From Brenneria rubrifaciens (GTDB lineage: Bacteria > Pseudomonadota > Gammaproteobacteria > Enterobacterales > Enterobacteriaceae), in the NCBI RefSeq assembly GCF_005484945.1, contig NZ_CP034035.1, positions 1,302,001 through 1,366,000 on the forward strand: 64,000 bases of DNA, given 5' to 3'. The translations under genes were made by a program, and so were the position numbers. The notes below the pieces were generated by a model, which ran no database searches, was not told the origin of the DNA, and saw only the letters and a program-made list of their open reading frames with translations. How positions within the stretch are numbered: the first letter of the stretch is position 1; each line of letters starts with the position of its first letter. Of the stretch, positions 1 through 64,000 are shown one piece after another.

Positions 1-326
1 GTACCGTTGCGTGATGCGCCGGACAGTCCTAATGCGTTGTTGGTCAGCCGCTCGTGCTCTGCCAGTTGCCTGCGACCCGCCTGTTGCAGCACAGCGCGCA
101 GTGAAGCCATGTCATTCTGTAGCGTGCGTTTGCCGATCTCCTGCGCCAGCCTTTCATTAATATAGCTTTCAATGTGGCGAACCTTAATCTGCGCCACCCG
201 CTGGATATTTAGCGCCCGTAAATGGTAGCTGAAACGCTGCACGATATGAATGCGATCGTTCACCGTTTTGTGGCTGCCGCCGCCGTTTTTCGGCAGCGCC
301 TTCATCTCCCCGCCTAATTTCCCCAT
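1..326 (-). CDS. Phage-type tyrosine integrase, N-terminal part (cut by window edge)
   Basis: Reading leftwards from the ATG at 326-324 gives an open frame that starts MGKLGGEMKALPKNG and runs off the window end. It contains the SAM-like DNA-binding region typical of the phage integrase N-terminal family (for example the stretch HIESYINERLAQEIGKRTL, about residues 48-66). An AGGGGGG Shine-Dalgarno sequence precedes the chosen ATG. The catalytic domain would lie outside the window, so activity cannot be judged. It is a different type from the P4-type integrases near 14 kb and 58 kb. Family call good, function inferred. Confidence 0.7.
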   Translation of the reverse strand, partial: MGKLGGEMKALPKNGGGSHKTVNDRIHIVQRFSYHLRALNIQRVAQIKVRHIESYINERLAQEIGKRTLQNDMASLRAVLQQAGRRQLAEHERLTNNALGLSGASRNG

Positions 327-418
327 ACATCCCCCCTGATTTGAAAACACAAATGGTCTCCGGCGTATGCTTTTTGGCTGCGCCAGAACGATACCGGTAA
401 GTGTCAAGGTAGTTGGCA

Positions 419-2283
419 GTGTGTCCTGAAGGTAGATCTTCTGGATGAAGTTTTACCATGCTGTATTTGTGATGAGGGTAGGCCCTTCGGGTTCGCCGAT
501 CAGGCGGTGATCCCAAACCACCTTGGGCTGCATACGTAAAGAGCGTGTGTGGTGAGCGCCATGGGAAAAGGCGGAGCAAGACTCCGTTAGGTAAGAATGA
601 TTGAGACGAACGCAAGTGAACCACTGAAGACATGTCGATAATTGCAACCGATATCAGAACTAGGGTCTTGTCAACGCTCTGGGATAAGTCAGACCGATAC
701 CTGAAGTGCGGGTCTGACGGTATCCGGCACGGAGGTGGCGTGACGATCATTCAGGCACAAGTATGGAACAGGAGAATCTGTCATTCCGATGCTAAGGGAG
801 CGATTCAAGCAGCGAACCTGTGGAGGATCTGAGTACCGATGCGGAATACAGAGACGGAGTCATGCGTAGTAGTGAGAAAGGTACTGTAATGGTATTGGAG
901 CGAAGGCATGACCCTATCCCGTTGAAAAGTTAGGACAACTGTGCATCAGGATGAACCTTGCTTGTCAACAAAACCCTTTGATATACCCAAACGTACTCTG
1001 TGGGAAGCGTGGAAATGCGTGGCCGCCAATAAAGGTGCGCCAGGCGTTGATAAGGAAAGCATCACCGCCTTCGGGGAACGGCTGGGAACCAATTTGTATA
1101 AGTTATGGAACCGGATGAGTTCGGGGAGTTATATGCCATCCCCGGTTCGTCAGGTATTGATCCCAAAAGGAGCCGGCGAGTTCAGGCCTCTGGGGATCCC
1201 TACCGTAGGCGATCGGGTGGCGCAAATGACGGTCAAGTTGATAGTGGAAGCGAGGCTGGAACAGCTTTTTCATCCCAGCTCATTTGGATATCGTCCACAA
1301 CGAAGTGCCCACCACGCAGTGGAGCAGACGCGACGGCATTGTTGGCGATACGACTGGGTGCCGGATATGGATATGAAAGCGTTCTTTGATACTCTCGACC
1401 ATGATTTGATGATGCGTGCCGTTGAAAAGCATATCCCTGAAAGCTGGATACGACTGTATATCAGACAATGGCTGGCGTGCCCGGTGATAGTAGCTGACGG
1501 ACAATGTCAGCCACGCGTTCGTGGAACGCCACAAGGCGGAGTCATTTCGCCGATATTAGCCAACCTCTACTTGCATTATGCATTTGATAGCTGGATGAAT
1601 AAACATTTTCCACAGGTGCCGTTCGAGCGTTATGCCGATGATATTGTCTGCCATTGCCGCACCGAATCTGAAGGAAAAGCGTTGCTCGAAGCCTTACAGG
1701 CGAGATTGACCGCCTGTCGGTTGCAACTTCATCCGGAAAAGACGCGGCTGGTGTATTGCAAAGATGGACGTCGAACCGGCGATGCCGAGCATACCCGATT
1801 TGATTTTCTGGGATTCAGCTTCCATGCCCGGACCGTACAGGATCGGCAGGGGAAGTTGTTTAGCGGATTTAATCCGGGTGTGAGCAGGAAAGCGCTCAAA
1901 CGGATGGGTGAAGTATTACGCGGTATGAAAATCGCCAGGGCAACCGGGATGGATCTAGGCCACTTGGCGAAACGGATCAATTCCCGGGTGCGAGGGTGGA
2001 TAACGTATTACGGAAAATTTTACCCGGAAATATTGTCCCGAGCCTTGGTCAGAATAGATCTGCATCTGGGGCGATGGGCCCGTAACAAATACAAACGGTT
2101 GCGTGGACACAAACGACGTTCATGGAACTGGCTCAAACAGATAAGAGGGCAATGTCCTAAATTGTTTGCGCACTGGGCATTTATCTATACAAAGGCAGTT
2201 GGATAAGAAAAACCATATGAATCGAGAGATTCACGTACGGTTCTGTGCGAGCCTGAGGGGGCGGTTCCCTTGGGCTACTCGAC
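419..2283 (+). mobile_element. Group II intron, copy 1 (inner intron)
   Basis: Starts GTGTG at 419 and ends CTACTCGAC at 2283; 1865 bp, nearly identical to the copy at 21716-23581. It encodes a reverse transcriptase/maturase in domain IV. Its domain V (2210-2243) differs from copy 2 by three G-to-A changes (2210, 2212, 2215). One turns the catalytic AGC triad into AAC, so this copy is unlikely to self-splice. It is inserted in the domain I hairpin of an older group II intron relic. Confidence 0.85.
941..2206 (+). CDS. ltrA: Group II intron reverse transcriptase/maturase, copy 1
   Basis: 421 residues from a GTG start behind an AGGA ribosome site. Family order is visible: RT N-terminal region (TLWEAWKCVAANKGAPGVDKE), fingers-palm with the active-site motif FERYADDIVCH (about residue 230), a TPQGGVISP motif just before it, and a C-terminal maturase (group II intron, GIIM) region ending TKAVG. 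No HNH endonuclease domain follows, so insertion would be endonuclease-independent. The protein should bind and help splice its own intron RNA and copy it during retrohoming. The frame is intact, but the host RNA has a damaged domain V, so the protein may only work in trans on copy 2. Confidence 0.92.
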   Translation: MHQDEPCLSTKPFDIPKRTLWEAWKCVAANKGAPGVDKESITAFGERLGTNLYKLWNRMSSGSYMPSPVRQVLIPKGAGEFRPLGIPTVGDRVAQMTVKLIVEARLEQLFHPSSFGYRPQRSAHHAVEQTRRHCWRYDWVPDMDMKAFFDTLDHDLMMRAVEKHIPESWIRLYIRQWLACPVIVADGQCQPRVRGTPQGGVISPILANLYLHYAFDSWMNKHFPQVPFERYADDIVCHCRTESEGKALLEALQARLTACRLQLHPEKTRLVYCKDGRRTGDAEHTRFDFLGFSFHARTVQDRQGKLFSGFNPGVSRKALKRMGEVLRGMKIARATGMDLGHLAKRINSRVRGWITYYGKFYPEILSRALVRIDLHLGRWARNKYKRLRGHKRRSWNWLKQIRGQCPKLFAHWAFIYTKAVG

Positions 2284-2628
2284 GCTACCGATATGAAGCA
2301 GCGAGGAAAGCCAGACCGGGTCGATGGTCAAGGCAATGCCGCCAATGGCAACGTGTAGGCGTGGTGATGTTGAATCCAGATAAGCCACAACTGGCATCAG
2401 AAAAAGCCGCCTAAAAACTACTCATTAAGGGTGACAACTTCGTTGACAGCTACCGGCAATATGAGTTCGCCAGACGTTTACGAGGCAGGAGCCGTATGTG
2501 GTAGTTCCGCACGTACGGATCTGGGCGGGGGGCAGGTAACTGCCACCCCTACCGCAACCAGAGAAAATATCAATGACACAAATCAAAAAGAGGAATGAAA
2601 AACTATAATTAAATAAAGATGGGGTGTT

Positions 2629-2679
2629 CAAAAAAAATAACAGGCCCAATAATCTCAAGTAAAATACTGATGGACCTGT
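2629..2679 (-). terminator. Terminator of the radical SAM/pheS operon
   Basis: On the minus strand an ACAGGTCC / GGGCCTGT stem (2640-2679, long loop) is followed by TTATTTTTTTT, just downstream of the pheS stop. This fits a Rho-independent terminator, though the loop is long. Confidence 0.5.
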
Positions 2680-2692
2680 ATATATATTTGGG

Positions 2693-3676
2693 CTATTTAA
2701 ATTGATGAAGAAAACGAATGTCATTTTCAAAAAAAGGACGTAAATCATTAACACCATAACGTAGCATTGTCAGTCTCTCTACGCCCATACCAAATGCAAA
2801 TCCAGAGTATTCTTCAGGATCAATTTTGACAGCTTGTAAAACCTTTGGATGCACCATTCCACATCCCAATACTTCTAACCATTTACCATTTTTCCCCATT
2901 ACATCGACTTCAGCCCCAGGTTCTACAAATGGGAAGAATGAGGGACGAAATCTAATTTGTAATTCTTCTTCAAAAAAATTATAGAGGAATGAATGAAGTA
3001 TTCCCTTTAGTTGCGCAAAGCTGACACCATGATCAATAAATAGTCCTTCTATCTGATGGAACATTGGCGTGTGAGTCATATCATAATCGTTTCGGTATAC
3101 TCGTCCGGGGGCAATAAGTCTCAACGGAGGGGATTGAGTTTCCATTGTTCTTATTTGTACGCTTGATGTATGCGGACGTAACATAACCTCCGGATTAAAA
3201 TAAAATGTATCTTGAGAATCACGAGCGGGATGATATTTTGGCATATTTAAAGCGTCAAAGCAATGGAATCCATCTTCAATTTCTGGCCCTTGGGCCACAG
3301 TAAATCCCATTTCAATAAAAAAATCTTTAATTCGTTCAATTGTTCGGGTTACTGGATGTAGTCCTCCACTTTCTATTCCTCTTCCAGGGAGTGACACATC
3401 AATAATTTCATCTGTAATAAGAGCATCAATTTTTTTTGTTTCTAATTCCTTTCGTTTTTTTTCAAATATTTTCTGTAATTCTTTTTTTGCCTCATTTATT
3501 AGGCTACCAATCACAGGACGTTCTTCCGGGGGAAAAGATGGTAATTCTTTGGCTTTTGATGTAAACAATCCTTTTTTACCTAAGTACTTGATATGGAATT
3601 CTTTTAGCTCTTGTAACGAAGTGGCTTTAGAAATATCCTTCTTACCACAATTTACAAGTTGTTCTATAGTTGTCAC
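2693..3676 (-). CDS. pheS: Phenylalanyl-tRNA synthetase alpha subunit (accessory copy, likely self-resistance)
   Basis: I chose the GTG at 3676 because AGGAGG lies just upstream and it gives 327 residues, the length of E. coli PheS. The class II core is complete: motif 2 ([21 protein letters not shown]), the [22 protein letters not shown] stretch in two parts, and [18 protein letters not shown] near the C-terminus. It charges tRNA-Phe together with PheT, but no pheT is present here, so it must pair with the chromosomal PheT. The segment reading QTSG in E. coli as I recall it is HTSS here, near the substrate pocket. It lies at the end of a biosynthetic gene run, so self-resistance to a PheRS inhibitor is my inference. 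Base composition is AT-rich like its neighbours. Confidence 0.92.
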
Positions 3677-3771
3677 ATTCCCTCCTATCTTTATGTTTTT
3701 AATTTGTTGTTTTTTCAATATTTTGATAAAATCAATACTCTTTTGTTACGCTTTATAGATAGATAAAGGTA

Positions 3772-3840
3772 CTACCAAAAATGTCTACTTTTCCAGTATT
3801 TTTTGATCTTTGGCGCAAATTGGTATGATTGTTTCTTCAT
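3772..3840 (-). CDS. Possible 22-residue peptide upstream of pheS
   Basis: An ATG (3840) opens a 22-codon frame ending TAG at 3772. The peptide starts MKKQSYQFAP and ends KSRHFW, rich in Lys and aromatic residues. It lies in the only large gap (3677-4058) of the operon, about 95 nt before pheS. No good ribosome site is visible. It could be a peptide precursor for the radical SAM enzymes, a leader peptide controlling pheS, or chance. The rest of the gap shows nothing recognisable. Confidence 0.22.
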   Translation of the reverse strand: MKKQSYQFAPKIKKYWKSRHFW

Positions 3841-4058
3841 TTTTATGCACTTAATAATTTATGATTTTCGAACTGAACACATCTTTAATGAGATACAGAT
3901 AAAACCAGTGACCTTGGTCATTGTTTCATGCACACAACAGTTCAACGCTATCTGTTCTGATATCTGTGTCAGTCGTCCTCATCAGTTTCTCCGTAATAGT
4001 TCAGTGATCTACTATTTTGAAAAGTTATTTAATTATATAAACTAAAAATGTTTTATTG

Positions 4059-4553
4059 TTAACTATCATTACGGGATTCCCAGAAATCAATTAATTCTTC
4101 TGTAGAACATTTTTTTTCAAGACTTACAATCTTAATATTACTCCCTAGCTGGCTGGCAAATCCTGAAGAAGGGATACTATACTTCAAATATCCTCTTTTT
4201 TTTCCTGTAGTTACACTCATTCCATAGTATATATATTCAATACCAGCTAATTGAGCAACTGTCATGCAAATTGGACACGGTTCGCAAGTTGATATTAGTA
4301 TCGCCCCTTTTGGGAATTGGTTAACGTCTAATTTTCTTAAAGCAGTATAAATGGCTACGACTTCTGCATGATCAGCGGGATTATTATTTCTCATGGCGAG
4401 ATCGTACGTGCAAGTAATTATTTCTTTATCAACAATCACACAGGCACCAAAAGGATTTTCTCCTTTTTTAATACCTTCAAGAGCTTTTAGTTTACACTTA
4501 TTAAGTGCGCTAATAACAAATGAAATGTTATTGTTTCTATTTATTTCTTGCAT
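4059..4553 (-). CDS. Cytidine/guanine deaminase-family zinc enzyme
   Basis: 164 residues with both zinc signatures of the family: HAEVVAI (residues 62-68; His ligand and proton-shuttle Glu) and PCPIC (92-96; two Cys ligands). The sequence around them resembles guanine deaminase and tRNA adenosine deaminase more than free cytidine deaminases. The reaction would be hydrolytic deamination of a nucleobase or a related ring. Its ATG lies inside the end of the upstream methyltransferase gene (16-bp overlap), so the two are probably translationally coupled and act in one pathway. The substrate is unknown; a nucleobase-like part of a natural product is plausible. Confidence 0.85.
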   Translation of the reverse strand: MQEINRNNNISFVISALNKCKLKALEGIKKGENPFGACVIVDKEIITCTYDLAMRNNNPADHAEVVAIYTALRKLDVNQFPKGAILISTCEPCPICMTVAQLAGIEYIYYGMSVTTGKKRGYLKYSIPSSGFASQLGSNIKIVSLEKKCSTEELIDFWESRNDS

Positions 4554-5232
4554 GTATCACCCATACACTTGGAATTTTGAAAGCTAATTCAAACTTATCT
4601 TTGCTGGAAATGTCAGGATCATTACGCCATTGTTCGTAATTATGGTGTTTTTCATCAATGAATCCTTCTTGAATATCTACGATTTTCAAATTGAGTTGAT
4701 TACAGCAATGTATCCAACTGCTTATATCATGTATAAAGTGTTCTAACTTAATATATGTTTTATTCATTATAAATCCCCTAGTGAATCCACATGAAGCACG
4801 AATTGGGTGAAAATCACTAATAATGATTTCTCCATCTTTTTTAACAACTCTTTTGGCCTCAGATAAAACTTTAAATAAACTATTTACATGGCCGATAGCA
4901 AGAGATGATACTAAAATATCAAAGGAGCTATCAGCTAGAGGAATATTCAAAATGTTACCATGAATTACTTTCAACTTGGAATGTTTGTTTATTTTTTTAC
5001 ATTTTTCAATCATCGAATTAGAATAATCAAAAGCAAGTATTTTTTTTGCACCATATTCAATACATAGTTTTGAAATACGACCAGCGCCGCAAGCGGCATC
5101 TATAATTGAACGATTTAAACAACATGTTTGTAGTTTACGTTTTAAAATTATATGTTCTGATTCCATTAAAGGGTTAAATGGCTGATTGCTATATAGAGAA
5201 GACCACGTGTCATATTTTTCAATATTATTCAT
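4537..5232 (-). CDS. SAM-dependent class I methyltransferase
   Basis: 231 residues. The Rossmann-type SAM-binding motif I is clear (IIDAACGAGRISKL, about residues 43-56), with an acidic end of strand 2 (ILAFDYS) and motif IV-like FDILVSSLAIGHV; it belongs to the Methyltransf_11/25 type. It overlaps the aldo-keto reductase gene by 8 bp and the deaminase gene by 17 bp, so it is a tightly coupled operon member. It probably methylates the small molecule made by the cluster; acceptor atom unknown. Confidence 0.85.
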   Translation of the reverse strand: MNNIEKYDTWSSLYSNQPFNPLMESEHIILKRKLQTCCLNRSIIDAACGAGRISKLCIEYGAKKILAFDYSNSMIEKCKKINKHSKLKVIHGNILNIPLADSSFDILVSSLAIGHVNSLFKVLSEAKRVVKKDGEIIISDFHPIRASCGFTRGFIMNKTYIKLEHFIHDISSWIHCCNQLNLKIVDIQEGFIDEKHHNYEQWRNDPDISSKDKFELAFKIPSVWVIHARNK

Positions 5233-6082
5233 TTAATAAAATCTCCAATAAATATTCGGCCTGTTTTATATTGGATGCTCCAATGATAATATAATCAAGA
5301 TCGGCCATTACTGACTGGATAGCAAGTTTCTCAATCGGTATATTGATTGCTTGCGCTAAATTGTAAAGTTTTTTTGTTTTTTTTATAAAATCATCTTCTA
5401 TTTTTATGCCAAGGCGATTGAATCTATATCTATCATTAGTTGGACAATGAATATATTTACCTGTAAGTAATCCTCCGCCTAAAATCGAATAACCATAAAA
5501 GTGAATTCTTTTCCTGATGACTAAGTCTAACATATCCCAAGTGTAATTTCGTTCCAAAAAAGAGCATTTATACTGCACTGATGTAAAACGTTCTGTACCT
5601 AGTTCTATAGCTTGTGCTAGTTGATATCCAGTGAAATTACTTACGCCATATTCAGCTATCATTTGATGATCGCAAAGCCATTCTAGCGCAGATATTGATT
5701 CTGCAATATTAACTGAAGAATCAAACCCATGTAATAAGAATAAATTTATTCTGTCAACTTTAAGGTTTTTTAAAGACATCATACATGAGTTAATTATGTT
5801 TCTATATGATAGGTCGATTGATTTATTACCATTAATTGACTTACTAACTTTTGAACAGATATAAACATTACTATATGATTTAAGTGCATTGCCTAACATA
5901 TGCTCAGAAGCTCCATCTGAATATCCATAGGCAGTGTCAAACCTTCTTATTCCAGCGTCATAAAAGAGACGAACTAATTCGATAGAATTATTAGTTTGAT
6001 TAGAACCAATTCTGCTGAAAATTCCCTTATTACCAAAGGTCATAGTTCCAAAGCATAGATTTTTTGCGGAAATATTTACCAT
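5225..6082 (-). CDS. Aldo-keto reductase
   Basis: 285 residues. The AKR catalytic set is visible: Asp49 and Tyr54 in FDTAYGYSDG, Lys78 in YICSKVS, His118 in NLFLLHGFD. The C-terminal region has an IIGASN motif typical of NADP(H) binding in this fold. It would reduce a carbonyl or oxidise an alcohol using a nicotinamide cofactor. It lies 5 bp after the upstream methyltransferase gene and overlaps the next one, fitting a single biosynthetic transcript. Confidence 0.88.
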   Translation of the reverse strand: MVNISAKNLCFGTMTFGNKGIFSRIGSNQTNNSIELVRLFYDAGIRRFDTAYGYSDGASEHMLGNALKSYSNVYICSKVSKSINGNKSIDLSYRNIINSCMMSLKNLKVDRINLFLLHGFDSSVNIAESISALEWLCDHQMIAEYGVSNFTGYQLAQAIELGTERFTSVQYKCSFLERNYTWDMLDLVIRKRIHFYGYSILGGGLLTGKYIHCPTNDRYRFNRLGIKIEDDFIKKTKKLYNLAQAINIPIEKLAIQSVMADLDYIIIGASNIKQAEYLLEILLNE

Positions 6083-6087
6083 GAAAT

Positions 6088-7032
6088 TCAGTAGCCTATT
6101 AGTAGATGATGTTTTGGTAGCATTGGCATAATTTCTTCAAACCATTCTACCTGTTCTAGATTATCCTTTATTTCATTGAAATAAAGGATATTGTTCGTCT
6201 CTCCAAATTCCTCTTGAAATCCGACCAAAAAATATTTGAATAGATGTAAATGGTCACGTGTGATTTTCCTTATATATAATGGACACTCACTCAAAGACCA
6301 TGTTGAGATAAAAAGATTTTTTTTATAACCCGATATGGTGTTTAAAACTGATTCCCATTTGTCTGGATCATGAAATAATAAAACTTTATTTAATCTATGG
6401 CTATTTAAAAAATACTGTTGAATAGCACTCATGACCTCTAAATCGAATATATGATATGAGCCAGTAAACCCTATTTCATGAATTGTTTTACACATATTTC
6501 CATATCCACCGCCAAATTCGAATATATTGTCAATCTCATTAATTTTGAGATTGCTTTTATCTAAAAATTTCACTAGGCAGTAGCTATGATGCACTATCGC
6601 CCCCGTTAGTTTTATATTTCCTAGAAAAGGAAGTGGGTTGCCTACCTTCGGATAGGTTATATTGTCCTTTATTTCTTTCCATAATTTATTATTCTTTAAA
6701 TATTTATATTCTTTATATAAAAAAGATGAATTTTCTTCACCCATGGTTTCTTTGATGCACTCCCATTGTAAAAAATTATCAATCCCTTTTTCTTTAATAT
6801 TGGAAATTATTTTTCTGGTAATCACTGACCATTGGTTAAAGGATTTATACTCGGTATCAGATATAGGATCGGTTATTTTTATTAACTCAGTATTTAGTTT
6901 GTTTACATTCTCATGTAAAGGTGAGTGATTTCTACTATAACACACAAGCCATATCAGTCTTGCCAAGTAGGCTTTCATTATGATTTTATATTTACTTTCA
7001 AAATAAGTGTCATCTATCATGTAATTGTTCAC
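6088..7032 (-). CDS. Putative sugar O-methyltransferase-like protein
   Basis: 314 residues from a GTG start placed after a strong AAGGAGG. The SAM-binding glycine motif is FEFGGGYGNM (171-180), with IFDLE at the end of the next strand. The overall look matches the putative sugar O-methyltransferase family seen in polysaccharide and natural-product loci. The N-terminal 120 residues are helical and not recognised. It lies 11 bp after the third radical SAM gene. O-methylation of a sugar-like or cyclitol group is a guess from family only. Confidence 0.68.
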   Translation of the reverse strand: MNNYMIDDTYFESKYKIIMKAYLARLIWLVCYSRNHSPLHENVNKLNTELIKITDPISDTEYKSFNQWSVITRKIISNIKEKGIDNFLQWECIKETMGEENSSFLYKEYKYLKNNKLWKEIKDNITYPKVGNPLPFLGNIKLTGAIVHHSYCLVKFLDKSNLKINEIDNIFEFGGGYGNMCKTIHEIGFTGSYHIFDLEVMSAIQQYFLNSHRLNKVLLFHDPDKWESVLNTISGYKKNLFISTWSLSECPLYIRKITRDHLHLFKYFLVGFQEEFGETNNILYFNEIKDNLEQVEWFEEIMPMLPKHHLLIGY

Positions 7033-7043
7033 AATTTTCCTCC

Positions 7044-7949
7044 TTATGAGGTAAAGCCGCAGCAGACAAAATCAAATGTATGATTACAGCAATTTATATT
7101 TTTTCCCCACATCGTGGCACAATTAATTACATCTCCGTTATAATTTATGAAAATTATTTTTTCATGCATGTCACATTTTTTATAAATTTTATTTTCTTTT
7201 TTATTAATTACTTTTAAAATTGTTTCAAGGGAATCATTTGAATTTCTAATTTTATTTTTATACCTTTCATTTTGCTTTAGTTCTAATAGTTTTTGAATTA
7301 TAATGCTATCTTTAGTTTGTAAGATTAATTCGGTAGGAATATTACCTGTTTGTACTATGGGTTGAAAACGTATCTGAGAGACACCATGGTTTAACCAGTC
7401 ATCAATGATCTTGTGAAAATTTTCAACATGTGTGGTGAGTAAAGAATGAAGAATAACCTTTAATTCAACTTTAAAACCATATTCTTTAGCTGCTTTTTCA
7501 ATAAAAGCATAGGGCATTTTACATTGTCTTAATGTAGTTTGATGTTCTTCTAATAGTTCTGAAGAAACATGAAAATTTAGATTTATTTTCTCATTATACA
7601 GTGATGCTAAAATTTCAGATGCTTTATGATGTACGCCATTTGTATGGATGGATATAAATTTACCATTTTTTTTCAGATCTAATGCCAGTGTGATAATGTT
7701 TTTTGCGGCTAGTGGTTCTCCACCGGATAACATTACTTCGATGATATCATCATTTAAAAGCAAACTTATATTTTTTAATTTTTCGTTTTTATTGCTAAAT
7801 TTTGATAGTTTATCATACCAGTTTTCTTCCCCAAGAGGTCGGCAATAAATACAATGTAAATTACATCGATTAGTAATCGAAATGATGGCGAGTTTATTTT
7901 TTTTTAAAAAAACTCTGCTTAACCGATCTTCATTTGAATAAGTATCCAT
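7044..7949 (-). CDS. Radical SAM enzyme (third in operon)
   Basis: 301 residues. The [4Fe-4S] motif CNLHCIYC (Cys29, 33, 36) and the SAM-binding GGEP (76-79) are intact. The C-terminal 60 residues hold six more Cys (one, then one, then two CC pairs), suggesting an auxiliary cluster of SPASM or twitch type. The radical reaction cannot be told from sequence. The ATG follows the previous stop by 3 bp behind GGAGG. Such enzymes need low oxygen, which fits the FNR-type promoter of the operon. Confidence 0.88.
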   Translation of the reverse strand: MDTYSNEDRLSRVFLKKNKLAIISITNRCNLHCIYCRPLGEENWYDKLSKFSNKNEKLKNISLLLNDDIIEVMLSGGEPLAAKNIITLALDLKKNGKFISIHTNGVHHKASEILASLYNEKINLNFHVSSELLEEHQTTLRQCKMPYAFIEKAAKEYGFKVELKVILHSLLTTHVENFHKIIDDWLNHGVSQIRFQPIVQTGNIPTELILQTKDSIIIQKLLELKQNERYKNKIRNSNDSLETILKVINKKENKIYKKCDMHEKIIFINYNGDVINCATMWGKNINCCNHTFDFVCCGFTS

Positions 7950-7952
7950 GAC

Positions 7953-8960
7953 TCATCCTCCCATATACCCAATATTTCCTTTACATCCTATCGACATGAA
8001 CTCCCAGTCATACGGGCACCAAAAGTTTCTCTTTTTATTTTCACTAATTGGAAGTTTTCTTATTACTGGACATAATTCGCTCTTTTCTATAACTAAGTTC
8101 TCTCTCCTTTCAATTATTTCTTCTAGTGAATCACTGATAATGTTACCTAGAAGTAAACTATTATTATTTTTTTGCTCTGAAATGTGTTCAGCCATTAACA
8201 GACAACAAAAATAGACATTACCATCAGCCCGAATGTCGATACTATGCGTCGATGCTTTTGCACATAGCTTATAATTTTTCTTTAGTGGATGATCGAGATA
8301 ACTATTTTCCCATACAAGACTGAAGGTTGGATTATTTAAAATCAACCAATTTTTAACTCTTTGTTTTAATATTCCCCATATTTTTTGATTGACCATTTTA
8401 TATTTAGAATGTTTTGCCTGGCCAATCTCAGTTAAGCTATATATAGAAACGTTATCCACCTTATACTTATTAATAAAATCAAGGATTTTTTCAATATGAC
8501 TATAGTTATCGCGATGAATGACTATGTTTATATAGACATTTACAGGACTATTTTCTAGAGATTTTAATAAATAAAGAGTGTTAGTAAAGGTTTTTGGTTT
8601 TAATTGATCATGAATCATTATCTCGGTAGAGCTTATATCTACAGAAATACGCTTGACACCTAAAGATATAGATCTATAGATTTTGTCTATCCTTGCTGAA
8701 GCATTCGTTGTTATGCCAATATCCAGCTTTTTTTTGTTTAAAAAATAAATTAAATCATAAATTTTTTTATATAAAAAAGGCTCTCCACCAAATATGTTTA
8801 CATTGCATCGTGGGGATATATATGACGAATTCTTGGCAAAAAAATTTATCCAATCTGCAGGTGATAACTCTGGGATAGTAAGCCGATTTGACAGAAAAAG
8901 GCAATGTGAACAGCATCTATTGCACCTGTTGGTTAAATGTATTTGTACTGAACTGATCAT
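7953..8960 (-). CDS. Radical SAM/SPASM enzyme (second in operon)
   Basis: 335 residues. The cluster motif starts very early: Cys13, 17, 20 in CNRCCSHC; the GGEP motif is at 58-61. The C-terminal third has SPASM-like cysteines (LCAKAS, a CC pair after DGNVYF, ELCP, WCPYDW, GCKG). SPASM enzymes modify peptides (for example sactionine or Lys-Trp links) or sugars and cyclitols (for example BtrN-like dehydrogenases). It is 15 bp downstream of the first radical SAM gene. Substrate unknown. Confidence 0.88.
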   Translation of the reverse strand: MISSVQIHLTNRCNRCCSHCLFLSNRLTIPELSPADWINFFAKNSSYISPRCNVNIFGGEPFLYKKIYDLIYFLNKKKLDIGITTNASARIDKIYRSISLGVKRISVDISSTEIMIHDQLKPKTFTNTLYLLKSLENSPVNVYINIVIHRDNYSHIEKILDFINKYKVDNVSIYSLTEIGQAKHSKYKMVNQKIWGILKQRVKNWLILNNPTFSLVWENSYLDHPLKKNYKLCAKASTHSIDIRADGNVYFCCLLMAEHISEQKNNNSLLLGNIISDSLEEIIERRENLVIEKSELCPVIRKLPISENKKRNFWCPYDWEFMSIGCKGNIGYMGG

Positions 8961-8975
8961 ATCTTTATTCCAACA

Positions 8976-10001
8976 TTATAATGTTGCCATTGGTATTCTT
9001 ATCTGCTCATTAACATATTTTTTATACTTATTACTTCTAATGATACAGTAATGACAATCATACTTTTCAAAGTATATATCTCTCAGATTTCTTGCTTCTT
9101 TTAATAAACTATTTAAACTGTGATCCCTTATATTTCCGATTCGATATTTTGTATCAAGAGCGTGTGTATCTACAAGAACTTCACCATCATGAGTAACAGC
9201 AAAGCCATAATAAAGATAGCAACATGCGTCCCCATTAATTTGGGGTACATAAGTTCTCACCATTGCTTTTTTTACACTATTACAAGCATCAATACATGAT
9301 TGATATTCTTCATAGATCTCTGGATTTTCATTGGCAACACCAATTTGAGCTATATGTTCACAATCAAAATATATATCATCACCGCACAACTCAATTATTT
9401 TAGGTATATTCATATAATTTTTTGATGTTACAGTCATATGAATGCAAAGCCTTTTTATAATGTTTCCATTTATTTTTTTTATATCTTGTCGATATATTTT
9501 GCGAGCATATTCTATATTTTTTATAACTTTGTTTAGATTTGCTGAACCTCTATAAAAGTTTTTATATTCTTCGCTATTTAATGTATCTAGACTTATGGCA
9601 ATGCTAACATTATTTTCATAAAAAAAGTCAACAATTTTTCTGTTTAGCAATAATCCATTTGTAGCAATAAGAGTAATGATATTTTTCTCACTTATATGTT
9701 TAATTATCTCTCTGTAATTAACTTCCTTGACCATTTTATCTATAAATAAAAGAGGCTCGCCCTCTCCTAAAATACAGACACACTGTATACCCTTTTCCTC
9801 AGCTGCGTCTATTAAATATTTAACTTCTTTTGTGCTCAAAAATTTTTCTGGATTCTTCTTAGCTGCTGAAGTAAAACACTTTTCACAATCATAATTACAA
9901 ACAGGTGGGACGTTTATCATTAAAAAGTCTAATTCTCGCTCCCCCAATCTTGTAATATTTTCCATATTAAAAAAGTCGGGCATTCCTTTTAACATATCCA
10001 T
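8976..10001 (-). CDS. Radical SAM enzyme with SPASM/twitch-like tail (first gene of operon)
   Basis: 341 residues from an ATG behind GAGGAGGGG. Cluster motif CNYDCEKC (Cys35, 39, 42); the SAM motif is the variant GEGEP (79-83). The C-terminal region has a CC pair in GDACCYLYYGF, a THDGEV turn and CHYC (316-319), consistent with an auxiliary iron-sulfur site. As first gene it fixes the transcription start of the operon, which runs leftwards to pheS. Closest by feel to SPASM/twitch dehydrogenases and peptide-modifying enzymes; not assigned further. Confidence 0.88.
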   Translation of the reverse strand: MDMLKGMPDFFNMENITRLGERELDFLMINVPPVCNYDCEKCFTSAAKKNPEKFLSTKEVKYLIDAAEEKGIQCVCILGEGEPLLFIDKMVKEVNYREIIKHISEKNIITLIATNGLLLNRKIVDFFYENNVSIAISLDTLNSEEYKNFYRGSANLNKVIKNIEYARKIYRQDIKKINGNIIKRLCIHMTVTSKNYMNIPKIIELCGDDIYFDCEHIAQIGVANENPEIYEEYQSCIDACNSVKKAMVRTYVPQINGDACCYLYYGFAVTHDGEVLVDTHALDTKYRIGNIRDHSLNSLLKEARNLRDIYFEKYDCHYCIIRSNKYKKYVNEQIRIPMATL

Positions 10002-10069
10002 AACCCCTCCTCATAAGACTGATTGTACAAATTAATGGTCATTATTGATTTGTTTATTTTTTGATCAAA

Positions 10070-10173
10070 GACCATAGTTTTGTTATGGTCAATTTTTTCC
10101 GTTCATTGATTTGATGTAAATCAATAAATATTGATAAATTTTAATTAATCCACTAATATTTGATGTGTGTCAA
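10070..10173 (-). promoter_or_regulatory. FNR-type promoter region of the radical SAM operon
   Basis: A perfect FNR-type palindrome TTGAT-GTAA-ATCAA lies at 10111-10124 and a one-mismatch copy TTGAT-GTGT-GTCAA at 10160-10173. On the minus strand CATAAC (10087-10082) can serve as -10 box; a start near 10075 would put the perfect box at about -42, the class II activator position. An inverted repeat GACCATA-N7-TATGGTC (10070-10090) overlaps the -10 and may be an operator. The rest of 10002-10290 is AT-rich with no gene seen. Confidence 0.55.
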
Positions 10174-10291
10174 TATTTTAACTTGTATGTTTAGATTTGT
10201 TTGTTTAACTCTCGATTGTTTATAGCTGCGATCATTGAAATTGTTTGGTTTTATGAAGTTTAAGGATCCTACAGAATTAAATAACTATTTA

Positions 10292-10463
10292 GGGTGTGTC
10301 TCGTAACTGTTTTTGTACATATCAGCATTGGTATAACTGTGCAAAAAATGCTTTTAGGCGATAAAAATCGCCCCAAAAACGCTCAATATTCAACGAAAAA
10401 TCACATTTCGGAAATGATTTCTACAGCACTTTTTGGTATTCAAGGAGGTTAAGGGACACACTC
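10292..10463. repeat. MITE-like element with terminal inverted repeats
   Basis: The left end AGGGTGTGTCTCGTAAC and the reverse complement of the right end (AGAGTGTGTCCCTTAAC) match at most positions. The 172-bp interior has no gene. This is the form of a small non-autonomous transposable element. Target duplication is not clear. Confidence 0.4.
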
Positions 10464-10585
10464 TGGCTGTGTCCGCAATCGGTCGTGGTGCCGTCATTGC
10501 GTCCATAATGGGATAGACTCTTCTCCATACCGGCATAGTGAGCCATTCTGCTAGTGCGACCCACTGCAAAATGAAGAGGCGTCCC

Positions 10586-10726
10586 ATGGAACAAATTATC
10601 GGAATTGATCTGGCAGAGCGGATTTTTCAGGTTCATATCGTTTCTGCACAGAAGGTGAAGAACGCTAACAAAATGATCATTCCAATTGTATTTGTGAAAC
10701 CACAGTTACATGACGCATGTTACTAA
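10586..10726 (+). pseudogene. IS110-family transposase, N-terminal fragment
   Basis: The frame starts MEQIIGIDLAERIFQVHIV, the DEDD-type first strand of IS110 transposases, then loses similarity after about 25 residues. The remaining 370 or so residues of a normal IS110 transposase are absent. A perfect hairpin (CTTTGCCCC / GGGGCAAAG, 10727-10750) follows and may mark a junction or a terminator. Confidence 0.6.
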
Positions 10727-10797
10727 CTTTGCCCCTGAATAGGGGCAAAGGGCAGGCTTTCCATTAATTGAAGGAAAAATAAAGCGTTGTACTTTTA

Positions 10798-11502
10798 TTA
10801 CGATGCTTTTTTCAGATCGCTGGCATACCGATAAGGTAAAATATACCCGTCGAGATTCGCATCCAGATAATCCGCCCACCACTACATCATCTTGATCCGC
10901 TCTTCCAGATATTCAGCCTTGTGAATATAGGCAGCACGAACGCTGTTTCTTTCCTGATGGCTCATTTGTTTTTCAATCGCTTCGTTCGTCCATCATCCCG
11001 ACTCACTCAGCGCCGCACACGCCATCGCTCGGAAGCCGTGGCCGCAGACGTCTTTTTGGGTATCGTAGCCCATCACGCGCAGAGCCTTGTTAACGGTATT
11101 GTCGCTTATGCACTTATCCTGACCGTATTCGCCGGGGAAAATAAATGCCAGATGGCCCGAGAGCGTTTCAATCTGCTTTAGGATGGTAATAGCCTGATTG
11201 GATAGTGGAACAATTTGCTGAGTTTTCATTTTTGTGCCACGGTGAGAAAAACGCACGTTTTCGATCGGTTCCCGCGTTTCCGGGATTATCCATAATTTCT
11301 GCTGCCAGTCGATTTCACACCAGCGGGCAAAGCGCAGTTCGCTGGAGTGCACGAAAAACAGCAGCGACAGCTTAAGGGCATATTGGGTCAGCAACCTGCC
11401 GGAGTAACTGTTTGTCCGGGATAACAATTCAGGCAGCTTTTTAAGCGGCAGGGCAGGGTAATGATTGGTTTCCGGTGGCGTAAATTCACCGTCCAGATCC
11501 AG
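10798..11502 (-). pseudogene. P4-type integrase, C-terminal part (separated by IS21, two stops)
   Basis: Continuation of the integrase started at 14207. It carries the catalytic region (HSSELRFARW with the first Arg; GHGFRAM with the His-x-x-Arg box). After SESG the Trp codon is TGA (10993-10995), and further on another Trp codon is TAG (10882-10884). Past these stops the frame still reads MSHQERNSVRAAYIHKA with the catalytic Tyr, down to TAA at 10798. The reading across the stops matches the intact integrase at 57172-58440. So the gene is broken three times: IS21 insertion plus two nonsense changes. Confidence 0.85.
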
Positions 11503-11559
11503 TGTCAACGCCAAGATAGTTGGCCGTTTTTCGCCATTTTTAATGTCCGCTATTGGTCA

Positions 11560-13544
<1,985 letters not shown>

Positions 13545-13645
13545 GCTGGTGTCCTTTCTGGTGTGAGAACCTCAAGGAAACAACATGTTGGGTGGAGCGG
13601 ACAATCCAAATGGTGAATTACCGTCTTATATCACTGGCGCTGACA

Positions 13646-14207
13646 CCAGCGCCGGGTTCGATTTAATTAACTGCTTTTTCACCGCATAGCGCATGATCTC
13701 CGTTACGTAGTTTTTCAGCCGTGCGGTGATTTCCAGAAAGCCTTTACTCTCCACCTTACGCAATGTGAGTAACAGATCCGCTGTCGTGATCTGATCGATA
13801 AGGTTGTCCCCGACATCCGGGAAAACATACATTTCCAGTCTGCGCTGGATGGTTTTTGCGTAATGCGCAGACCAGCGCCGGTGATCGGCGTGCCAGTTCA
13901 TGGCGATCTGGCGAAATGTCTGCCCGTTTTTCTTTTTCTGCTGCGCGAGCTTCTTATCAGCGGCAGGATCGGCCCCTTCACGCACTTTAGCACGAGCGGC
14001 GTCGCGTAGCTGACGTGCCTTAAACAGGGAAACACCCGGGTAGGGACCAAAGGCCAGCTTTTTCTCTTTGCCATAGATGCGGTACTTCATGTACCAAAGT
14101 TTTGAGCCGTTGGGTTTGATCAGCAGGTACAGTCCTGAACTGTCTGCCAGTTTGAAGGATTTATCGGAGGGTTTGATCTTGCGGATAGCGGTATCGGTTA
14201 ATGCCAT
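13646..14207 (-). pseudogene. P4-type integrase, N-terminal part (interrupted by IS21)
   Basis: Frame begins MALTDTAIRKIKPSDKSFK, the typical start of P4-like integrases (arm-binding DUF4102 domain), and runs through the core-binding domain to NPAL before the IS21 end. It lies just left of the att copy at 14373-14388, the position expected for the integrase of an element to its left inserted at the tRNA-Asn end. With the C-terminal part (10798-11502) it made a protein of about 420 residues. An upstream in-frame ATG at 14222 is possible but less like relatives. Confidence 0.88.
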
Positions 14208-14372
14208 AGCGGGGGGCTCCATTTTCTCAACGAACCGTGAGGCCCCCGATTAGGCCCCCAAAAACTATGGATATCAAGAAACCCGGTAGTCCTTCTCAGG
14301 ATAACCGGGTAAAGATAACTTATTGTTTTTCAAACGCATCAGGACTCACTGGGATGTCATGATACTAAAATC

Positions 14373-14388
14373 TGGCTCCTCTGACTGG
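14373..14388. other. Attachment site (copy of tRNA-Asn 3' end)
   Basis: TGGCTCCTCTGACTGG is identical to 58603-58618, the last 16 nt of the tRNA-Asn gene. It would be the far junction of the 44-kb element that ends at the tRNA, and at the same time the near junction of the left element, whose broken integrase starts 166 bp away. Confidence 0.8.
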
Positions 14389-14899
14389 GATCGCCTTTGC
14401 CAGTAACTGGCTAATAAATAAGCTAAACCTGAATTGCTTTTCTGTCAAGACCACCAGTATGACCACCAATCGAAACTGGTGAGGGGTCTCGTACATTTGG
14501 TTATCACTATTATTAATTGATAGACTTTGTCTCTTCCCAAAATTTATTTGGTAAACACAGTCAACAGTGGGTCACATTATCTAGATATTCATAGACCGAT
14601 TTCTGGCTTTCAGATGTTGACACGAGGGGCTTACTTGAGCACTTTGAGTCATTATTTCATCTCGATTAGATCCCACACACCGCATCGTGGCGTCAGATTA
14701 AAGAGAGGCGGAAACTTACTACGGCAATTCATCTAGTAGATAGTCGTTTTGGCTAAAAGGCCAATCTCAATCTCCTGCAGCTTATAGCGACAGATTGTGT
14801 GAAGAAATAGCAGAATGCTATTTTGGGTTTATTGAGATAGGTTGTAAGGGCCCTCGACCTGGATATTTAATTCTTGATCGAGCCTTTGTCTTCGGTCAG
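14389..14899. other. Left end of the right element, no gene seen
   Basis: Only short, unconvincing frames. No repeats beyond the att copy were recognised. Confidence 0.5.
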
Positions 14900-15073
14900 T
14901 CACAGGTTTTCCGACAGTTTCACGGTACCCAGCATCGGCATGCCAATCCCTATGTTGATCAAACCGTGGGCGGTATCGCCATCGGCTGGATCGAGCGATG
15001 CCAGTAGCCTGATGGCATGCGCATCTGGAGTGAACAGGCGCACTACGAGCAGAGGATAGATTTCTTGCCTAGC
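14900..15073 (-). pseudogene. DUF2958-like protein fragment
   Basis: The stretch ending LFTPDAHAIRLLASLD...GDTAHG...GMPMLGTVKL matches what I know of DUF2958 proteins, small proteins carried by plasmids and ICEs next to parB and ardC. The start and the last part are missing or unrelated. Together with the parB remnant at 16.7-17.0 kb it marks an older backbone into which defence genes were inserted. The region 15245-15658 to its right shows no gene. Confidence 0.45.
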
Positions 15074-15658
15074 CTTTGGACAGCAGGTGCGTGAGCATGA
15101 CGGTAACATGGCTGTATTCCCACGGATGAGCGAAGCATCAGATGTGCTTTCACGCCTTCCCACGAAAGTGCAGATGCCGAGAGGGCACGCATCCGCAGAG
15201 GCGTAGGAGCACTCAGACACATGCCCGGAAGTCAGGAAAGACACGTCTCAGGCTCTGCGCTTTTGAAGAAAATCGTCTATTCTGATTTCAGTAAAGGCAC
15301 AAAAATCGGTGAGATTGGATGAATGATTTAAATACAACGTGGTTTTGATTGTGCTGCGAATCGACACTTCTGTCTGTGCAGAAGCGAACCGTCTAGCGCC
15401 GCCGACTCCACCACCTTCGAGGCAACTGTGTATATGATGCGCACATGGGCAAGATCGAACGGGGTGCAACACGACGACTCTAATGACGGAGATTAAGCAA
15501 CAACTTCATCCCGATGACGTTTTGCACAGGGGGTTAATTTATGACAGTTAATGGCTTGGCTATCGGCAAGGTATCGATGTCGAACTTAAGGCCTTGTAAT
15601 CTTGATCTTAGGCTATTTCTAGCTTAATTTATGCAAAAATAATATCGCAGGAAATAGC

Positions 15659-16588
15659 ATGTCTTCCTCGGAAATATCACGTGTACGCGAACGATCCAAG
15701 TGCCGCAAGCGACTGAATGAAATCTACGATGAAGCAATTAATGCGTACGTCATTCATTATTCTTGTGAATCGTTCTACGCACCAGATGGACAGTCTCCGC
15801 TAGCTAATTCGACTCGGGTTACCTCTATAGCCGTGAGAAACTTGAAATCTGGTCAGACAAAAACCTGGTCGATTCACAAGTCTGCCGAACTTGGTAAGCA
15901 GCTAGAAAAATTGAACGAATTGATTAAGGCAAATGCTCCGCTTATCAATCAAGAGCAGGATGCTGACGTTCCGCGAACGGAGGCAACCGCATATATCAGC
16001 GAAATCCTCAATCCACTTGAGTTAGACATGCTTAATGGATATTTTTCATTTCTTTCAAATCATTCCGATAGCACATATGTTCACTGGAATATGCGGGATG
16101 ACAATTATGGCTTCTCCGCACTGGAACATCGTTTTCGCGTCTTAGGCGGAAACCCCGTCATACTTCAAGATAACAAGAAATTTGACTTGGCTAGGGAATT
16201 AATAACTCTGTTCGGCAAAAGATATGCTCCCCATACATCCCCCAAGGGTCGAAGGGGGCGATTGATGAGCATAATTGAATTGAACAGGATCGCGGATACC
16301 GATGCTCTTCAGGGGGCTGAAGAAGCAGCTGCGTTCGTTAACGGCGAGTTCATAAGGCTTCAGCAATCAACGTTAAGAAAGGTCGATGTCTTGTCAAATA
16401 TATTTGACAGAACTCACGACAAAAGCCTGAAAACAAACGCATCCTTTATTGACAAGTATGGCGTTCACCCTGTAGCACTAATTGAGATGGCGAAGAACAA
16501 CCCTTTTGTTTCTGGGTTTGTTTTTCTTGCGGGTGTTCTTGCCGCTGTGGTTCGTTACAAAGACAGCATTGGAGCATTTATCTCTTAG
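15659..16588 (+). CDS. Unknown 309-residue protein with C-terminal membrane segment
   Basis: ATG behind AGGAAA. The first two thirds have alternating strands and helices, with acidic patches (SCESFYAPD near residue 35; MRDDNYGF near 145; DALQGAEEAAAFVNGEF near 220). These could be a divergent DEDD/RNase H-like exonuclease, but this is only a visual impression. Residues about 285-302 (FVSGFVFLAGVLAAVV) look like a membrane helix. It sits between DUF2958 and parB remnants and 700 bp before SIR2-HerA, so a defence role is possible by location. No firm function. Confidence 0.75.
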   Translation: MSSSEISRVRERSKCRKRLNEIYDEAINAYVIHYSCESFYAPDGQSPLANSTRVTSIAVRNLKSGQTKTWSIHKSAELGKQLEKLNELIKANAPLINQEQDADVPRTEATAYISEILNPLELDMLNGYFSFLSNHSDSTYVHWNMRDDNYGFSALEHRFRVLGGNPVILQDNKKFDLARELITLFGKRYAPHTSPKGRRGRLMSIIELNRIADTDALQGAEEAAAFVNGEFIRLQQSTLRKVDVLSNIFDRTHDKSLKTNASFIDKYGVHPVALIEMAKNNPFVSGFVFLAGVLAAVVRYKDSIGAFIS

Positions 16589-16675
16589 CCAGAATCATGG
16601 CTTAAGGTAGGGCTGACCAGACAGCAAAGTGCCTTTGCTGAAACCAAAGCGCTTGCTTCACAGATGTGAAGATCA

Positions 16676-17020
16676 CGCGGCTAGTGCCTCGGCCTGAGGC
16701 TGCTCAACCGCCACGGTGGCAACACGCGACGAATCATAGCCTCGCCGTTGTGGTCGATGGTGACGATGGCACCGACGGCAGCCTTGACGGCTTCCCCGTA
16801 GTTCTGCAAGCCATCTTCCAACGCCTGCAGCTGTTCGCCTTCCTCCTGCAAGGCGTTGGCCTCCGGCCAACACTCTGTAATGCTCGCCGTCGGCGGTCGC
16901 GAGAAGGTTTTGCAACAGGCCAACACGCGAGATGCTGTCGGCGAGTTCGGGAATCGACATGCGCGGAGTCTTGCGCACACTTCGGTCCGTGGGGCAGGAT
17001 ACCAACCGAGAGAGTGGAAC
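16676..17020 (-). pseudogene. parB remnant with internal deletion
   Basis: On the minus strand one frame reads RKTPRMSIPELADSISRVGLLQNL then EHYRVLAGGQRL, the ParB nuclease-like N-terminal motif. Shifted by one frame, LEDGLQNYGEAVKAAVGAI...GEAMIRR matches the C-terminal end of the same kind of plasmid/ICE ParB. The middle several hundred codons are gone. So it is a dead copy. Confidence 0.55.
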
Positions 17021-17314
17021 CAGAATCTTGCATATGGCATGAGCTACAGTCGCGAGCAATTCATAGATTCAGGAGAGACGGCTGGACATGGCAACAGCGT
17101 CGTGATGTGCAGACCGCACGTATGCGAAGCGAGCAGGCCCTAAGCTGGAAGTCGGGCCGTAGGTGTCAGGGATTAGAGAATAGTGGACTTGGAGTAGTTC
17201 GATCCGAAAAGCGGAGATGCAAGGCTCTTCTTGGCCTATTATCTATTTATATGCATCTGCAACCTAAGAAATTTTTTCCTGTTCAGGAATCTCAAATATA
17301 AAAGGGATAGCGCC

Positions 17315-18328
17315 TTGTCTGATGTCAACTACGAAAAGCAAGCTCAGGACTATTACAGCAAGGCTCCCATCATTATTCTGGGGAGTGGAGCCTCAGCTGC
17401 ACATGGAATGTCTGGCATGTGGGGGCTTGCGCAGCATTTGATAAAGAATACTGATGTTTCAGGTCTGTCTGATGCTGAAATGGAGTCTTGGGGTCTGTTC
17501 TGTCAGATGCTGACAGACGGTGTGGATTTAGAGGCAGCTCTCCACCGAGTAGCAGTATCTGAAGTGCTGACGTGCAGAATCATAAATTCCACTTGGTCAC
17601 TTATAAATCATGAAGATTGCGGCATCTTCAAGAGTGGCTTGCAAAATAGCTCGATGTTTCCGTTGAGCCGCCTGCTTGAACATATGTTCAAAACAAGCCT
17701 GAAAAAAATAAATATCATCACTACAAATTATGATCGCTTGGCCGAGTACGCATGCGAGCAAAGCAGGATTCATCACTACACTGGTTTTACACACGGATTT
17801 TTCCGTCAACTGGCCGCACCCGATGAATTGACCTGTTCGCGCAGAGTGAATATCTGGAAAGTACATGGATCTCTAGACTGGTTCCAGTCCCCACTAGACG
17901 ACACTGTCGCAATTTCAGGTTCACAAGAAATACCTGAAAACTATAGTCCGCAGATTGTCACGCCTGGCACGCAAAAGTACCAAAAGACGCACCTTGAGCC
18001 ATTCCGCTCAATTATTAATAACGCAGACGTAGCCATCAACGAGGCAGGATCATATTTGTGCATTGGATATGGATTTAACGACGAACATATTCAACCAAAA
18101 CTTATGGCCAAATGTCAGCGACATGGAGCACCAGTCACCATCATTACATACGCGCTTTCCGAGTCAGCCAAAAGACTTATCCTTGGGGGAAAAGCACAGA
18201 ATTATTTAGCCATAGAGCGAGGAGCAACAGATGACCAGTCCATTGTCTACTCTTCTCTGTTCAGTTCTGCGATCTCTGTAGAGAAAAACATCTGGAGCCT
18301 TGAGGGCTACTTATCACTCATCATGTAG
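17315..18328 (+). CDS. SIR2-family NAD-consuming defence effector
   Basis: I place the start at TTG 17315, 7 nt after AAAGGGA, giving 337 residues; longer upstream frames have no ribosome site. SIR2 motifs in order: ILGSGASAAHG (near residue 20), ITTNYDRLAE (near 130), KVHGSLDWF (near 190) and GYGFNDEHI (near 250). Such proteins degrade NAD+ or ADP-ribosylate. It is 9 bp before a HerA ATPase gene, the known SIR2-HerA antiphage pair, in which the two proteins form a large complex. Part of the defence area of the element. Confidence 0.9.
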   Translation: MSDVNYEKQAQDYYSKAPIIILGSGASAAHGMSGMWGLAQHLIKNTDVSGLSDAEMESWGLFCQMLTDGVDLEAALHRVAVSEVLTCRIINSTWSLINHEDCGIFKSGLQNSSMFPLSRLLEHMFKTSLKKINIITTNYDRLAEYACEQSRIHHYTGFTHGFFRQLAAPDELTCSRRVNIWKVHGSLDWFQSPLDDTVAISGSQEIPENYSPQIVTPGTQKYQKTHLEPFRSIINNADVAINEAGSYLCIGYGFNDEHIQPKLMAKCQRHGAPVTIITYALSESAKRLILGGKAQNYLAIERGATDDQSIVYSSLFSSAISVEKNIWSLEGYLSLIM

Positions 18329-18337
18329 AGAGGACTT

Positions 18338-20065
18338 ATGCCAATATTCAACTTTAGGGATGAAGATGCACTTGGAAAGGTTGCCTCAGTTGACACCGCG
18401 AATGTCGTTGTTGATGTCGAGAATGTTTCTCATCTAAAGAGACTGCAGGTTAATCATCTAGCTGTACTTCAGAGTAGCAGGCCAGGGCAGCACCTTATTG
18501 GTCTTATTACACAAGTGACCAGAAAGCGAGGTATCGAGAATCTTTCTGATGATGGGATCGTAGACCAAAAATCAGAGTTGAATCTGTGTCGCATTGCTTT
18601 AATTGGAACCATGCTAGATCGTGATGGCTCCAAAGAAAATGTTTTCCGTCGAACACTCGAAAGTGTTCCTGAAATAGATGCGAACTGCTTCGCTCTCGAA
18701 GGCGAGAACCTCACGGGATTTATGCGTACTCTCTCCAGTGTTTCAGCTGATGGCAACGCATTGACGCTTGGCAAATACACTCTGGATGAGAATGCAGTAG
18801 CCTACCTTAATGGAAATAAATTCTTCCAACGTCATGCTTTTATTGGAGGAAGTACAGGGTCTGGAAAGTCTTGGACAACCGCCAAAATTATTGAGCAGAT
18901 GTCAGGGCTCATTACTGCTAATGCTATTGTCTTCGACCTTCACGGAGAATACGCGCCACTGACAGGACCTGGAATTCAACATTTCAAAGTTGCAGGGCCT
19001 GCAGATGTTGAAGCCCAAAGCACTATTTCTGACGGTGTGCTTTATCTTCCTTATTGGCTGCTTTCTTATGAGGCCCTAGTTTCCATGTTTGTGGATCGCA
19101 GCGACCAAAATGCCCCGAACCAAGCCATGATTATGGCTCGCGAGATCAATCAGGCCAAAAGAAAGTACCTTGAAGACAATGGGCAACAGGACTTGCTAAA
19201 GCATTTTACTGTAGATAGCCCTGTGCCATTTGATCTTAACTTCCTGATGTCGCGACTAAATGAAATAAACATCGAAATGGTTCCTGGTGCGCGTGGCGAC
19301 AAGCAAGGCGACTTCTTCGGAAAGCTCGCACGCATGATTTCTCGGCTTGAGAACAAAATTTCCGATCGACGCCTCGGATTTATGTTCAATGGCGGTGGAG
19401 ATATTCTTGATTTCACTTGGCTTGATAAATTTGCCAGTGCCGCTCTTGGTAGCACAGCGGAGAACGGAAAAGCAGGCATCAAGATTATCAACTTCTCCGA
19501 GGTTCCCTCGGACGTTTTGCCCCTAATAGTATCCCTCGTTGCACGAGTTACGTTCTCAGTACAACAGTGGACACCATCAGAGCTTCGCCACCCCATTGCT
19601 CTTCTTTGTGATGAAGCGCACCTCTATATGCCGCAGCGCAATATGGCAGATTCTGCCGACGATATTTCATTGGATATATTCGAGCGAATTGCCAAAGAGG
19701 GGCGAAAATATGGCGTCAGTTTGGTTGTAATCAGTCAGCGCCCATCCGAAGTGAACAAAACACTGCTTAGCCAGTGCAGTAACTTTGTATCTATGCGTCT
19801 GACCAATGCTGAAGATCAAGGCGTTATCAAGCGCCTACTTCCCGACAGCCTCGGAGGCTTCAGCGACATCCTTCCTACGCTCGATACTGGCGAGGCTTTG
19901 GTTGTTGGCGATGCCAGCTTATTGCCAAGCCGTATCAGAATCGACGAACCACAGAATAAGCCGAATAGCGGAACAGTGAATTTTTGGGATGAATGGCAGA
20001 TCCCAGTCGAAGAAAATCGGCTAATGATTGCTGTTGACAACTGGCGAAAGCAAAATATTCAGTAA
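18338..20065 (+). CDS. HerA-like hexameric ATPase (partner of SIR2)
   Basis: 575 residues. N-terminal HAS-barrel-like region, Walker A GGSTGSGKS (170-178), Walker B IALLCDEAHLYMP (about 425) and an arginine-rich ISQRPSEVNK segment typical of HerA/FtsK-type motors. Reads directly on from the SIR2 gene, so the two are co-translated. In the known SIR2-HerA system the ATPase hexamer holds SIR2 and both are needed for phage defence. Confidence 0.92.
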   Translation: MPIFNFRDEDALGKVASVDTANVVVDVENVSHLKRLQVNHLAVLQSSRPGQHLIGLITQVTRKRGIENLSDDGIVDQKSELNLCRIALIGTMLDRDGSKENVFRRTLESVPEIDANCFALEGENLTGFMRTLSSVSADGNALTLGKYTLDENAVAYLNGNKFFQRHAFIGGSTGSGKSWTTAKIIEQMSGLITANAIVFDLHGEYAPLTGPGIQHFKVAGPADVEAQSTISDGVLYLPYWLLSYEALVSMFVDRSDQNAPNQAMIMAREINQAKRKYLEDNGQQDLLKHFTVDSPVPFDLNFLMSRLNEINIEMVPGARGDKQGDFFGKLARMISRLENKISDRRLGFMFNGGGDILDFTWLDKFASAALGSTAENGKAGIKIINFSEVPSDVLPLIVSLVARVTFSVQQWTPSELRHPIALLCDEAHLYMPQRNMADSADDISLDIFERIAKEGRKYGVSLVVISQRPSEVNKTLLSQCSNFVSMRLTNAEDQGVIKRLLPDSLGGFSDILPTLDTGEALVVGDASLLPSRIRIDEPQNKPNSGTVNFWDEWQIPVEENRLMIAVDNWRKQNIQ

Positions 20066-20100
20066 TAACACTTTTATTAGAGTGGGTACTATTTGAAATG

Positions 20101-20155
20101 GGTTATTGCTTTCCGCCACGCGAAAAATAAATGCGAAGCAATAACCTTTTCATTT
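20101..20155 (+). terminator. Terminator after herA
   Basis: Perfect 11-bp arms GGTTATTGCTT (20101-20111) and AAGCAATAACC (20136-20146), followed by TTTTCATTTTATTTT. Separates SIR2-HerA from the next gene. Confidence 0.6.
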
Positions 20156-20216
20156 TATTTTTACAAGGGCTAATCGGTTTTTTGTGTACATATAGCGAGT
20201 TTTTTGGAGGAGAAGG

Positions 20217-21089
20217 ATGAGGGATGTATTCAAGGATCTCAACGATGAAGATTGGGAGAATTTTGCTCAAGATGTCCTTTTTCATCTTGGCTACACAATA
20301 GCTTTAGGGCCATCTGTGGGACGCGATGATGGAGTGGATCTTATTGTAGAGAAAGGTGGACAGAGGTTTATTGTAAGCTGCAAACATCATCAGAAGGCTA
20401 TTGGTGTTTCGCAGGAGAAAGATATACGAGATCGCATGGAGCTTAATTTATGCTCTGGGTTCATCGCGTTCTACTCATCATCAGTAACTTCAGGCCTGAA
20501 GAAAAAGTTTAACAAGCTTCGCGAGCTTGATTTTAAAGTGGTTGAGTACTACAGGATAAACATCCTAGACATAATTCCCACTATGATGGGATTTGTTCTG
20601 GAAAAGTACTTCAAACAAGTGCATGATCTATACCACCATGTCAATACAGGTATGGTTTACAAGCCGCTACCTTGCGTAATGGAGTGTGGATGTAATGATA
20701 TTTTATCAAAGGAGGCTCTTCCTTGGTCAATGGTTACCCTTGTAAAAAAGGGTAATAAATTATGCTTTGAGTATGGCTGTAAAGAATGCCTCGGGAATTA
20801 TCCTGAACATAATATTGGTTTCTTCGAACCCGAAATAATAGGTAGATTCGATTTTGTAGAAATATATTGGATGGAGTTGTCGCAGATTCGTTTTTTTGAG
20901 GAATACTTCAAGTGGCGAGACTTAATTGACTTATGCCTCGAATATCTCGAAGTTGTCCCTGACGACGATTTCTACAAGAATTTCTCCATATTCAATATGG
21001 CACTGATGCAAATTATGGTTCCACAAGGATGGGGAGTGTGGTTACCTGCTGAATATGAAGTCACTACGATTAGCTTGATGTCAATTTGA
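20217..21089 (+). CDS. Mrr-like restriction endonuclease-fold protein
   Basis: 290 residues behind a strong GGAGGAGAAGG. The N-terminal 110 residues are an Mrr-type PD-(D/E)XK domain: NFAQDVLFHLGY, then GRDDGVDLIV (catalytic Asp41) and FIVSCKHHQK (Cys55-Lys56 as the xxK). The C-terminal part has paired cysteines (MECGCND, YGCKECLG) that may bind zinc. Mrr-type enzymes cut modified DNA. It follows SIR2-HerA but has its own leader after a terminator, so likely a separate defence gene. Confidence 0.82.
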   Translation: MRDVFKDLNDEDWENFAQDVLFHLGYTIALGPSVGRDDGVDLIVEKGGQRFIVSCKHHQKAIGVSQEKDIRDRMELNLCSGFIAFYSSSVTSGLKKKFNKLRELDFKVVEYYRINILDIIPTMMGFVLEKYFKQVHDLYHHVNTGMVYKPLPCVMECGCNDILSKEALPWSMVTLVKKGNKLCFEYGCKECLGNYPEHNIGFFEPEIIGRFDFVEIYWMELSQIRFFEEYFKWRDLIDLCLEYLEVVPDDDFYKNFSIFNMALMQIMVPQGWGVWLPAEYEVTTISLMSI

Positions 21090-21240
21090 TGAATGATTTC
21101 TGAGTAGTCAGAATAACTCTAAAAATCCTCTCAGCTAGAAATTAAGTATTGATATATAGTTGTAAGTATCCCGGTAAACCGAACCATTCACTTTTAGAGA
21201 TCTTCCGACATACTGATTATGTCCCGTTGAGGAGATCGCT

Positions 21241-21507
21241 ATGCGTAAAGCCCGATTTACTGAGCACCAGATCATCGCCGTTTTGAAGTCTGTTGAAGCC
21301 GGACGTACCGTCAAAGACGTTTGCCGCGAAGCGGGAATATCCGAGGCATCGTACTACAACTGGAAAGCGAGGTTTGGCGGAATGGAAGCCTCTGAAATCA
21401 AAAAGATGAAAGATCTGGAGGATGAAAACCGTCGGCTAAAACAGATGTTTGCCGATCTGAGTCTGGAGTGCCGCGCACTCAAAGATGTTATTGAAAAAAA
21501 GCTTTAA
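21241..21507 (+). CDS. IS3-family (IS407-type) OrfA
   Basis: 88 residues: helix-turn-helix (FTEHQIIAVLKSVEAG...VCREAGISEASYYNWK) and a leucine-zipper tail (KDLEDENRRLKQMFADLSLE). The gene ends in an A7G slippery stretch (about 21493-21500) where a -1 shift would fuse it to OrfB, as usual in IS3 elements. OrfB is broken, so this element cannot move. Confidence 0.9.
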   Translation: MRKARFTEHQIIAVLKSVEAGRTVKDVCREAGISEASYYNWKARFGGMEASEIKKMKDLEDENRRLKQMFADLSLECRALKDVIEKKL

Positions 21508-21692
21508 AACCAGCGATAAAGCGTGAGCTCGTCAGTTATCTGACCGCGCAGTTTACGATGAGCATCCGCCAGGCATGCAGGACATTATCGTTGAGCAGGA
21601 CGGTGTATTTTTATCAGCCTGACACCCGGCGTGATGAGCCGGTCATTCAGGCACTGACTGAAATGGCGGAACGCTATCCGCGATACGGCTTC
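21508..21692 (+). pseudogene. IS3-family OrfB, 5' fragment
   Basis: In the -1 frame after orfA it reads ALKPAIKRELVSYLTAQ... MSIRQACRTLSLSRTVYF ... AERYPRYGF, the start of an IS407-type OrfB. It stops matching at about 21692, where another IS end seems to have been inserted. The matching 3' part is at 24125-24503. Confidence 0.8.
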
Positions 21693-21715
21693 CCCCTCTG
21701 TCAGGATAGTTGTCA

Positions 21716-23581
21716 GTGTGTCCTGAAGGTAGATCTTCCGGATGAAGTTTTACCATGCTGTATTTGTGATGAGGGTAGGCCCCTCGGGTTCGCCGATCAG
21801 GCGGTGATCCCAAACCACCCTGGGCTGCATACGTAAAGAGCGTGTGTGGTGAGCGCCATGGGAAAAAGGCGGAGCAAGACTCCGTTAGGTAAGAATGATT
21901 GAGACGAACGCAAGTGAACCACTGAAGACATGTCGATAATTGCAACCGATATCAGAACCAGGGTCTTGTCAACGCTCTGGGATAAGTCAGACCGATACCT
22001 GAAGTGCGGGTCTGGCGGTATCCGGCACGGAGGTGGCGTGACGATCATTCAGGCACAGATACGGAACAGGAGAATCTGTCATTCCGATGCCAAGGGAGCG
22101 ATTCAAGCAGCGAACCTGCGGAGGATCTGAGTACCGATGCGGAATACAGAGACGGAGTCATGCGTAGTAGTGAGGAAAGTACTGTAATGGTGCCGGAGCG
22201 AAGGCATGACCTTATCCAGCGGAAAAGTGAGGACAACTGTGCATCAGGATGATCCTTGCCGGACGGCAAAACCCTTTGATATACCCAAACGAACCCTGTG
22301 GGAAGCGTGGAAATGTGTGGCGGCCAACAAAGGCGCGCCGGGCGTTGACAAGGAAAGCATCACCGCCTTCGGGGAACGGCTGGGGCCCAATTTGTATAAG
22401 TTATGGAACCGGATGAGTTCGGGGAGTTATATGCCATCCCCGGTTCGTCAGGTATTGATCCCCAAAGGAGCCGGCGAGTTCAGGCCTCTGGGGATCCCTA
22501 CCGTAGGCGATCGGGTGGCGCAAATGACGGTCAAGTTGTTAGTGGAAGCGAGGTTGGAACAGCTTTTCCATCCCAGCTCATTTGGATATCGTCCACAACG
22601 AAGTGCTCACCACGCAGTGGAGCAGGCACGACGGCATTGTTGGCGATACGACTGGGTGCTGGATATGGATATGAAAGCGTTCTTTGATACGCTCGACCAT
22701 GATTTGATGATGCGCGCCGTTGAAAAGCATATCCCCGAAAGCTGGATACGACTGTATATCAGACGGTGGCTGGCGTGCCCGGTGAGAGTGGCTGACGGGC
22801 AATGTCAGTCACGCGATCGTGGAACGCCACAAGGTGGGGTAATCTCACCGTTATTAGCCAACCTCTACTTGCATTATGCGTTTGATAGCTGGATGAATAA
22901 ACATTTTCCACAGGTGCCGTTCGAGCGTTATGCCGATGATATTGTCTGCCATTGCCGCACCGAATCTGAAGGAAAAGCGTTGCTCGAAGCCTTACAGGCG
23001 AGATTGACCGCCTGTCGGTTGCAACTTCATCCAGAAAAGACGCGGCTGGTGTATTGCAAAGATGGACGTCGTACCGGCCATGCCGAGCATACCCGATTTG
23101 ATTTTCTGGGATTCAGCTTCCATGCCCGGACCGTACAGGATCGGCAGGGGAAGTTGTTTAGCGGATTCAACCCGGGAATCAGCAGGAAAGCGCTCAAACG
23201 GATGGGTGAAGTATTACGAGGTATGAAAATCGCCAGGGCAACCGGGATGGATCTAGGCCAATTGGCGAAACGGATCAATTCCCGGGTGCGAGGGTGGATA
23301 ACGTATTACGGAAAATTTTACCCAGAAATATTGTCCCGAGCCTTGATCAGAATAGATCTGCATCTGGGGCGATGGGCCCGTAACAAATACAAACGGTTGC
23401 GCGGACACAAACGACGTTCATGGAACTGGCTCAAACAGATAAGAGGACAGCATCCTAAATTGTTTGCGCACTGGGTATTTATCTATACAAAGGCAGTTGG
23501 ATAAGAAGAGCCGTATGAATCGAGAGATTCACGTACGGTTCTGTGAGAGCCTGAGGGGGAGGTTCCCTTGGGCTACTCGAC
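21716..23581 (+). mobile_element. Group II intron, copy 2 (intact-looking)
   Basis: Starts GTGTG at 21716, ends CTACTCGAC at 23581; 1866 bp, nearly the same as copy 1. Domain V (23508-23541) is GAGCCGTATG...CGTACGGTTC with the AGC triad intact, as in well-studied group II introns. Domain VI and the reverse transcriptase are present. The 5' exon AGGATAGTTGTCA resembles that of copy 1 (AAGGTAGTTGGCA). It sits in the left end of an IS that itself interrupts an IS3 OrfB. Confidence 0.88.
22239..23504 (+). CDS. ltrA: Group II intron reverse transcriptase/maturase, copy 2
   Basis: 421 residues from the GTG at 22239, the position matching copy 1; the frame stays open upstream to 22206 but without similarity. 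YADD active site (FERYADDIVCH), RT blocks and the maturase region are complete, with no endonuclease domain. Only scattered amino-acid differences from copy 1 (for example RDRGTPQGGVISPL in place of RVRGTPQGGVISPI). As its RNA is intact, this is the copy most likely to be active. Confidence 0.92.
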   Translation: MHQDDPCRTAKPFDIPKRTLWEAWKCVAANKGAPGVDKESITAFGERLGPNLYKLWNRMSSGSYMPSPVRQVLIPKGAGEFRPLGIPTVGDRVAQMTVKLLVEARLEQLFHPSSFGYRPQRSAHHAVEQARRHCWRYDWVLDMDMKAFFDTLDHDLMMRAVEKHIPESWIRLYIRRWLACPVRVADGQCQSRDRGTPQGGVISPLLANLYLHYAFDSWMNKHFPQVPFERYADDIVCHCRTESEGKALLEALQARLTACRLQLHPEKTRLVYCKDGRRTGHAEHTRFDFLGFSFHARTVQDRQGKLFSGFNPGISRKALKRMGEVLRGMKIARATGMDLGQLAKRINSRVRGWITYYGKFYPEILSRALIRIDLHLGRWARNKYKRLRGHKRRSWNWLKQIRGQHPKLFAHWVFIYTKAVG

Positions 23582-23599
23582 CCCCCATCGAAAATACTA

Positions 23600-24103
23600 A
23601 TGACAAGATGGGAGCAGATCGTGAAACGAATTTCACCAGAACGTAAAGCGGCCGCACTGGCTAAATTACTACCGCCTTACAACATGACCGTCACTGCTGT
23701 TGCACAGATGGAAGGGATATCGGAAGCTACCCTCTATTACTGGCGTAACAAGGCGAAAGCAGAGGGAATACCGGTGCCGGGTGCAGACAAAACCACAGAC
23801 CAATGGTCAGCCGAAGCCCGGCTGGCTGTGATTATTGAAACCGCCACACTCAGCGAAACAGAGCTCGCGCAATACTGCCGTAAAAAAGGGCTTTATCCTG
23901 AACAGATTAGTCAGTGGAAACAAGGCTTTTTGCAGGTGTCTTCGCCCAATGACAAAGCGGCGCTCAAACAGAGCCAGAAAGAAGTTAAGCAACTAAAACG
24001 CGAGCTGGTTCGTAAGGAAAAGGCGCTGGCGGAGGCGGCGGCGATACTGGTGCTGCGAAAGCAGTTGCGGGATTTTTACGGGGAAACCGACGAGGAAGAC
24101 TGA
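23600..24103 (+). CDS. IS3-family OrfA-like transposase protein (second, different IS)
   Basis: 167 residues with two DNA-binding parts: NMTVTAVAQMEGISEATLYYWRNKAK (helix-turn-helix, about residues 28-53) and a second domain (TELAQYCRKKGLYPEQISQWKQGF), then a Lys-rich coiled coil. Such long OrfA proteins occur in some IS3 members. No matching OrfB follows; 20 bp after the stop the sequence returns to the IS407-type OrfB. So this IS is a truncated insert within the first one. Confidence 0.75.
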   Translation: MTRWEQIVKRISPERKAAALAKLLPPYNMTVTAVAQMEGISEATLYYWRNKAKAEGIPVPGADKTTDQWSAEARLAVIIETATLSETELAQYCRKKGLYPEQISQWKQGFLQVSSPNDKAALKQSQKEVKQLKRELVRKEKALAEAAAILVLRKQLRDFYGETDEED

Positions 24104-24124
24104 CGCCCGGAACAGAGCGGCAGG

Positions 24125-24503
24125 CACTTACCGCGTTGTTCGGGTGTTGGACGGGATAGTGGCAAACCGAGGATATCCGCTAAAGATACGGATGGATAAC
24201 GGTCCAGAGCTGGTGTCGCTGACGATGGCACAATGGGCGGAAGAGCACGGTGTAGCGCTGGAGTTTATTAAGCCGGGCAAGCCAACACAGAATGCCTTTA
24301 TCGAACGTTTTAACCGGACGTACCGAACAGAAATACTGGATTTTTACCTATTCAGAACACTGAATGAAGTGAGGGAAATTACGGAGCGCTGGCTGCATGA
24401 ATATAACAGCGAGCGTCCTCATGAATCCCTGAATAACCTGACGCCGGAAGAATATCGGCTGATGGCTGAAAACCCAGAAATCTCAAAAAGTGTGTGGAAC
24501 TAA
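24125..24503 (+). pseudogene. IS3-family OrfB, 3' fragment
   Basis: Reads RVVRVLDGIVANRGYPLKI, then the DDE core: RMDNGPELVS (second Asp) and QNAFIERFNRTYR (Glu), ending KSVWN. It continues the OrfB fragment at 21508-21692; roughly 90 middle codons were lost. The first catalytic Asp is missing. Confidence 0.85.
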
Positions 24504-24641
24504 AACGGGTGTGTTTACACTTTTGGTTTCTTCTCGTCCATATTTTGCCTGTCTCCGCTGTTGGATTGAACATATCAAAAATAGGCAATTAAACAATTTA
24601 AATTCCAGTCTCAAAACCTCGGCTATGCTGGAGGATACCTT

Positions 24642-25484
24642 TTAAATAAAAAGACTATTGATCATACTACACTGATGGCAACCATTAATGTCTGCGGCCC
24701 TCAAGAAATCTGTATGATTAATCAAAACTGCATTACTAACACCTGAAAACTGGAGCTGTGCATATATTCCTAAGATTGATTTTTTTTCATAGTATTGAGC
24801 TCTTCCATTGTAGTGTTCACCAGTGCTAGAACTTAAAAATTTCTTCGTGCTTTCCTCTCGTAGCTGATTAGCTTGCAGAAAGGTGACTATGTCTTGTCGT
24901 AATGATTGATTTTTATTATGGAAATAACCTAATAATTGGTCTTCAAGAGTTCCTAATTGGGTTTGAATATCATGAAAGATATACCCACCCCATTCACATC
25001 CACCGAACTCAACAATGTTGCCATTGTTAAGTGCAACAGCGTCTTCTAATCCAATTTCGGTTCTAATCTCGGTTATCCTTGCATCAATGCCATGGTTATC
25101 TGCATCAAAAAAATATAAAAATCTATATAAAATCTCTAAACTAAAATCATCTGTACCAGAAAGCTCTTTATACATGGTGATTAATTGATTTCTTTCACTG
25201 TTTCTACCATCACCGTTTAGGTTATGAATGAAAATTAAATTCCCATTTTTAAAAAAACATACTGATGGAAGCTTTGGTCCGTTAGGCTGAAAACCAAGTT
25301 TTTTATCAGGAATTCTTACTTGACTCAACTCCTTGGCAAAGCGTTTATCAAACGGAGGTGGTAGTTGACCAATCTTTAAATCTTGAAGAAGAAATCCATT
25401 GACTAAAAGAACTCTACTAAGAAAAGCGACGTCATGCTGCCCCTCACAAAAGGCAACTATAACTTTATTATAATATTCAGTCAC
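24642..25484 (-). CDS. TOPRIM-fold protein, partner of ParB-AAA ATPase (putative defence)
   Basis: Start GTG 25484, 4 nt after the upstream stop, with GAGG before it; an ATG at 25511 is an alternative. The N-terminus reads NKVIVAFCEGQHDVAFL, the first strand and Glu of a TOPRIM-type nuclease, and YFFDADNHGID (about residue 125 from this start) supplies the DxD. This is the set of metal-binding residues of OLD/DUF4435-type nucleases. It overlaps or abuts the ATPase gene, so the two act together. ATPase plus TOPRIM pairs (OLD, Gabija, PARIS) are defence systems; which type this is cannot be settled here. Confidence 0.72.
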   Translation of the reverse strand: MTEYYNKVIVAFCEGQHDVAFLSRVLLVNGFLLQDLKIGQLPPPFDKRFAKELSQVRIPDKKLGFQPNGPKLPSVCFFKNGNLIFIHNLNGDGRNSERNQLITMYKELSGTDDFSLEILYRFLYFFDADNHGIDARITEIRTEIGLEDAVALNNGNIVEFGGCEWGGYIFHDIQTQLGTLEDQLLGYFHNKNQSLRQDIVTFLQANQLREESTKKFLSSSTGEHYNGRAQYYEKKSILGIYAQLQFSGVSNAVLINHTDFLRAADINGCHQCSMINSLFI

Positions 25485-25488
25485 AATA

Positions 25489-27726
25489 TCATCCTCTAAT
25501 ATCAAGATCAATATTTTGGATCAAATAGCCAAATCTTTCACCATCAGCCCTTTTGACCACGACCTTATCATCAATTTTGCTTAATTGAAAACCAGTAATA
25601 TAATCATTATTATATTCATTTTCTAAAAAAGCTTTAATGCATTCACCTGAATGGGAGGTCAGAAATACTTGTACATTGAACCGCTCTGCAAGTTGTTGTA
25701 TAAATCTAGTAAATTCCAGTAATAAACTATAATGTATTGCAGTTTCAAATTCATCAATAAAAAGTACGCCGTTGCGACAAGCTGCAAAAGATAGAGCTAT
25801 ATAAAATATCCGCTGAATACCTTCACCATAAGATGTAAGATCGAAACTTCTGTTAAAGTCATATGCTGATTCTACGATGAATCTTTTGAGTTCCATATCC
25901 TCAGTGAATCTGACATCTTTTATCGTAGGCTCGATTTTATTCATAAAATCGATTACTAGACCGATAGCTGATTGAATATTCAAATCATCCGATTCAGAGC
26001 TAGATACCGAAGTTAAACTCGCACCTATGCTTTTATTATAATCGCCAAGTAAATCGTCGATATCATAAAAATAAGGGCTTTTAAATGATGAAGAACACAA
26101 ATGTGATACTTGATCTGCATTTCTACGCATACGTTCATGAATGAAAGTATGAACGGTATTATTTCTAAACTCCCCATCAATACTAGATTTTAAACTATAA
26201 GACGCAATATAATCATCTTGTTTATCTATCGAGGAGTCGTCATATTTAACCATTTCAACCGTAACATTAGTATCATCAAATACTCCCGATAAAATAATTT
26301 TATCTTGGAAAAGAGCGTTCAATAACGTAGGGCTTAGAGTGCTAATTTTATTTTTTTGTCTGATAAGATTAAAATATGATGATATGTCATTTCGCTGCGT
26401 CAATAAATAAATGGCTTCAAGCAAAGATGTCTTTCCTGCATTATTGAAACCAGCGATAATGTTAATTTTATTGAAGTTGTCAAGTGCGAAATCTTTAAAG
26501 AATTTATATTTTTTTATATGAATGGACTTAAAGTGTTTTTTTACACCATACTCAAAATTAGTTGTATAGTTTCCACCTTCAATATTTATGGCCGTCTGCT
26601 TGGGCATAATTTGCGTTAACTGCTCTTTTGCGTTATCCAAAAAACGTAAATCTTCTTGACTTATAAGACTACTATATAGGTTTAGATCTTTTAAAGAATC
26701 TTCAAGCTTACTTAGGGCATTTTTATAGTTTTGCTGATTTACTGAACCACTTGCTGCTAACCCTCTTGCAAGGCTACGTTCATCTTCCATAACCTTCAAA
26801 GCTTTTTCATTGTTGATAAAAAGAGCAAGATCGCGTATCTCAAGAGATTTAGTAATTATAGGATCTAATTCAACGTATTCACCATTACTATCTTCTTCAA
26901 GATCTTCTTCTAATTCATTTCTTTCAAGATACTCATCGGTTTTAGATATCCATGAAAATAGCCTATCAAGATTGACTGAGTTACGAGCATAATATCCATT
27001 ATCATTCCAGTCTAGCCAAGATTTAATGACAGGCTTTTTGATTATCTCTTCAAAAACACCAAACATATTTGGTTCGAATTGCTCACCGTATTCACTTTCT
27101 TTATATAAAGAAATGAGGTTGTAAACCCTAAGCATAGAGCGTAGACGAGTCTTCGATATACCTAATGAATTAATTAGTTCATCTTCTTTTTCAACATATT
27201 CATCTCGTGCTTCTTTTTCATATGGCTTTAAAAAATCATAAAGAAGCTTGGATTGATTGAATGTTGACCATTTTTTATTGCCACTTATATGTTTTAAGCC
27301 CATGACAATCAGATGTTTTTCAACATCCTGATTATTATGAATTTCAAAAGGTACACTCCTAAAAATGGATGGGTCTAGTTTACCAATGTCGAAACCCTTT
27401 TCATGAGCCTCCTGCAGTACTTTCAATGCAGTTACACGACGATTACCTTCGAGTACTAAGTAGTTGTTATCTCCTAAGTCCTTAACTTGAATAATATCAA
27501 CGTCGAGGTACCCATTGGCTTTGAAACTGGCTATCAAATCTCGTATGTTTTCTTGTCTATTTCCCTCTATAAAGAATCGAGTTCTACGCTGAATTGTTGG
27601 GTCTAGAATGTCTTTTCCTGAAACATTCTTGTGCTGATCATTATCAACAAAACGATAATTATTAGGGTCTAAAAATAAATTTTTTAAATTTTTGCTAATT
27701 CGCGGGCGAATTTGCTCGATATTCAT
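25489..27726 (-). CDS. Fusion of ParB-like domain and AAA (OLD-like) ATPase
   Basis: Start ATG 27726 behind GAGGCG; 745 residues. Residues 1-200 look like a ParB/sulfiredoxin nuclease domain: IRDLIASFKANGYLD (62-76) and LVLEGNRRVTALKVL (90-104), followed by helical DNA-binding-like regions. From about 400 comes an AAA15/AAA21 SMC-type ATPase: Walker A GFNNAGKTS (426-434), a signature LTSYGEGIQR, Walker B GVLFIDEFE and a LTSHSGE switch. No such fusion with a TOPRIM partner is familiar to me as a named system. The ParB part could hydrolyse CTP/ATP or cut DNA; all function is inferred. Confidence 0.8.
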   Translation of the reverse strand: MNIEQIRPRISKNLKNLFLDPNNYRFVDNDQHKNVSGKDILDPTIQRRTRFFIEGNRQENIRDLIASFKANGYLDVDIIQVKDLGDNNYLVLEGNRRVTALKVLQEAHEKGFDIGKLDPSIFRSVPFEIHNNQDVEKHLIVMGLKHISGNKKWSTFNQSKLLYDFLKPYEKEARDEYVEKEDELINSLGISKTRLRSMLRVYNLISLYKESEYGEQFEPNMFGVFEEIIKKPVIKSWLDWNDNGYYARNSVNLDRLFSWISKTDEYLERNELEEDLEEDSNGEYVELDPIITKSLEIRDLALFINNEKALKVMEDERSLARGLAASGSVNQQNYKNALSKLEDSLKDLNLYSSLISQEDLRFLDNAKEQLTQIMPKQTAINIEGGNYTTNFEYGVKKHFKSIHIKKYKFFKDFALDNFNKINIIAGFNNAGKTSLLEAIYLLTQRNDISSYFNLIRQKNKISTLSPTLLNALFQDKIILSGVFDDTNVTVEMVKYDDSSIDKQDDYIASYSLKSSIDGEFRNNTVHTFIHERMRRNADQVSHLCSSSFKSPYFYDIDDLLGDYNKSIGASLTSVSSSESDDLNIQSAIGLVIDFMNKIEPTIKDVRFTEDMELKRFIVESAYDFNRSFDLTSYGEGIQRIFYIALSFAACRNGVLFIDEFETAIHYSLLLEFTRFIQQLAERFNVQVFLTSHSGECIKAFLENEYNNDYITGFQLSKIDDKVVVKRADGERFGYLIQNIDLDIRG

Positions 27727-27764
27727 ACGTCGCCTCAATGATGTGGGAACTACACAATCCAACT

Positions 27765-27860
27765 TTACTTGATACGTTTGAAATCAACAACTTCATGTTT
27801 TGAAACTAAGCGCACGAAGCACATCCACTTGCCTGCTTCATTTAGCAAAATGATTTTCAT
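27765..27860 (-). CDS. Possible 31-residue protein
   Basis: A short minus-strand frame starts MKIILLNEAGKWMCFVR and ends DFKRIK. The composition looks protein-like, but the ribosome site is weak. It could be the remnant of a longer gene. Unrecognised. Confidence 0.22.
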   Translation of the reverse strand: MKIILLNEAGKWMCFVRLVSKHEVVDFKRIK

Positions 27861-28316
27861 GCACCCCGTAAGCTGCCTTAGAAGCAGCCACACAAGGCTT
27901 TTAGCGTAAAAATGGTGCACTAAATAGCTTCACATAATAGTAGAACGCTGTTTGTACATACAGGTTTTATTTTCAGGTTACCAGGATTAACGGCTAAGCC
28001 CATCAGGCGGTCGCTTGTAGATGAGTTATCCCTGATTCCTTGTGATACAAACTGTTGCCAAAGTGGAGCAGTATTATACGAAGCTATTTAAAACACGATA
28101 ATGTCAGTAATTCCTCAATTAACTGAGAGAACAACTGCGAACTTCCTCTGCATACTCAAAGCAGAATGTCAGATTTGAGTGTGTTCTACCACAGAAAACT
28201 GCTAACTCAGGTCTGAACTGGTACGGCTAAATCCAACCCAACCTCATTTCACCTCTGCGGAACAAGGGGCGCTACGCCTGCCTATGCAGGGCCAGTTTTT
28301 TCTCCCGCGTGACTCC

Positions 28317-28442
28317 GCTCTCGTATCTGCTTCCGGTTAATCGTTTCCTAACACAACCCGTCCCGCAAGGGTAAATGGCACGCATTCTGCGCCCTTGCGG
28401 GACGGAACGATGCCGGGAAAGCGAACCGTCAGGCGATACGAA
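28317..28442. repeat. Long nested inverted repeat in the ardC leader
   Basis: Inner arms CGTCCCGCAAGGG (28359-28371) and CCCTTGCGGGACG (28392-28404) are perfect; outer sequences (CGTATC...GATACG, TTCCGG...CCGGGAA) also pair. The whole forms a long hairpin ending about 30 bp before the ardC start. Such structures upstream of leading-region genes can act as single-stranded promoters during conjugation. Left of it, 27861-28316 shows no gene. Confidence 0.55.
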
Positions 28443-28474
28443 GACGAAAATCACACCACTGACGGAGAAAAAAC

Positions 28475-29422
28475 ATGACCATTTCCCTGTATACCACCCA
28501 GACTAGCGCCCCTAACGCCGCAGCGGCGACCAGCGTATCCCCGCTGGAGCAGTCAGGCTCCTCAAAAACGAAATTTTCTAAAGCCAAAACCGATATTTAT
28601 CAGACTGTCACCAACAACATCATTGCAGCGCTTGAAGCCGGTGTAAAACCATGGTCTTGCCCATGGCCACGAGTGCCGGGCATGTCTGGGTTGCCTTCCA
28701 ACTTCGCAACCGGTATCGCGTATAGCGGAATGAATATCATGCTTTTGTGGTGCAGTGCGTCAAAACAGGGTTTCGGTGATTCACGCTGGATGACCTACAA
28801 ACAAGCACAGGCAGTAGGTGGGCAGGTTCGCAAAGGCGAGCACGGCACTACAGCCATTTTCTATACAACCTTAGAGAAAGAAAACGAAGACGGTGAAATC
28901 GACCAGATCCCGATGCTGAAAACTTTCAACGTGTTTAACGTTCAGCAAATTGACGGCTTGCCTCTGACAACTGAAACAGTCAGCCCGGAAGCAACCTTTA
29001 ACCCGTTGCCGGAGGCTGAAAGTCTGTTCCAGAAGAGCGGCGCAAGCATCATTGAGAAAGGACAAAACGCCTTTTTCAGCCCCTCAACCGATGAGGTCTG
29101 GTTACCCGAGCGTCATCTTTTCGCTGATGCGGCCAACTTCTACGCTACCGGCCTGCATGAGCTGGTTCACTGGAGTGGTGGTAAAAAACGACTTAACCGT
29201 GAAATGAAAGGAAGATTTGGCAGTGCAGATTATGCGGAGGAGGAATTAGTGGCGGAGCTGGGAAGTGCTTTTCTGATGGCGGATTTGGGTATTGTTGGAG
29301 AGGTGCAGCACGAAAGCTATATTGCCTCATGGCTTCAGGCGTTGAAAAACGACAAGCGCTATGTTTTCAAAGCGGCCAGCGCCGCCTCAAAAGCACATCG
29401 TTATCTGATGGATAAACTCTGA
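28475..29422 (+). CDS. ardC: ArdC-like antirestriction protein
   Basis: 315 residues. N-terminal ssDNA-binding domain (DIYQTVTNNIIAALEAGVKPW, WMTYKQAQAVGGQVRKGEHGT) and C-terminal metallopeptidase domain with the zinc motif ATGLHELVHWSG (about 226-237) and a downstream EELVAELGSAFL Glu. ArdC proteins coat incoming single-stranded DNA and protect it against restriction in the recipient. The gene is near mobBC and the oriT candidate, preceded by a long inverted repeat. Complete. Confidence 0.92.
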   Translation: MTISLYTTQTSAPNAAAATSVSPLEQSGSSKTKFSKAKTDIYQTVTNNIIAALEAGVKPWSCPWPRVPGMSGLPSNFATGIAYSGMNIMLLWCSASKQGFGDSRWMTYKQAQAVGGQVRKGEHGTTAIFYTTLEKENEDGEIDQIPMLKTFNVFNVQQIDGLPLTTETVSPEATFNPLPEAESLFQKSGASIIEKGQNAFFSPSTDEVWLPERHLFADAANFYATGLHELVHWSGGKKRLNREMKGRFGSADYAEEELVAELGSAFLMADLGIVGEVQHESYIASWLQALKNDKRYVFKAASAASKAHRYLMDKL

Positions 29423-29553
29423 TTCCGGGCCCGGACAACCGCAAAGGAGTGCGGTTCCATGGTTTTTAATCAGCAACGCGGCGAGGCGCAGACTGAGGCG
29501 GAACGCAGTGCAGCGAGTACCGAACAGTCTGCACCTCGCAGTGGAATAAAAAA

Positions 29554-29590
29554 TTACCCGGCTTGGCGGTATTGCCGCCAAGCCGGGTAA
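29554..29590. terminator. Bidirectional terminator between ardC and mobC
   Basis: Perfect 16-bp arms (TTACCCGGCTTGGCGG and its complement) with a 5-nt loop. AAAAAA on the left and A-rich ends allow use from both sides. It separates converging ardC (+) and mobC (-). Confidence 0.75.
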
Positions 29591-29616
29591 GGTCATCATG
29601 ATGACCAGGGTAAGAC

Positions 29617-30363
29617 TTACATGTAGTTATCTAATGATAGGTGTGTCAGTTCATCAAGCGTATAAATACGAAAAACATTGCGGTGACGTGCTTCCAGAGG
29701 GATAGGTTGATGGTTAACGATAACGTGCCTGATGCTGCCGAATAGCAGTTCAAGGGCGTGTTTTTTCTGTAGGTCCGGGACGATATAAAAGACGTAAATC
29801 CAGTGCTTTTGTGTCCGGGCCAGCAAATGGCTGGCGATAATCGCCTGGTATCGAGCTTTGGTTTTCAGGCGGCGCTCGGTTTCTACTGCGATGACCTGTC
29901 CGTCAGGGAGTGTGATGAGTCCATCTGGACGGTGTTTGACCTGATACTGGCTGAGGAACGTTGAGCGATCGCCGTTTACCCATCCGGATGCGCCTTTTTT
30001 CTCCAGGATGAGCCTAGCAACCTGATTATCAAGGTGGTGCTCCAGCGTCCAGCCAGTGATTTTTGACGGTTCAAAGCGTGCCGGGAAAATGTCATCGTCC
30101 GGCGTTAAAACGATAGCCAGTCCGTCGCTGGTTATGCCCCACAACGACATTTTCATCGTCCGTGATTCAAACACATGCTTTTGTATTAACCCCATTCGTT
30201 CAGTTTTTGTCAGCAGCGTATACAGCGATTTGTGATCCCTGAAGCCAAACAGCAGCATCAGCGTTTTAAAGTCGCTGTAGGTTTCTTCCTTCAGGAAATT
30301 CAGCAGCCTTTTTATCTTTTCGCTGTTGCGGGCGGTGCGCTCGCTATGCGTGGCGATAAGCAT
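29617..30363 (-). CDS. mobC: MOBC-family relaxase MobC
   Basis: 248 residues from an ATG behind AGGAGG. The N-terminal 90 residues look like winged-helix DNA binding (FKTLMLLFGFRDHKSLYTLLTKTERMG). The centre has a PD-(D/E)XK-like core: RPDGLITLPDGQVIAVETERRLKTKARY (about 141-168), the catalytic centre type of CloDF13 MobC relaxases, which nick oriT without the classical His triad. It is the second gene after mobB. In ICEKp-like elements the same pair starts transfer. Confidence 0.85.
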   Translation of the reverse strand: MLIATHSERTARNSEKIKRLLNFLKEETYSDFKTLMLLFGFRDHKSLYTLLTKTERMGLIQKHVFESRTMKMSLWGITSDGLAIVLTPDDDIFPARFEPSKITGWTLEHHLDNQVARLILEKKGASGWVNGDRSTFLSQYQVKHRPDGLITLPDGQVIAVETERRLKTKARYQAIIASHLLARTQKHWIYVFYIVPDLQKKHALELLFGSIRHVIVNHQPIPLEARHRNVFRIYTLDELTHLSLDNYM

Positions 30364-30371
30364 TATGCCTC

Positions 30372-32234
30372 CTAAAAATTGAGCGAGGACGGTGTTTCGT
30401 CATCATCAGATCTCGGTTTTGCTGATTTACTTTCCCCTTCAAAGAAAAGATCAGGCTGGGTTGCCGCGACATTGGTCGTTGAAGCGGATGTCGCTCCTTC
30501 CTCGTCGAAGTCCAGCGCGATTTTTGCCGGTGCTGCCGATGCGGCAATATCCGGAGAAACGGAACAGATCTCCAGCTCGTGTTTTTGTACCTTGATGGGG
30601 GAAATCAGTGAGGCAGAGGGAAGCGTTCTCGTCGTAAAGATAAAGCTGACAAAATCGGGCAGGTTCAGGATCATATTGCTGTCGATAAAGAAACGCTCTG
30701 CCTGTCTGATAGTACGTTCACCGTCGATGGTTTCCGTCAGTACGGCATCAGTTTTGGCTTTGCGGATTTCATCATCCACTAAGATGGTGCCAGACATTCT
30801 CGCTACCCATTCCGCTGTATCCGGGTCCATAACGCGGTATACCAGCTTGAATTTGGCGTTTTCAACGACTGCACCGACAACTGCATCGCCTTTTAAATCC
30901 GCCGGGCAGTCTTTTAAATCGGCAATGGACTGATGGGCCATGATGATATGTACGCCTTTATCCCGCGCTGCGCCTAACCCCTCCAGCGCTGGTTTTGATA
31001 AGTGGTATTTCAGTTCGTCAAGAAAGATGGCTATGGGGCGGGGCGTTTCTTTTACCCGGTCGCGCCTTTCTGCTAATTGGTAAAGTCGTACCAGCAGCAT
31101 TCGCTGGGCGGTGATAATCTTGCTATTGCGCATTGAGCCGATGACATAGCAGCAGCCACCTTCATCAAAAACCGATTGGAGTGAAAATCCTGTCGGCGCG
31201 TTGATGGCATTGAGCAACGCCAGCTCTTCAATCTTGCCGAAAAAGGCTTTGATATCCTCCGCGATACCTTGAACATATTCGCCGTTATAAATATCGCGGA
31301 TAGTCGAAGAGGGATGATTGCTGACAAATTGTGCCGCCATACGTGCCGCTTTTCGGTCGTCGATACGATAAAAATCGGATTCCTGACCTTTTTCCGCCAA
31401 GCTGAATCCCGCAACAAACAATTCCTCCAGTTCGTCAGGCGTAATATTTTCAATCAGATTTAATTGGTATTGCGGTTTTCGCAGGTCAATTAAGGCAAAG
31501 GGTTTGCCTGCATCCTCACAGGCCTTGCGATAAAGATGCGGTGCCCATTCATCATCCTTAGGGTCCATAATAAATACACCTTCACCCGCCAGGATACTTT
31601 GGTAAAGCAATATACCGGTTGCTACACCTTTACCGGCTCCGGTGGTGCCGATAATATCCGCATGTTGTTTTTGCCAGTCTTTTAACGGGAGATACATCGG
31701 TTGTTTATCTTGGTTCATCCCGATGAAAATACCTTTTTTCAGGTCGATATAATCCAGCGGGTTATAATGCAGCGCTTCCGGCAGCAGCGATTTCACCGTG
31801 CGTACATCGGTGCGTAATTCTCGTTCAAGACTGGTCTTTTTGATGAGTCGTTTTTTTATTTTATCCAGTTCAGGCGTTAATGTTCGGCGCAGAGCAATAT
31901 GGAAAATAAACCCTGCCACGGTAAATATAATTAATATTGACCAGTCCAGAATGGGAGTGCGGGTAAGTATCCGATCGTTATAAAGCCACTGAAAAATGCT
32001 AATAAGTAAGGGGCTCATTATGCCAAACAGAAAACACTGCAGGGAAAAACTGATAATCAGCTTTTTCCATAGCGAGGCTCTTTGCCGTTCATCGCTCTTC
32101 ATTGAGGAAAAAAACGGCAGGGTCAGTCCCGATAATAGCGCCAGCATCAATTGATGCTGTTGCATAACATCAATAAAGGACAGCACACCATTTACTATCG
32201 GCGACAGTGAAATGGCAAGCTTATTTAACATCAT
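30372..32234 (-). CDS. mobB: Type IV coupling protein MobB
   Basis: 620 residues from ATG 32234, after AAAGGAGG. Four hydrophobic segments in the first 125 residues (for example LMLALLSGLTLPFF, ILIIFTVAGFIFHIAL), then a VirD4/TraD-like ATPase: Walker A GTTGAGKGVATG (near residue 195) and Walker B PIAIFLDELKYH (near 395), MAHQSIADL sensor. It links the relaxase-DNA complex to the VirB channel. The C-terminal 60 residues are low-complexity. MobC follows by 8 bp. Confidence 0.9.
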   Translation of the reverse strand: MMLNKLAISLSPIVNGVLSFIDVMQQHQLMLALLSGLTLPFFSSMKSDERQRASLWKKLIISFSLQCFLFGIMSPLLISIFQWLYNDRILTRTPILDWSILIIFTVAGFIFHIALRRTLTPELDKIKKRLIKKTSLERELRTDVRTVKSLLPEALHYNPLDYIDLKKGIFIGMNQDKQPMYLPLKDWQKQHADIIGTTGAGKGVATGILLYQSILAGEGVFIMDPKDDEWAPHLYRKACEDAGKPFALIDLRKPQYQLNLIENITPDELEELFVAGFSLAEKGQESDFYRIDDRKAARMAAQFVSNHPSSTIRDIYNGEYVQGIAEDIKAFFGKIEELALLNAINAPTGFSLQSVFDEGGCCYVIGSMRNSKIITAQRMLLVRLYQLAERRDRVKETPRPIAIFLDELKYHLSKPALEGLGAARDKGVHIIMAHQSIADLKDCPADLKGDAVVGAVVENAKFKLVYRVMDPDTAEWVARMSGTILVDDEIRKAKTDAVLTETIDGERTIRQAERFFIDSNMILNLPDFVSFIFTTRTLPSASLISPIKVQKHELEICSVSPDIAASAAPAKIALDFDEEGATSASTTNVAATQPDLFFEGESKSAKPRSDDDETPSSLNF

Positions 32235-32280
32235 GGTGCCTCCTTTGTCCGCGACTCGCCCCAACGTATCGCCCCATCAA

Positions 32281-32862
32281 TTCGCCCCACGGTGTTGGGC
32301 GAAAAGGCGGGGCGAACGTCAGGGGCGAAGAAGGTGACCGCTCTGCAGCCATGTGTCGGAAAGCATGCTTCCCGGCACGAAACAGCGTGCGCCAGTTCAT
32401 GCGGGCTGGACGCCCTTATGGACCATCGCATGGGGGTAATGTCGCCGCTGGACGCTGCGCCAAAACCCCCAAAGTCAACGGCGGCACACCGTCGCCCGCT
32501 ACGCGCGACCACCCCCTTTGAGATGCCGTTTTTCGCCTATTTTTTCTTTTGTCCGTGCCGGCCAAGCGAAAAAATGGGAAAACGCCTTCAAAGCGGGTGG
32601 TCGCGCCACGTTACCGGCTTTGGGCCGGAGACTTAGCCGCGACGGTGTGCGGGGCTGCGCCCCCCAAATAAACCGCTATCGTGGGCGATAGCTTTTCGCT
32701 CGCTGGGGCGGCGAAATTTATTCGGCTCCCCCCGCCAGCTCGGTTCACCTGGGGGTGAGCGCTCGCTGGTGGGTTCGGCGACGCAAATTAACAATTTCTT
32801 TGAAATTGAATTTACTCGCCTTACGCCACTTTAAAATTTTTGCTGACGCATAAATTTTAAAG
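32281..32862. other. Palindrome-rich region, oriT candidate
   Basis: No convincing gene from 32235 to 33211. Repeats seen: TTCGCCC-N9-GGGCGAA (32281-32303), alternatively pairing with GGGGCGAA at 32309; a large hairpin with arms GCACACCGTCGC (32484-32495)/GCGACGGTGTGC (32639-32650) and inside it GCGCGACCACCC (32503)/GGGTGGTCGCGC (32595-32606); GCTATCG-TGGG-CGATAGC (32675-32692); CTTTAAAATTT (32829)/AAATTTTAAAG (32852-32862). Directly upstream of mobB, where oriT lies in related elements. Confidence 0.55.
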
Positions 32863-33211
32863 CCCAAAAATCGCCGTCTGCTCGTAATGTATATCTGGTT
32901 AAAGGCACGTATTCCTGCGGCAGTATTTGATAGGCTGAGAATTCGTCTGTTGTCTCGTGTATGCCACTGTATTCGTAAGCTTTTTTTACTAAGGAATACG
33001 AATGAAAAAACAAAGCCGGCATTCTCTGGATTAGGCCTGTGCAGAATAGCGTTAAGCCTTATCCGTTTTCTTGATAGTATTTCTCAAGGTAATCCACATC
33101 ACTTACACAGTTTACCAGTCAGACGAGCCTGCTGTCGGGTGGGAATATGTTCTTTCCACTCTGGGCCCATCGATGACGACAAATAATATTCGATATACCA
33201 GAGGGGGATGC

Positions 33212-33817
33212 ATGACTATTGAGTATCTCGTCACTGTCTTCATTATATGCCTGTCGCCAGGGATAGGCGTGGTTTATACGCTTTCGGCAACATTAGGGGG
33301 TGGTTTGCGGGCGGGGTTTTGGGCCGCAATCGGATGCACCATTGCTACCATCATTCACCTTATGGTCGCTATGGCCGGTTTGGCCGCTATTCTGCATACC
33401 AGCGCGTTATTGTTTCAGAGCATTAAGTTTGCTGGCGTGGCTTATCTGCTCTGGATGGCATGGGCGGTGCTGAATGACCGGGGAGGCCTATCCGTGAAAC
33501 CCGGGACGTCGGCTACGTCCATACGGCTGATCTGGCGCGGCATTTTGCTGAACATTCTCAACCCTAAGCTCCCGTTATTCTTCGTGGCGTTTATCCCCCA
33601 GTTTGTGCCGGTTGGCAGCACGCCAAGCCTGCTGATCGAGCTTGGCCTAGTTTTCACACTGATGACATTTGCTGTGTTCATGGGCTATGTTCTATTGGCA
33701 TCCACCGGCCGCCAACGCCTGCTGCAAAGCGCCCGGGCGATGGGGTGGATGCGGCGGGCATTTGCCGCTTCTTTTACCGCTCTGGGATTAAAGCTCGCCA
33801 TCGAAGGGGGACGATAG
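33212..33817 (+). CDS. LysE/RhtB-family amino acid exporter
   Basis: Start ATG 33212 behind GAGGGGG; 201 residues. LysE fold with about six membrane helices; family motifs SPGIGVVYTLSATLGGG and NPKLPLFFVAFIPQFV are present. Such proteins export amino acids or derivatives, often homoserine, threonine or lysine. A second family member follows after 2 bp, so they may form a heteromer or be a duplicated pair. It is cargo placed between the mobilisation and secretion modules. Confidence 0.88.
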   Translation: MTIEYLVTVFIICLSPGIGVVYTLSATLGGGLRAGFWAAIGCTIATIIHLMVAMAGLAAILHTSALLFQSIKFAGVAYLLWMAWAVLNDRGGLSVKPGTSATSIRLIWRGILLNILNPKLPLFFVAFIPQFVPVGSTPSLLIELGLVFTLMTFAVFMGYVLLASTGRQRLLQSARAMGWMRRAFAASFTALGLKLAIEGGR

Positions 33818-33819
33818 CC

Positions 33820-34446
33820 ATGATCGACTACACAACACTTTTGACATACTGCGCTATCGTACTGGGCTTCGTTTTCATTCCCGGTCCGGCGACGCTGCTA
33901 ACTATCGCGCGTGCGACAACATCAGGAACGAAAATCGGTATCGTGACCGGTGCGGGCATTTCAGTTGCTGATATCATCCACACCTTGTTCGCTGTCGTGG
34001 GTATTTCCGCTATTATTGCTGCATCGTCCACTCTGTTCGGCATCATAAAATATCTGGGGGCAATCTATTTGCTCTATCTTGGCGTCAGGACCATCAGACA
34101 AAGGGAAACAGTCATACCTGAGCAGGAACGGGTACGCTTGTCGGTGGGGCGGGCCTTTCGACAAGCGGTATTAACCGAGTTGTTTAATCCCAAAACGACA
34201 CTCTTTTTCCTGGCTTTTTTGCCGCAATTTGTACGCCCGGAAAACGGTGTCGTTTTCCTGCAACTTCTATTGCTGGGCGTACTGTTTGCGATGATAGGGT
34301 TCGGGAGTACGCTTATCTTTGCGCTGGGGGCGGGTAAAATGGGGAATTTCCTGCGTCGTTATCCGAGCGTGCTAAAGTGGCAAGGTAAAGTTGTCGGCTG
34401 TATTTACTGTGGTCTCGGGATCCGACTCGCGCTTCAGCAGCGTTAA
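33820..34446 (+). CDS. LysE/RhtB-family amino acid exporter (second)
   Basis: 208 residues, start ATG 33820 behind AAGGGGGACG within the end of the first exporter. Motifs FVFIPGPATLLTIARATTSG (in part), ELFNPKTTLFFLAFLPQFV, six predicted membrane segments. Clearly homologous to the gene before it but diverged, so not a recent duplication. Substrate unknown. Confidence 0.9.
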   Translation: MIDYTTLLTYCAIVLGFVFIPGPATLLTIARATTSGTKIGIVTGAGISVADIIHTLFAVVGISAIIAASSTLFGIIKYLGAIYLLYLGVRTIRQRETVIPEQERVRLSVGRAFRQAVLTELFNPKTTLFFLAFLPQFVRPENGVVFLQLLLLGVLFAMIGFGSTLIFALGAGKMGNFLRRYPSVLKWQGKVVGCIYCGLGIRLALQQR

Positions 34447-34576
34447 GTTAATGAGCGGCATTGCCTTGTCGATTCCACCATCGGTGGTATGAATGATGAT
34501 TCTAAAATTCATTATCTGATTGAAAAAAAATCATCTTTCTTCCTTCAATCCATTTATACAAGAAGTGCCAATTGAG

Positions 34577-34915
34577 CTAGCGAAGCAAGCCAGTAAGACG
34601 CTGGCGGCTCTTGTTCAAGGATGCGATCTGCCGATCGATCTGTTCAAGTTGTTCTCTGATCCGCGATTTCAGCGCATAGCACAAAGGCGCGGGGTTCGCG
34701 CCTGATGGTACGCAGGCTAACAAATCTCGAATAGCCGCCAGCGGGAGACCTGCCCCGTTGAGCAGGGCAATGTCTTTGATTCTTTGTACGTCTTCGACCC
34801 CATAACGACGATAGCCTGATTCAGATCGCGAGGGATTAAGTAAACCTTTCTGCTCGTAGTAGCGCAACATCCGTATGCTGACGCCGGTTCGTGATGAAAG
34901 TTCGCCGATTTTCAT
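34577..34915 (-). CDS. MerR-family regulator
   Basis: 112 residues. Winged helix start MKIGELSSRTGVSIRMLRYYEQKGLLNPSRSESGYR (split here: residues 1-18 and 19-36), followed by a coiled-coil dimer helix. Only two Cys, in the C-terminal half, not arranged as in MerR/CueR metal sites, so the signal is likely an organic compound or none. Divergent from the EthD gene with a MerR-type promoter between them, which it most likely controls. Confidence 0.9.
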   Translation of the reverse strand: MKIGELSSRTGVSIRMLRYYEQKGLLNPSRSESGYRRYGVEDVQRIKDIALLNGAGLPLAAIRDLLACVPSGANPAPLCYALKSRIREQLEQIDRQIASLNKSRQRLTGLLR

Positions 34916-34923
34916 TTTCGCTC

Positions 34924-34955
34924 TTGACTCTGACAGTACTGTCAGAGTCTAACAT
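34924..34955 (+). promoter_or_regulatory. MerR-type promoter with operator in a 20-bp spacer
   Basis: -35 TTGACT (34924-34929), -10 TAACAT (34950-34955), spacer 20 bp. A perfect 24-bp palindrome with arms GACTCTGACAGT fills 34926-34949. A too-long spacer with a palindrome is the mark of promoters twisted open by MerR regulators. Reads into the EthD gene. Confidence 0.82.
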
Positions 34956-34991
34956 TGGCTCAATTCAACAACAATGAAAGGAGCGACAACC

Positions 34992-35363
34992 ATGCTTAAA
35001 CTTATCATGTGCGTGAAGCGCTTGCCTGAACTCACCAGAGAAGAGTTCGACGCCTATTGGCGCAACAGCCATGCATCGTTGGTACGCAAGTATGCGGCGA
35101 TACTGGGTATTCGTAGATACATTCAGACCTATCCCTTGTGTAATTTAGCGGCCCAACGCGCATTAGAACAAGGGAGAGGGAGTGATCGCGCCGATTTTGA
35201 TGGCTGCGCGGAATTGTGGTGGGATGATCTGGACGCCCATCTGACGGCGAGAAAAACGGTAGACGGTCTTAAAACGCTGCAAGCGCTTATTGACGACGAA
35301 CGCCGGTTTGTGGATCTGTCACGGTCCCAACTTTGGTATGGTGAGGAGCGCGCAATTCTTTAA
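34992..35363 (+). CDS. EthD-domain protein
   Basis: 123 residues from ATG 34992, which has AAAGGAG in front; an ATG at 34974 lacks one. A ferredoxin-like alpha+beta barrel of the EthD type: MLKLIMCVKRLPELTREEFDAYW (residues 1-23 region), HASLVRKYA, and a C-terminal LIDDERRFVDLSRS, where family members have the same DE-x-x-F-D/V-L end. EthD proteins are linked to breakdown or decarboxylation of small organic molecules. Controlled by the divergent MerR protein. Confidence 0.82.
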   Translation: MLKLIMCVKRLPELTREEFDAYWRNSHASLVRKYAAILGIRRYIQTYPLCNLAAQRALEQGRGSDRADFDGCAELWWDDLDAHLTARKTVDGLKTLQALIDDERRFVDLSRSQLWYGEERAIL

Positions 35364-35427
35364 CCAAGCCGGCAGGAATTGAGCGGCTTTCAATGCCATC
35401 GTTCCTTTATCCTGTCGTGGAACGTGG

Positions 35428-35733
35428 TCAGCCGCGCACCCGACCATAGCGCGATAATATTTGACTGACGGCGGCCGGATCGGCGCCGGCGCACTGCGCG
35501 AGAAAATCCCGGCGCATCTCAAACGTCTTGCCCGGATTGAAGCGATGGTGTTTTTTAAAGGCGTTGATGCTGAAAAAGGCGCGCTCCGCCTGGCGGCATT
35601 CGCTGCCGCCGCCGTTGCCGGTTGCCTTTCCATACATGCACAACACCGCTTCGCAGGGATCGGCCGCCAATGACGGCGCGGAAAAGCCGGCGGCCAGGCA
35701 CAGGAGCGCCGCCGCGATAAGGGTATTTTTCAT
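35428..35733 (-). CDS. TrbM-family conjugal transfer protein
   Basis: 101 residues with a signal peptide (LIAAALLCLAAGFSAPSLA). The mature part begins DPCEAVLCMYGKATGNGGG with ECRQAERAFFSI, the TrbM/KikA pattern with conserved Cys. It lies at the end of the virB operon on the minus strand, after the Cag12-type lipoprotein. Periplasmic; needed for transfer in related plasmids, exact role unclear. Confidence 0.8.
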   Translation of the reverse strand: MKNTLIAAALLCLAAGFSAPSLAADPCEAVLCMYGKATGNGGGSECRQAERAFFSINAFKKHHRFNPGKTFEMRRDFLAQCAGADPAAVSQILSRYGRVRG

Positions 35734-35798
35734 GGTGGTATCCTTTTATTGCAGCAGATAAAGGTCGGGGGAATTGCGAACGTGGATGACCGTCGCGG

Positions 35799-36203
35799 TC
35801 AGCGGTAAAAATATATCTCGACGGCATGACCGATGAAGCGGTCGGCGGCTTTAGGCTGATAAATTACGACGGCGCGATAACCGTGTTTTCTCAGCCAGGT
35901 TTTCGCTGTGAAATAACTTGCCCCATCGGACGCACTGACGACGGCCTGTTTTGAGTGCGCGACGGCATACCAGACGCCGGGCGGATATATGGCCTCGGGG
36001 CTGAACACCATGGACATCGACCAGCTGCCGTCGACATGGGCGGACGGTATGACGATGCGGTTTTCCGACCACTGCGGCAGCGTGGCGTTAACGGCAACGC
36101 CGGGGGTATCCCAGGCGGGCTGAACCGGCTCCGGCGGCGATGCGCAGCCGGAAAGCGCCGCCAGCGCCGCGCCGGCGTACAGTATCTCAACGGCTCGCCT
36201 CAT
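35799..36203 (-). CDS. Cag12-family lipoprotein
   Basis: 134 residues, lipobox LSGCASPPEP (Cys20). Mature part has WYAVAHSKQAVVSASDG and a final GHAVEIYFYR, matching Cag12-family proteins found behind virB11 in mobile virB loci. Outer-membrane lipoprotein, probably at the secretion channel. Its start overlaps the virB11 end by 17 bp. Confidence 0.72.
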   Translation of the reverse strand: MRRAVEILYAGAALAALSGCASPPEPVQPAWDTPGVAVNATLPQWSENRIVIPSAHVDGSWSMSMVFSPEAIYPPGVWYAVAHSKQAVVSASDGASYFTAKTWLRKHGYRAVVIYQPKAADRFIGHAVEIYFYR

Positions 36204-37215
36204 TGAAGACCTCCTTCATTCTGCTCAAGTGAAGCGGTTTAAAATAAATCGCGCCCATGCGGCGAATATCGCCGTGAATATCGACGCTGACGATCACGTC
36301 CACGCTGTTAAGCACCTTGCGCAGCAGCACCGCGAACGGAATATTCCGGCAGTCGGGATGTTCATAACAGCGGTCGATAATCCCTTCGATGCAGGCTTCG
36401 GGGTTGCCCGCGTGCATCGAGGTGATCAGCCCCTCATGCCCGGAACCGATGATTTTCAGCGCGTCCCAGGCCTCCCGACCGCGAATTTCCGCCAGCAGGA
36501 TCCGATCCGGATTCATGCGGTAGTTGGCGCGGATCAGCCTGCCGGGGGTGACGATGGCATCCGCTCCGGCGTCCGCCGGATAGAACAGGTGGACATAATT
36601 GGCGTGGCGGTAAAAGCGGATTTCCGGATTGTCTTCGATGGTGGTCAGCCTGAGATGCGGCGGAATATAGTGCAGCAGCGTTTTCATATAGGTGGTTTTA
36701 CCCGACCCGGTTTCACCAACGATAAAGAGGGTTTTGCCGTATTCGACGGCTTTTTCCATAAAGCGCGGGATTTCTCCCCGATGATAGTAACCGGCCAGCT
36801 CATCGTCCTTGCTTTCAATTTGCTCCTTACCGGTCACCCGCTGATAAAACCCGGCGTCTATCCAGGACCGATGCGTTCTCTGCGCGAATGAGGGTTTGCG
36901 CAGCGTGATGGAAACGGTGTCGCGCTCGCAGGCCGGGGGCATAATGGTCTGGATGCGCTCGCCGGATCCCAGCGTGGCGGACAGGATCGGCGAGGTTTCA
37001 TCCACGTTGTCCTCATTCCAGGAAGCGAGCGCCTTGGCGAACGCAAGGCACTGACGCAGCGTTACCGGGGCGTCGCGCTTTTGCCATTTTCCGTGGATCT
37101 TGACGTGGATTTCGCCGGGGCGGTTAATGGCGATCTCGGTCAGACCCGCCAGCGGCAGTAAATCGCCGAACAGCCGGTTTTTCATAAACTCAAGGGACAG
37201 ATTCTCAGCGCGCAT
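36187..37215 (-). CDS. virB11: VirB11-type secretion ATPase
   Basis: 342 residues. Walker A FIVGETGSGKTTYMK (about 165-179), Asp box TTIEDNPEIRF, Walker B LLAEIRGREAWD and a His box SMHAGNPEACI. Hexameric ATPase at the inner face that drives pilus building and substrate transfer. Start overlaps virB10 by 11 bp. Confidence 0.95.
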   Translation of the reverse strand: MRAENLSLEFMKNRLFGDLLPLAGLTEIAINRPGEIHVKIHGKWQKRDAPVTLRQCLAFAKALASWNEDNVDETSPILSATLGSGERIQTIMPPACERDTVSITLRKPSFAQRTHRSWIDAGFYQRVTGKEQIESKDDELAGYYHRGEIPRFMEKAVEYGKTLFIVGETGSGKTTYMKTLLHYIPPHLRLTTIEDNPEIRFYRHANYVHLFYPADAGADAIVTPGRLIRANYRMNPDRILLAEIRGREAWDALKIIGSGHEGLITSMHAGNPEACIEGIIDRCYEHPDCRNIPFAVLLRKVLNSVDVIVSVDIHGDIRRMGAIYFKPLHLSRMKEVFNEASR

Positions 37216-38440
37216 ACCACCTCGTTTTCAGTCGCAGTTGATAAACAGAAGAGAAATCGATATCCGTGCCGGTCATGATGCCGATAATATCGCCCTGATT
37301 CAGGTACATCGTGGGCGGGATATTGATGCTGTTTTCCAGCGTCGTTTTCGCCATTTCCGCCGTGGCCGCGCGGGTGTTTTCGGTGTAGTCGGTATTGCGA
37401 TCTTTGCCCGGCGCGGAATCCGACGCCGCGGCGGCCACATCCTGCACGGTACTCAGCATCAGGGCATTGCCGAACCGCGTCCAGAAATGGCTGTCGACCC
37501 AGCCGGCGATGCCGGCTTCGCCCAGTTGGCCGCTGGCCTGCGTATCGACCAGCGGGATTTGCAGGCTGCCGGGCTCCGGCGTGCGCAGTTCCGTCCAGAG
37601 GACGAACAGCCGGCCGCGGCCGTGTTGCAGCGCGCCGGTGCGATAGACGCCTCTGGCGACGGTGCCCGCCGGGATCAGCTTCACATGGTGGCTGGCGCTG
37701 TAGACGTCCTCGCTGATAAGGCAGGAAAGCGCGCCGCCCACGTCGGAAACGAAGCGGCGCATCATCGAGCACGGAATATAGCGGTCGACCGGGATATAGA
37801 GATCCGGATCGAGGTTCAGCCGCCGAACGCCGGTGACTTTCGCCACGCCCGGATTGTCCTGATCACCGTCGGCGCGGGTGGCGGCGGCATGCGGCTCGCG
37901 GGCGGTGGCTGCGCTGTTGCGCGGTTCGCTTGGTGCGCTGCGCGTAGCGCCGGGTTGCGCCGTTTCGGCGACGTTGCCCGGTCCGTCAGCCAGCGCCGCC
38001 GCCTTGTTCAGGACAGATGGCGTTGGTGACGGCGGCGCGATGCTTTGCGGCCGAGCGTTGTCCGCCATCGTTTCCGGCTTTTGGGGAGCGAACAGGCTGA
38101 ACGGGTTCTCATCCATGCCGAGGTCGGTTCGTGGCGGGCGCGCCGCGCCGGCCGACGGCGGACCTGCGGCGTCGGCCGTCTTTTCATCGCCGTTTTTCAT
38201 CGCCGTAAGAAAGTAATCGCCGCCGAGCGCCAGCGCCATCAGTAAGGCCAGACTCAGCAGGCTGACCAGCAGCGTTCGGCGACCGGCAGGTTTGCGAAAA
38301 CGCGTCACTTCGGGCTGGCCGGGGGGCGTTTTCTGCTCCGACGCCTGGCCGGCCATTGCCGCGCGGGCGCGTTCGCGCGCCTCGGCTTCCAGCTCCGCCG
38401 TGGTTTTCGGCGCGTCTTCCGGGGGAAATTTATCGGTCAT
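37205..38440 (-). CDS. virB10: VirB10 channel protein
   Basis: 411 residues: cytoplasmic N-tail, one membrane helix (LLVSLLSLALLMALALG, about 56-72), a Pro/Ala-rich periplasmic linker, and the C-terminal TrbI/VirB10 beta-barrel domain (YIPCSMMRRFVSDVGG, VKLIPAGTVARGVYR). It spans from inner to outer membrane and senses ATP use. Overlaps virB9 by 4 bp. Confidence 0.94.
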   Translation of the reverse strand: MTDKFPPEDAPKTTAELEAEARERARAAMAGQASEQKTPPGQPEVTRFRKPAGRRTLLVSLLSLALLMALALGGDYFLTAMKNGDEKTADAAGPPSAGAARPPRTDLGMDENPFSLFAPQKPETMADNARPQSIAPPSPTPSVLNKAAALADGPGNVAETAQPGATRSAPSEPRNSAATAREPHAAATRADGDQDNPGVAKVTGVRRLNLDPDLYIPVDRYIPCSMMRRFVSDVGGALSCLISEDVYSASHHVKLIPAGTVARGVYRTGALQHGRGRLFVLWTELRTPEPGSLQIPLVDTQASGQLGEAGIAGWVDSHFWTRFGNALMLSTVQDVAAAASDSAPGKDRNTDYTENTRAATAEMAKTTLENSINIPPTMYLNQGDIIGIMTGTDIDFSSVYQLRLKTRWYAR

Positions 38441-39330
38441 TTGGCCTCCAGCGTGACGTCGGGGGAGACGGTATCGCCGTTAGCCGCGGTCGCGTTGCCG
38501 AATGCCGAGTTCTCAATCCCGACGACCGCATTGCCGTAGCGCAGCACCAGGCGCGGCGACAGAGAACGCACCACCATCACGTTGTAGTTGCCCTGGCTGA
38601 CAATCCGGGGCGTCACCGCTTGCTCCCGGCCGTTAACGACCGTAAAGGCGGAAGGCAGGATTTTCACGGGTGAAAAGCCGAGGTAGGTAAATCGGCCGTC
38701 GTCATAGGCGAAGTCCGGCGCGATGGCCGCCGATCCCGCCGCCACCCGTTTGGTGTAGCGCCAGTTGCGCGGAGTGCCCGCCTGCCGAAACGCCGCCGTT
38801 ATCCGTTGCTTTTCCTGCGTTTCCCGTAGCTGTTTCTGGCGGGCGGCGCTGGCTGATGCGGATTGCTCGCGGACTTCGTCGGGATAGCGATAGAGGATAA
38901 CGAAGGCCTGCGCGGGCGAGTCATGCTCCAGCACGTTCAGCTCCAGGCTGTAATCGCGTTTTGACGTCACCACAAACAGATTGGTTTTCCAGTCCTTCGC
39001 GGTCGGCAGAAACACCTGACTGACGTTGTTGCCGTTGGCATCGGTTACCGGCTGGGCGATGGGATTGGGGCTGACGGCCACCCGGTTATCGCGCCGGGTT
39101 ACCGTCCAGCCTTTGGGAAAGCCCGCCTGCGCGTCGATAACGGTTTCATCGTCATCAAACAGCAGCGTGGTGACGTAGCCGGGGCGGGTATTTACAACCG
39201 TGGCGTTCCGGTTGTTATACGAGACGCTCTGCATCCGGCTGTCATACGCGCTGCCGCGCGGCGTCGCCGCGCCCCAGACCGTCAATGACGTCAGGAGAAA
39301 AACGCAGGTCAGCATTCTTTTCAGCATCAT
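38437..39330 (-). CDS. virB9: VirB9/CagX outer-membrane core protein
   Basis: 297 residues with signal peptide (MLTCVFLLTSLTVWGAA). N-terminal VirB9 beta domain (VVNTRPGYVTTLLFDDDETV, in part) and C-terminal domain (NWRYTKRVAAGSAAIAP, FTYLGFSPVKILPSAFTV). Forms the ring complex with VirB7 and VirB10. Confidence 0.93.
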   Translation of the reverse strand: MMLKRMLTCVFLLTSLTVWGAATPRGSAYDSRMQSVSYNNRNATVVNTRPGYVTTLLFDDDETVIDAQAGFPKGWTVTRRDNRVAVSPNPIAQPVTDANGNNVSQVFLPTAKDWKTNLFVVTSKRDYSLELNVLEHDSPAQAFVILYRYPDEVREQSASASAARQKQLRETQEKQRITAAFRQAGTPRNWRYTKRVAAGSAAIAPDFAYDDGRFTYLGFSPVKILPSAFTVVNGREQAVTPRIVSQGNYNVMVVRSLSPRLVLRYGNAVVGIENSAFGNATAANGDTVSPDVTLEAK

Positions 39331-40010
39331 TCGCTCCTTAGCTCTTTATCGCGCTGGTAGCTGGTGACGATGAACCCCAGCGGATTGACTTCACGCTGGC
39401 TGTCCGTCAGTTGTTTGCGCGGGAGGTAGCGGTAGGTCAGGCGAATATTCCAGATATCGGTTTTCACCGAATTATCCGCAATGCGGCGGAGAGTCCGCTT
39501 GATGCGTAACGTCGCCAGACGGTCGGGGGCCGTGGCGGGCGCGTGAACGTTGGAAATAATGTCGATGGCGACGACATAGTCCGCTTTGTTGAAAACAACG
39601 TCCGGCGCCTGGTCGCCGTTAAAGCCGTCCAGATAATCCTTGTTCACGCCGTCGCTGTTGAATAACTGCACATCGTCATAATCGCGCTGAAGGGAAAAAT
39701 AGTTATAGCCTTCGCGGAGGCTGACGTACTGCGCCGCGAGGGAATGCGCGAGAGCCTCTTCCGTAGAGATATCCCGCTCTTTGATGCGGGTCATAAAGTC
39801 ATAACGCCCGGTCTGTTTATCCACCGACCAGAGTTCGATTTCGGTGGTTTTCAGCGGCAGCAGGATGATAATGGCCGCAATCGCCATCGCGGCCAGAAAA
39901 AATCCGACCGCCGCCATCAGCCAGGCACGCTTTTTCTCGCGGGCGTCTCTCTCCAGGATGACCGATTCAAAGGCCCTGGATGCGCCAATAACGTCGTTAA
40001 TCTCGGGCAT
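39327..40010 (-). CDS. virB8: VirB8 inner-membrane assembly factor
   Basis: 227 residues: short cytoplasmic start (FESVILERDAREKKRAW), one membrane helix (LMAAVGFFLAAMAIAAIIILLP), and an NTF2-like periplasmic domain ending in TYRYLPRKQLTDSQREVNPLGF, a recognisable VirB8 end. Overlaps virB9 by 4 bp and virB7 by 14 bp. Confidence 0.93.
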   Translation of the reverse strand: MPEINDVIGASRAFESVILERDAREKKRAWLMAAVGFFLAAMAIAAIIILLPLKTTEIELWSVDKQTGRYDFMTRIKERDISTEEALAHSLAAQYVSLREGYNYFSLQRDYDDVQLFNSDGVNKDYLDGFNGDQAPDVVFNKADYVVAIDIISNVHAPATAPDRLATLRIKRTLRRIADNSVKTDIWNIRLTYRYLPRKQLTDSQREVNPLGFIVTSYQRDKELRSE

Positions 40011-40143
40011 GGTTTGTCAGTTCCTGGATAGTGGTCGGGGAATTCACCGGCTGTGGTTCGCCGGATACCGGCGGCAGGCCGCCGTTGTGCCGTACGCAGC
40101 CCGTGAGCGCGCACAGCATCAGCAATAACAGGCTGAATTTCAT
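39997..40143 (-). CDS. virB7: VirB7-like small lipoprotein
   Basis: 48 residues from ATG 40143. Lipobox LLLMLCALTGCVRHN (Cys17), then a short Pro-rich tail (LPPVSGEPQPVNSPTT). Position between virB6 and virB8 and length match VirB7, which anchors VirB9 at the outer membrane. Confidence 0.8.
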   Translation of the reverse strand: MKFSLLLLMLCALTGCVRHNGGLPPVSGEPQPVNSPTTIQELTNHARD

Positions 40144-40229
40144 GTGGATTCCTCTGTTTAACGGAGACAGGGATGCCGCACCGGCAGCGATCGCTACGGC
40201 GCTATGCAAAGGTGGGGATTAGGGAAAAA

Positions 40230-41258
40230 TCAGCGGTTACGCTGCTGGTTGAAGCGTTTCATATTCGCTATTGCGGCGGTGCGCTTTTGCCAGGCGTTGA
40301 CGGTGTTGTTCACGCCGGCGCCAATCAACTGTCCCGTCATAACGCCGCCTTTGGCGGCCAGCCGAGCGCCGGTAGCTCCGGCCTTCAGCGTCGGTTTGGC
40401 CGTGCCTGCGGATTTTTTCACCAGCCCGCTTAAACCGCTCATGGCCGCGCCCTGTAATACTGCCTGAACGGCTGCGCCGCTCAGTGCGCCGGCGATTTTT
40501 GCGGAGAACCAGACCACGACGCCCGCGGCGATCCCGGTCAGTAGGCATTGTGCCGCCAGGGTCACCATGTTGCTTTCGCTGGAGGCGTTGACGGCGGCAT
40601 CCAGTATTTCATTCAAATAGTTGATGGCGATTCGAATGGATAAGGCGGAAAACATGATCGTCAATACGGCGGTGAAAATGGTTTTCAGCCAGTTATCGAA
40701 CATCGGCTTAAGGAAACCGTACAGCAGGCAGAAAATAAAGAGCGGCGCGGTCGTCGTCATTAACAGAATGGTGATTTCGGCGAGCAGGTTGACGAATGTC
40801 GCCGCCAGTAAAAGCACGATTGCGCCGCTCCAGACCAGTACCTCGGCAAAGCCGCCGTTCAGTTTGACGTAAGTTGCAGTATCCAGATTAAACAGCGTTT
40901 GCCCGAGCATCTGCGCTTTTTCCCAGACGGTATCGAGCAACGCCCAGACGTTATCGTCGCCGCTGATCCCGTCCTTAAGTCCTTCTATGGCGGCAATGGC
41001 GGCATCCAGCCAGCCGTCGCGGTTTAAAACAAAGGTGGTAATCAGCAGCATCCGGCCCACATCCCAGACGACATCCTCAACCGGGGTCTGAAGTTTGCCG
41101 CCCAGCGTCTGATAACCGCGATACAGAATAAACAGCGTGAAGGAACTGACGATAATCACGCTGATCATGGTGCCGTAGGTCGACGTTTGACCTTCCAACA
41201 CGGCATTAAGTCCATCCATGATGTTTTTGTTCATACCGACAAAAATCCCACTGGACAT
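40230..41258 (-). CDS. virB6: VirB6/TrbL polytopic channel protein
   Basis: 342 residues with six or so membrane segments, a central Trp-containing block (MLLITTFVLNRDGWLDAAIA), and a positively charged C-tail (GVNNTVNAWQKRTAAI). Forms part of the inner-membrane channel. Confidence 0.92.
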   Translation of the reverse strand: MSSGIFVGMNKNIMDGLNAVLEGQTSTYGTMISVIIVSSFTLFILYRGYQTLGGKLQTPVEDVVWDVGRMLLITTFVLNRDGWLDAAIAAIEGLKDGISGDDNVWALLDTVWEKAQMLGQTLFNLDTATYVKLNGGFAEVLVWSGAIVLLLAATFVNLLAEITILLMTTTAPLFIFCLLYGFLKPMFDNWLKTIFTAVLTIMFSALSIRIAINYLNEILDAAVNASSESNMVTLAAQCLLTGIAAGVVVWFSAKIAGALSGAAVQAVLQGAAMSGLSGLVKKSAGTAKPTLKAGATGARLAAKGGVMTGQLIGAGVNNTVNAWQKRTAAIANMKRFNQQRNR

Positions 41259-41327
41259 AGCGCCTCGCTTACCAATGAAGAAGTGGGGGATAAAACAGGG
41301 GGATCCCCTGTTTTATCGGAGGGAATA

Positions 41328-41603
41328 TCATTCGGCGACGGATTTTGTTTTTTCGGCTTCCTGCTGAAACAAAGTTACAAACTTTTCCTTGATGCCGGGT
41401 TTCCCTATTTGCGCGAACATCAGGGCCGCTCGATGGGCGAACTCGCAGTTATCGCTCGCTTCGCCATCTTTGAGGCATTGTGTATAGACCTTATAGGTTT
41501 CGTCAGGATGTTGTTTATACCAGGCTTCAGATTTTGTCTCTTTACAACCGGATAATGCGATAGCGCATGATACGGCGCATAATATGATTAAGGGTTTAAC
41601 CAT
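41328..41603 (-). CDS. EexN-type entry-exclusion lipoprotein
   Basis: 91 residues, lipobox IALSGCKET (Cys20). The mature part SEAWYKQHPDE...YTQCLKDGEASDNCEFA is typical of EexN lipoproteins, which sit between virB5 and virB6 and block entry of a second, related element. If active it would lower transfer into cells that already carry this ICE. Confidence 0.82.
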   Translation of the reverse strand: MVKPLIILCAVSCAIALSGCKETKSEAWYKQHPDETYKVYTQCLKDGEASDNCEFAHRAALMFAQIGKPGIKEKFVTLFQQEAEKTKSVAE

Positions 41604-41613
41604 ATCAGACTCC

Positions 41614-42333
41614 TTATATATTATTGAGATCGGCGACCGGAGCGGTTAATTGCTGTTGCTCAAAGGCTTGTTGTTTTTGCCGCTCCAGCAGTTGCGTTCG
41701 CTGTTCCGCCTGCCTGACGGACATTTCCCACTGACTGGTCAGCGCGTTCAATTGTACGCTTCTGGCCGCCACGGCGTTAGCCAGGTCCTGCGACTCTTTC
41801 GAGTCCTGCGCATTCGAAATGCGGTCGGATAACGCGGCGATATCCTTGAGCGTGTCGGCGATCTTGCTTTCAACGTCGGCGGTGTTTTCTATCGCCACCG
41901 CCTGATTCAGGATGATTTGTTTGCAACTGTCCAGATAACGTGGCGAGGCGCTGGATTGATTACAGGTATCGAAAGATTGATATTTGCTGTACAAGCGCTG
42001 AAGCTCGGCGGAATAGGCACCGTCCTGATGGGTCAGCAGATCATCCAGCGAGACGCCGTTTTTGCGCAGCGCGTCAATCTCGCTTTTGAGGCTTTTCGCC
42101 TCGTTAAGGAAGCCCTGAATATCCCGGATCCCCGTCGCCGTGGCTAATTGCCGCTTGTAGGCCTCCAGCTCGCTTTTATAGTGGACGACGGTGTCCTGCC
42201 ACTGCTTGAGTTTTTCCGTCCACTGGCTAATGGATTCCGCATTCTGCACGGCGTCGAAAACCGCGATCCCGGCGCTGAACGCCGGAGCGGAGAGAAAGAT
42301 GGTTAACGCCAGCACGGTATTTCGGGTACGCAT
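41614..42333 (-). CDS. virB5: VirB5-type pilus-tip protein
   Basis: 239 residues, signal peptide (TVLALTIFLSAPAFSAGIAV), then long helices and a coiled coil (WTEKLKQWQDTVVHYKSELEAY) and a paired-Cys region (DTCNQ...DSCKQ). Minor pilin that contacts recipient cells. Confidence 0.9.
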   Translation of the reverse strand: MRTRNTVLALTIFLSAPAFSAGIAVFDAVQNAESISQWTEKLKQWQDTVVHYKSELEAYKRQLATATGIRDIQGFLNEAKSLKSEIDALRKNGVSLDDLLTHQDGAYSAELQRLYSKYQSFDTCNQSSASPRYLDSCKQIILNQAVAIENTADVESKIADTLKDIAALSDRISNAQDSKESQDLANAVAARSVQLNALTSQWEMSVRQAEQRTQLLERQKQQAFEQQQLTAPVADLNNI

Positions 42334-42345
42334 TGTTATCTCCTC

Positions 42346-45093
42346 TCAGATAGCCCTTTCAAGAAACCGTTCTTTCCACTCTTCAGGTTTCATGCCCTCC
42401 TGATAAAAGGCGTCGAAGATCTTCAGGTTGTCCTCGCTGCCGCTCAGCAGTTTGCCGACTTTCCCCAGCCCCGACAGATCCATTCTCGCCAGCGCCACGA
42501 ACGGCCGGGTTTCGCCGGCCCGCAGCGGCGTTTTCAGGATCACCATATAGCGTTCGCCCGGATCCAGATTTTTGATGATGTCATAGACGTTTTCCGGCAC
42601 CTTCATTTTCTCCACGTAGTCCGCATGGCCGGCCTTCGGGTTGGCGAGGAAGATCTGCGTGCCGCACTGTTCGATGATCGCCGGGGCGATGGGATGCCTG
42701 ACGATCTCATCGGGCGACTGGGTGGCGGGCACGAAGATGCCGTTCAGCTTGCGAATGACCTTGAGCATATTGAGCGAGAACCGGGAGAACTCGACGTCGG
42801 CCAGCCACTTCCAGAATTCGTCCATAAACATCACCAGCCGGCGGCCGTCCAGCAGGCTGGTGACGCGGTACAGCAGATAAAAGGTAATGGGCCCCCGGAT
42901 ATCGTCGTCATCCAGAAACTCCGTGCCGTCGATGCCGAAGTTGTCGATATCGCTGATATCGAACGTATCCGCCTCGTTATCGAATACCCAGCCGAACTCG
43001 CCGCCTTGTGCCCACTGTTTCAGCCGGATGCGCAGCCCGTTGGCGCGGGCCTCTCTGGTCGGCGGCTCCGGCAACACCTCCAGCAGCCGGGTGATGCCGT
43101 AACGGCGGTATGCCGCCGGATAGTCCAGCATGATGGTGTCCACGGCGGCGCTGATGCGCGCTTCGTCGCGCGGATCGAGCGGCTTGCCGTTGCGCCGGCA
43201 CAGCATCCGCACCAGCCGTTTGATAAAGTGGATGTTCCGCCGGGTCGGCGCCAGCGAAAACGGATTGAACCCGGTCGGCTCGCCGGTACGGATGCGGAAG
43301 TAACGCCCGCCCATCTGGCGGATCGCCATCTCCGCCGCCCGATCCTTGTCGAAATAGACGGTGGTCAGCCGCTTGATGGCGGCCGACGCGGCAAAGGTCG
43401 CCGGGTTGCGGTATTTCTGCATCAGCTGTTGCATCACGGTCATCAGCATCGTTTTCCCCGAACCGGTTTTCCCGATAATCGCCGTATTGCCCGGTGTTTT
43501 CTCGTTAAAGTCATCCCGTCCGGCCTGGCTGTCGTGCAGGTTGAGGTAATAACCGCCGCCGCCCGGCGAGCGGAGGATGGCGATGGCTTCGCCCCAGGGA
43601 TTGCCGTCGCGCTTGTGGGGATGAAAGTTGTGCAGGCTCGCCATATCGGCAAAGTTCTGGCTGCTGACGGCCACCAGCCGGGGGCGCAAGGTATAAACGC
43701 CCGGCAGTTGCGCCAGATAGGCGGCGGGCAACGACAGCGTGGAGAGCGTCGTCATGATGCCGAGGTCGGCGAAGGGCTGCGCCAGCGTTGTGGCGTCCTT
43801 CACCACCTGGTCGGCGTCGGCGGATGAAACCAGCAGGGAGAAGTGGTATTTGCCGCACGACACATGTCCGGACTGAAGCAGGTCGCGCAGCACAATCAGC
43901 TCTTCGCGCTGCGACAGGGCGTCGTCGTCCGCCGAGTTCAGGCGTTTTTCCGCCAGCCGGATATGGTTCTGCGCTTCATCGCGCGCCATGCAGCTAAAGG
44001 ACTGCGTCAGCACATACTCGCTTTCGGCGTATAACAGCGCATCCAGCAAGCCCGTGGCGGTGTCGGGCGAATAGTCCTTGATTTCCAGACTGCGGAAGAA
44101 GCGGGAGCCGCCCACCGTCTGGCATTCGGCGGTATCGGTGGTGAAAAATATGTCCGCCGTGCCAAGTTGGTGGTAAAACGGCGCGCGCGTGACCGCCACC
44201 TTCTGCCACTGGCCGGTAAGCAGGCGATGGTAGAACGCAAGCTGCGAGGAGTACACCCGCCCATTTGCCTCATAAACGCCCAGCGGCGTCGCCGTATAGC
44301 GGGATAAGGCGGCGTTCAATGACGCCCAGTGCTCCAGCATCGCCTTCAGGGCATTATCCAGCGCCGCCTGCCGTTTGCCGACCGGCTGCCTGCTCAGCGC
44401 CTTTTTCTCCAGCGGCGAGAGCGGCGCAAAGCAGACGGTGAAAAATAACCGGTGCCGCCAGCGCGGTTTATTTTTGAGGGGCCGATAGTACAGTTCCGCC
44501 ACCTCATCGGCAAAGGGAAGGCCCGATTGTGCCGCAAAGGCGTCCTGGTAGGGTTCGCGAATGCGGTGAAGATAAAAAGTGATCGGCTGCCCTTCATACG
44601 ACCGGATCAGGTTATTCAGGTGAGTCGCCAGAAAAGTAAGATGATGTTCATCTTCGCATTCGAAAACGGCGCCGCCGAGTTCCCAGGTCGCCACCAAATC
44701 CCGGTGACGGTTGCTGATGACGTGAGGGTGAATATGGGAGGAATACGGAATGTATTTATCCAGCGTGATGCGCGCGTTTAATTTCATCTTGTCGGTAAAC
44801 TCCGCAATATCGACGGCGTCATAGCGGTTCGCCAGGATGGCGTTGGCGCCAAAATGGCGGTTGGCGGCCCACTGGCCGCGCGTTTTAAACGCCAGCCAGA
44901 GCAGCCCGAAATAGTGGATGTCCTTACGGGCCCTGGCCTTCATCTCCATCCAGGCGGGGATCAGCAGCAAGGCCAGGTAATAGCTGAGGTAAACCGCCAG
45001 CAGGACGATAGCCCCGCTGACGATCACGAACGGTACGAGGGGAATGCCCATGACGGCGGCGGGCCGCGTCAGCGCCTTGTTCAGCGTGGTCAT
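42346..45093 (-). CDS. virB4: VirB3-VirB4 fusion, secretion ATPase
   Basis: 915 residues. The first 110 look like VirB3: KALTRPAAVMGIPLVPF then two membrane segments (FVIVSGAIVLLAVYL, YYLALLLIPAWM). The rest is VirB4: CagE-like N-terminal domain and ATPase with Walker A AIIGKTGSGKTMLM (about 535) and Walker B LVMFMDEFWKWL (about 760). Energises pilus assembly. Fusion of B3 and B4 is known in several lineages. Followed by virB5 after 12 bp. Confidence 0.93.
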   Translation of the reverse strand: MTTLNKALTRPAAVMGIPLVPFVIVSGAIVLLAVYLSYYLALLLIPAWMEMKARARKDIHYFGLLWLAFKTRGQWAANRHFGANAILANRYDAVDIAEFTDKMKLNARITLDKYIPYSSHIHPHVISNRHRDLVATWELGGAVFECEDEHHLTFLATHLNNLIRSYEGQPITFYLHRIREPYQDAFAAQSGLPFADEVAELYYRPLKNKPRWRHRLFFTVCFAPLSPLEKKALSRQPVGKRQAALDNALKAMLEHWASLNAALSRYTATPLGVYEANGRVYSSQLAFYHRLLTGQWQKVAVTRAPFYHQLGTADIFFTTDTAECQTVGGSRFFRSLEIKDYSPDTATGLLDALLYAESEYVLTQSFSCMARDEAQNHIRLAEKRLNSADDDALSQREELIVLRDLLQSGHVSCGKYHFSLLVSSADADQVVKDATTLAQPFADLGIMTTLSTLSLPAAYLAQLPGVYTLRPRLVAVSSQNFADMASLHNFHPHKRDGNPWGEAIAILRSPGGGGYYLNLHDSQAGRDDFNEKTPGNTAIIGKTGSGKTMLMTVMQQLMQKYRNPATFAASAAIKRLTTVYFDKDRAAEMAIRQMGGRYFRIRTGEPTGFNPFSLAPTRRNIHFIKRLVRMLCRRNGKPLDPRDEARISAAVDTIMLDYPAAYRRYGITRLLEVLPEPPTREARANGLRIRLKQWAQGGEFGWVFDNEADTFDISDIDNFGIDGTEFLDDDDIRGPITFYLLYRVTSLLDGRRLVMFMDEFWKWLADVEFSRFSLNMLKVIRKLNGIFVPATQSPDEIVRHPIAPAIIEQCGTQIFLANPKAGHADYVEKMKVPENVYDIIKNLDPGERYMVILKTPLRAGETRPFVALARMDLSGLGKVGKLLSGSEDNLKIFDAFYQEGMKPEEWKERFLERAI

Positions 45094-45102
45094 CGGCTCC
45101 CC

Positions 45103-45384
45103 CTACGCGGCCCAGTAGGCGCCGAAGCCGGACGCGCCGACAATCAGGATGGCGCCGATAATGACGTTGCGCATGTCTGAAAGGCTCTTGCCGTCGAACA
45201 GCACCTTGTAGCCGATCCACATGGTCGCCAGCGTGATGGTGACGGCGGCCAGCCCCAGCAGGCCGGTGGAGGTATTGCTCAGCGTCTCGTTGGCTTTGTT
45301 AAAGCCGCCGCCAGCCGCCAGTACGCGCGAGGAAAGTAATACGACGGTAACAGCGGACCAGAATTTACCTTTTTTCATCGTCAT
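45103..45384 (-). CDS. virB2: VirB2 major pilin
   Basis: 93 residues: signal region (FWSAVTVVLLSSRVLA), then two hydrophobic helices (GLLGLAAVTITLATMWIGYKV and VIIGAILIVGASGFGAYW; both abbreviated as seen) separated by a short charged loop FDGKSLSDMR. Typical VirB2 pilin layout. Start overlaps virB1 stop by 4 bp. Confidence 0.9.
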   Translation of the reverse strand: MTMKKGKFWSAVTVVLLSSRVLAAGGGFNKANETLSNTSTGLLGLAAVTITLATMWIGYKVLFDGKSLSDMRNVIIGAILIVGASGFGAYWAA

Positions 45385-46046
45385 TTCTCCTTATCAGTTT
45401 CAGGGATGGGTAACGCGCCGCGGATAACGGCGTTCGGGTAGCGCAAGGACGGTGGCGCTGGCGTGGCGAGACCGGCCGCGTCGCCGCGCAGGACGACGGC
45501 GGGGTAACGGATTGCCGGGATGGCGTTGTCGGTTGGGCCGCGCCGTTTCTCTTCCCGCGTCGACGGGACGGCATAGCCGATACGCTGGACATAGCTGGTG
45601 CGGTTAAAGGCGGCTTCCGGCCGTTGGCCGCGATTAAAGTCGCCAGAGTAGTAGCAACTGAGCGCGCGTTGCAGGGAGCCGCCGCGCCGGTAGCAGTCGG
45701 TGAGGATGCGCTCGAAGACCGACAGATTGACGCAGGGATCGAACAGCTCGCGGGCGGTGACGCCGTAGCGACGGAAATTGCTGCTGGTGATTTGCATCAG
45801 CCCGACCGAATAGCGGCGGCCTTGCGCGGTCAACCGGCTGGCGATGTCGACGGCGTCCGCCTTGTCGGCGGGATAATGAGAAATCACCCCATGGCCGCCG
45901 GGCGCGCGCCGAGGCTTCGGCACGATTTCCGCGATGGCGTAAGGGTGAAAACCGGATTCCACCCGCGCGACGTCGAGCGCGGTGGCCGGGTGAACGCTGG
46001 CGGCGCACTGCATGGCCGCCGCCAGAAAGGCGGAGGTGGAAAGCAT
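45381..46046 (-). CDS. virB1: VirB1 lytic transglycosylase
   Basis: 221 residues. SLT domain: ARVESGFHPYAI (catalytic Glu near residue 30), YSVGLMQITSSNFRRYG (near 80-96) and ALSCYYSGDF. Opens peptidoglycan for the channel. The C-terminal 50 residues hold two similar blocks (IRYPAVVLRGDA and LRYPNAVIRGAL), of unknown role. Confidence 0.92.
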   Translation of the reverse strand: MLSTSAFLAAAMQCAASVHPATALDVARVESGFHPYAIAEIVPKPRRAPGGHGVISHYPADKADAVDIASRLTAQGRRYSVGLMQITSSNFRRYGVTARELFDPCVNLSVFERILTDCYRRGGSLQRALSCYYSGDFNRGQRPEAAFNRTSYVQRIGYAVPSTREEKRRGPTDNAIPAIRYPAVVLRGDAAGLATPAPPSLRYPNAVIRGALPIPETDKEK

Positions 46047-46103
46047 GGCGACCTCAGAAGGGTAAATACAGGAGGGCTGCGACAGAAAGGAACGGGAAGC
46101 GTA

Positions 46104-46325
46104 TTAATCGGCGGCAATATTTTGCGGCGCGGGGCTGTCCTCTCTGGGCTCGAGCAGCACCAGCTTGCCGGAGACGGCGATGCCGGGGGTGAGTACCACA
46201 TTCAGACCGGGTTTGCCGTGATGGGCGAAGGCGACGCCGACTTTGGTCCAGTAAGTGCTTTTTTCGCCCTGCGCATCGGGCTGACTTTCCTGCGTGACGA
46301 AGACGTGATATAGGGGTTTTCGCAT
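46104..46325 (-). CDS. Small conserved protein at the head of the virB operon
   Basis: 73 residues, no signal or membrane part. Reads MRKPLYHVFVTQESQPDA, WTKVGVAFAHHGKPGLNVVL, a pattern of strands reminiscent of small DUF-type proteins found before virB1 in ICEs. Its start lies after a 400-bp gap (46326-46733) that shows no gene and probably holds the virB promoter. Function unknown. Confidence 0.7.
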   Translation of the reverse strand: MRKPLYHVFVTQESQPDAQGEKSTYWTKVGVAFAHHGKPGLNVVLTPGIAVSGKLVLLEPREDSPAPQNIAAD

Positions 46326-46733
46326 GATTTTTCCTCTGATAAAAAAGCGCGTGAAACATCGGTCACATCCCGATCCTGCATTCCGGTTTTAACGGGTCAG
46401 CGAGAACATTCAGCGGCACCCTGAATTGTGGTTGCGTGACAGCCCGATCCCGATTGTTAAAGAGCGTATTCAGGCAATCCTGGCCCGGTGAAATAAACGT
46501 CCTGAACATCGTCGGCAAATATCGACGTGGTCAGGGTGCGCTTTCTGATTCAGGCGGGTAACAAGAAACTCAAACTGGAAAATAAAAGAAAAAAGACGGG
46601 AAATTATCTTGATGTGATTTTGATTTTTATCTTGCGGGGAATATTTTTTTGAGAATTAGTTTGGTTTTTTATTTTTTTCGACACTCTTGCCAATAGTAAA
46701 AATCAGGATGTTCTTGCTGAAGAAAAATAAAAA

Positions 46734-46762
46734 GCGTGCGGAACATCCTTGTTCTCCGCGCG
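46734..46762 (-). terminator. Terminator after the regulatory genes
   Basis: On the minus strand an imperfect GCGCGGAGAACA / TGTTCCGCACGC stem is followed by TTTTTATTTTT, right after the stop of the zinc-finger gene. It separates the regulatory genes from the virB operon. Confidence 0.65.
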
Positions 46763-46765
46763 TTT

Positions 46766-46975
46766 TTATCGCCTGCGGCGTTCAATTTTTGCCTGGCATT
46801 GTGTGCAGGTCGTCACGCCCGGCAACGTCTGCCGCCGTTTCTCGGGAATAGGCTTGCCGCAGAAACGACAATGCAACAGTGACGGCGTGGGTGCCGGTTT
46901 GAAGCGGCTCTGTTCGATCATCTCTTCCAGCCGCTGCTCGTTAAATTCCTGGTCGCGATCGATCTCATCCGGCAT
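46766..46975 (-). CDS. DksA/TraR-type zinc-finger protein
   Basis: 69 residues. C4 zinc finger: CRFCGKPIPEKRRQTLPGVTTC then CQAKIERRRR (four Cys at about 36, 39, 57 and 60). N-terminal DEIDRDQEFNEQRLEEMI resembles TraR, the short DksA-like protein of plasmids that binds RNA polymerase. Overlaps the DUF2857 gene by 11 bp. Confidence 0.85.
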   Translation of the reverse strand: MPDEIDRDQEFNEQRLEEMIEQSRFKPAPTPSLLHCRFCGKPIPEKRRQTLPGVTTCTQCQAKIERRRR

Positions 46976-47549
46976 GCGACCCCCTCCTGTCCGACGCTTC
47001 CCGTTCGCAAAGCGTGATGCGATTCCAGACGCTGGTCAGCGAAGGTCCTGCCGTCGGCGCGGACAGCGCCTCGGTGACCTGCATCATCGCCGTCAATGCT
47101 TCGGGCGATTCAAGGTTCGCCACGCGGCGTTTTTGCCATTGCCGCCAGATCTCGGCGTCGGTTTGTTCATCCGGGATGGGCGTCCGGCCTTGCGGGATCG
47201 CGATGCCCAGCAAACGGCGGCGCACGCAGATTTCATTGGAGGTGAGGCCGAAATAGCGGTTCAGCAGCGTAATCGAGCCGCCCAGCCGGATGGCCCGGTT
47301 AATCTGCTGCTGGCGCTGAACTTCCTGTCGCGACAGCGCCAACAGTTGGCGTAGCGCATCATGGCGAACGCTGACGGCCATAAACTGCGCCGACGCCCGG
47401 CTGAGGATAAACAGTTCGTCAAGGGACAACTGATTAAGGGCGTTCATTTCATCGAACGTAAACCCCAGCGCTTCGCAGTGACGAATATCGCCCTCCTTCA
47501 GCGCGTGCAGGGCATCGGTTAATATGGCGTAATTCAGTGACGGGATCAT
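46965..47549 (-). CDS. DUF2857-like regulator
   Basis: 194 residues, mostly helical: LNYAILTDALHALKEGDIRHC and GLTSNEICVRRRLLGI (helix-turn-helix-like). Matches DUF2857 proteins, which sit next to AlpA-type genes in enterobacterial ICEs and are thought to control excision or transfer genes. Its start is 16 bp from the alpA end. Confidence 0.75.
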   Translation of the reverse strand: MIPSLNYAILTDALHALKEGDIRHCEALGFTFDEMNALNQLSLDELFILSRASAQFMAVSVRHDALRQLLALSRQEVQRQQQINRAIRLGGSITLLNRYFGLTSNEICVRRRLLGIAIPQGRTPIPDEQTDAEIWRQWQKRRVANLESPEALTAMMQVTEALSAPTAGPSLTSVWNRITLCEREASDRRGSHAG

Positions 47550-47565
47550 GATTCGGCTTCTCCCT

Positions 47566-47760
47566 TCAGCGCGTTAAGCGGTTGGCTAATTTAAGGCTGA
47601 TCCATTCGTCCACTTCAGATTCCAGCCAGGCCACGCTGGCCGGGCCGATCTTGATGGAGCGGGGAAAGCGACCGCTTTTCATATAGAGGTAGATTTGCGA
47701 ACGTTTCAGGCCGGTTTTTTCTTCAACCTGCTTCAGACGTAATAATTGATGGGATGTCAC
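47566..47760 (-). CDS. AlpA-family excisionase/regulator
   Basis: 64 residues from GTG 47760 behind AGGAG. Winged helix: LLRLKQVEEKTGLKRSQIYLYM, RFPRSIKIGPASVAWLESEVDEW. AlpA proteins act as excisionases or activators of P4-type integrases, so this gene may control excision of the island. A longer frame to 47811 has no ribosome site. Confidence 0.88.
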   Translation of the reverse strand: MTSHQLLRLKQVEEKTGLKRSQIYLYMKSGRFPRSIKIGPASVAWLESEVDEWISLKLANRLTR

Positions 47761-47840
47761 GGTGTTCTCCTGTAGCAAAGAGGGGTTTGCCCGGAGATGA
47801 CACGACAACACAAAGCCGCGGCGGGGATAAAGTTGATAAG

Positions 47841-47879
47841 CCCGTATTACGGGTAGCAGAGTCCTTAATACGGGTTTTT
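47841..47879. terminator. Hairpin between the regulatory genes
   Basis: CCCGTATT (47841-47848) and AATACGGG (47867-47874) form a stem followed on the plus strand by TTTTTA. Could end plus-strand transcripts or attenuate minus-strand ones. Confidence 0.45.
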
Positions 47880-47893
47880 ATATCGGAGAACTA

Positions 47894-48541
47894 TCATCTT
47901 TTTGATGCCGAAACAGATGTAGGCGAGCCGCGCTCAAGCGCTGTTTTCAGCGTGTCGCCGCTGAATCTGTCTGTGATGCCTTCGTCAGAGGCCCATTGCT
48001 CGAAAATGGATAAGAGCTTATAGGGTTGCCTGATTAACGGACTGATAGCCTCGTTATGTTTGCAGGCGAGCCAGAACAGGCGGGACAGTGGCGTGGATAT
48101 GCGTGTTGAAGCCGTGATGGGTTGGCCTTTGATGGGCATGTGGATTAACTTCTCAAGCTCGGTAAACCTAACGACGAAACAGGCATCTGGCGGTAAATTA
48201 TGAATCGGGAAATATTCGCTTTGATAAAACCCCCTCATTTGTTGAGATGATATATTCTCATAAATATTCGGGGCGATTTTCTCAGGCAGCTTGTTTATTT
48301 GCCTATTTATTCTCTCCTCCCATGTGAGCTTCTCGAATAACTGGAATGTTTCACCTGACAGGTTGACGGAAATACCATAGTTGATATTTTTTACCCCTTC
48401 CTCAGGTAGTGGAATGCCAAGGTGGCGAGATAGCAAACGTTGTATTAAAACATACTCGTATCCTGCCAATGTTGTGTCGAGAATCGGGAAATTAGATAAG
48501 ATATACTCACCCTCTGTACTGATTATTAGTTTTTTTTCCAT
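47894..48541 (-). CDS. Unknown ICE protein, 3' part after frameshift
   Basis: 215 residues starting MEKKLIISTEGEYIL. Not recognised by function; composition and smooth continuation suggest it is the second part of one gene with 48507-48821. The ATG overlaps an A8 run (48530-48537). If one A were absent the upstream frame would pass directly into this one (ERKCFLNG-KKLIISTEGE). It may also start on its own by coupling. Confidence 0.6.
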   Translation of the reverse strand: MEKKLIISTEGEYILSNFPILDTTLAGYEYVLIQRLLSRHLGIPLPEEGVKNINYGISVNLSGETFQLFEKLTWEERINRQINKLPEKIAPNIYENISSQQMRGFYQSEYFPIHNLPPDACFVVRFTELEKLIHMPIKGQPITASTRISTPLSRLFWLACKHNEAISPLIRQPYKLLSIFEQWASDEGITDRFSGDTLKTALERGSPTSVSASKR

Positions 48542-48821
48542 TAAGAAAACATTTTCTTTCGAGTAGGCAGAGACGATTGATTAGTGAGTCATCTATTGAT
48601 TTTATTTTTATTTTGTGGTCTGATTCCTTAACCTTTCGCAAAACAACAGGAGATTGAAAATAGATGGAGATACAGATATTTCCTGATAGGGCATTACGGT
48701 AAATGTCGCTCTTTGTTATTTTTTTATTCGTTAGTATTTTAGCTGTTTTTACAGCTTCTCGAATAGTTAGCCACTCAGGGGTTTTATTAAAATAACTCAA
48801 TGTGTGTTTGTTATTTTTCAT
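48507..48821 (-). CDS. Unknown ICE protein, 5' part before frameshift
   Basis: 104 residues from ATG 48821 (AAGGAGA before it). Contains TPEWLTIREAVKTAKILTNKKITKSDIYRNAL, which looks like a DNA-binding helix-turn-helix, as in regulators. Ends soon after the A8 run. Taken with 47894-48541 the whole would be about 310 residues. First gene of the regulatory group upstream of alpA. Confidence 0.6.
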   Translation of the reverse strand: MKNNKHTLSYFNKTPEWLTIREAVKTAKILTNKKITKSDIYRNALSGNICISIYFQSPVVLRKVKESDHKIKIKSIDDSLINRLCLLERKCFLNGKKTNNQYRG

Positions 48822-48924
48822 AAGACAAGTCTCCTTCAAATTAATGAAAGTGTTATTTAAGAGCTCGGTCATTTACTAATGTCATTTATTCCCCATATAT
48901 ATGAGTTCCATACGCTTATTGGCA

Positions 48925-49150
48925 CGTATCTAAGTAATCCGACCGCCATTGCATCATATTGTGGGATTCAACATATGTGATGTGCAGCTTTGCGGAATTT
49001 GTTGAGCGTGTTTTACTCATTGGTTTATAGGGATTGTGGACGCCGGGTGAATACCAGTTCCTGATGGTCGGAAATCTTTTCAATCTGCTTCAGGATGGTT
49101 GCGGACTGCTGCAATAGGGGCACTAATATGCGCTGTGCACACATTAGAGC
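48925..49150 (-). pseudogene. P4-type integrase relic (C-terminal pieces)
   Basis: At 49025-49140 the minus strand reads VPLLQQSATILKQIEKISDHQELVF, and near 48940 MMQWRSDYLDTC, both found in the intact integrase at 57172-58440 (VPLSRQAIDILKQIQ..., MMQWWSDYLGAC). The part between with the catalytic residues is lost. It shows an earlier integration event at the left end of the right-hand cargo. Confidence 0.72.
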
Positions 49151-49237
49151 GTTCTCTCTCCGCCAGTCAGCGAACATAAATTTCAGGATACAGCCTGGTA
49201 TCCAAGAAAACCGGTGCCGTTCAAAATAGCCCCACAA

Positions 49238-50446
49238 CTATGCCAAGCTCCGGTCATTCTTTCCTGTACGGATATACGAGTTGGCCATGGCCGGCAGAAT
49301 CGCCAGAATTGCCAGAATCGCCATCACAACGCCGAGAATAAGAGTCGAGCGGAGGCCGTAGTGATCAATCAACGATGAGCCTACCGCACTGCTAATTATG
49401 ATCCCGAGGGTGATAAAGGATGAATGCACGGTATTCATCAGTGGTGAAGCGTTTCCTGCGCGCTGCACTCGGATCGTCATGGCTGGATTCATTGTGACGC
49501 CGACCAGACCGATAGCGATCATGAAGATAAGTGCGACGGGGGCGATCTGAGTCCACAATGCGAGTCCGGTGAGGAACAGCGCGTTTAGGATTGTCCCGCC
49601 AAGAAGCGTCACGACAGTGTGGCGATCTGCGAGGCGGGCCACGATGCTGTTTCCGATGACCGTAGCGGTGCCGTAGGCTAATAGAAGCCATGGGACAGTA
49701 CCAAGGTCGAATCCAGAGAGTTCCGTCAAAATTGGGGTGAAGAAGCTAAATGCAGCAAAAGTGGCACCGATGATGAGTGTACTTGAAAGAAGCGCCAGGA
49801 TCAGTTGAGGTTGCATGAACACCAATGCCTGTTCCTTGATTGATTGGGGGTATTCCGGTGTTTTACCTTCAGAACGTGGGTTGTGGACGAAGAACATGGT
49901 CAAGATGCCTGCCAAAGCGGTGGCAATTGCGATTGCCCAGAAGGCCGATTGCCAGCCGAAACGTTCACCGACCAGCGTGGCCGCAGGAAGACCGAGAAGT
50001 GTCCCGAGCATGAGTCCATTCATTGCGACGCCAATAGCCCGTCCTCGGATGTTTTCATCAACGAGACGCGCGCACAGGGAAATAGCGACACCGAAGAACG
50101 CTTGTGAAGCAACGCCTGTGACAATGCGTGCCACGACCATAACGCCGTAGCTTGATGCGAAGGTCGCAATGATATTGCCGATCAGAAAAACTGCGAGGAT
50201 GGTGAGTAGACTCGTCTTCGGTGGTACTCGGTGGAGGAGGAAGACAAACACAGGCCCACCGACGGCCATAGCAACGGCGAACACGGTGACGAGATAACCA
50301 ATCTGGGCGATGGTTACGTTAAAACCCGCTGCCAGTTGCGGCATGAGTCCTGCGACAGCGAACTCGCTCATAACCATGGCAAAGATCCCGATTGCCAATA
50401 TATATACGGCACCGGGAACTTTCTTAATTTCTTGTGACTGTTGCAT
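49238..50446 (-). CDS. MFS exporter (DHA1/AraJ-like)
   Basis: 402 residues, about 12 membrane helices; motif A-like RARIVTG/ARLVDENIRGRAIG between helices and a long central loop (VHNPRSEGKTPEYPQS). Resembles drug:H+ antiporters of the arabinose-efflux type. Last gene of the cargo run on the minus strand, so probably exports the cluster product or a toxic substrate. Confidence 0.9.
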   Translation of the reverse strand: MQQSQEIKKVPGAVYILAIGIFAMVMSEFAVAGLMPQLAAGFNVTIAQIGYLVTVFAVAMAVGGPVFVFLLHRVPPKTSLLTILAVFLIGNIIATFASSYGVMVVARIVTGVASQAFFGVAISLCARLVDENIRGRAIGVAMNGLMLGTLLGLPAATLVGERFGWQSAFWAIAIATALAGILTMFFVHNPRSEGKTPEYPQSIKEQALVFMQPQLILALLSSTLIIGATFAAFSFFTPILTELSGFDLGTVPWLLLAYGTATVIGNSIVARLADRHTVVTLLGGTILNALFLTGLALWTQIAPVALIFMIAIGLVGVTMNPAMTIRVQRAGNASPLMNTVHSSFITLGIIISSAVGSSLIDHYGLRSTLILGVVMAILAILAILPAMANSYIRTGKNDRSLA

Positions 50447-50543
50447 ACGTTGAGTCCTCTCTCCGGCGTTTTATCCGGATTGCTATTGGGATTAAAAATT
50501 ACACTGTTTCGGCAAGGGGATTACTGTCTCCATGCAGTCGTGT

Positions 50544-50747
50544 TTAACTTCGAATCGAGAGGGAATGACGGAAAATGTTTTTAGGATCCGATGCTCGCTT
50601 GACCTGCTGGAGCCGTGGATAGTTACGCTTGTAGTACAGTTCATGCCATTGATGCATAGATTTGTTGTACCTGACGTCAGCGAGATCGCTATCGCGATAG
50701 TTGATGCGACCCCGGCGGTGCCAACAAGAATCGCCCGGCGCATGATT
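50544..50747 (-). pseudogene. Berberine-bridge-type FAD oxidase, C-terminal fragment
   Basis: In one minus-strand frame the region reads RINYRDSDLADVRYN, then HQWHELYYKRNYPRL and VKRASDPKNIFRHSLSI before TAA. This is the BBE domain that ends many FAD-linked oxidases. The FAD-binding part is missing. It lies between the SDR and MFS genes, so the cluster once had another flavin oxidase. A different frame (to 50791) stays open but resembles nothing. Confidence 0.7.
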
Positions 50748-50787
50748 AGATTCTCATATATGCGGCTGGCCCCCCCGGAATCCTTGC

Positions 50788-51567
50788 TCATACGTTAGTC
50801 CCCCCATCTACAGCGAGAGTGGCGCCAGTGATGTATAACGCCTCATCGCTTGCTAGGAAGACTGCGACGCTCGCAATTTCGGACGGCTCACCGTATCGGC
50901 CCAGAATCGTACTGGCCCGCTGAAAGTCCGAAGACGGTCCATCTTGGGGATTCATATCAGTGTTAATTGAACCGGGAGCTATCTCATTGACTCGAATCCC
51001 CCGCGCACCCAAATCACGGGCTAGGCCGCGGGTGAAACCGGTGATGGCTGCTTTGCTGGTTGCATATGAACTGAGTCCTGACGTGGGCACGCGTGAACCT
51101 AAGCAACTGCCTATATTAATGATTGCACCTCCCCGGGGGATGTGCGGAACGACGGCTTGTGTGACGAGGAACGGTCCGACGATGTTAGTCTGGATTGTGC
51201 GCGTGAGAATTTCATGCGAGATAAACATGAACTCGGGGGCGCTCATGTCAGCATATCCGGCATTGTTTACAAGCACATCGACAGTACCGCCCAATACCTT
51301 GATGGCTTCGTCGACTGCCGGAGAGATGGTGTGCTCACGTTCCAAGTCTAAGTGAACAGAGTGGACCGAACTCTTGGACTCGTGGGTAATATGGTGAACA
51401 GTGTCCTCTGCCTCCTTCTTCCCACTCCGGTAGGTTATCGCTACGGTGTAACCTGCGCGCGCAAACTGCGCTGCGATGGCAGCTCCGATTCCGCGATTGC
51501 CGCCAGTTATGAGGGCCGTCTTAGCTCGGTGGGCTGGGGTAACCTCGGGGCGTATGGTCTGAGTCAT
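50788..51567 (-). CDS. Short-chain dehydrogenase/reductase
   Basis: 259 residues. Classical SDR: cofactor motif TGGNRGIGAAI (residues 22-32), NNAGYAD (about 100), catalytic Ser near IGSCLGS and YATSK (Tyr and Lys, about 165-169), C-terminal GATLAVDGGTNV. NAD(P)-dependent alcohol/ketone conversion. Member of the flavin-enzyme cargo cluster. Confidence 0.93.
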   Translation of the reverse strand: MTQTIRPEVTPAHRAKTALITGGNRGIGAAIAAQFARAGYTVAITYRSGKKEAEDTVHHITHESKSSVHSVHLDLEREHTISPAVDEAIKVLGGTVDVLVNNAGYADMSAPEFMFISHEILTRTIQTNIVGPFLVTQAVVPHIPRGGAIINIGSCLGSRVPTSGLSSYATSKAAITGFTRGLARDLGARGIRVNEIAPGSINTDMNPQDGPSSDFQRASTILGRYGEPSEIASVAVFLASDEALYITGATLAVDGGTNV

Positions 51568-51637
51568 TTTTTACTCCATTCATAGTTTGGGGTTGTTGCC
51601 GTGATGTGGCACTCTCAGAGGTGCCGAATTTTCGGCT

Positions 51638-52144
51638 TTATCTGATGTTATCCGGCGCTGGGTGAAGGCTGAACCGCAGTCCTATTTCTGCTGCCCTGGC
51701 GTTGTCCTCATCTGTTGCGATAGGTATGGGGTAGGCTGCTTCCGCTGGGGTTCCCGCTTCCCTGAAAAACGCCTCTGTTCCGGACGGAGTGAAGAGGAAT
51801 TGCAGATGAGCCGGTGTTGTAGTGTGGTTCAGGAAATGGTGAACGGTTCCAGGAGGAATAACGGCAGCATCACCGGTTGTCGCTGTTTCGTGGCGACCAT
51901 CCAATTCGACGGTGATGGCTCCGTCCAGGACTACGATGATTTCCAGCGCGTCGATATGAATGTGCGGTGGTGGTCCGCCGCTAGGTGGCACCCAGGCGTC
52001 GGTAACAGAGAGCACTCCGCAGGTTGCCTCGCCTGGTACAGTGATGGTATAGACGTCGCTGCTGAGCCATACTTGTTCAGCGTCGTTTAAACGAAAGATC
52101 TGTGGGACTGGAGCTCCTACTTCCTCATTGTTGATTATGGGCAT
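51638..52144 (-). CDS. Cupin-domain protein
   Basis: 168 residues from ATG 52144 behind AGGAGG. Single cupin barrel: PPSGGPPPHIHIDALEIIVVLDG (His-x-His-x5-Glu metal set) and GTVHHFLNHTT (second His). A metal-binding dioxygenase, isomerase or binding protein acting on the cluster substrate. Upstream of the SDR, downstream of the flavin monooxygenase by 10 bp. Confidence 0.9.
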   Translation of the reverse strand: MPIINNEEVGAPVPQIFRLNDAEQVWLSSDVYTITVPGEATCGVLSVTDAWVPPSGGPPPHIHIDALEIIVVLDGAITVELDGRHETATTGDAAVIPPGTVHHFLNHTTTPAHLQFLFTPSGTEAFFREAGTPAEAAYPIPIATDEDNARAAEIGLRFSLHPAPDNIR

Positions 52145-52154
52145 TGTCAGCCTC

Positions 52155-53351
52155 CTAAATGATCGGACCGGAGGCTTCACCTCCAAGGATACGGTTGCCA
52201 GCAAGGTCGAGAAGTGATTCTTGCCCAACGGCGTGTTGGGTCATGACGTTGAGGTCGCTCAGTCGAGCGCCAAGGTCCCCAGTGGCTGTGTAGACTGCTT
52301 GGGCTCCTAGTAGATCGCCAGCAGCGATCACGAGGGTTCGAGACGTCTGGAATGACCGCTGACGGATCGCCGCAGTGGCGACAAGAGCAGCGCTCTGTTC
52401 ATCTAGGGTCGTGCTCTCTTCCTTATAGATATTCCAGGCGGATTGCAGTGTGCTATAGACGGCGGAGCGGAGCGCCACCAGTTCCGCAGTGAGTCGTCCA
52501 ATGGTGTGCAGCACGCGTTCATTGGGGTGTTCTCTGGCAGTTCGGAGCGCAGTGACTCTCTTGCCGACTTCCGTTACCACTGTCGAGAGCGCGCCCACGG
52601 CGACGCCAAGTGGAATGCCGGCCATCTTCCGTACGATGCCATCGTGCGGCCGGTTCAGCGGACCTGCGACTTTCGGGTCGAGTAACGCGATGGTGCGTTT
52701 GAGTGGGACGATAATGTTGTCGGCGTGGTAATGTTGACTGCCCGATCCTTGTAGACCCCAAGTGTTCCAGGAGTCCTCGATCTGGACGTCAGCCTTGTCA
52801 AAGATGGCGATTCGCCAGGTCCAGTCGTTGGGGCTTTCCTTGGCTGCGAAACGGACGCCGCCGAAGATGACGTCGGCGTTGTCGATGCCGGACCCAAACT
52901 GCCAGCGACCACTAACTCGGCAGGTGCCGTCACCCAGGTCGATGGCCGACCCTTGCGGGTGTATCCACCCGGCGCTGATGATTCCGGGATGTGGAAACAC
53001 CTCAGCACGGACCTCAGGCGACAGGAAACCTTGGTAGATTCCAGAGTCCATACCGATCATCACGCACCAGGCGATACTACCGTCGATCGTGGCGAGTTCT
53101 TCAAGTGCGCGTGCCTGTGCCGCTGATGTCAAACCCTTGCCTCCCCTGTCGACGTGGAGAGCGAGGTCGAACAACCCGCCGGCGCGCAACAGTTCCACAC
53201 AAGCCGATGAGAGGCGTGCATGGAGTCGCGCTTCGCGTCCATAGATACGTAGCATGTCGGCATAGTTCCGAATCCATGCCAGGATTGAAGCCAGACGTTC
53301 GTCACCAGCGAAGAAGTAGTCGTCTTGTTGCCGTAGGATCGTGTCTAACAT
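52155..53351 (-). CDS. Acyl-CoA-dehydrogenase-fold flavin monooxygenase
   Basis: 398 residues. Acyl-CoA dehydrogenase fold (IDGSIAWCVMIGMDSG, WNTWGLQGSGSQHYHADNI, in part) with the C-terminal four-helix bundle. This looks like the group D flavin monooxygenases (HsaA/HpaB/DszC-like), which hydroxylate aromatics with a partner reductase. No reductase is seen here. Cargo cluster gene. Confidence 0.85.
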   Translation of the reverse strand: MLDTILRQQDDYFFAGDERLASILAWIRNYADMLRIYGREARLHARLSSACVELLRAGGLFDLALHVDRGGKGLTSAAQARALEELATIDGSIAWCVMIGMDSGIYQGFLSPEVRAEVFPHPGIISAGWIHPQGSAIDLGDGTCRVSGRWQFGSGIDNADVIFGGVRFAAKESPNDWTWRIAIFDKADVQIEDSWNTWGLQGSGSQHYHADNIIVPLKRTIALLDPKVAGPLNRPHDGIVRKMAGIPLGVAVGALSTVVTEVGKRVTALRTAREHPNERVLHTIGRLTAELVALRSAVYSTLQSAWNIYKEESTTLDEQSAALVATAAIRQRSFQTSRTLVIAAGDLLGAQAVYTATGDLGARLSDLNVMTQHAVGQESLLDLAGNRILGGEASGPII

Positions 53352-53409
53352 GCGTTTCCTCCTTGGCCCGGTTGGGTACTTGCAGTCGTCATTAGTTGAT
53401 TAACGTCTT

Positions 53410-54864
53410 TCATCGTGAGTCATCTCCCGATTTCCACGTTGCATTCGTTCTCCCGTCGACCCCGCGTTCGGGCTTGCAAGAAGTTTCTGTATCAACAATG
53501 CGCGAATCTGCCATGTAGCGGCTGGGAGCGAGCACACCTTGGGGATCAAGCAGGCGTTTGACTTGTTCGACGATGACGGCGTCAAGTCCTCTGCCCGCGT
53601 CGGCGTAATCGGCGCGTTCATGTCGGGTATCCACCCGGTAGGGCACATAGCCAGCGGTGACTAGTGCAGCAACGATGTGATCGAAAGCCGCATGAGCCGC
53701 TGCGGTGCCTTGCGTGTCGCGGTGGAAAGATATGGCGACTACGAGATCGACAGTGTCATGGTCGAGTACGTTGACGGTTGTACCCGCGCGGATAGTGGTC
53801 CCGGTGACTCCGTCGCGGACGATCTGGATCGCTTTCTCGACGTCGTCTCCTCGCATCGGGACGAAAGGCAAAGCAAAAATCCAGCCGCTGCCATGTTCGT
53901 CGGCCTCCTCAGTGGAGGCGTTCAACGCGTTGCGGACGATAATCTCGCTGCTGCGCGTGTCTCCGTCATAGAGACGCGCGACAGCCGACATCAACGGATC
54001 ATTGGTAACGAAGTCATCCGACACTCGTTGTGGGTCGACATCCGCCAGGGTGCGCCACATCACATCAAGCTTTGCTTCAGTAATGGGGACGGGGCCATCA
54101 ATGCAAGTGTGGATAGCGATCCGTGCCTCCCGCGCGCCATAGAGTGCACTCGATTCGTGGTCGTAGATTTTTGTGACCCCGCTGAGTACGCCATCGCGCA
54201 CGAGTTCTCTCACGTGGTCGACGACCGTACGAATGGTCCCTGGCTCAACCGTAAAGGTGATAACTTTCCGCCGTGATGGCCGAGGCCGCAGGCGCACGGA
54301 GGCAGCAGTCACGACGCCAAAATTTGACTGGGTGAACAAGTGGAGGGCCGATGGGCCGAGTCCCAAAGGATTGGCGGCTAGAGACCCAACGCCGGGCCAC
54401 CATCCGACTGTACCTATTCGACCGTCGGGTAGGACAACCTCGATTCCGAGCAAGTCTTGGGTTCGCTGTCCGTGCAATCCAACGCCTCGATCCATGATGT
54501 TGCCGATGACTGAGGTCTTGGCGCTGGATGCCGTACAGTTCAAGTAGCAGCAGCTTCCCAGTAAGGCTGTGCTCAGTTGCTCCTGAGTGACCCCAGCCTC
54601 GATGACGGCATACCCTCGATCTTCCGCAATCTCCCGGATCGATTTAAGACGGTACAGACTGATGATATCGGTCACGGGGCCGGGGGTTGAGGCTGAGCCC
54701 AGTCCCCAGTTGTAACCACTGGATACCACTCGCAGCGGTCGCTTCAGACCACTGGAACGAGACTTAATTATTTGTTGAACCTCAAGCACGTCATTGGGCT
54801 CAAGAATTTCTCCCGGTGCGGAGTAGGCGAATTCGCTGACATTGTTGCCCGTTAGGTGACTCAT
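53410..54864 (-). CDS. FAD-linked oxidase (VAO/PCMH type)
   Basis: 484 residues. PCMH FAD domain: RVVSSGYNWGLGS, VIEAGVTQEQLSTAL, GNIMDRGVGLHGQR and SNFGVVTAASVRLRPRP; C-terminal cap ends DPQGVLAPSRY as in 4-cresol dehydrogenase/vanillyl-alcohol oxidase types. Would oxidise a phenolic or other alcohol/amine substrate. Overlaps the GNAT gene by 4 bp, so co-translated. Confidence 0.9.
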   Translation of the reverse strand: MSHLTGNNVSEFAYSAPGEILEPNDVLEVQQIIKSRSSGLKRPLRVVSSGYNWGLGSASTPGPVTDIISLYRLKSIREIAEDRGYAVIEAGVTQEQLSTALLGSCCYLNCTASSAKTSVIGNIMDRGVGLHGQRTQDLLGIEVVLPDGRIGTVGWWPGVGSLAANPLGLGPSALHLFTQSNFGVVTAASVRLRPRPSRRKVITFTVEPGTIRTVVDHVRELVRDGVLSGVTKIYDHESSALYGAREARIAIHTCIDGPVPITEAKLDVMWRTLADVDPQRVSDDFVTNDPLMSAVARLYDGDTRSSEIIVRNALNASTEEADEHGSGWIFALPFVPMRGDDVEKAIQIVRDGVTGTTIRAGTTVNVLDHDTVDLVVAISFHRDTQGTAAAHAAFDHIVAALVTAGYVPYRVDTRHERADYADAGRGLDAVIVEQVKRLLDPQGVLAPSRYMADSRIVDTETSCKPERGVDGRTNATWKSGDDSR

Positions 54865-55610
54865 GGCTGGTACCTCCAGGCACGGATATGATCATCCTTG
54901 AGCGCTACATACGAGTGCTCGTCGTCGAAAGACCCATCAGCGTTGCGCAATCGGGAACGGCGAACGGACTCTAAGTGGTACCCTGCCTTGAGTGCGGTAG
55001 ACACGGAGGCAGCGTTGCCCGGCTTGATGCCCAGTTCGATTCTCTGGACGCTGAAAGCGTTGAAGACCCACTGAGTAAATAGCCTCAGGGTGTGTGCAGC
55101 GTAACCGTTTCCGCGATAGGCGCTCATCGTCGAGTATCCGACATCCAGAACGCCAGGCGGACCCAGACGACGGACCGACAATGTCGTCAAAGCCACACCG
55201 TTGAAATCGCGACGCCCGACCAAGAACGTCGAATCTCCGAGTCGCCAGCCCGCATATGCCCCGACGATCCTTGATTCCAGCGCTGCCGAGGAAGCTGGTG
55301 GAAAGATAGAGTGGCGCTGGACCTCGTCGTCAAACTCGTTCGCATACAGGCCGGTAATATCTTCTAGAACCGGATAGGTCAGGACCAAACCATCACCGCA
55401 TATACAGGACTCCGACAGACGTGGCAGAAAAGTCTTACGTCCAGTGGAGTCGGATTCTTCGCTTTCAGGAGAAGAGGTCACCCAGCATTGGCCCCCAACG
55501 TACCTCCACCCGTGAGTAATCAACTGCTCGATCTCACGGTGATTACGATAGTCGACTACTCGTGTGCTTAGCTCAGCGTCTGTTTGGACGCGATAGTCCT
55601 GCAATGTCAT
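54861..55610 (-). CDS. GNAT-family acetyltransferase
   Basis: 249 residues. The C-terminal 150 are a RimJ/RimL-like GNAT domain: LDVGYSTMSAYRGNGYAAHTL (motif A with the acetyl-CoA loop; in part), ELGIKPGNAASVSTALKAGYHLE. The first 90 residues are not recognised. First gene of the cargo operon; may acetylate the product or a resistance target. Confidence 0.87.
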   Translation of the reverse strand: MTLQDYRVQTDAELSTRVVDYRNHREIEQLITHGWRYVGGQCWVTSSPESEESDSTGRKTFLPRLSESCICGDGLVLTYPVLEDITGLYANEFDDEVQRHSIFPPASSAALESRIVGAYAGWRLGDSTFLVGRRDFNGVALTTLSVRRLGPPGVLDVGYSTMSAYRGNGYAAHTLRLFTQWVFNAFSVQRIELGIKPGNAASVSTALKAGYHLESVRRSRLRNADGSFDDEHSYVALKDDHIRAWRYQP

Positions 55611-55690
55611 TGGCTTCTCCGATCAACTTGATGTTGTTTCGCAGTACCGGTCCCACCTTTGGTAAAACCAGAGCCCTCATATTTGCTTAG

Positions 55691-55737
55691 TATTGTACTT
55701 TAAAATACAAAAACAATTTTATTGTACTTTGTAATCC
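55691..55737 (-). promoter_or_regulatory. Promoter/operator region of the flavin-enzyme operon
   Basis: ATTGTACTTT occurs twice (55692-55701, 55721-55730), and TTGTA-N8-TACAA (55693-55710) is an inverted repeat. On the minus strand TACAAT can serve as -10. The sites lie about 80 bp before the GNAT gene. The rest of 55738-56326 shows no convincing gene. Confidence 0.4.
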
Positions 55738-56326
55738 AGAAAAAGCAACGTGTCTGAATCATCCTGACTTTTTGGCGAGTGTTAAGTCGGGGCCGGACGT
55801 TGTGCCAGATGATATGTAACGAAGGCTGTAGGATTGGGCACTCATAGCTTTGAGGGGGAACTGGACGGCGAGATGTCCTACGCCTCCAGTGATTCTCGTG
55901 ACTGTAGTCTGCGCACATGGGGGCAAAGCCGCTGCCTCGACTGCATGAGGTGCCTAAGTCCGGCAACGTGCAATGCAGCGGTAGCTGCACTCTCGAACTC
56001 GGATGGCTCGACGGCGAAGTTCTGGTCGGAGATCACCTGGTTCTATGCCCAGGGCCCAGGCACTGGAGTATCTTTAAGTCGCCATGCGAGTTTCGACTGT
56101 AAGAATCGAGCCTGTCAGTGCTTACGAGTGTGACCGTCCTGTAGGCATCCGGCCAACACCCCCGCCTAAGCGCCATGAACTCTAAACGTTCCACGATTGA
56201 GTGAGGTAAATTTGATGTCGATGAGGGCAGTATCGGGCGAGTCTGGTGGCGTCAGCCCAGCATCGAGCCTAATAGACCGTCTGCGTTCTCGCGCGGCCCC
56301 TGTTGGATACGATCGCTGAGTACGAG

Positions 56327-56348
56327 TTCTGTATATTACTATACAGAA
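56327..56348. promoter_or_regulatory. TetR operator
   Basis: Perfect inverted repeat TTCTGTATA-TTAC-TATACAGAA, ending 17 bp before the tetR start. Fits autoregulation by the TetR protein. Confidence 0.78.
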
Positions 56349-56365
56349 TATGCTAATATCACGTC

Positions 56366-56968
56366 ATGGGTAGACCACGTTCATTCGATACAGAGACGGT
56401 ACTGGACTTTGCGGCGGCAGAGTTCCGTGTTCATGGTTTCGCTGACACTTCTACAGAGCGGCTGTGCGAAGTCGCTGGCGTGCGCCGTAGCAGTTTGTAC
56501 AATGCCTTCACCTCGAAGGAAGAGCTGTTCGTGCAAGCCCTGCGTCGATACGTCGAAGTCGTAACGCTACGGCAGGAAGCGGTACTCACTAATGCTGAAC
56601 TTAATGGCGGTACGCGGTTGTGGCGGATCGTCGAGATGGTTATTGACGAGGAGCGGGAGGCTCGCAAGGAGGGGCGTGCGGCTGGGTGTATGACTGTGCA
56701 CACGTTAATGTCGCCGGATATACGGCTGAGTGATCGCCGGGTGCAAACGATCCTGGACCATGACCTGAATCGCCGTCTTTCTCTCTTGGCTCAGGCCGCG
56801 AAAGTTGGGCAAGCCGACGGCAGCGTGCGCCCCGAATCCTTGCCAGAGGATGTGGCTACACTGATTGTCACCGTGGTCTCGGGCCTGCGGGTGCTCGCCC
56901 AGACCGGCGCAGAACCGGCTCAGTTGCTCAGGATCGCACGAATGAATCTGGGGTCGACGCTGGCCTGA
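56366..56968 (+). CDS. TetR-family regulator
   Basis: 200 residues. N-terminal helix-turn-helix: VLDFAAAEFRVHGFADTST...LCEVAGVRRSSLYNAFTSKEELF (residues 12-56, in parts). C-terminal ligand domain of the TetR_C type (IEMVIDEEREARKEGRAAGCM). Transcribed away from the flavin-enzyme operon; likely controls it and itself through the palindrome upstream. Confidence 0.92.
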   Translation: MGRPRSFDTETVLDFAAAEFRVHGFADTSTERLCEVAGVRRSSLYNAFTSKEELFVQALRRYVEVVTLRQEAVLTNAELNGGTRLWRIVEMVIDEEREARKEGRAAGCMTVHTLMSPDIRLSDRRVQTILDHDLNRRLSLLAQAAKVGQADGSVRPESLPEDVATLIVTVVSGLRVLAQTGAEPAQLLRIARMNLGSTLA

Positions 56969-57109
56969 TTACTTTACACCTTGTCACGAATGAACCTCCT
57001 GCATAGCCCGCCCGAGAAAAACCACATTTTTTTGCGCTGCGTGATTTAAGCCAGCTGTCCGTAATAGTTATTTTGGGCCTAACCGGGTCATTACTCAGGC
57101 ACATATAAA

Positions 57110-57148
57110 AAGCAGTATCTGATTTGACAGATACTGCTTATATATTAT
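57110..57148 (-). terminator. Terminator of the integrase gene
   Basis: Perfect 12-bp arms AAGCAGTATCTG (57110) and CAGATACTGCTT (57128-57139) with a 6-nt loop; on the minus strand followed by TTTATATG. Just after the integrase stop. Confidence 0.75.
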
Positions 57149-57171
57149 TTATCTGTCACGCCATTATTGAT

Positions 57172-58440
57172 TCAGGCCGCCTGATGGTTATTTTCTTGGC
57201 TCCAGATATACGGCGGTACATAATTTTCCTTACATGCACCCAGATAATCCGACCACCACTGCATCATCGCTTTGCGGGCTTCAAGATGGGCGGCTTTGTG
57301 GATATAGGCCGCCCGCACGCTATTGCGTTCCTGATGACTCATCTGGCGCTCAACGGCATCTTGCGACCAACGCTCTGACTCCATTAATGCGCTACACGCC
57401 ATTGCGCGGAATCCGTGACCGCAGACATCCTTTTTGGTGTCATAGCCCATTAGTCGCAATGCTTTGTTGACTGTGTTTTCGCACATGGGTTTATACGGGT
57501 TATGGTCGCCGGGAAACACCAGTTCCAGATGGCCTGAAATCGCTTGAATCTGCTTCAGTATATCGATGGCTTGCCTGGACAGCGGCACGATATGCGGCGT
57601 ACGCATTTTCGCGCCACGCCCGGAGTAGCGGACGCCGGCAATAGCGTCGCGGGTAGCGGGAATGGTCCAGATTCTGTTTTTGAAATCAATTTCACTCCAC
57701 CTTGCGAAACGCAGTTCGCTGGAACGGATAAACAGGTGCAGGGTGAGCAGTACCGCCAGCCGGGTTAACTCCCGGCCTTGCCGATAGCCTTCAATGCGTT
57801 CCAGCAATTCCGGCAGACACTCCAGCGGCAGGGCCGGATAATGGCGCCTGACCGGCGGAGCCGTTACGCCGACCAGATTCAGCGCCGGATTATTTTCCAC
57901 CCATCCTTGTTGAACTGCGTAACGCATAATATTGCACAGGTGCTGTCGGGTACGGGACGCCACCTCCAGCAGGCCTTTTTCTTCGATACCTTTCAGCAGG
58001 ACGGTGAAGTGCCGGGTTTTGAGTTCCGTTATCGGCTGATGACCCATCGCCGGGAAAACGTGATTGTTCAGGCTGGCAAGCAGGCGGGCGGCATGGTTCT
58101 CCGACCATGTTTTATTGCTTTTATGCCAGCCCAGCGCCACGGTCTTGAAATGCTTAACCGGTGAACGCGCCGCCTGCTCAGCGGCACGCTGTTGCGCCGG
58201 GTTGATATTCTGCGCCAGCATCTTGCGGATGCCATCGCGTTGTTGCCGGGCGTCGGTCAGCGATACATTAGGATAAGCGCCTAAACTGAGGCGGGACTCT
58301 TTGCCGTCGATACGATATTTGAGATACCAGAGACGTGAACCGCCTGGATTGATTAAAAGGTACAGGCCGTGAGAATCGGAAACTTTGAAGGGTTTAGCGG
58401 ATGATTTTAAGTTGCGGATTTTTGAGTCGTTAAGAGACAT
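57172..58440 (-). CDS. int: P4-type tyrosine integrase, intact
   Basis: 422 residues. Arm-binding DUF4102 domain (MSLNDSKIRNLKSSAKPFK), core-binding domain, and catalytic domain with RSSELRFARW (Arg), GHGFRAM (His-x-x-Arg), QMSHQERNSVRAAYIHKA (His and Tyr). Lies 162 bp from the tRNA-Asn 3' end, the standard place for the integrase that cuts there. Both the broken copy at 10.8-14.2 kb and the relic at 49 kb are relatives. Complete, so the 44-kb element may still excise. Confidence 0.95.
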   Translation of the reverse strand: MSLNDSKIRNLKSSAKPFKVSDSHGLYLLINPGGSRLWYLKYRIDGKESRLSLGAYPNVSLTDARQQRDGIRKMLAQNINPAQQRAAEQAARSPVKHFKTVALGWHKSNKTWSENHAARLLASLNNHVFPAMGHQPITELKTRHFTVLLKGIEEKGLLEVASRTRQHLCNIMRYAVQQGWVENNPALNLVGVTAPPVRRHYPALPLECLPELLERIEGYRQGRELTRLAVLLTLHLFIRSSELRFARWSEIDFKNRIWTIPATRDAIAGVRYSGRGAKMRTPHIVPLSRQAIDILKQIQAISGHLELVFPGDHNPYKPMCENTVNKALRLMGYDTKKDVCGHGFRAMACSALMESERWSQDAVERQMSHQERNSVRAAYIHKAAHLEARKAMMQWWSDYLGACKENYVPPYIWSQENNHQAA

Positions 58441-58602
58441 TTGGGGGTCACTCCGTCATCGAACCAACTTGACCCCAAATCTGACCACCATTTTTTCCCG
58501 ATGCGGAGGGAAAACTAGAAACGCATCGGGAAGGATTTTCACGCTAACCTGTTGAATCAATGTACAAATAGGGATTCGCAAGGATGCATGAAAACAGGAA
58601 AA

Positions 58603-58678
58603 TGGCTCCTCTGACTGGACTCGAACCAGTGACATACGGATTAACAGTCCGCCGTTCTACCGACTGAACTACAGAGGA
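58603..58678 (-). tRNA. tRNA-Asn (GTT)
   Basis: Minus strand starts TCCTCTGTAGTTCAGTCGG; anticodon loop CTGTTAA gives GTT; ends GAGGAGCCA with encoded CCA. Its last 16 nt (58603-58618) equal the att copy at 14373-14388. Confidence 0.97.
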
Positions 58679-58841
58679 ATCGGTTGACTGCGGGGGATAA
58701 TAGCGGGCGCATTTCACCTTGTCAAAGAGAGTTATACGTTAGGGGGGCTAATTGTTGAAGTAATAATCAACATGTTGAAATTACAGCGCAAGTTATGCGT
58801 CCTATAACCTAATAAGGTCATCTTCAAGGGGGGATTGTCTT

Positions 58842-58880
58842 TGCACCTTGAAATAGCAGTGACTGCATTAGCATGGTGCA
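58842..58880 (+). promoter_or_regulatory. Two NtrC-like sites upstream of nac
   Basis: TGCACC-TTGA-AATAGCA (58842-58858) and TGCATT-AGCA-TGGTGCA (58864-58880) resemble the NtrC site TGCACC-N4-TGGTGCA, each with some mismatches. They lie about 190 and 170 bp before the expected start, a usual enhancer distance. Confidence 0.6.
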
Positions 58881-59013
58881 TAAGTGGGTGAGGAAAAAGC
58901 CCGGTTATTTACGGCTTGATAGCCTGCGTTGACATGTGAACCATTTGTTTTCCTTATTTTACTCGTGGCTTATCAAGTGTGTACTGCCTTTCCATTGTAA
59001 TAAGTACAAAATA

Positions 59014-59029
59014 TGGCGCGGTTCTTGCT
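59014..59029 (+). promoter_or_regulatory. Sigma-54 promoter of nac
   Basis: TGGCGCG-GTTC-TTGCT matches the -24/-12 consensus TGGCACG-N4-TTGCT with one mismatch. Start would be near 59040, 23 bp before the ATG. Confidence 0.75.
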
Positions 59030-59062
59030 ATCTCTTCAGGGTAACTACTCAGGAGGCAGATA

Positions 59063-59338
59063 ATGAATCTTAGAAGGCTCAAATACTTTGTGAAGATCGT
59101 TGATATCGGTAGCCTGACACAGGCTGCTGAGTTGTTGCACATTGCGCAACCAGCGCTAAGCCAGCAGGTCGCTACGCTGGAGAGTGAGCTTGAAAAGCAG
59201 TTGCTGGTACGTAGCCGACGTGGAGTTACACCCACAGAAGCGGGGAAAATTCTTTATTCGCATGCACAAACTATTTTGTCTCAATGCGAGCAAGCGAAGA
59301 GTGCAGTTAATGGGGTAAGGCAGTCTGTAAACGTATAA
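59063..59338 (+). CDS. nac: Nac-like LysR regulator reduced to its DNA-binding domain
   Basis: 91 residues, against about 305 for full Nac. It begins MNLRRLKYFVKIVDIGSLTQ and follows Klebsiella Nac closely (AELLHIAQPALSQQVATLE, RRGVTPTEAGKILYSHAQTIL) to residue 85, then stops at QSVNV. The helix-turn-helix and the linker helix used for dimerisation are kept; the effector domain is gone. Work on Klebsiella Nac showed that the first 100 residues suffice for activation, so the protein may work. A terminator follows (59343-59375), so the gene is not simply cut off by an element. Confidence 0.88.
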   Translation: MNLRRLKYFVKIVDIGSLTQAAELLHIAQPALSQQVATLESELEKQLLVRSRRGVTPTEAGKILYSHAQTILSQCEQAKSAVNGVRQSVNV

Positions 59339-59342
59339 ATTT

Positions 59343-59390
59343 TAGATAGCCGGCCATTTATGTAATGGTCGGCTAAAAAATAAAAAAGCT
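59343..59390 (+). terminator. Terminator after nac
   Basis: TAGCCGGCCAT and ATGGTCGGCTA form a stem, followed by an A-rich stretch and a T run. Confidence 0.6.
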
Positions 59391-59608
59391 TTTTGATTTT
59401 TTTAATAAGATTATTCATTTCTCTGCCATTTCATCGTTACCATAATAGAATGAACACGCTGAACTCAAAATTGCGATAGGTACTAGCGGTGCGACTAGTT
59501 CCGGTGTTACATTAATCCTTGTTATGTTTTCTCTACCTCTTATATGCCAACTTTACGTTGGTGTATTATGGTGTGTATGACAGCGGTTTCTTTGATCAAG
59601 GAGTTCAA

Positions 59609-59875
59609 ATGAATAACATTCTCTCTCATCTTTTAATAAAATTGGCAGAGAAAGAGATTGGAGAAAAAGAACTTCATGCCAAAATTAAGTCGTTGGAAAT
59701 ATTGGTGTCTGCAATCATTTCAACATTGGATGACGATAAGCTGAATGATTTATCGAGGAGGGTGGAAAGTGAGTTGGCGGAAGAGACGCAGCGTGCTGCG
59801 GAATATGGGTGCTTAGCTGACGAATTATTAGCTCGAAATATTAACCTTATTACAAATTTCTCATTGAGAGACTGA
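59609..59875 (+). CDS. iraP: IraP-like anti-adaptor protein
   Basis: 88 residues from ATG 59609 with AAGGAG before it; a frame open to 59519 lacks this. MNNILSHLLIKLAEKEIGEKELHAKI then KSLEILVSAII parallels E. coli IraP (KLAQKE, ESKEL, VEALEIIVTAML). IraP binds RssB and stops ClpXP breakdown of sigma S during phosphate stress. The C-terminal half is a diverged helix. Assigned from the N-terminal half. Confidence 0.65.
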   Translation: MNNILSHLLIKLAEKEIGEKELHAKIKSLEILVSAIISTLDDDKLNDLSRRVESELAEETQRAAEYGCLADELLARNINLITNFSLRD

Positions 59876-60008
59876 TTTGATTATGTTGCCAGAATGGATG
59901 GCGACATATTTCATAGTTATATTATTTGTCTGATATTTATTTATAATGGCAATTTTCTCATAGGTTTGGAAAAGAAGTATTCGGAAAAAAATTCATTTCA
60001 GAAGCAAA

Positions 60009-60031
60009 GACGCTGATTGTTAATCAGCGCC
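60009..60031 (-). terminator. Terminator of cycA
   Basis: GGCGCTGATT-AAC-AATCAGCGTC on the minus strand followed by TTTGCTT, about 30 bp after the cycA stop. Confidence 0.6.
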
Positions 60032-60061
60032 TCTATTAAACTATAATCATTCCCGTTTATT

Positions 60062-61468
60062 TCATTGAGTTTGTTTTTTCTTACGAATAACCTGATAGGT
60101 ACCTGTCAGGAAAATAAACCAGAGTGGCGTGACAAGTAGAGCCTGTCGGGTATCGGGTTGTAAGGTAAGTAGGATGATAACGAAGGCGAAGAACGCCAAA
60201 CAAACCCAGCACATGAAAATACCCAATGGCATTTTGTAGTTAGAACTGACGTGCAACTGAGGCCGTTTTTTACGGTACACCAGATAAGCGCAGAGTATGA
60301 TGCTCCAGATAAACATGAATAATATGGCAGAGACGGTCGTTACCAAAGTAAAGACGGTCATGACATTCGGAATCAGGTAAATCAACACCACCCCGGACAG
60401 CAGACAAATACATGAAAATGTCAAGCCCACGGAAGGCACAGCGCGTTTAGACAGCGTGGAGAAGCGCTTAGGTGCATCTCCTTGTTTTGCCAGACCAAAG
60501 AGCATCCGGCTAGTGGAAAACACACCGCTGTTTGCCGACGAGGCCGCAGAGGTCAGTACCACAAAATTGATCACGCTGGCAGCAGCAGGAAAACCCACCA
60601 GGATAAACATTTCGACGAATGGGCTGCGATCGGGGGCAATCGCGCTCCATGGCGTGACCGACATGATCATCACCAACGCGAACACATAAAACATGATGAT
60701 ACGGATTGGAATCGCATTAATGGCCCTTGGCAGAACGATCTGCGGGTTTTTTGTTTCCGCCGCAGTAGTCCCTACCAACTCAATGCCGACAAAGGCAAAC
60801 ACCGCAATCTGAAAGCCGGCGAAGAATCCACTTAGGCCTTTGGGGAACATCCCGCCATCATTCCATAGGTTGCTCAGCGACGCGACTGAGCCTGACGGCG
60901 AAAGAAAATGCATCTTCACCAACGCGACACCAATAATAATAAGGGCGACAATGGCCACGATTTTTATCATGGAGAACCAAAATTCCATTTCGCCAAACAG
61001 TTTCACGGTCGCCAGATTCAAGGTGAGTAATAAAAGCACGCAAAGTAGCGAGGATACCCACTGCGAGAGGTCCGGGAACCAGAATTGTGCATAAGCGCTG
61101 ATTGCGACGACATCCGCGATGCCGGTGACAACCCAGCAGAACCAATATGTCCAGCCGGTGAAGAAACCAGCCCAGGGGCCAAGTAAATCGGCGGCAAAGT
61201 CACTGAAGGATTTATAGTTCAGGTCGGATAGTAGCAGTTCTCCCATAGCGCGCATGACAAAAAACAACATGAAGCCGATGATCATATAGACAAAGATGAT
61301 CGAAGGTCCCGCGAGACTGATGGTTTTGCCCGACCCCATGAACAGTCCTGTACCAATAGCGCCACCGATGGCAATCAATTGGATGTGCCGGTTGGTCAGA
61401 TTGCGTTTTAGCTCTTCAGCTTCGGGTAGGGGAGCAAGGTTTGTAAGCTCTTTTGATTGGTCTACCAT
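60062..61468 (-). CDS. cycA: D-serine/D-alanine/glycine:H+ symporter
   Basis: 468 residues, 12 membrane segments, APC superfamily. Nearly the same as E. coli CycA over long stretches (LTNRHIQLIAIGGAIGTGLF, WTYWFCWVVTGIADVV, SAASSANSGVFSTSRMLFGL). Imports D-serine, D-alanine, glycine and D-cycloserine. Single gene with its own terminator, core genome. Confidence 0.93.
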   Translation of the reverse strand: MVDQSKELTNLAPLPEAEELKRNLTNRHIQLIAIGGAIGTGLFMGSGKTISLAGPSIIFVYMIIGFMLFFVMRAMGELLLSDLNYKSFSDFAADLLGPWAGFFTGWTYWFCWVVTGIADVVAISAYAQFWFPDLSQWVSSLLCVLLLLTLNLATVKLFGEMEFWFSMIKIVAIVALIIIGVALVKMHFLSPSGSVASLSNLWNDGGMFPKGLSGFFAGFQIAVFAFVGIELVGTTAAETKNPQIVLPRAINAIPIRIIMFYVFALVMIMSVTPWSAIAPDRSPFVEMFILVGFPAAASVINFVVLTSAASSANSGVFSTSRMLFGLAKQGDAPKRFSTLSKRAVPSVGLTFSCICLLSGVVLIYLIPNVMTVFTLVTTVSAILFMFIWSIILCAYLVYRKKRPQLHVSSNYKMPLGIFMCWVCLAFFAFVIILLTLQPDTRQALLVTPLWFIFLTGTYQVIRKKKQTQ

Positions 61469-61636
61469 TTAATAAAATTTCCTTTTTTATCAGTGACGTT
61501 TTGGACTCTTGAGTGTCTCTCATTCACGAATGTTGATGTGGATTAAAATAGCGTAATACTGGACTCTTTATGGTGAGCGAACTATACCCAATAAACCTCA
61601 AGATGCAGGTTTAAGTACCTGAAAACGATCGTGAAT

Positions 61637-62350
61637 TCAGGACGTCAGGGAACCCGATGTTTTGTAGTCATTAATGGTTTTATAGTCATGAATGACCGTA
61701 CCGCCGATATCGTTCAGATTCAGCGCGCCCGGAATATTCAGGCGGGTACGGCTTCCTGTTGTTTCTACTGTCTTTTTATGACCTTTTGCTATCCATCCAT
61801 AACTGAGTTTGGTCGCCTGTGTCGGATGGACAGCATCAAGAAACAGAATCGGTTCATCACCGACGGTTTCTTTTAAATTCGCATAATATTTAATGGACCG
61901 CTTCTGTTTTCCCTCACTGAATTTATGATGAATACCTGACGGTTTCTTATAGGTGAAAGCGTGGCGATGCAGCCGCTTGTTCATGCCGGGAATACTGACG
62001 CGGGTTGCCCAGCGCTGTTCAATATAAGCCACGATATCGCGGGTATGATGGAACAAATGTTGAGATAACTGGCTGATTAGGCTCTCTGTTTGACTGACAC
62101 TGAGCATGCTGTCAGAGCCACCGTTTTCAGGTTTAGGTTTACGCTTGTTGACGAACTCATTGATGTGATGAATTATCGTGGTTTCATGAAGGCGCAAGGC
62201 TTGCGCCTTCATGGCCGAACTCCAGCCTTCAGAAGTGAGAAGAACCGCTTTGATGCGATCACGGATACGGCCATCACGGGTGGTGCCGTGCAGACGTTCA
62301 AGTTTGGTTTTTTGCTCATCAGTGAAAAATATTTTCATGCTGGAAAGCAT
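61637..62350 (-). pseudogene. IS630-family transposase, truncated at C-terminus
   Basis: Starts MLSSMKIFFTDEQKTKLERL region, helix-turn-helix (RLHETTIIHHINEFV), then the DDE core up to ILFLDAVHPTQATKLSYGW (first Asp) and NLNDIG. The second Asp and the Glu are missing; after GGTVIHDYKT the sequence is unrelated, with a small repeat (KTINDYKT). Inactive. Confidence 0.8.
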
Positions 62351-62458
62351 GATCTCCTTAATACATAAAATCAAGCATCTTCAATGATCACGGGCATAGA
62401 TAAATGGAGTGAACAGTGTATGCATAATTTTGTGTATTTTTTACCTTGAATGAACGGG

Positions 62459-62900
62459 TTATGACTCAAATGCGTTGTAATGGTGTTTTTCAATGCAAGC
62501 ACCGATGACTCTTTCATCTATTTCAAATGAACAGGAAAAGCAGATTGTTTTCCTTGCCAGACGTTTAACTTGAATGCGTAAATTAAGGTTGTGCCGCTAA
62601 TTCGCTGCATGAATATCTTACCTGTTAGGGGGGCTGACGCTTTTTCTCGTGTTCTCGTGTGTGGCTGCCCCATTCATCGGTGGTGAAAAAAACCATATGA
62701 AAAGGTTTTAACAAATCGAGACGTTTTCGGCAGGTCTCATCCGTGCGCGGACTAATTATATGGGCAACAATCTGTTTTCTTCTCGTATCACATGCATACC
62801 AAAGCCAATGCTGCTGTTTTTTATTCTCCACGAATGACCATTGCTTATCCAGTTCACAAATCCGGGTGAGATCGTCATAGACGATGGGTTTGCTTGTTAC
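62459..62900 (-). pseudogene. IS1-family InsB, frameshifted
   Basis: One frame reads KKQQHWLWYACDTRRKQIVAHIISPRTDETC...TTDEWGSHTREHEKK, IS1 InsB with its DDE-type Asp. After that the match goes on only with frame changes (FMQRISGTTL; RLARKT/KQSAFPV; then EKHHYNAFES-stop at 62459). So a decayed InsB. Confidence 0.7.
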
Positions 62901-63175
62901 TTGTGGCGGCGCGAGTTTTTTAATGTGCTCATCACGGTGTTCATACTGATTTTCAGAACTCGTCCTGTATCCCTGACCCCGGAGCCATTAATCGCCATAT
63001 CGACAATTTTTTCTTTTGTTCCGGGCTTATGTGCGTTGTAACGGTAGTGAATCTGGAAAGTACGGCGACAATGTTGACAGTAATATCGGGAAAATCCAGC
63101 CTTTCCCGTGCCATGCTTACTAACGGTTTCTGTTTGCTGACAATATCGGCAGGCAACTTCAATAGTGACTGTCAT
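62897..63175 (-). CDS. insA: IS1-family InsA
   Basis: 92 residues with the C4 zinc finger (CRYCQQTET, YYCQHCRRTFQ) and helix-turn-helix (IVDMAINGSGVRDTGRVLKIS) of IS1 InsA. In IS1, a -1 shift joins InsA to InsB; as InsB is broken the element is dead. Confidence 0.85.
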   Translation of the reverse strand: MTVTIEVACRYCQQTETVSKHGTGKAGFSRYYCQHCRRTFQIHYRYNAHKPGTKEKIVDMAINGSGVRDTGRVLKISMNTVMSTLKNSRRHK

Positions 63176-63283
63176 AAAACGTATCCTTAAAGTGGATACT
63201 TTATCAAAGGAACGCTTTTAAGTCATTACCGAATGAACGGCATATTGACAGTTGCCAGCTAGACGGGAATAATCCACGTCGTT

Positions 63284-63359
63284 GGGTCGTTAGCTCAGTC
63301 GGTAGAGCAGTTGACTCTTAATCAATTGGTCCGGGGTTCGAGCCCCCGACGACCCACCA
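63284..63359 (+). tRNA. tRNA-Lys (CTT)
   Basis: GGGTCGTTAGCTCAGTCGG start, anticodon loop CTCTTAA gives CTT, ends GACGACCCACCA with encoded CCA. All arms pair. Confidence 0.96.
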
Positions 63360-64000
63360 ACAATCTCAATGCATTACTGTATTTTTCCCAAATCTTTTCA
63401 ATATTATTTCTGTTTTTCCTCCTTCTTTATCCTCAGTATTAAATTTACAGCGTCTTTGACTTTTTTTTCTATTTCGAACAGTTCAGTTTAATCTTAGGCA
63501 AAATTCCTAACCATCGTATTTGCTTTATCTATGCATCGCCATTATGCAATAAAAAAGTCATTTCTATGCACTCCTGTTCATGATGCAGAATAAAAGAAGA
63601 GAACGCTTACGGTGGCGGGCGGTATCTGGAAAAGGGTAACTTTCCCCCACCAGCGCTTTACATTGATAGCGAAGTGCTATACTCAGAGCGCTTTCCATGA
63701 ACGGTACTTGCCGAGGATTGGGTGTTAACAAAACATTATGGTTGCTGATATTACCTGGCTGATTCCATGTGAATTGCTGCTATCAGTCCGGAGGTCACAT
63801 GGGATTTGAAAAGTTGCTGGCTGTGGTGGGTTAAATAAAGGCCATTGCAGAAAACCGTTTATAGATAAGGCGCCGGCGACAGAGTTGACGCAATATAAAA
63901 AGATGGAAGCCGCGCCCTTATTCAAACTGAGAAGTCTAGGCTGTATCACTCAACTATATAATCCTCTGAGAAAAGTCAGATGCAGCCTAATTTACTATCG
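63360..64000. other. Right end, no gene seen
   Basis: AT-rich; the only longer frame (63725-63949, minus) resembles nothing and has no ribosome site. Confidence 0.5.

Follow-up and report, generated by a model that had tools for sequence, protein, structure and literature searches.

Spare synthetases and small radical SAM clusters

A spare aminoacyl-tRNA synthetase gene is an established means of self-resistance, exemplified by SerRS2/AbmK of albomycin (available part of PMC9032320), and the earlier note was right to call such a gene in a biosynthetic locus a recognised pattern. Radical SAM enzymes and a methyltransferase take part in the albomycin pathway, and AbmK confers immunity in E. coli JM109 (available parts of PMC9032320 and PMC12691670). 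The locus described here resembles that Streptomyces system, by description, in having a divergent extra synthetase gene next to a probable small-molecule pathway with radical SAM and methyl-transfer chemistry. The second synthetase gene is distinct from the housekeeping one (64% identity, own clade) and lies 382 bases downstream of an operon on the same strand. Unlike in albomycin, however, the amino acid and the synthetase are different ones, the duplication is confined to one subunit of a two-subunit enzyme, no AbmH/AbmD-like PLP enzyme is among the families found, and the host is gammaproteobacterial. The 4′-thiothymidine cluster thmA-C of Photorhabdus is likewise a small radical SAM cluster in Enterobacterales, with a nucleoside antibiotic and a self-resistance gene. 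It has only three genes, though, and resistance is by a nucleotide triphosphatase and not by a spare target, a comparison again made from its description (available part of PMC12691670). PheRS is a drug target because the bacterial and human enzymes are very different (available part of PMC7948948).

The literature searched yielded no cluster of this gene set, as the earlier note had supposed, and no natural product with spare-PheRS self-resistance. We likewise know of no antibacterial natural product for which a spare PheRS is the described self-resistance. The locus suggests that a seven-gene operon makes an unknown antibiotic against PheRS and that the spare PheS is its self-protection gene.

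Gene content and setting of the locus

All eight open reading frames listed previously were confirmed in place on the minus strand (Table 1; the window is the whole stretch of DNA analysed, 64,000 nucleotides). From 10001 to 4059 seven genes are tightly packed, which bears out their description as overlapping or a few bases apart: successive gaps range from -17 to +15 bases (15, 3, 11, 5, -8 and -17 in operon order), against 382 bases before pheS. Thus pheS is the loosely attached member of the gene row and could be transcribed separately. The GC content of the eight genes is 28-36% and their GC3 0.205-0.295, compared with a GC of 0.51 in the host pheS region and a GC3 of 0.562 for host pheS. 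The spare pheS falls within the operon range of GC3, unlike host pheS. Judging by its enzyme families, the operon is probably biosynthetic. Pfam and curated-model searches of the eight genes detected no transporter and no ligase family besides PheS.

Table 1. Features of the locus and its surroundings in window coordinates.
Feature	Position	Strand	Basis or remark
Group II intron domain RF00029, downstream cluster edge	2487..2558	+	34.9 bits, below gathering 40
Spare pheS, complete, 327 aa from GTG 3676, without pheT	2693..3676	-	TIGR00468
382-base gap upstream of pheS	3677..4058	-	One 18-codon ORF, no credible Rfam regulator
Zinc nucleobase/nucleoside deaminase-like protein, 164 aa	4059..4553	-	PF00383, 58.1 bits
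Class I SAM methyltransferase, 231 aa	4537..5232	-	PF08241, 74.4 bits
Aldo/keto reductase, 285 aa	5225..6082	-	PF00248, 154.7 bits
Putative methyltransferase, 314 aa	6088..7032	-	Weak likeness to TIGR04371 (putative sugar O-methyltransferase)
Radical SAM C, 301 aa, MoaA-like core, short Cys-rich tail	7044..7949	-	Pfam Radical_SAM, 44.2 bits
Radical SAM B, 335 aa, with SPASM domain	7953..8960	-	Pfam
Radical SAM A, first gene, 341 aa	8976..10001	-	Pfam and CxxxCxxC at residue 35; SPASM-like tail
Perfect FNR box TTGATnnnnATCAA	10111..10124	.	110 bases upstream of operon start; only perfect one in window
Second FNR-like box, one mismatch	10160..10173	.	Motif search
Broken island integrase with in-frame stop	10915..14222	-	Split by IS21-like element 11560-13544 (IS21 type by eye)
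tRNA-Asn 3′-end repeat, 15 bases, right island end	14373..14387	-	Repeat search

Radical SAM A, B and C all have the CxxxCxxC motif and a PF04055 match above cut-off (65.5 bits in A). The earlier note had credited all three with auxiliary cluster-like tails. This holds for A and B, in which Pfam SPASM (PF13186) scored 23.5 and 27.9 bits against a cut-off of 21.5, but C had no SPASM match and its Cys-rich tail was recognised by eye only. Radical SAM A belongs to a 28-member family (A1) and B to a 26-member family (A3). The nearest solved relatives of A were 5v1q (labelled “Radical SAM”), which we take to be SuiB, and MoaA 2fb2; those of B were SkfB, MoaA and cytosylglucuronate decarboxylase; C had none at E<=1e-3. 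MoaA, cytosylglucuronate decarboxylase, viperin and the SPASM peptide maturases have the radical SAM core in common with these enzymes and are among the nearest solved proteins for A and B, yet A and B fell far under the cut-offs of the curated models shown. No known identity was assigned to any of the three, as no model reached its cut-off among the best 25 of the 41 to 46 curated models matched by each. MoaA (TIGR02666) scored 68.0, 49.5 and 53.1 bits for A, B and C against 284.05, and prokaryotic viperin (NF038283) 47.2, 47.2 and 30.1 bits against 180. PADLOC gave partial viperin-like matches only, the best of 61.4 bits in B, and a viperin-type defence system was rejected.

The protein previously described as O-methyltransferase-like does match TIGR04371, but below cut-off (38.5 against 44 bits); it had no Pfam match and no credible solved relative (best E 0.36), and is best labelled a putative methyltransferase. 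The BioC and UbiE models scored far below cut-off for the class I SAM methyltransferase. The deaminase has the HAE and PCxxC (PCPIC) motifs, and its nearest solved relatives are guanosine, deoxycytidine and guanine deaminases; the TadA model scored 39.7 bits against a cut-off of 150.

When the letters of the 299-base upstream stretch were shuffled 20000 times, a perfect FNR box arose in 28 cases. FNR-like sites with at most one mismatch numbered seven in the whole window, which is within chance (7 of 100 shuffles reached seven). Upstream of pheS, neither a T-box nor another Rfam regulator was detected at E<=0.1. That search gave two Rfam matches: part of the group II intron and, within pheS, a viral-UTR match attributable to chance.

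The cluster sits in a mobile island of about 19 kb at a tRNA-Asn. A 17-base copy of the tRNA-Asn repeat lies outside the window, 5.0 kb to its left (C1:1296992); the tRNA-Asn itself is at 58603. A reverse-transcriptase-like ORF, recognised by eye, lies at 941-2206 near the group II intron domain.

The spare PheS and its phenylalanine pocket

The gene probably begins at GTG 3676, behind aggaggg, rather than at the listed TTG 3718; with this start the protein has 327 aa, as does E. coli PheS 3pco. Its longer TTG form scored 360.5 bits with TIGR00468 (bacterial PheRS alpha subunit; cut-off 237.45). It is thus like housekeeping PheS in being full-length, above the curated cut-off and in keeping the catalytic residues, but differs in being an extra copy without pheT, 64% identical to the PheS of its host and altered in the Phe pocket. 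The housekeeping pheS-pheT pair is at C1:2026623-2029994 and contains the single pheT match of the genome, in agreement with the earlier description of a full-length PheS without PheT. SrmL, the “PheS-related mystery ligase” (NF051887), is a PheS relative with its own NCBIfam name, but the spare PheS is not a member (150.1 bits against a cut-off of 300).

Among the best 120 of 8000 scored PheS matches, the closest relatives were P0072 (83%) and P0073 from Salmonella enterica (72%). In a quick tree these formed one clade with the spare PheS (SH-aLRT 100) on a long stem. Recent duplication of host pheS was ruled out by the 64% identity, the tree and GC3, and the sequence evidence supports an extra, foreign and complete alpha subunit. 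Such a copy is exceptional in the sampled genomes. Two PheS were found in one of the 385 genomes with any PheS match in the order sample (394 genomes), one of 338 in the class sample (369 genomes) and one of 35 in the phylum sample (36 genomes); these samples overlap, the cut-offs were 1e-60, 1e-90 and 1e-40 respectively, and the one genome was each time the own. Distant BLASTN placed pheS in 5375 of 5426 E. coli genomes, once in each and always at 60-80% identity.

The own spare, P0072 and P0073 all carry C139, Q155, P168, S172, V251 and G254. In 67 other Pseudomonadota PheS, N139, H155 and T168 were present in 67/67 and T251 and S254 in 66/67, and the spare clade therefore alters five near-invariant positions. 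By alignment two of them, H155Q and T251V, line the Phe pocket: H155 was aligned by sequence offsets to Gln158 and T251 by residue spacing to Thr258 of M. tuberculosis PheRS, both named as Phe-pocket residues in the available part of PMC12447630. Nine other pocket residues named there are unchanged. By sequence distance, the altered positions showed no significant clustering at the Phe site (P 0.07 to 0.48 in six settings with thresholds of 100% and 98.5%; P 0.12 to 0.33 at 95%). One ordinary PheS of the sample, L064, likewise combines V251 with G254, so this pair need not signal resistance.

We consider it close to an even chance that PheRS is the target of a small molecule produced without oxygen, its maker being protected by the spare alpha subunit. 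The operon would produce, at low oxygen, a small molecule probably derived from a nucleoside or an amino acid, which would inhibit PheRS at or near the Phe/Phe-adenylate site. As a target-duplication self-resistance subunit, the spare PheS would pair with the only PheT of the host to form an (alpha-beta)2 enzyme, and the remodelled Phe pocket of this hybrid would no longer bind the product. By analogy with AbmK in albomycin, the subunit might additionally supply activated Phe to the pathway. The shared function of operon and pheS is our inference, and so are the kind of product, its target, the assembly with host PheT and the protection.

Distribution and alternative explanations

Alternatively, pheS and the operon could have no functional tie and simply share an island rich in cargo. 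The operon product would then be unconnected to PheRS, and the spare PheS would be a passenger or would shield against a toxic Phe analogue or the PheRS inhibitor of another organism. We consider this unlikely, but it is the alternative that survives best. The 382-base gap agrees with it, as do the islands of this region, which carry unrelated cargo. P0072 and P0073 are on contigs of 15,909 and 376,267 bases, and no listed radical SAM A or B match is on contigs of that size; among the matches listed, those of Salmonella to A and B are both on a 461,039-base contig. Three archaeal relatives of radical SAM A (31-37%, genome contig search) are each beside an EgtD-like methyltransferase (by Pfam in two of three), with no pheS within the stretches examined. 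A second locus with both pheS and radical SAM genes was not found, the records of Salmonella enterica, Vibrio mimicus and Aeromonas veronii being outside the comparison. Against unrelated neighbours stand the GC3 of pheS, which fits the operon and not the host, its position directly downstream on the same strand, and the fact that both rare proteins have relatives in Salmonella enterica whose identities are similar (radical SAM A 80%, B 58%, PheS 72%). The earlier reading of the spare PheS as a sign of self-resistance is partly supported, by the extra, foreign and very rare copy, its operon-like GC3 and the two altered pocket residues; the constant pairing with radical SAM genes, which the earlier note proposed as a check, was seen at this locus only among those compared.

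The cluster was present in one of nine genomes of the genus, the own, and the radical SAM A family in one of 394 genomes of the order sample, again the own. In the class sample the count was two of 369, the match besides the own being a different protein (L015, 25.5% across 184 residues). None of 226 genomes in the genus around G054, presumably Vibrio, had the family in a search run without a positive control. Radical SAM B matched in 17 of 59 genomes of relatives; outside the own genome these matches had 21-33% identity, covered part of the protein and are thus general radical SAM. In E. coli genomes there was no megablast match to the whole cluster and no distant BLASTN match to radical SAM A to C. 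Distant BLASTN of the stretch matched 97 plasmid records, the best pheS among the 20 matches listed having 69.7% DNA identity over 9% of the query. With tblastn radical SAM A matched 12 plasmid records, all below 60%, and three covered at least 80% at 22-27% identity. Viral contigs had no match to radical SAM A, B or the putative methyltransferase, and phages a single weak one to radical SAM B (18.7%).

The spare PheS could instead be biosynthetic, giving Phe-adenylate or Phe-tRNA to the pathway together with host PheT, with protection secondary or absent. VlmL in valanimycin and AbmK in albomycin are precedents (available part of PMC9032320), and the catalytic residues are kept. However, host PheRS already makes both compounds, no acceptor (an aminoacyl-tRNA-dependent or ATP-grasp ligase) is recognisable among the eight genes, and changes in the Phe pocket would be needless for supply alone, which leaves this explanation improbable. 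Slightly less probable still is that the cluster modifies tRNA-Phe or a nucleotide, for instance in phage defence, and that aminoacylation of the altered tRNA falls to the spare PheS. Nucleotides are fitting substrates for deaminase and radical SAM families; radical SAM enzymes, methyltransferases and deaminases are families known from tRNA modification and viperin, and neighbouring islands have defence-type genes. Yet none of the curated models shown for tRNA modification or viperin attained its cut-off (viperin 47.2 for A and B against 180, TadA 39.7 against 150), and the PADLOC matches were partial. A radical-SAM-modified peptide (RiPP) is very improbable: radical SAM A and B do resemble SPASM peptide maturases (SkfB, 5v1q and 5wgg, the last presumably CteB), and the gap has, as possible precursors, an 18-codon ORF (3982 to 3926) with a Shine-Dalgarno-like GGAG and a 22-codon ORF, recognised by eye, without such a site, but the maturase models shown all stayed below cut-off, nothing resembling a leader-bearing precursor, a protease or an exporter was recognised, and a deaminase and an aldo/keto reductase are unusual in RiPP pathways.

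Self-protection against a PheRS inhibitor is the reading we prefer. It is possible, though we would sooner doubt it, that no natural product cluster directed at PheRS was found before this one, and that the catalytic alpha subunit alone was doubled, borrowing the host beta subunit to form a resistant hybrid. If true, resistance would be achieved by swapping one subunit of a two-subunit synthetase, and a mobile, FNR-controlled island would spread the weapon together with its shield through gut and water bacteria.

Gene layout and island setting

The cluster consists of eight ORFs, all on the minus strand (positions of these and of neighbouring features are in the table). The first seven genes form one packed operon with successive gaps of 15, 3, 11, 5, -8 and -17 bases, and pheS is set 382 bases downstream of the seventh. 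The earlier note had described eight minus-strand genes, seven of them tightly spaced, and this was borne out. It had also ascribed auxiliary cluster-like tails to all three radical SAM enzymes. By Pfam, radical SAM A and radical SAM B each possess a SPASM domain, and none was detected in radical SAM C. The putative methyltransferase had a weak likeness to TIGR04371, and the nearest relatives of the zinc deaminase were guanosine, deoxycytidine and guanine deaminases. The further family assignments in the cluster were aldo/keto reductase, class I methyltransferase and PheS.

Two FNR-type boxes were found upstream of the operon, using the consensus as given in PMC3688515. A perfect box occurred in 28 of 20000 letter shuffles of the 299-base upstream stretch, single-letter shuffling being a lax control. 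No excess of FNR-like sites (at most one mismatch) was seen in the whole window, where the count of seven was reached in 7 of 100 shuffles. Induction without oxygen would suit three radical SAM enzymes.

Flanked by 15-17 base repeats of the tRNA-Asn 3′ end, the cluster sits in an element of about 19 kb whose integrase is broken. The adjoining element (44 kb) has its own integrase and a conjugation coupling protein, and extends to a tRNA-Asn. The whole forms a tandem array of tRNA-Asn islands, in which each repeat and tRNA-Asn adjoins an integrase gene or remnant.

Table. Features of the cluster and its surroundings (window positions unless stated; negative values lie left of the window; C1, host contig; L026, host stretch reaching left of the window)
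Feature	Position	Remarks
Tandem tRNA-Asn islands	-5008 to 58678	
tRNA-Asn 3′ end repeat, left	-5008 (C1:1296992)	
Group II intron reverse transcriptase	941-2558	recognised by eye; part of an intron detected by Rfam; this intron stops shortly downstream of pheS
Eight-gene cluster	2693-10001	
GTG codon	3676	most likely the pheS start; strong Shine-Dalgarno site ahead
18-codon ORF	3926-3982	with Shine-Dalgarno-like site, inside the gap upstream of pheS; possible leader peptide
Perfect FNR box	10111-10124	only perfect one in 64 kb
FNR-like box	10160-10173	one mismatch
tRNA-Asn 3′ end repeat, right	14373	
SIR2-like protein, HerA-type ATPase, Mrr-type nuclease	17231-21089	consecutive; looks like a defence module
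Group II intron reverse transcriptase	22206-23504	Pfam
AT-rich gene pair	24642-27762	PADLOC candidate defence families PDC-M38A (1099.8 bits) and PDC-M38B (422.9 bits)
Integrase of the 44 kb element	57172-58440	
tRNA-Asn	58603	
Three integrases	C1:1295681, 1359292, 2355984	identical Pfam score
Dual-OB protein (PADLOC PDC-M45A), DUF488 protein, SLOG/DUF4326 protein	L026 7482-9200	consecutive, in the cluster's own island; likely another defence-type module

A spare PheS with altered residues

The host genome (4.03 Mb, one contig) has another pheS, directly adjoining its only pheT. The full-length PheS without PheT reported in the earlier note is therefore truly spare. The two host proteins share 64% identity; among the matches listed, Aeromonas PheS were slightly nearer to the spare (67-68%). 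In a quick tree the spare and its closest database relatives, P0072 and P0073, formed their own clade on a long stem (SH-aLRT 100), with P0073 flagged as a long branch and the clade's placement among housekeeping groups not settled by the tree. The host's ordinary PheS grouped with that of E. coli.

Second copies were rare. Two PheS were found in one of the 385 genomes with a match in the order sample (394 searched), one of 338 in the class sample (369 searched) and one of 35 in the phylum sample (36 searched), each time the Brenneria genome itself; these samples overlap, and weaker second copies would escape the cut-offs of 1e-60, 1e-90 and 1e-40, respectively. Distant BLASTN placed pheS in 5375 of 5426 E. 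coli genomes, at most once per genome, with 60-80% identity overall (66.8-66.9% among the 20 rows listed). Two of these places were on plasmid-classed records, each being the sole place in its genome.

For comparison, an alignment set the three spares against 67 further PheS: 37 order-level or named rows (the 29 best-scoring order-search loci, five proteins from Aeromonas, and one each from the host itself, E. coli and P. aeruginosa) and 30 loci taken from the searches at class and phylum level. Although 63 of the 67 rows were distinct, they are not independent tests, because many are near-identical Aeromonas sequences. Among these 67, eighty core positions reached an identity of 98.5% or more, and all three spares kept 74 of them. 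Five were changed in all three (N139C, H155Q, T168P, T251V and S254G) and one in P0073 alone (D286N). Position 172 is S in the spares and G or P in the other PheS. V251 and G254 also occur together in one ordinary PheS (L064).

The Phe pocket of M. tuberculosis PheRS, as described in PMC12447630, includes Phe255, Phe257, Thr258, Ala305, Gln215, Glu217, Gly309, Arg312, Gln158, Arg201 and Ser177. Using offsets of 3 (at E. coli residue 140) and 7 (at residue 215) together with residue spacing, these correspond to E. coli 248, 250, 251, 294, 208, 210, 298, 301, 155, 195 and 171. Of these 11 residues the spares have changed two (155 and 251) and kept nine, a pattern that would suit a synthetase still functional but with a modified pocket. 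Clustering of the changed positions near pocket residues in sequence was not significant (P 0.07-0.48 at the two stricter thresholds, 0.12-0.33 at the third).

Possible shared history and relatives elsewhere

The GC3 of the spare pheS (0.235) falls within the range of the seven operon genes (0.205-0.295), unlike that of the host pheS (0.562), which argues for a shared AT-rich history. Relatives of radical SAM A were found in Salmonella enterica (80%), Vibrio mimicus (68%) and Aeromonas veronii (62%); the remaining 24 family members ranged from 32 to 69% and included a Nealsonbacteria MAG. Radical SAM B had relatives in Salmonella (58%) and V. mimicus (42%). Set against each other, the 28 listed members of family A and the 26 of family B suggested that A and B are paired elsewhere, since four contig sizes, besides that of the host's own genome, were common to both (461,039, 2,684, 4,019 and 9,919 bases), equal size serving as a proxy for the same contig. 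The two also appeared paired in some metagenome contigs. None of the best 120 PheS matches listed lay on a contig of these four sizes; the two relatives of the spare PheS were on contigs of 15,909 and 376,267 bases, the latter from S. enterica.

No pheS match was found beside the distant radical SAM A relative in three archaeal loci (stretches of 4.5, 10.8 and 19.3 kb). There the radical SAM gene is followed by an EgtD-like methyltransferase (L011 and L013 by Pfam; in L012 a fragment recognised by eye where the contig ends). A small SMR/EamA-like protein comes before it in two of the loci, identified by Pfam in L012 and by eye in L011, and these genes may form an archaeal mini-cluster not yet described. 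In the family A tail, Cys260 and Cys319 are invariant and Asp278 and His280 nearly so; if these bind iron, they would form an unusual auxiliary-cluster ligand set.

Proposed function

The earlier note had read the spare PheS and radical SAM genes as a possible PheRS-inhibitor cluster. By analogy with known systems, we regard it as a serious possibility, slightly short of probable, that the operon makes such an inhibitor and that the spare PheS confers self-resistance by pairing with host PheT. In albomycin biosynthesis, SerRS2/AbmK is described as conferring immunity and also providing seryl-adenylate (PMC9032320); in both systems, as far as that account goes, a divergent spare synthetase adjoins a pathway that employs both radical SAM chemistry and methyl transfer. 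In heterotetrameric PheRS, catalysis is described as residing in the alpha subunit and editing in the beta subunit (PMC7373986); a resistant alpha paired with the host's beta could therefore assume the enzyme's role. The deaminase, and the likeness of radical SAM A and B to MoaA, cytosylglucuronate decarboxylase and viperin, would fit a nucleoside-like product; A and B resemble peptide maturases equally.

A literature search covering few subscription journals returned no report of spare-synthetase self-resistance for PheRS, and via one subunit only. Self-resistance by a spare synthetase is already known; if our reading holds, the PheRS target and single-subunit route would be new.
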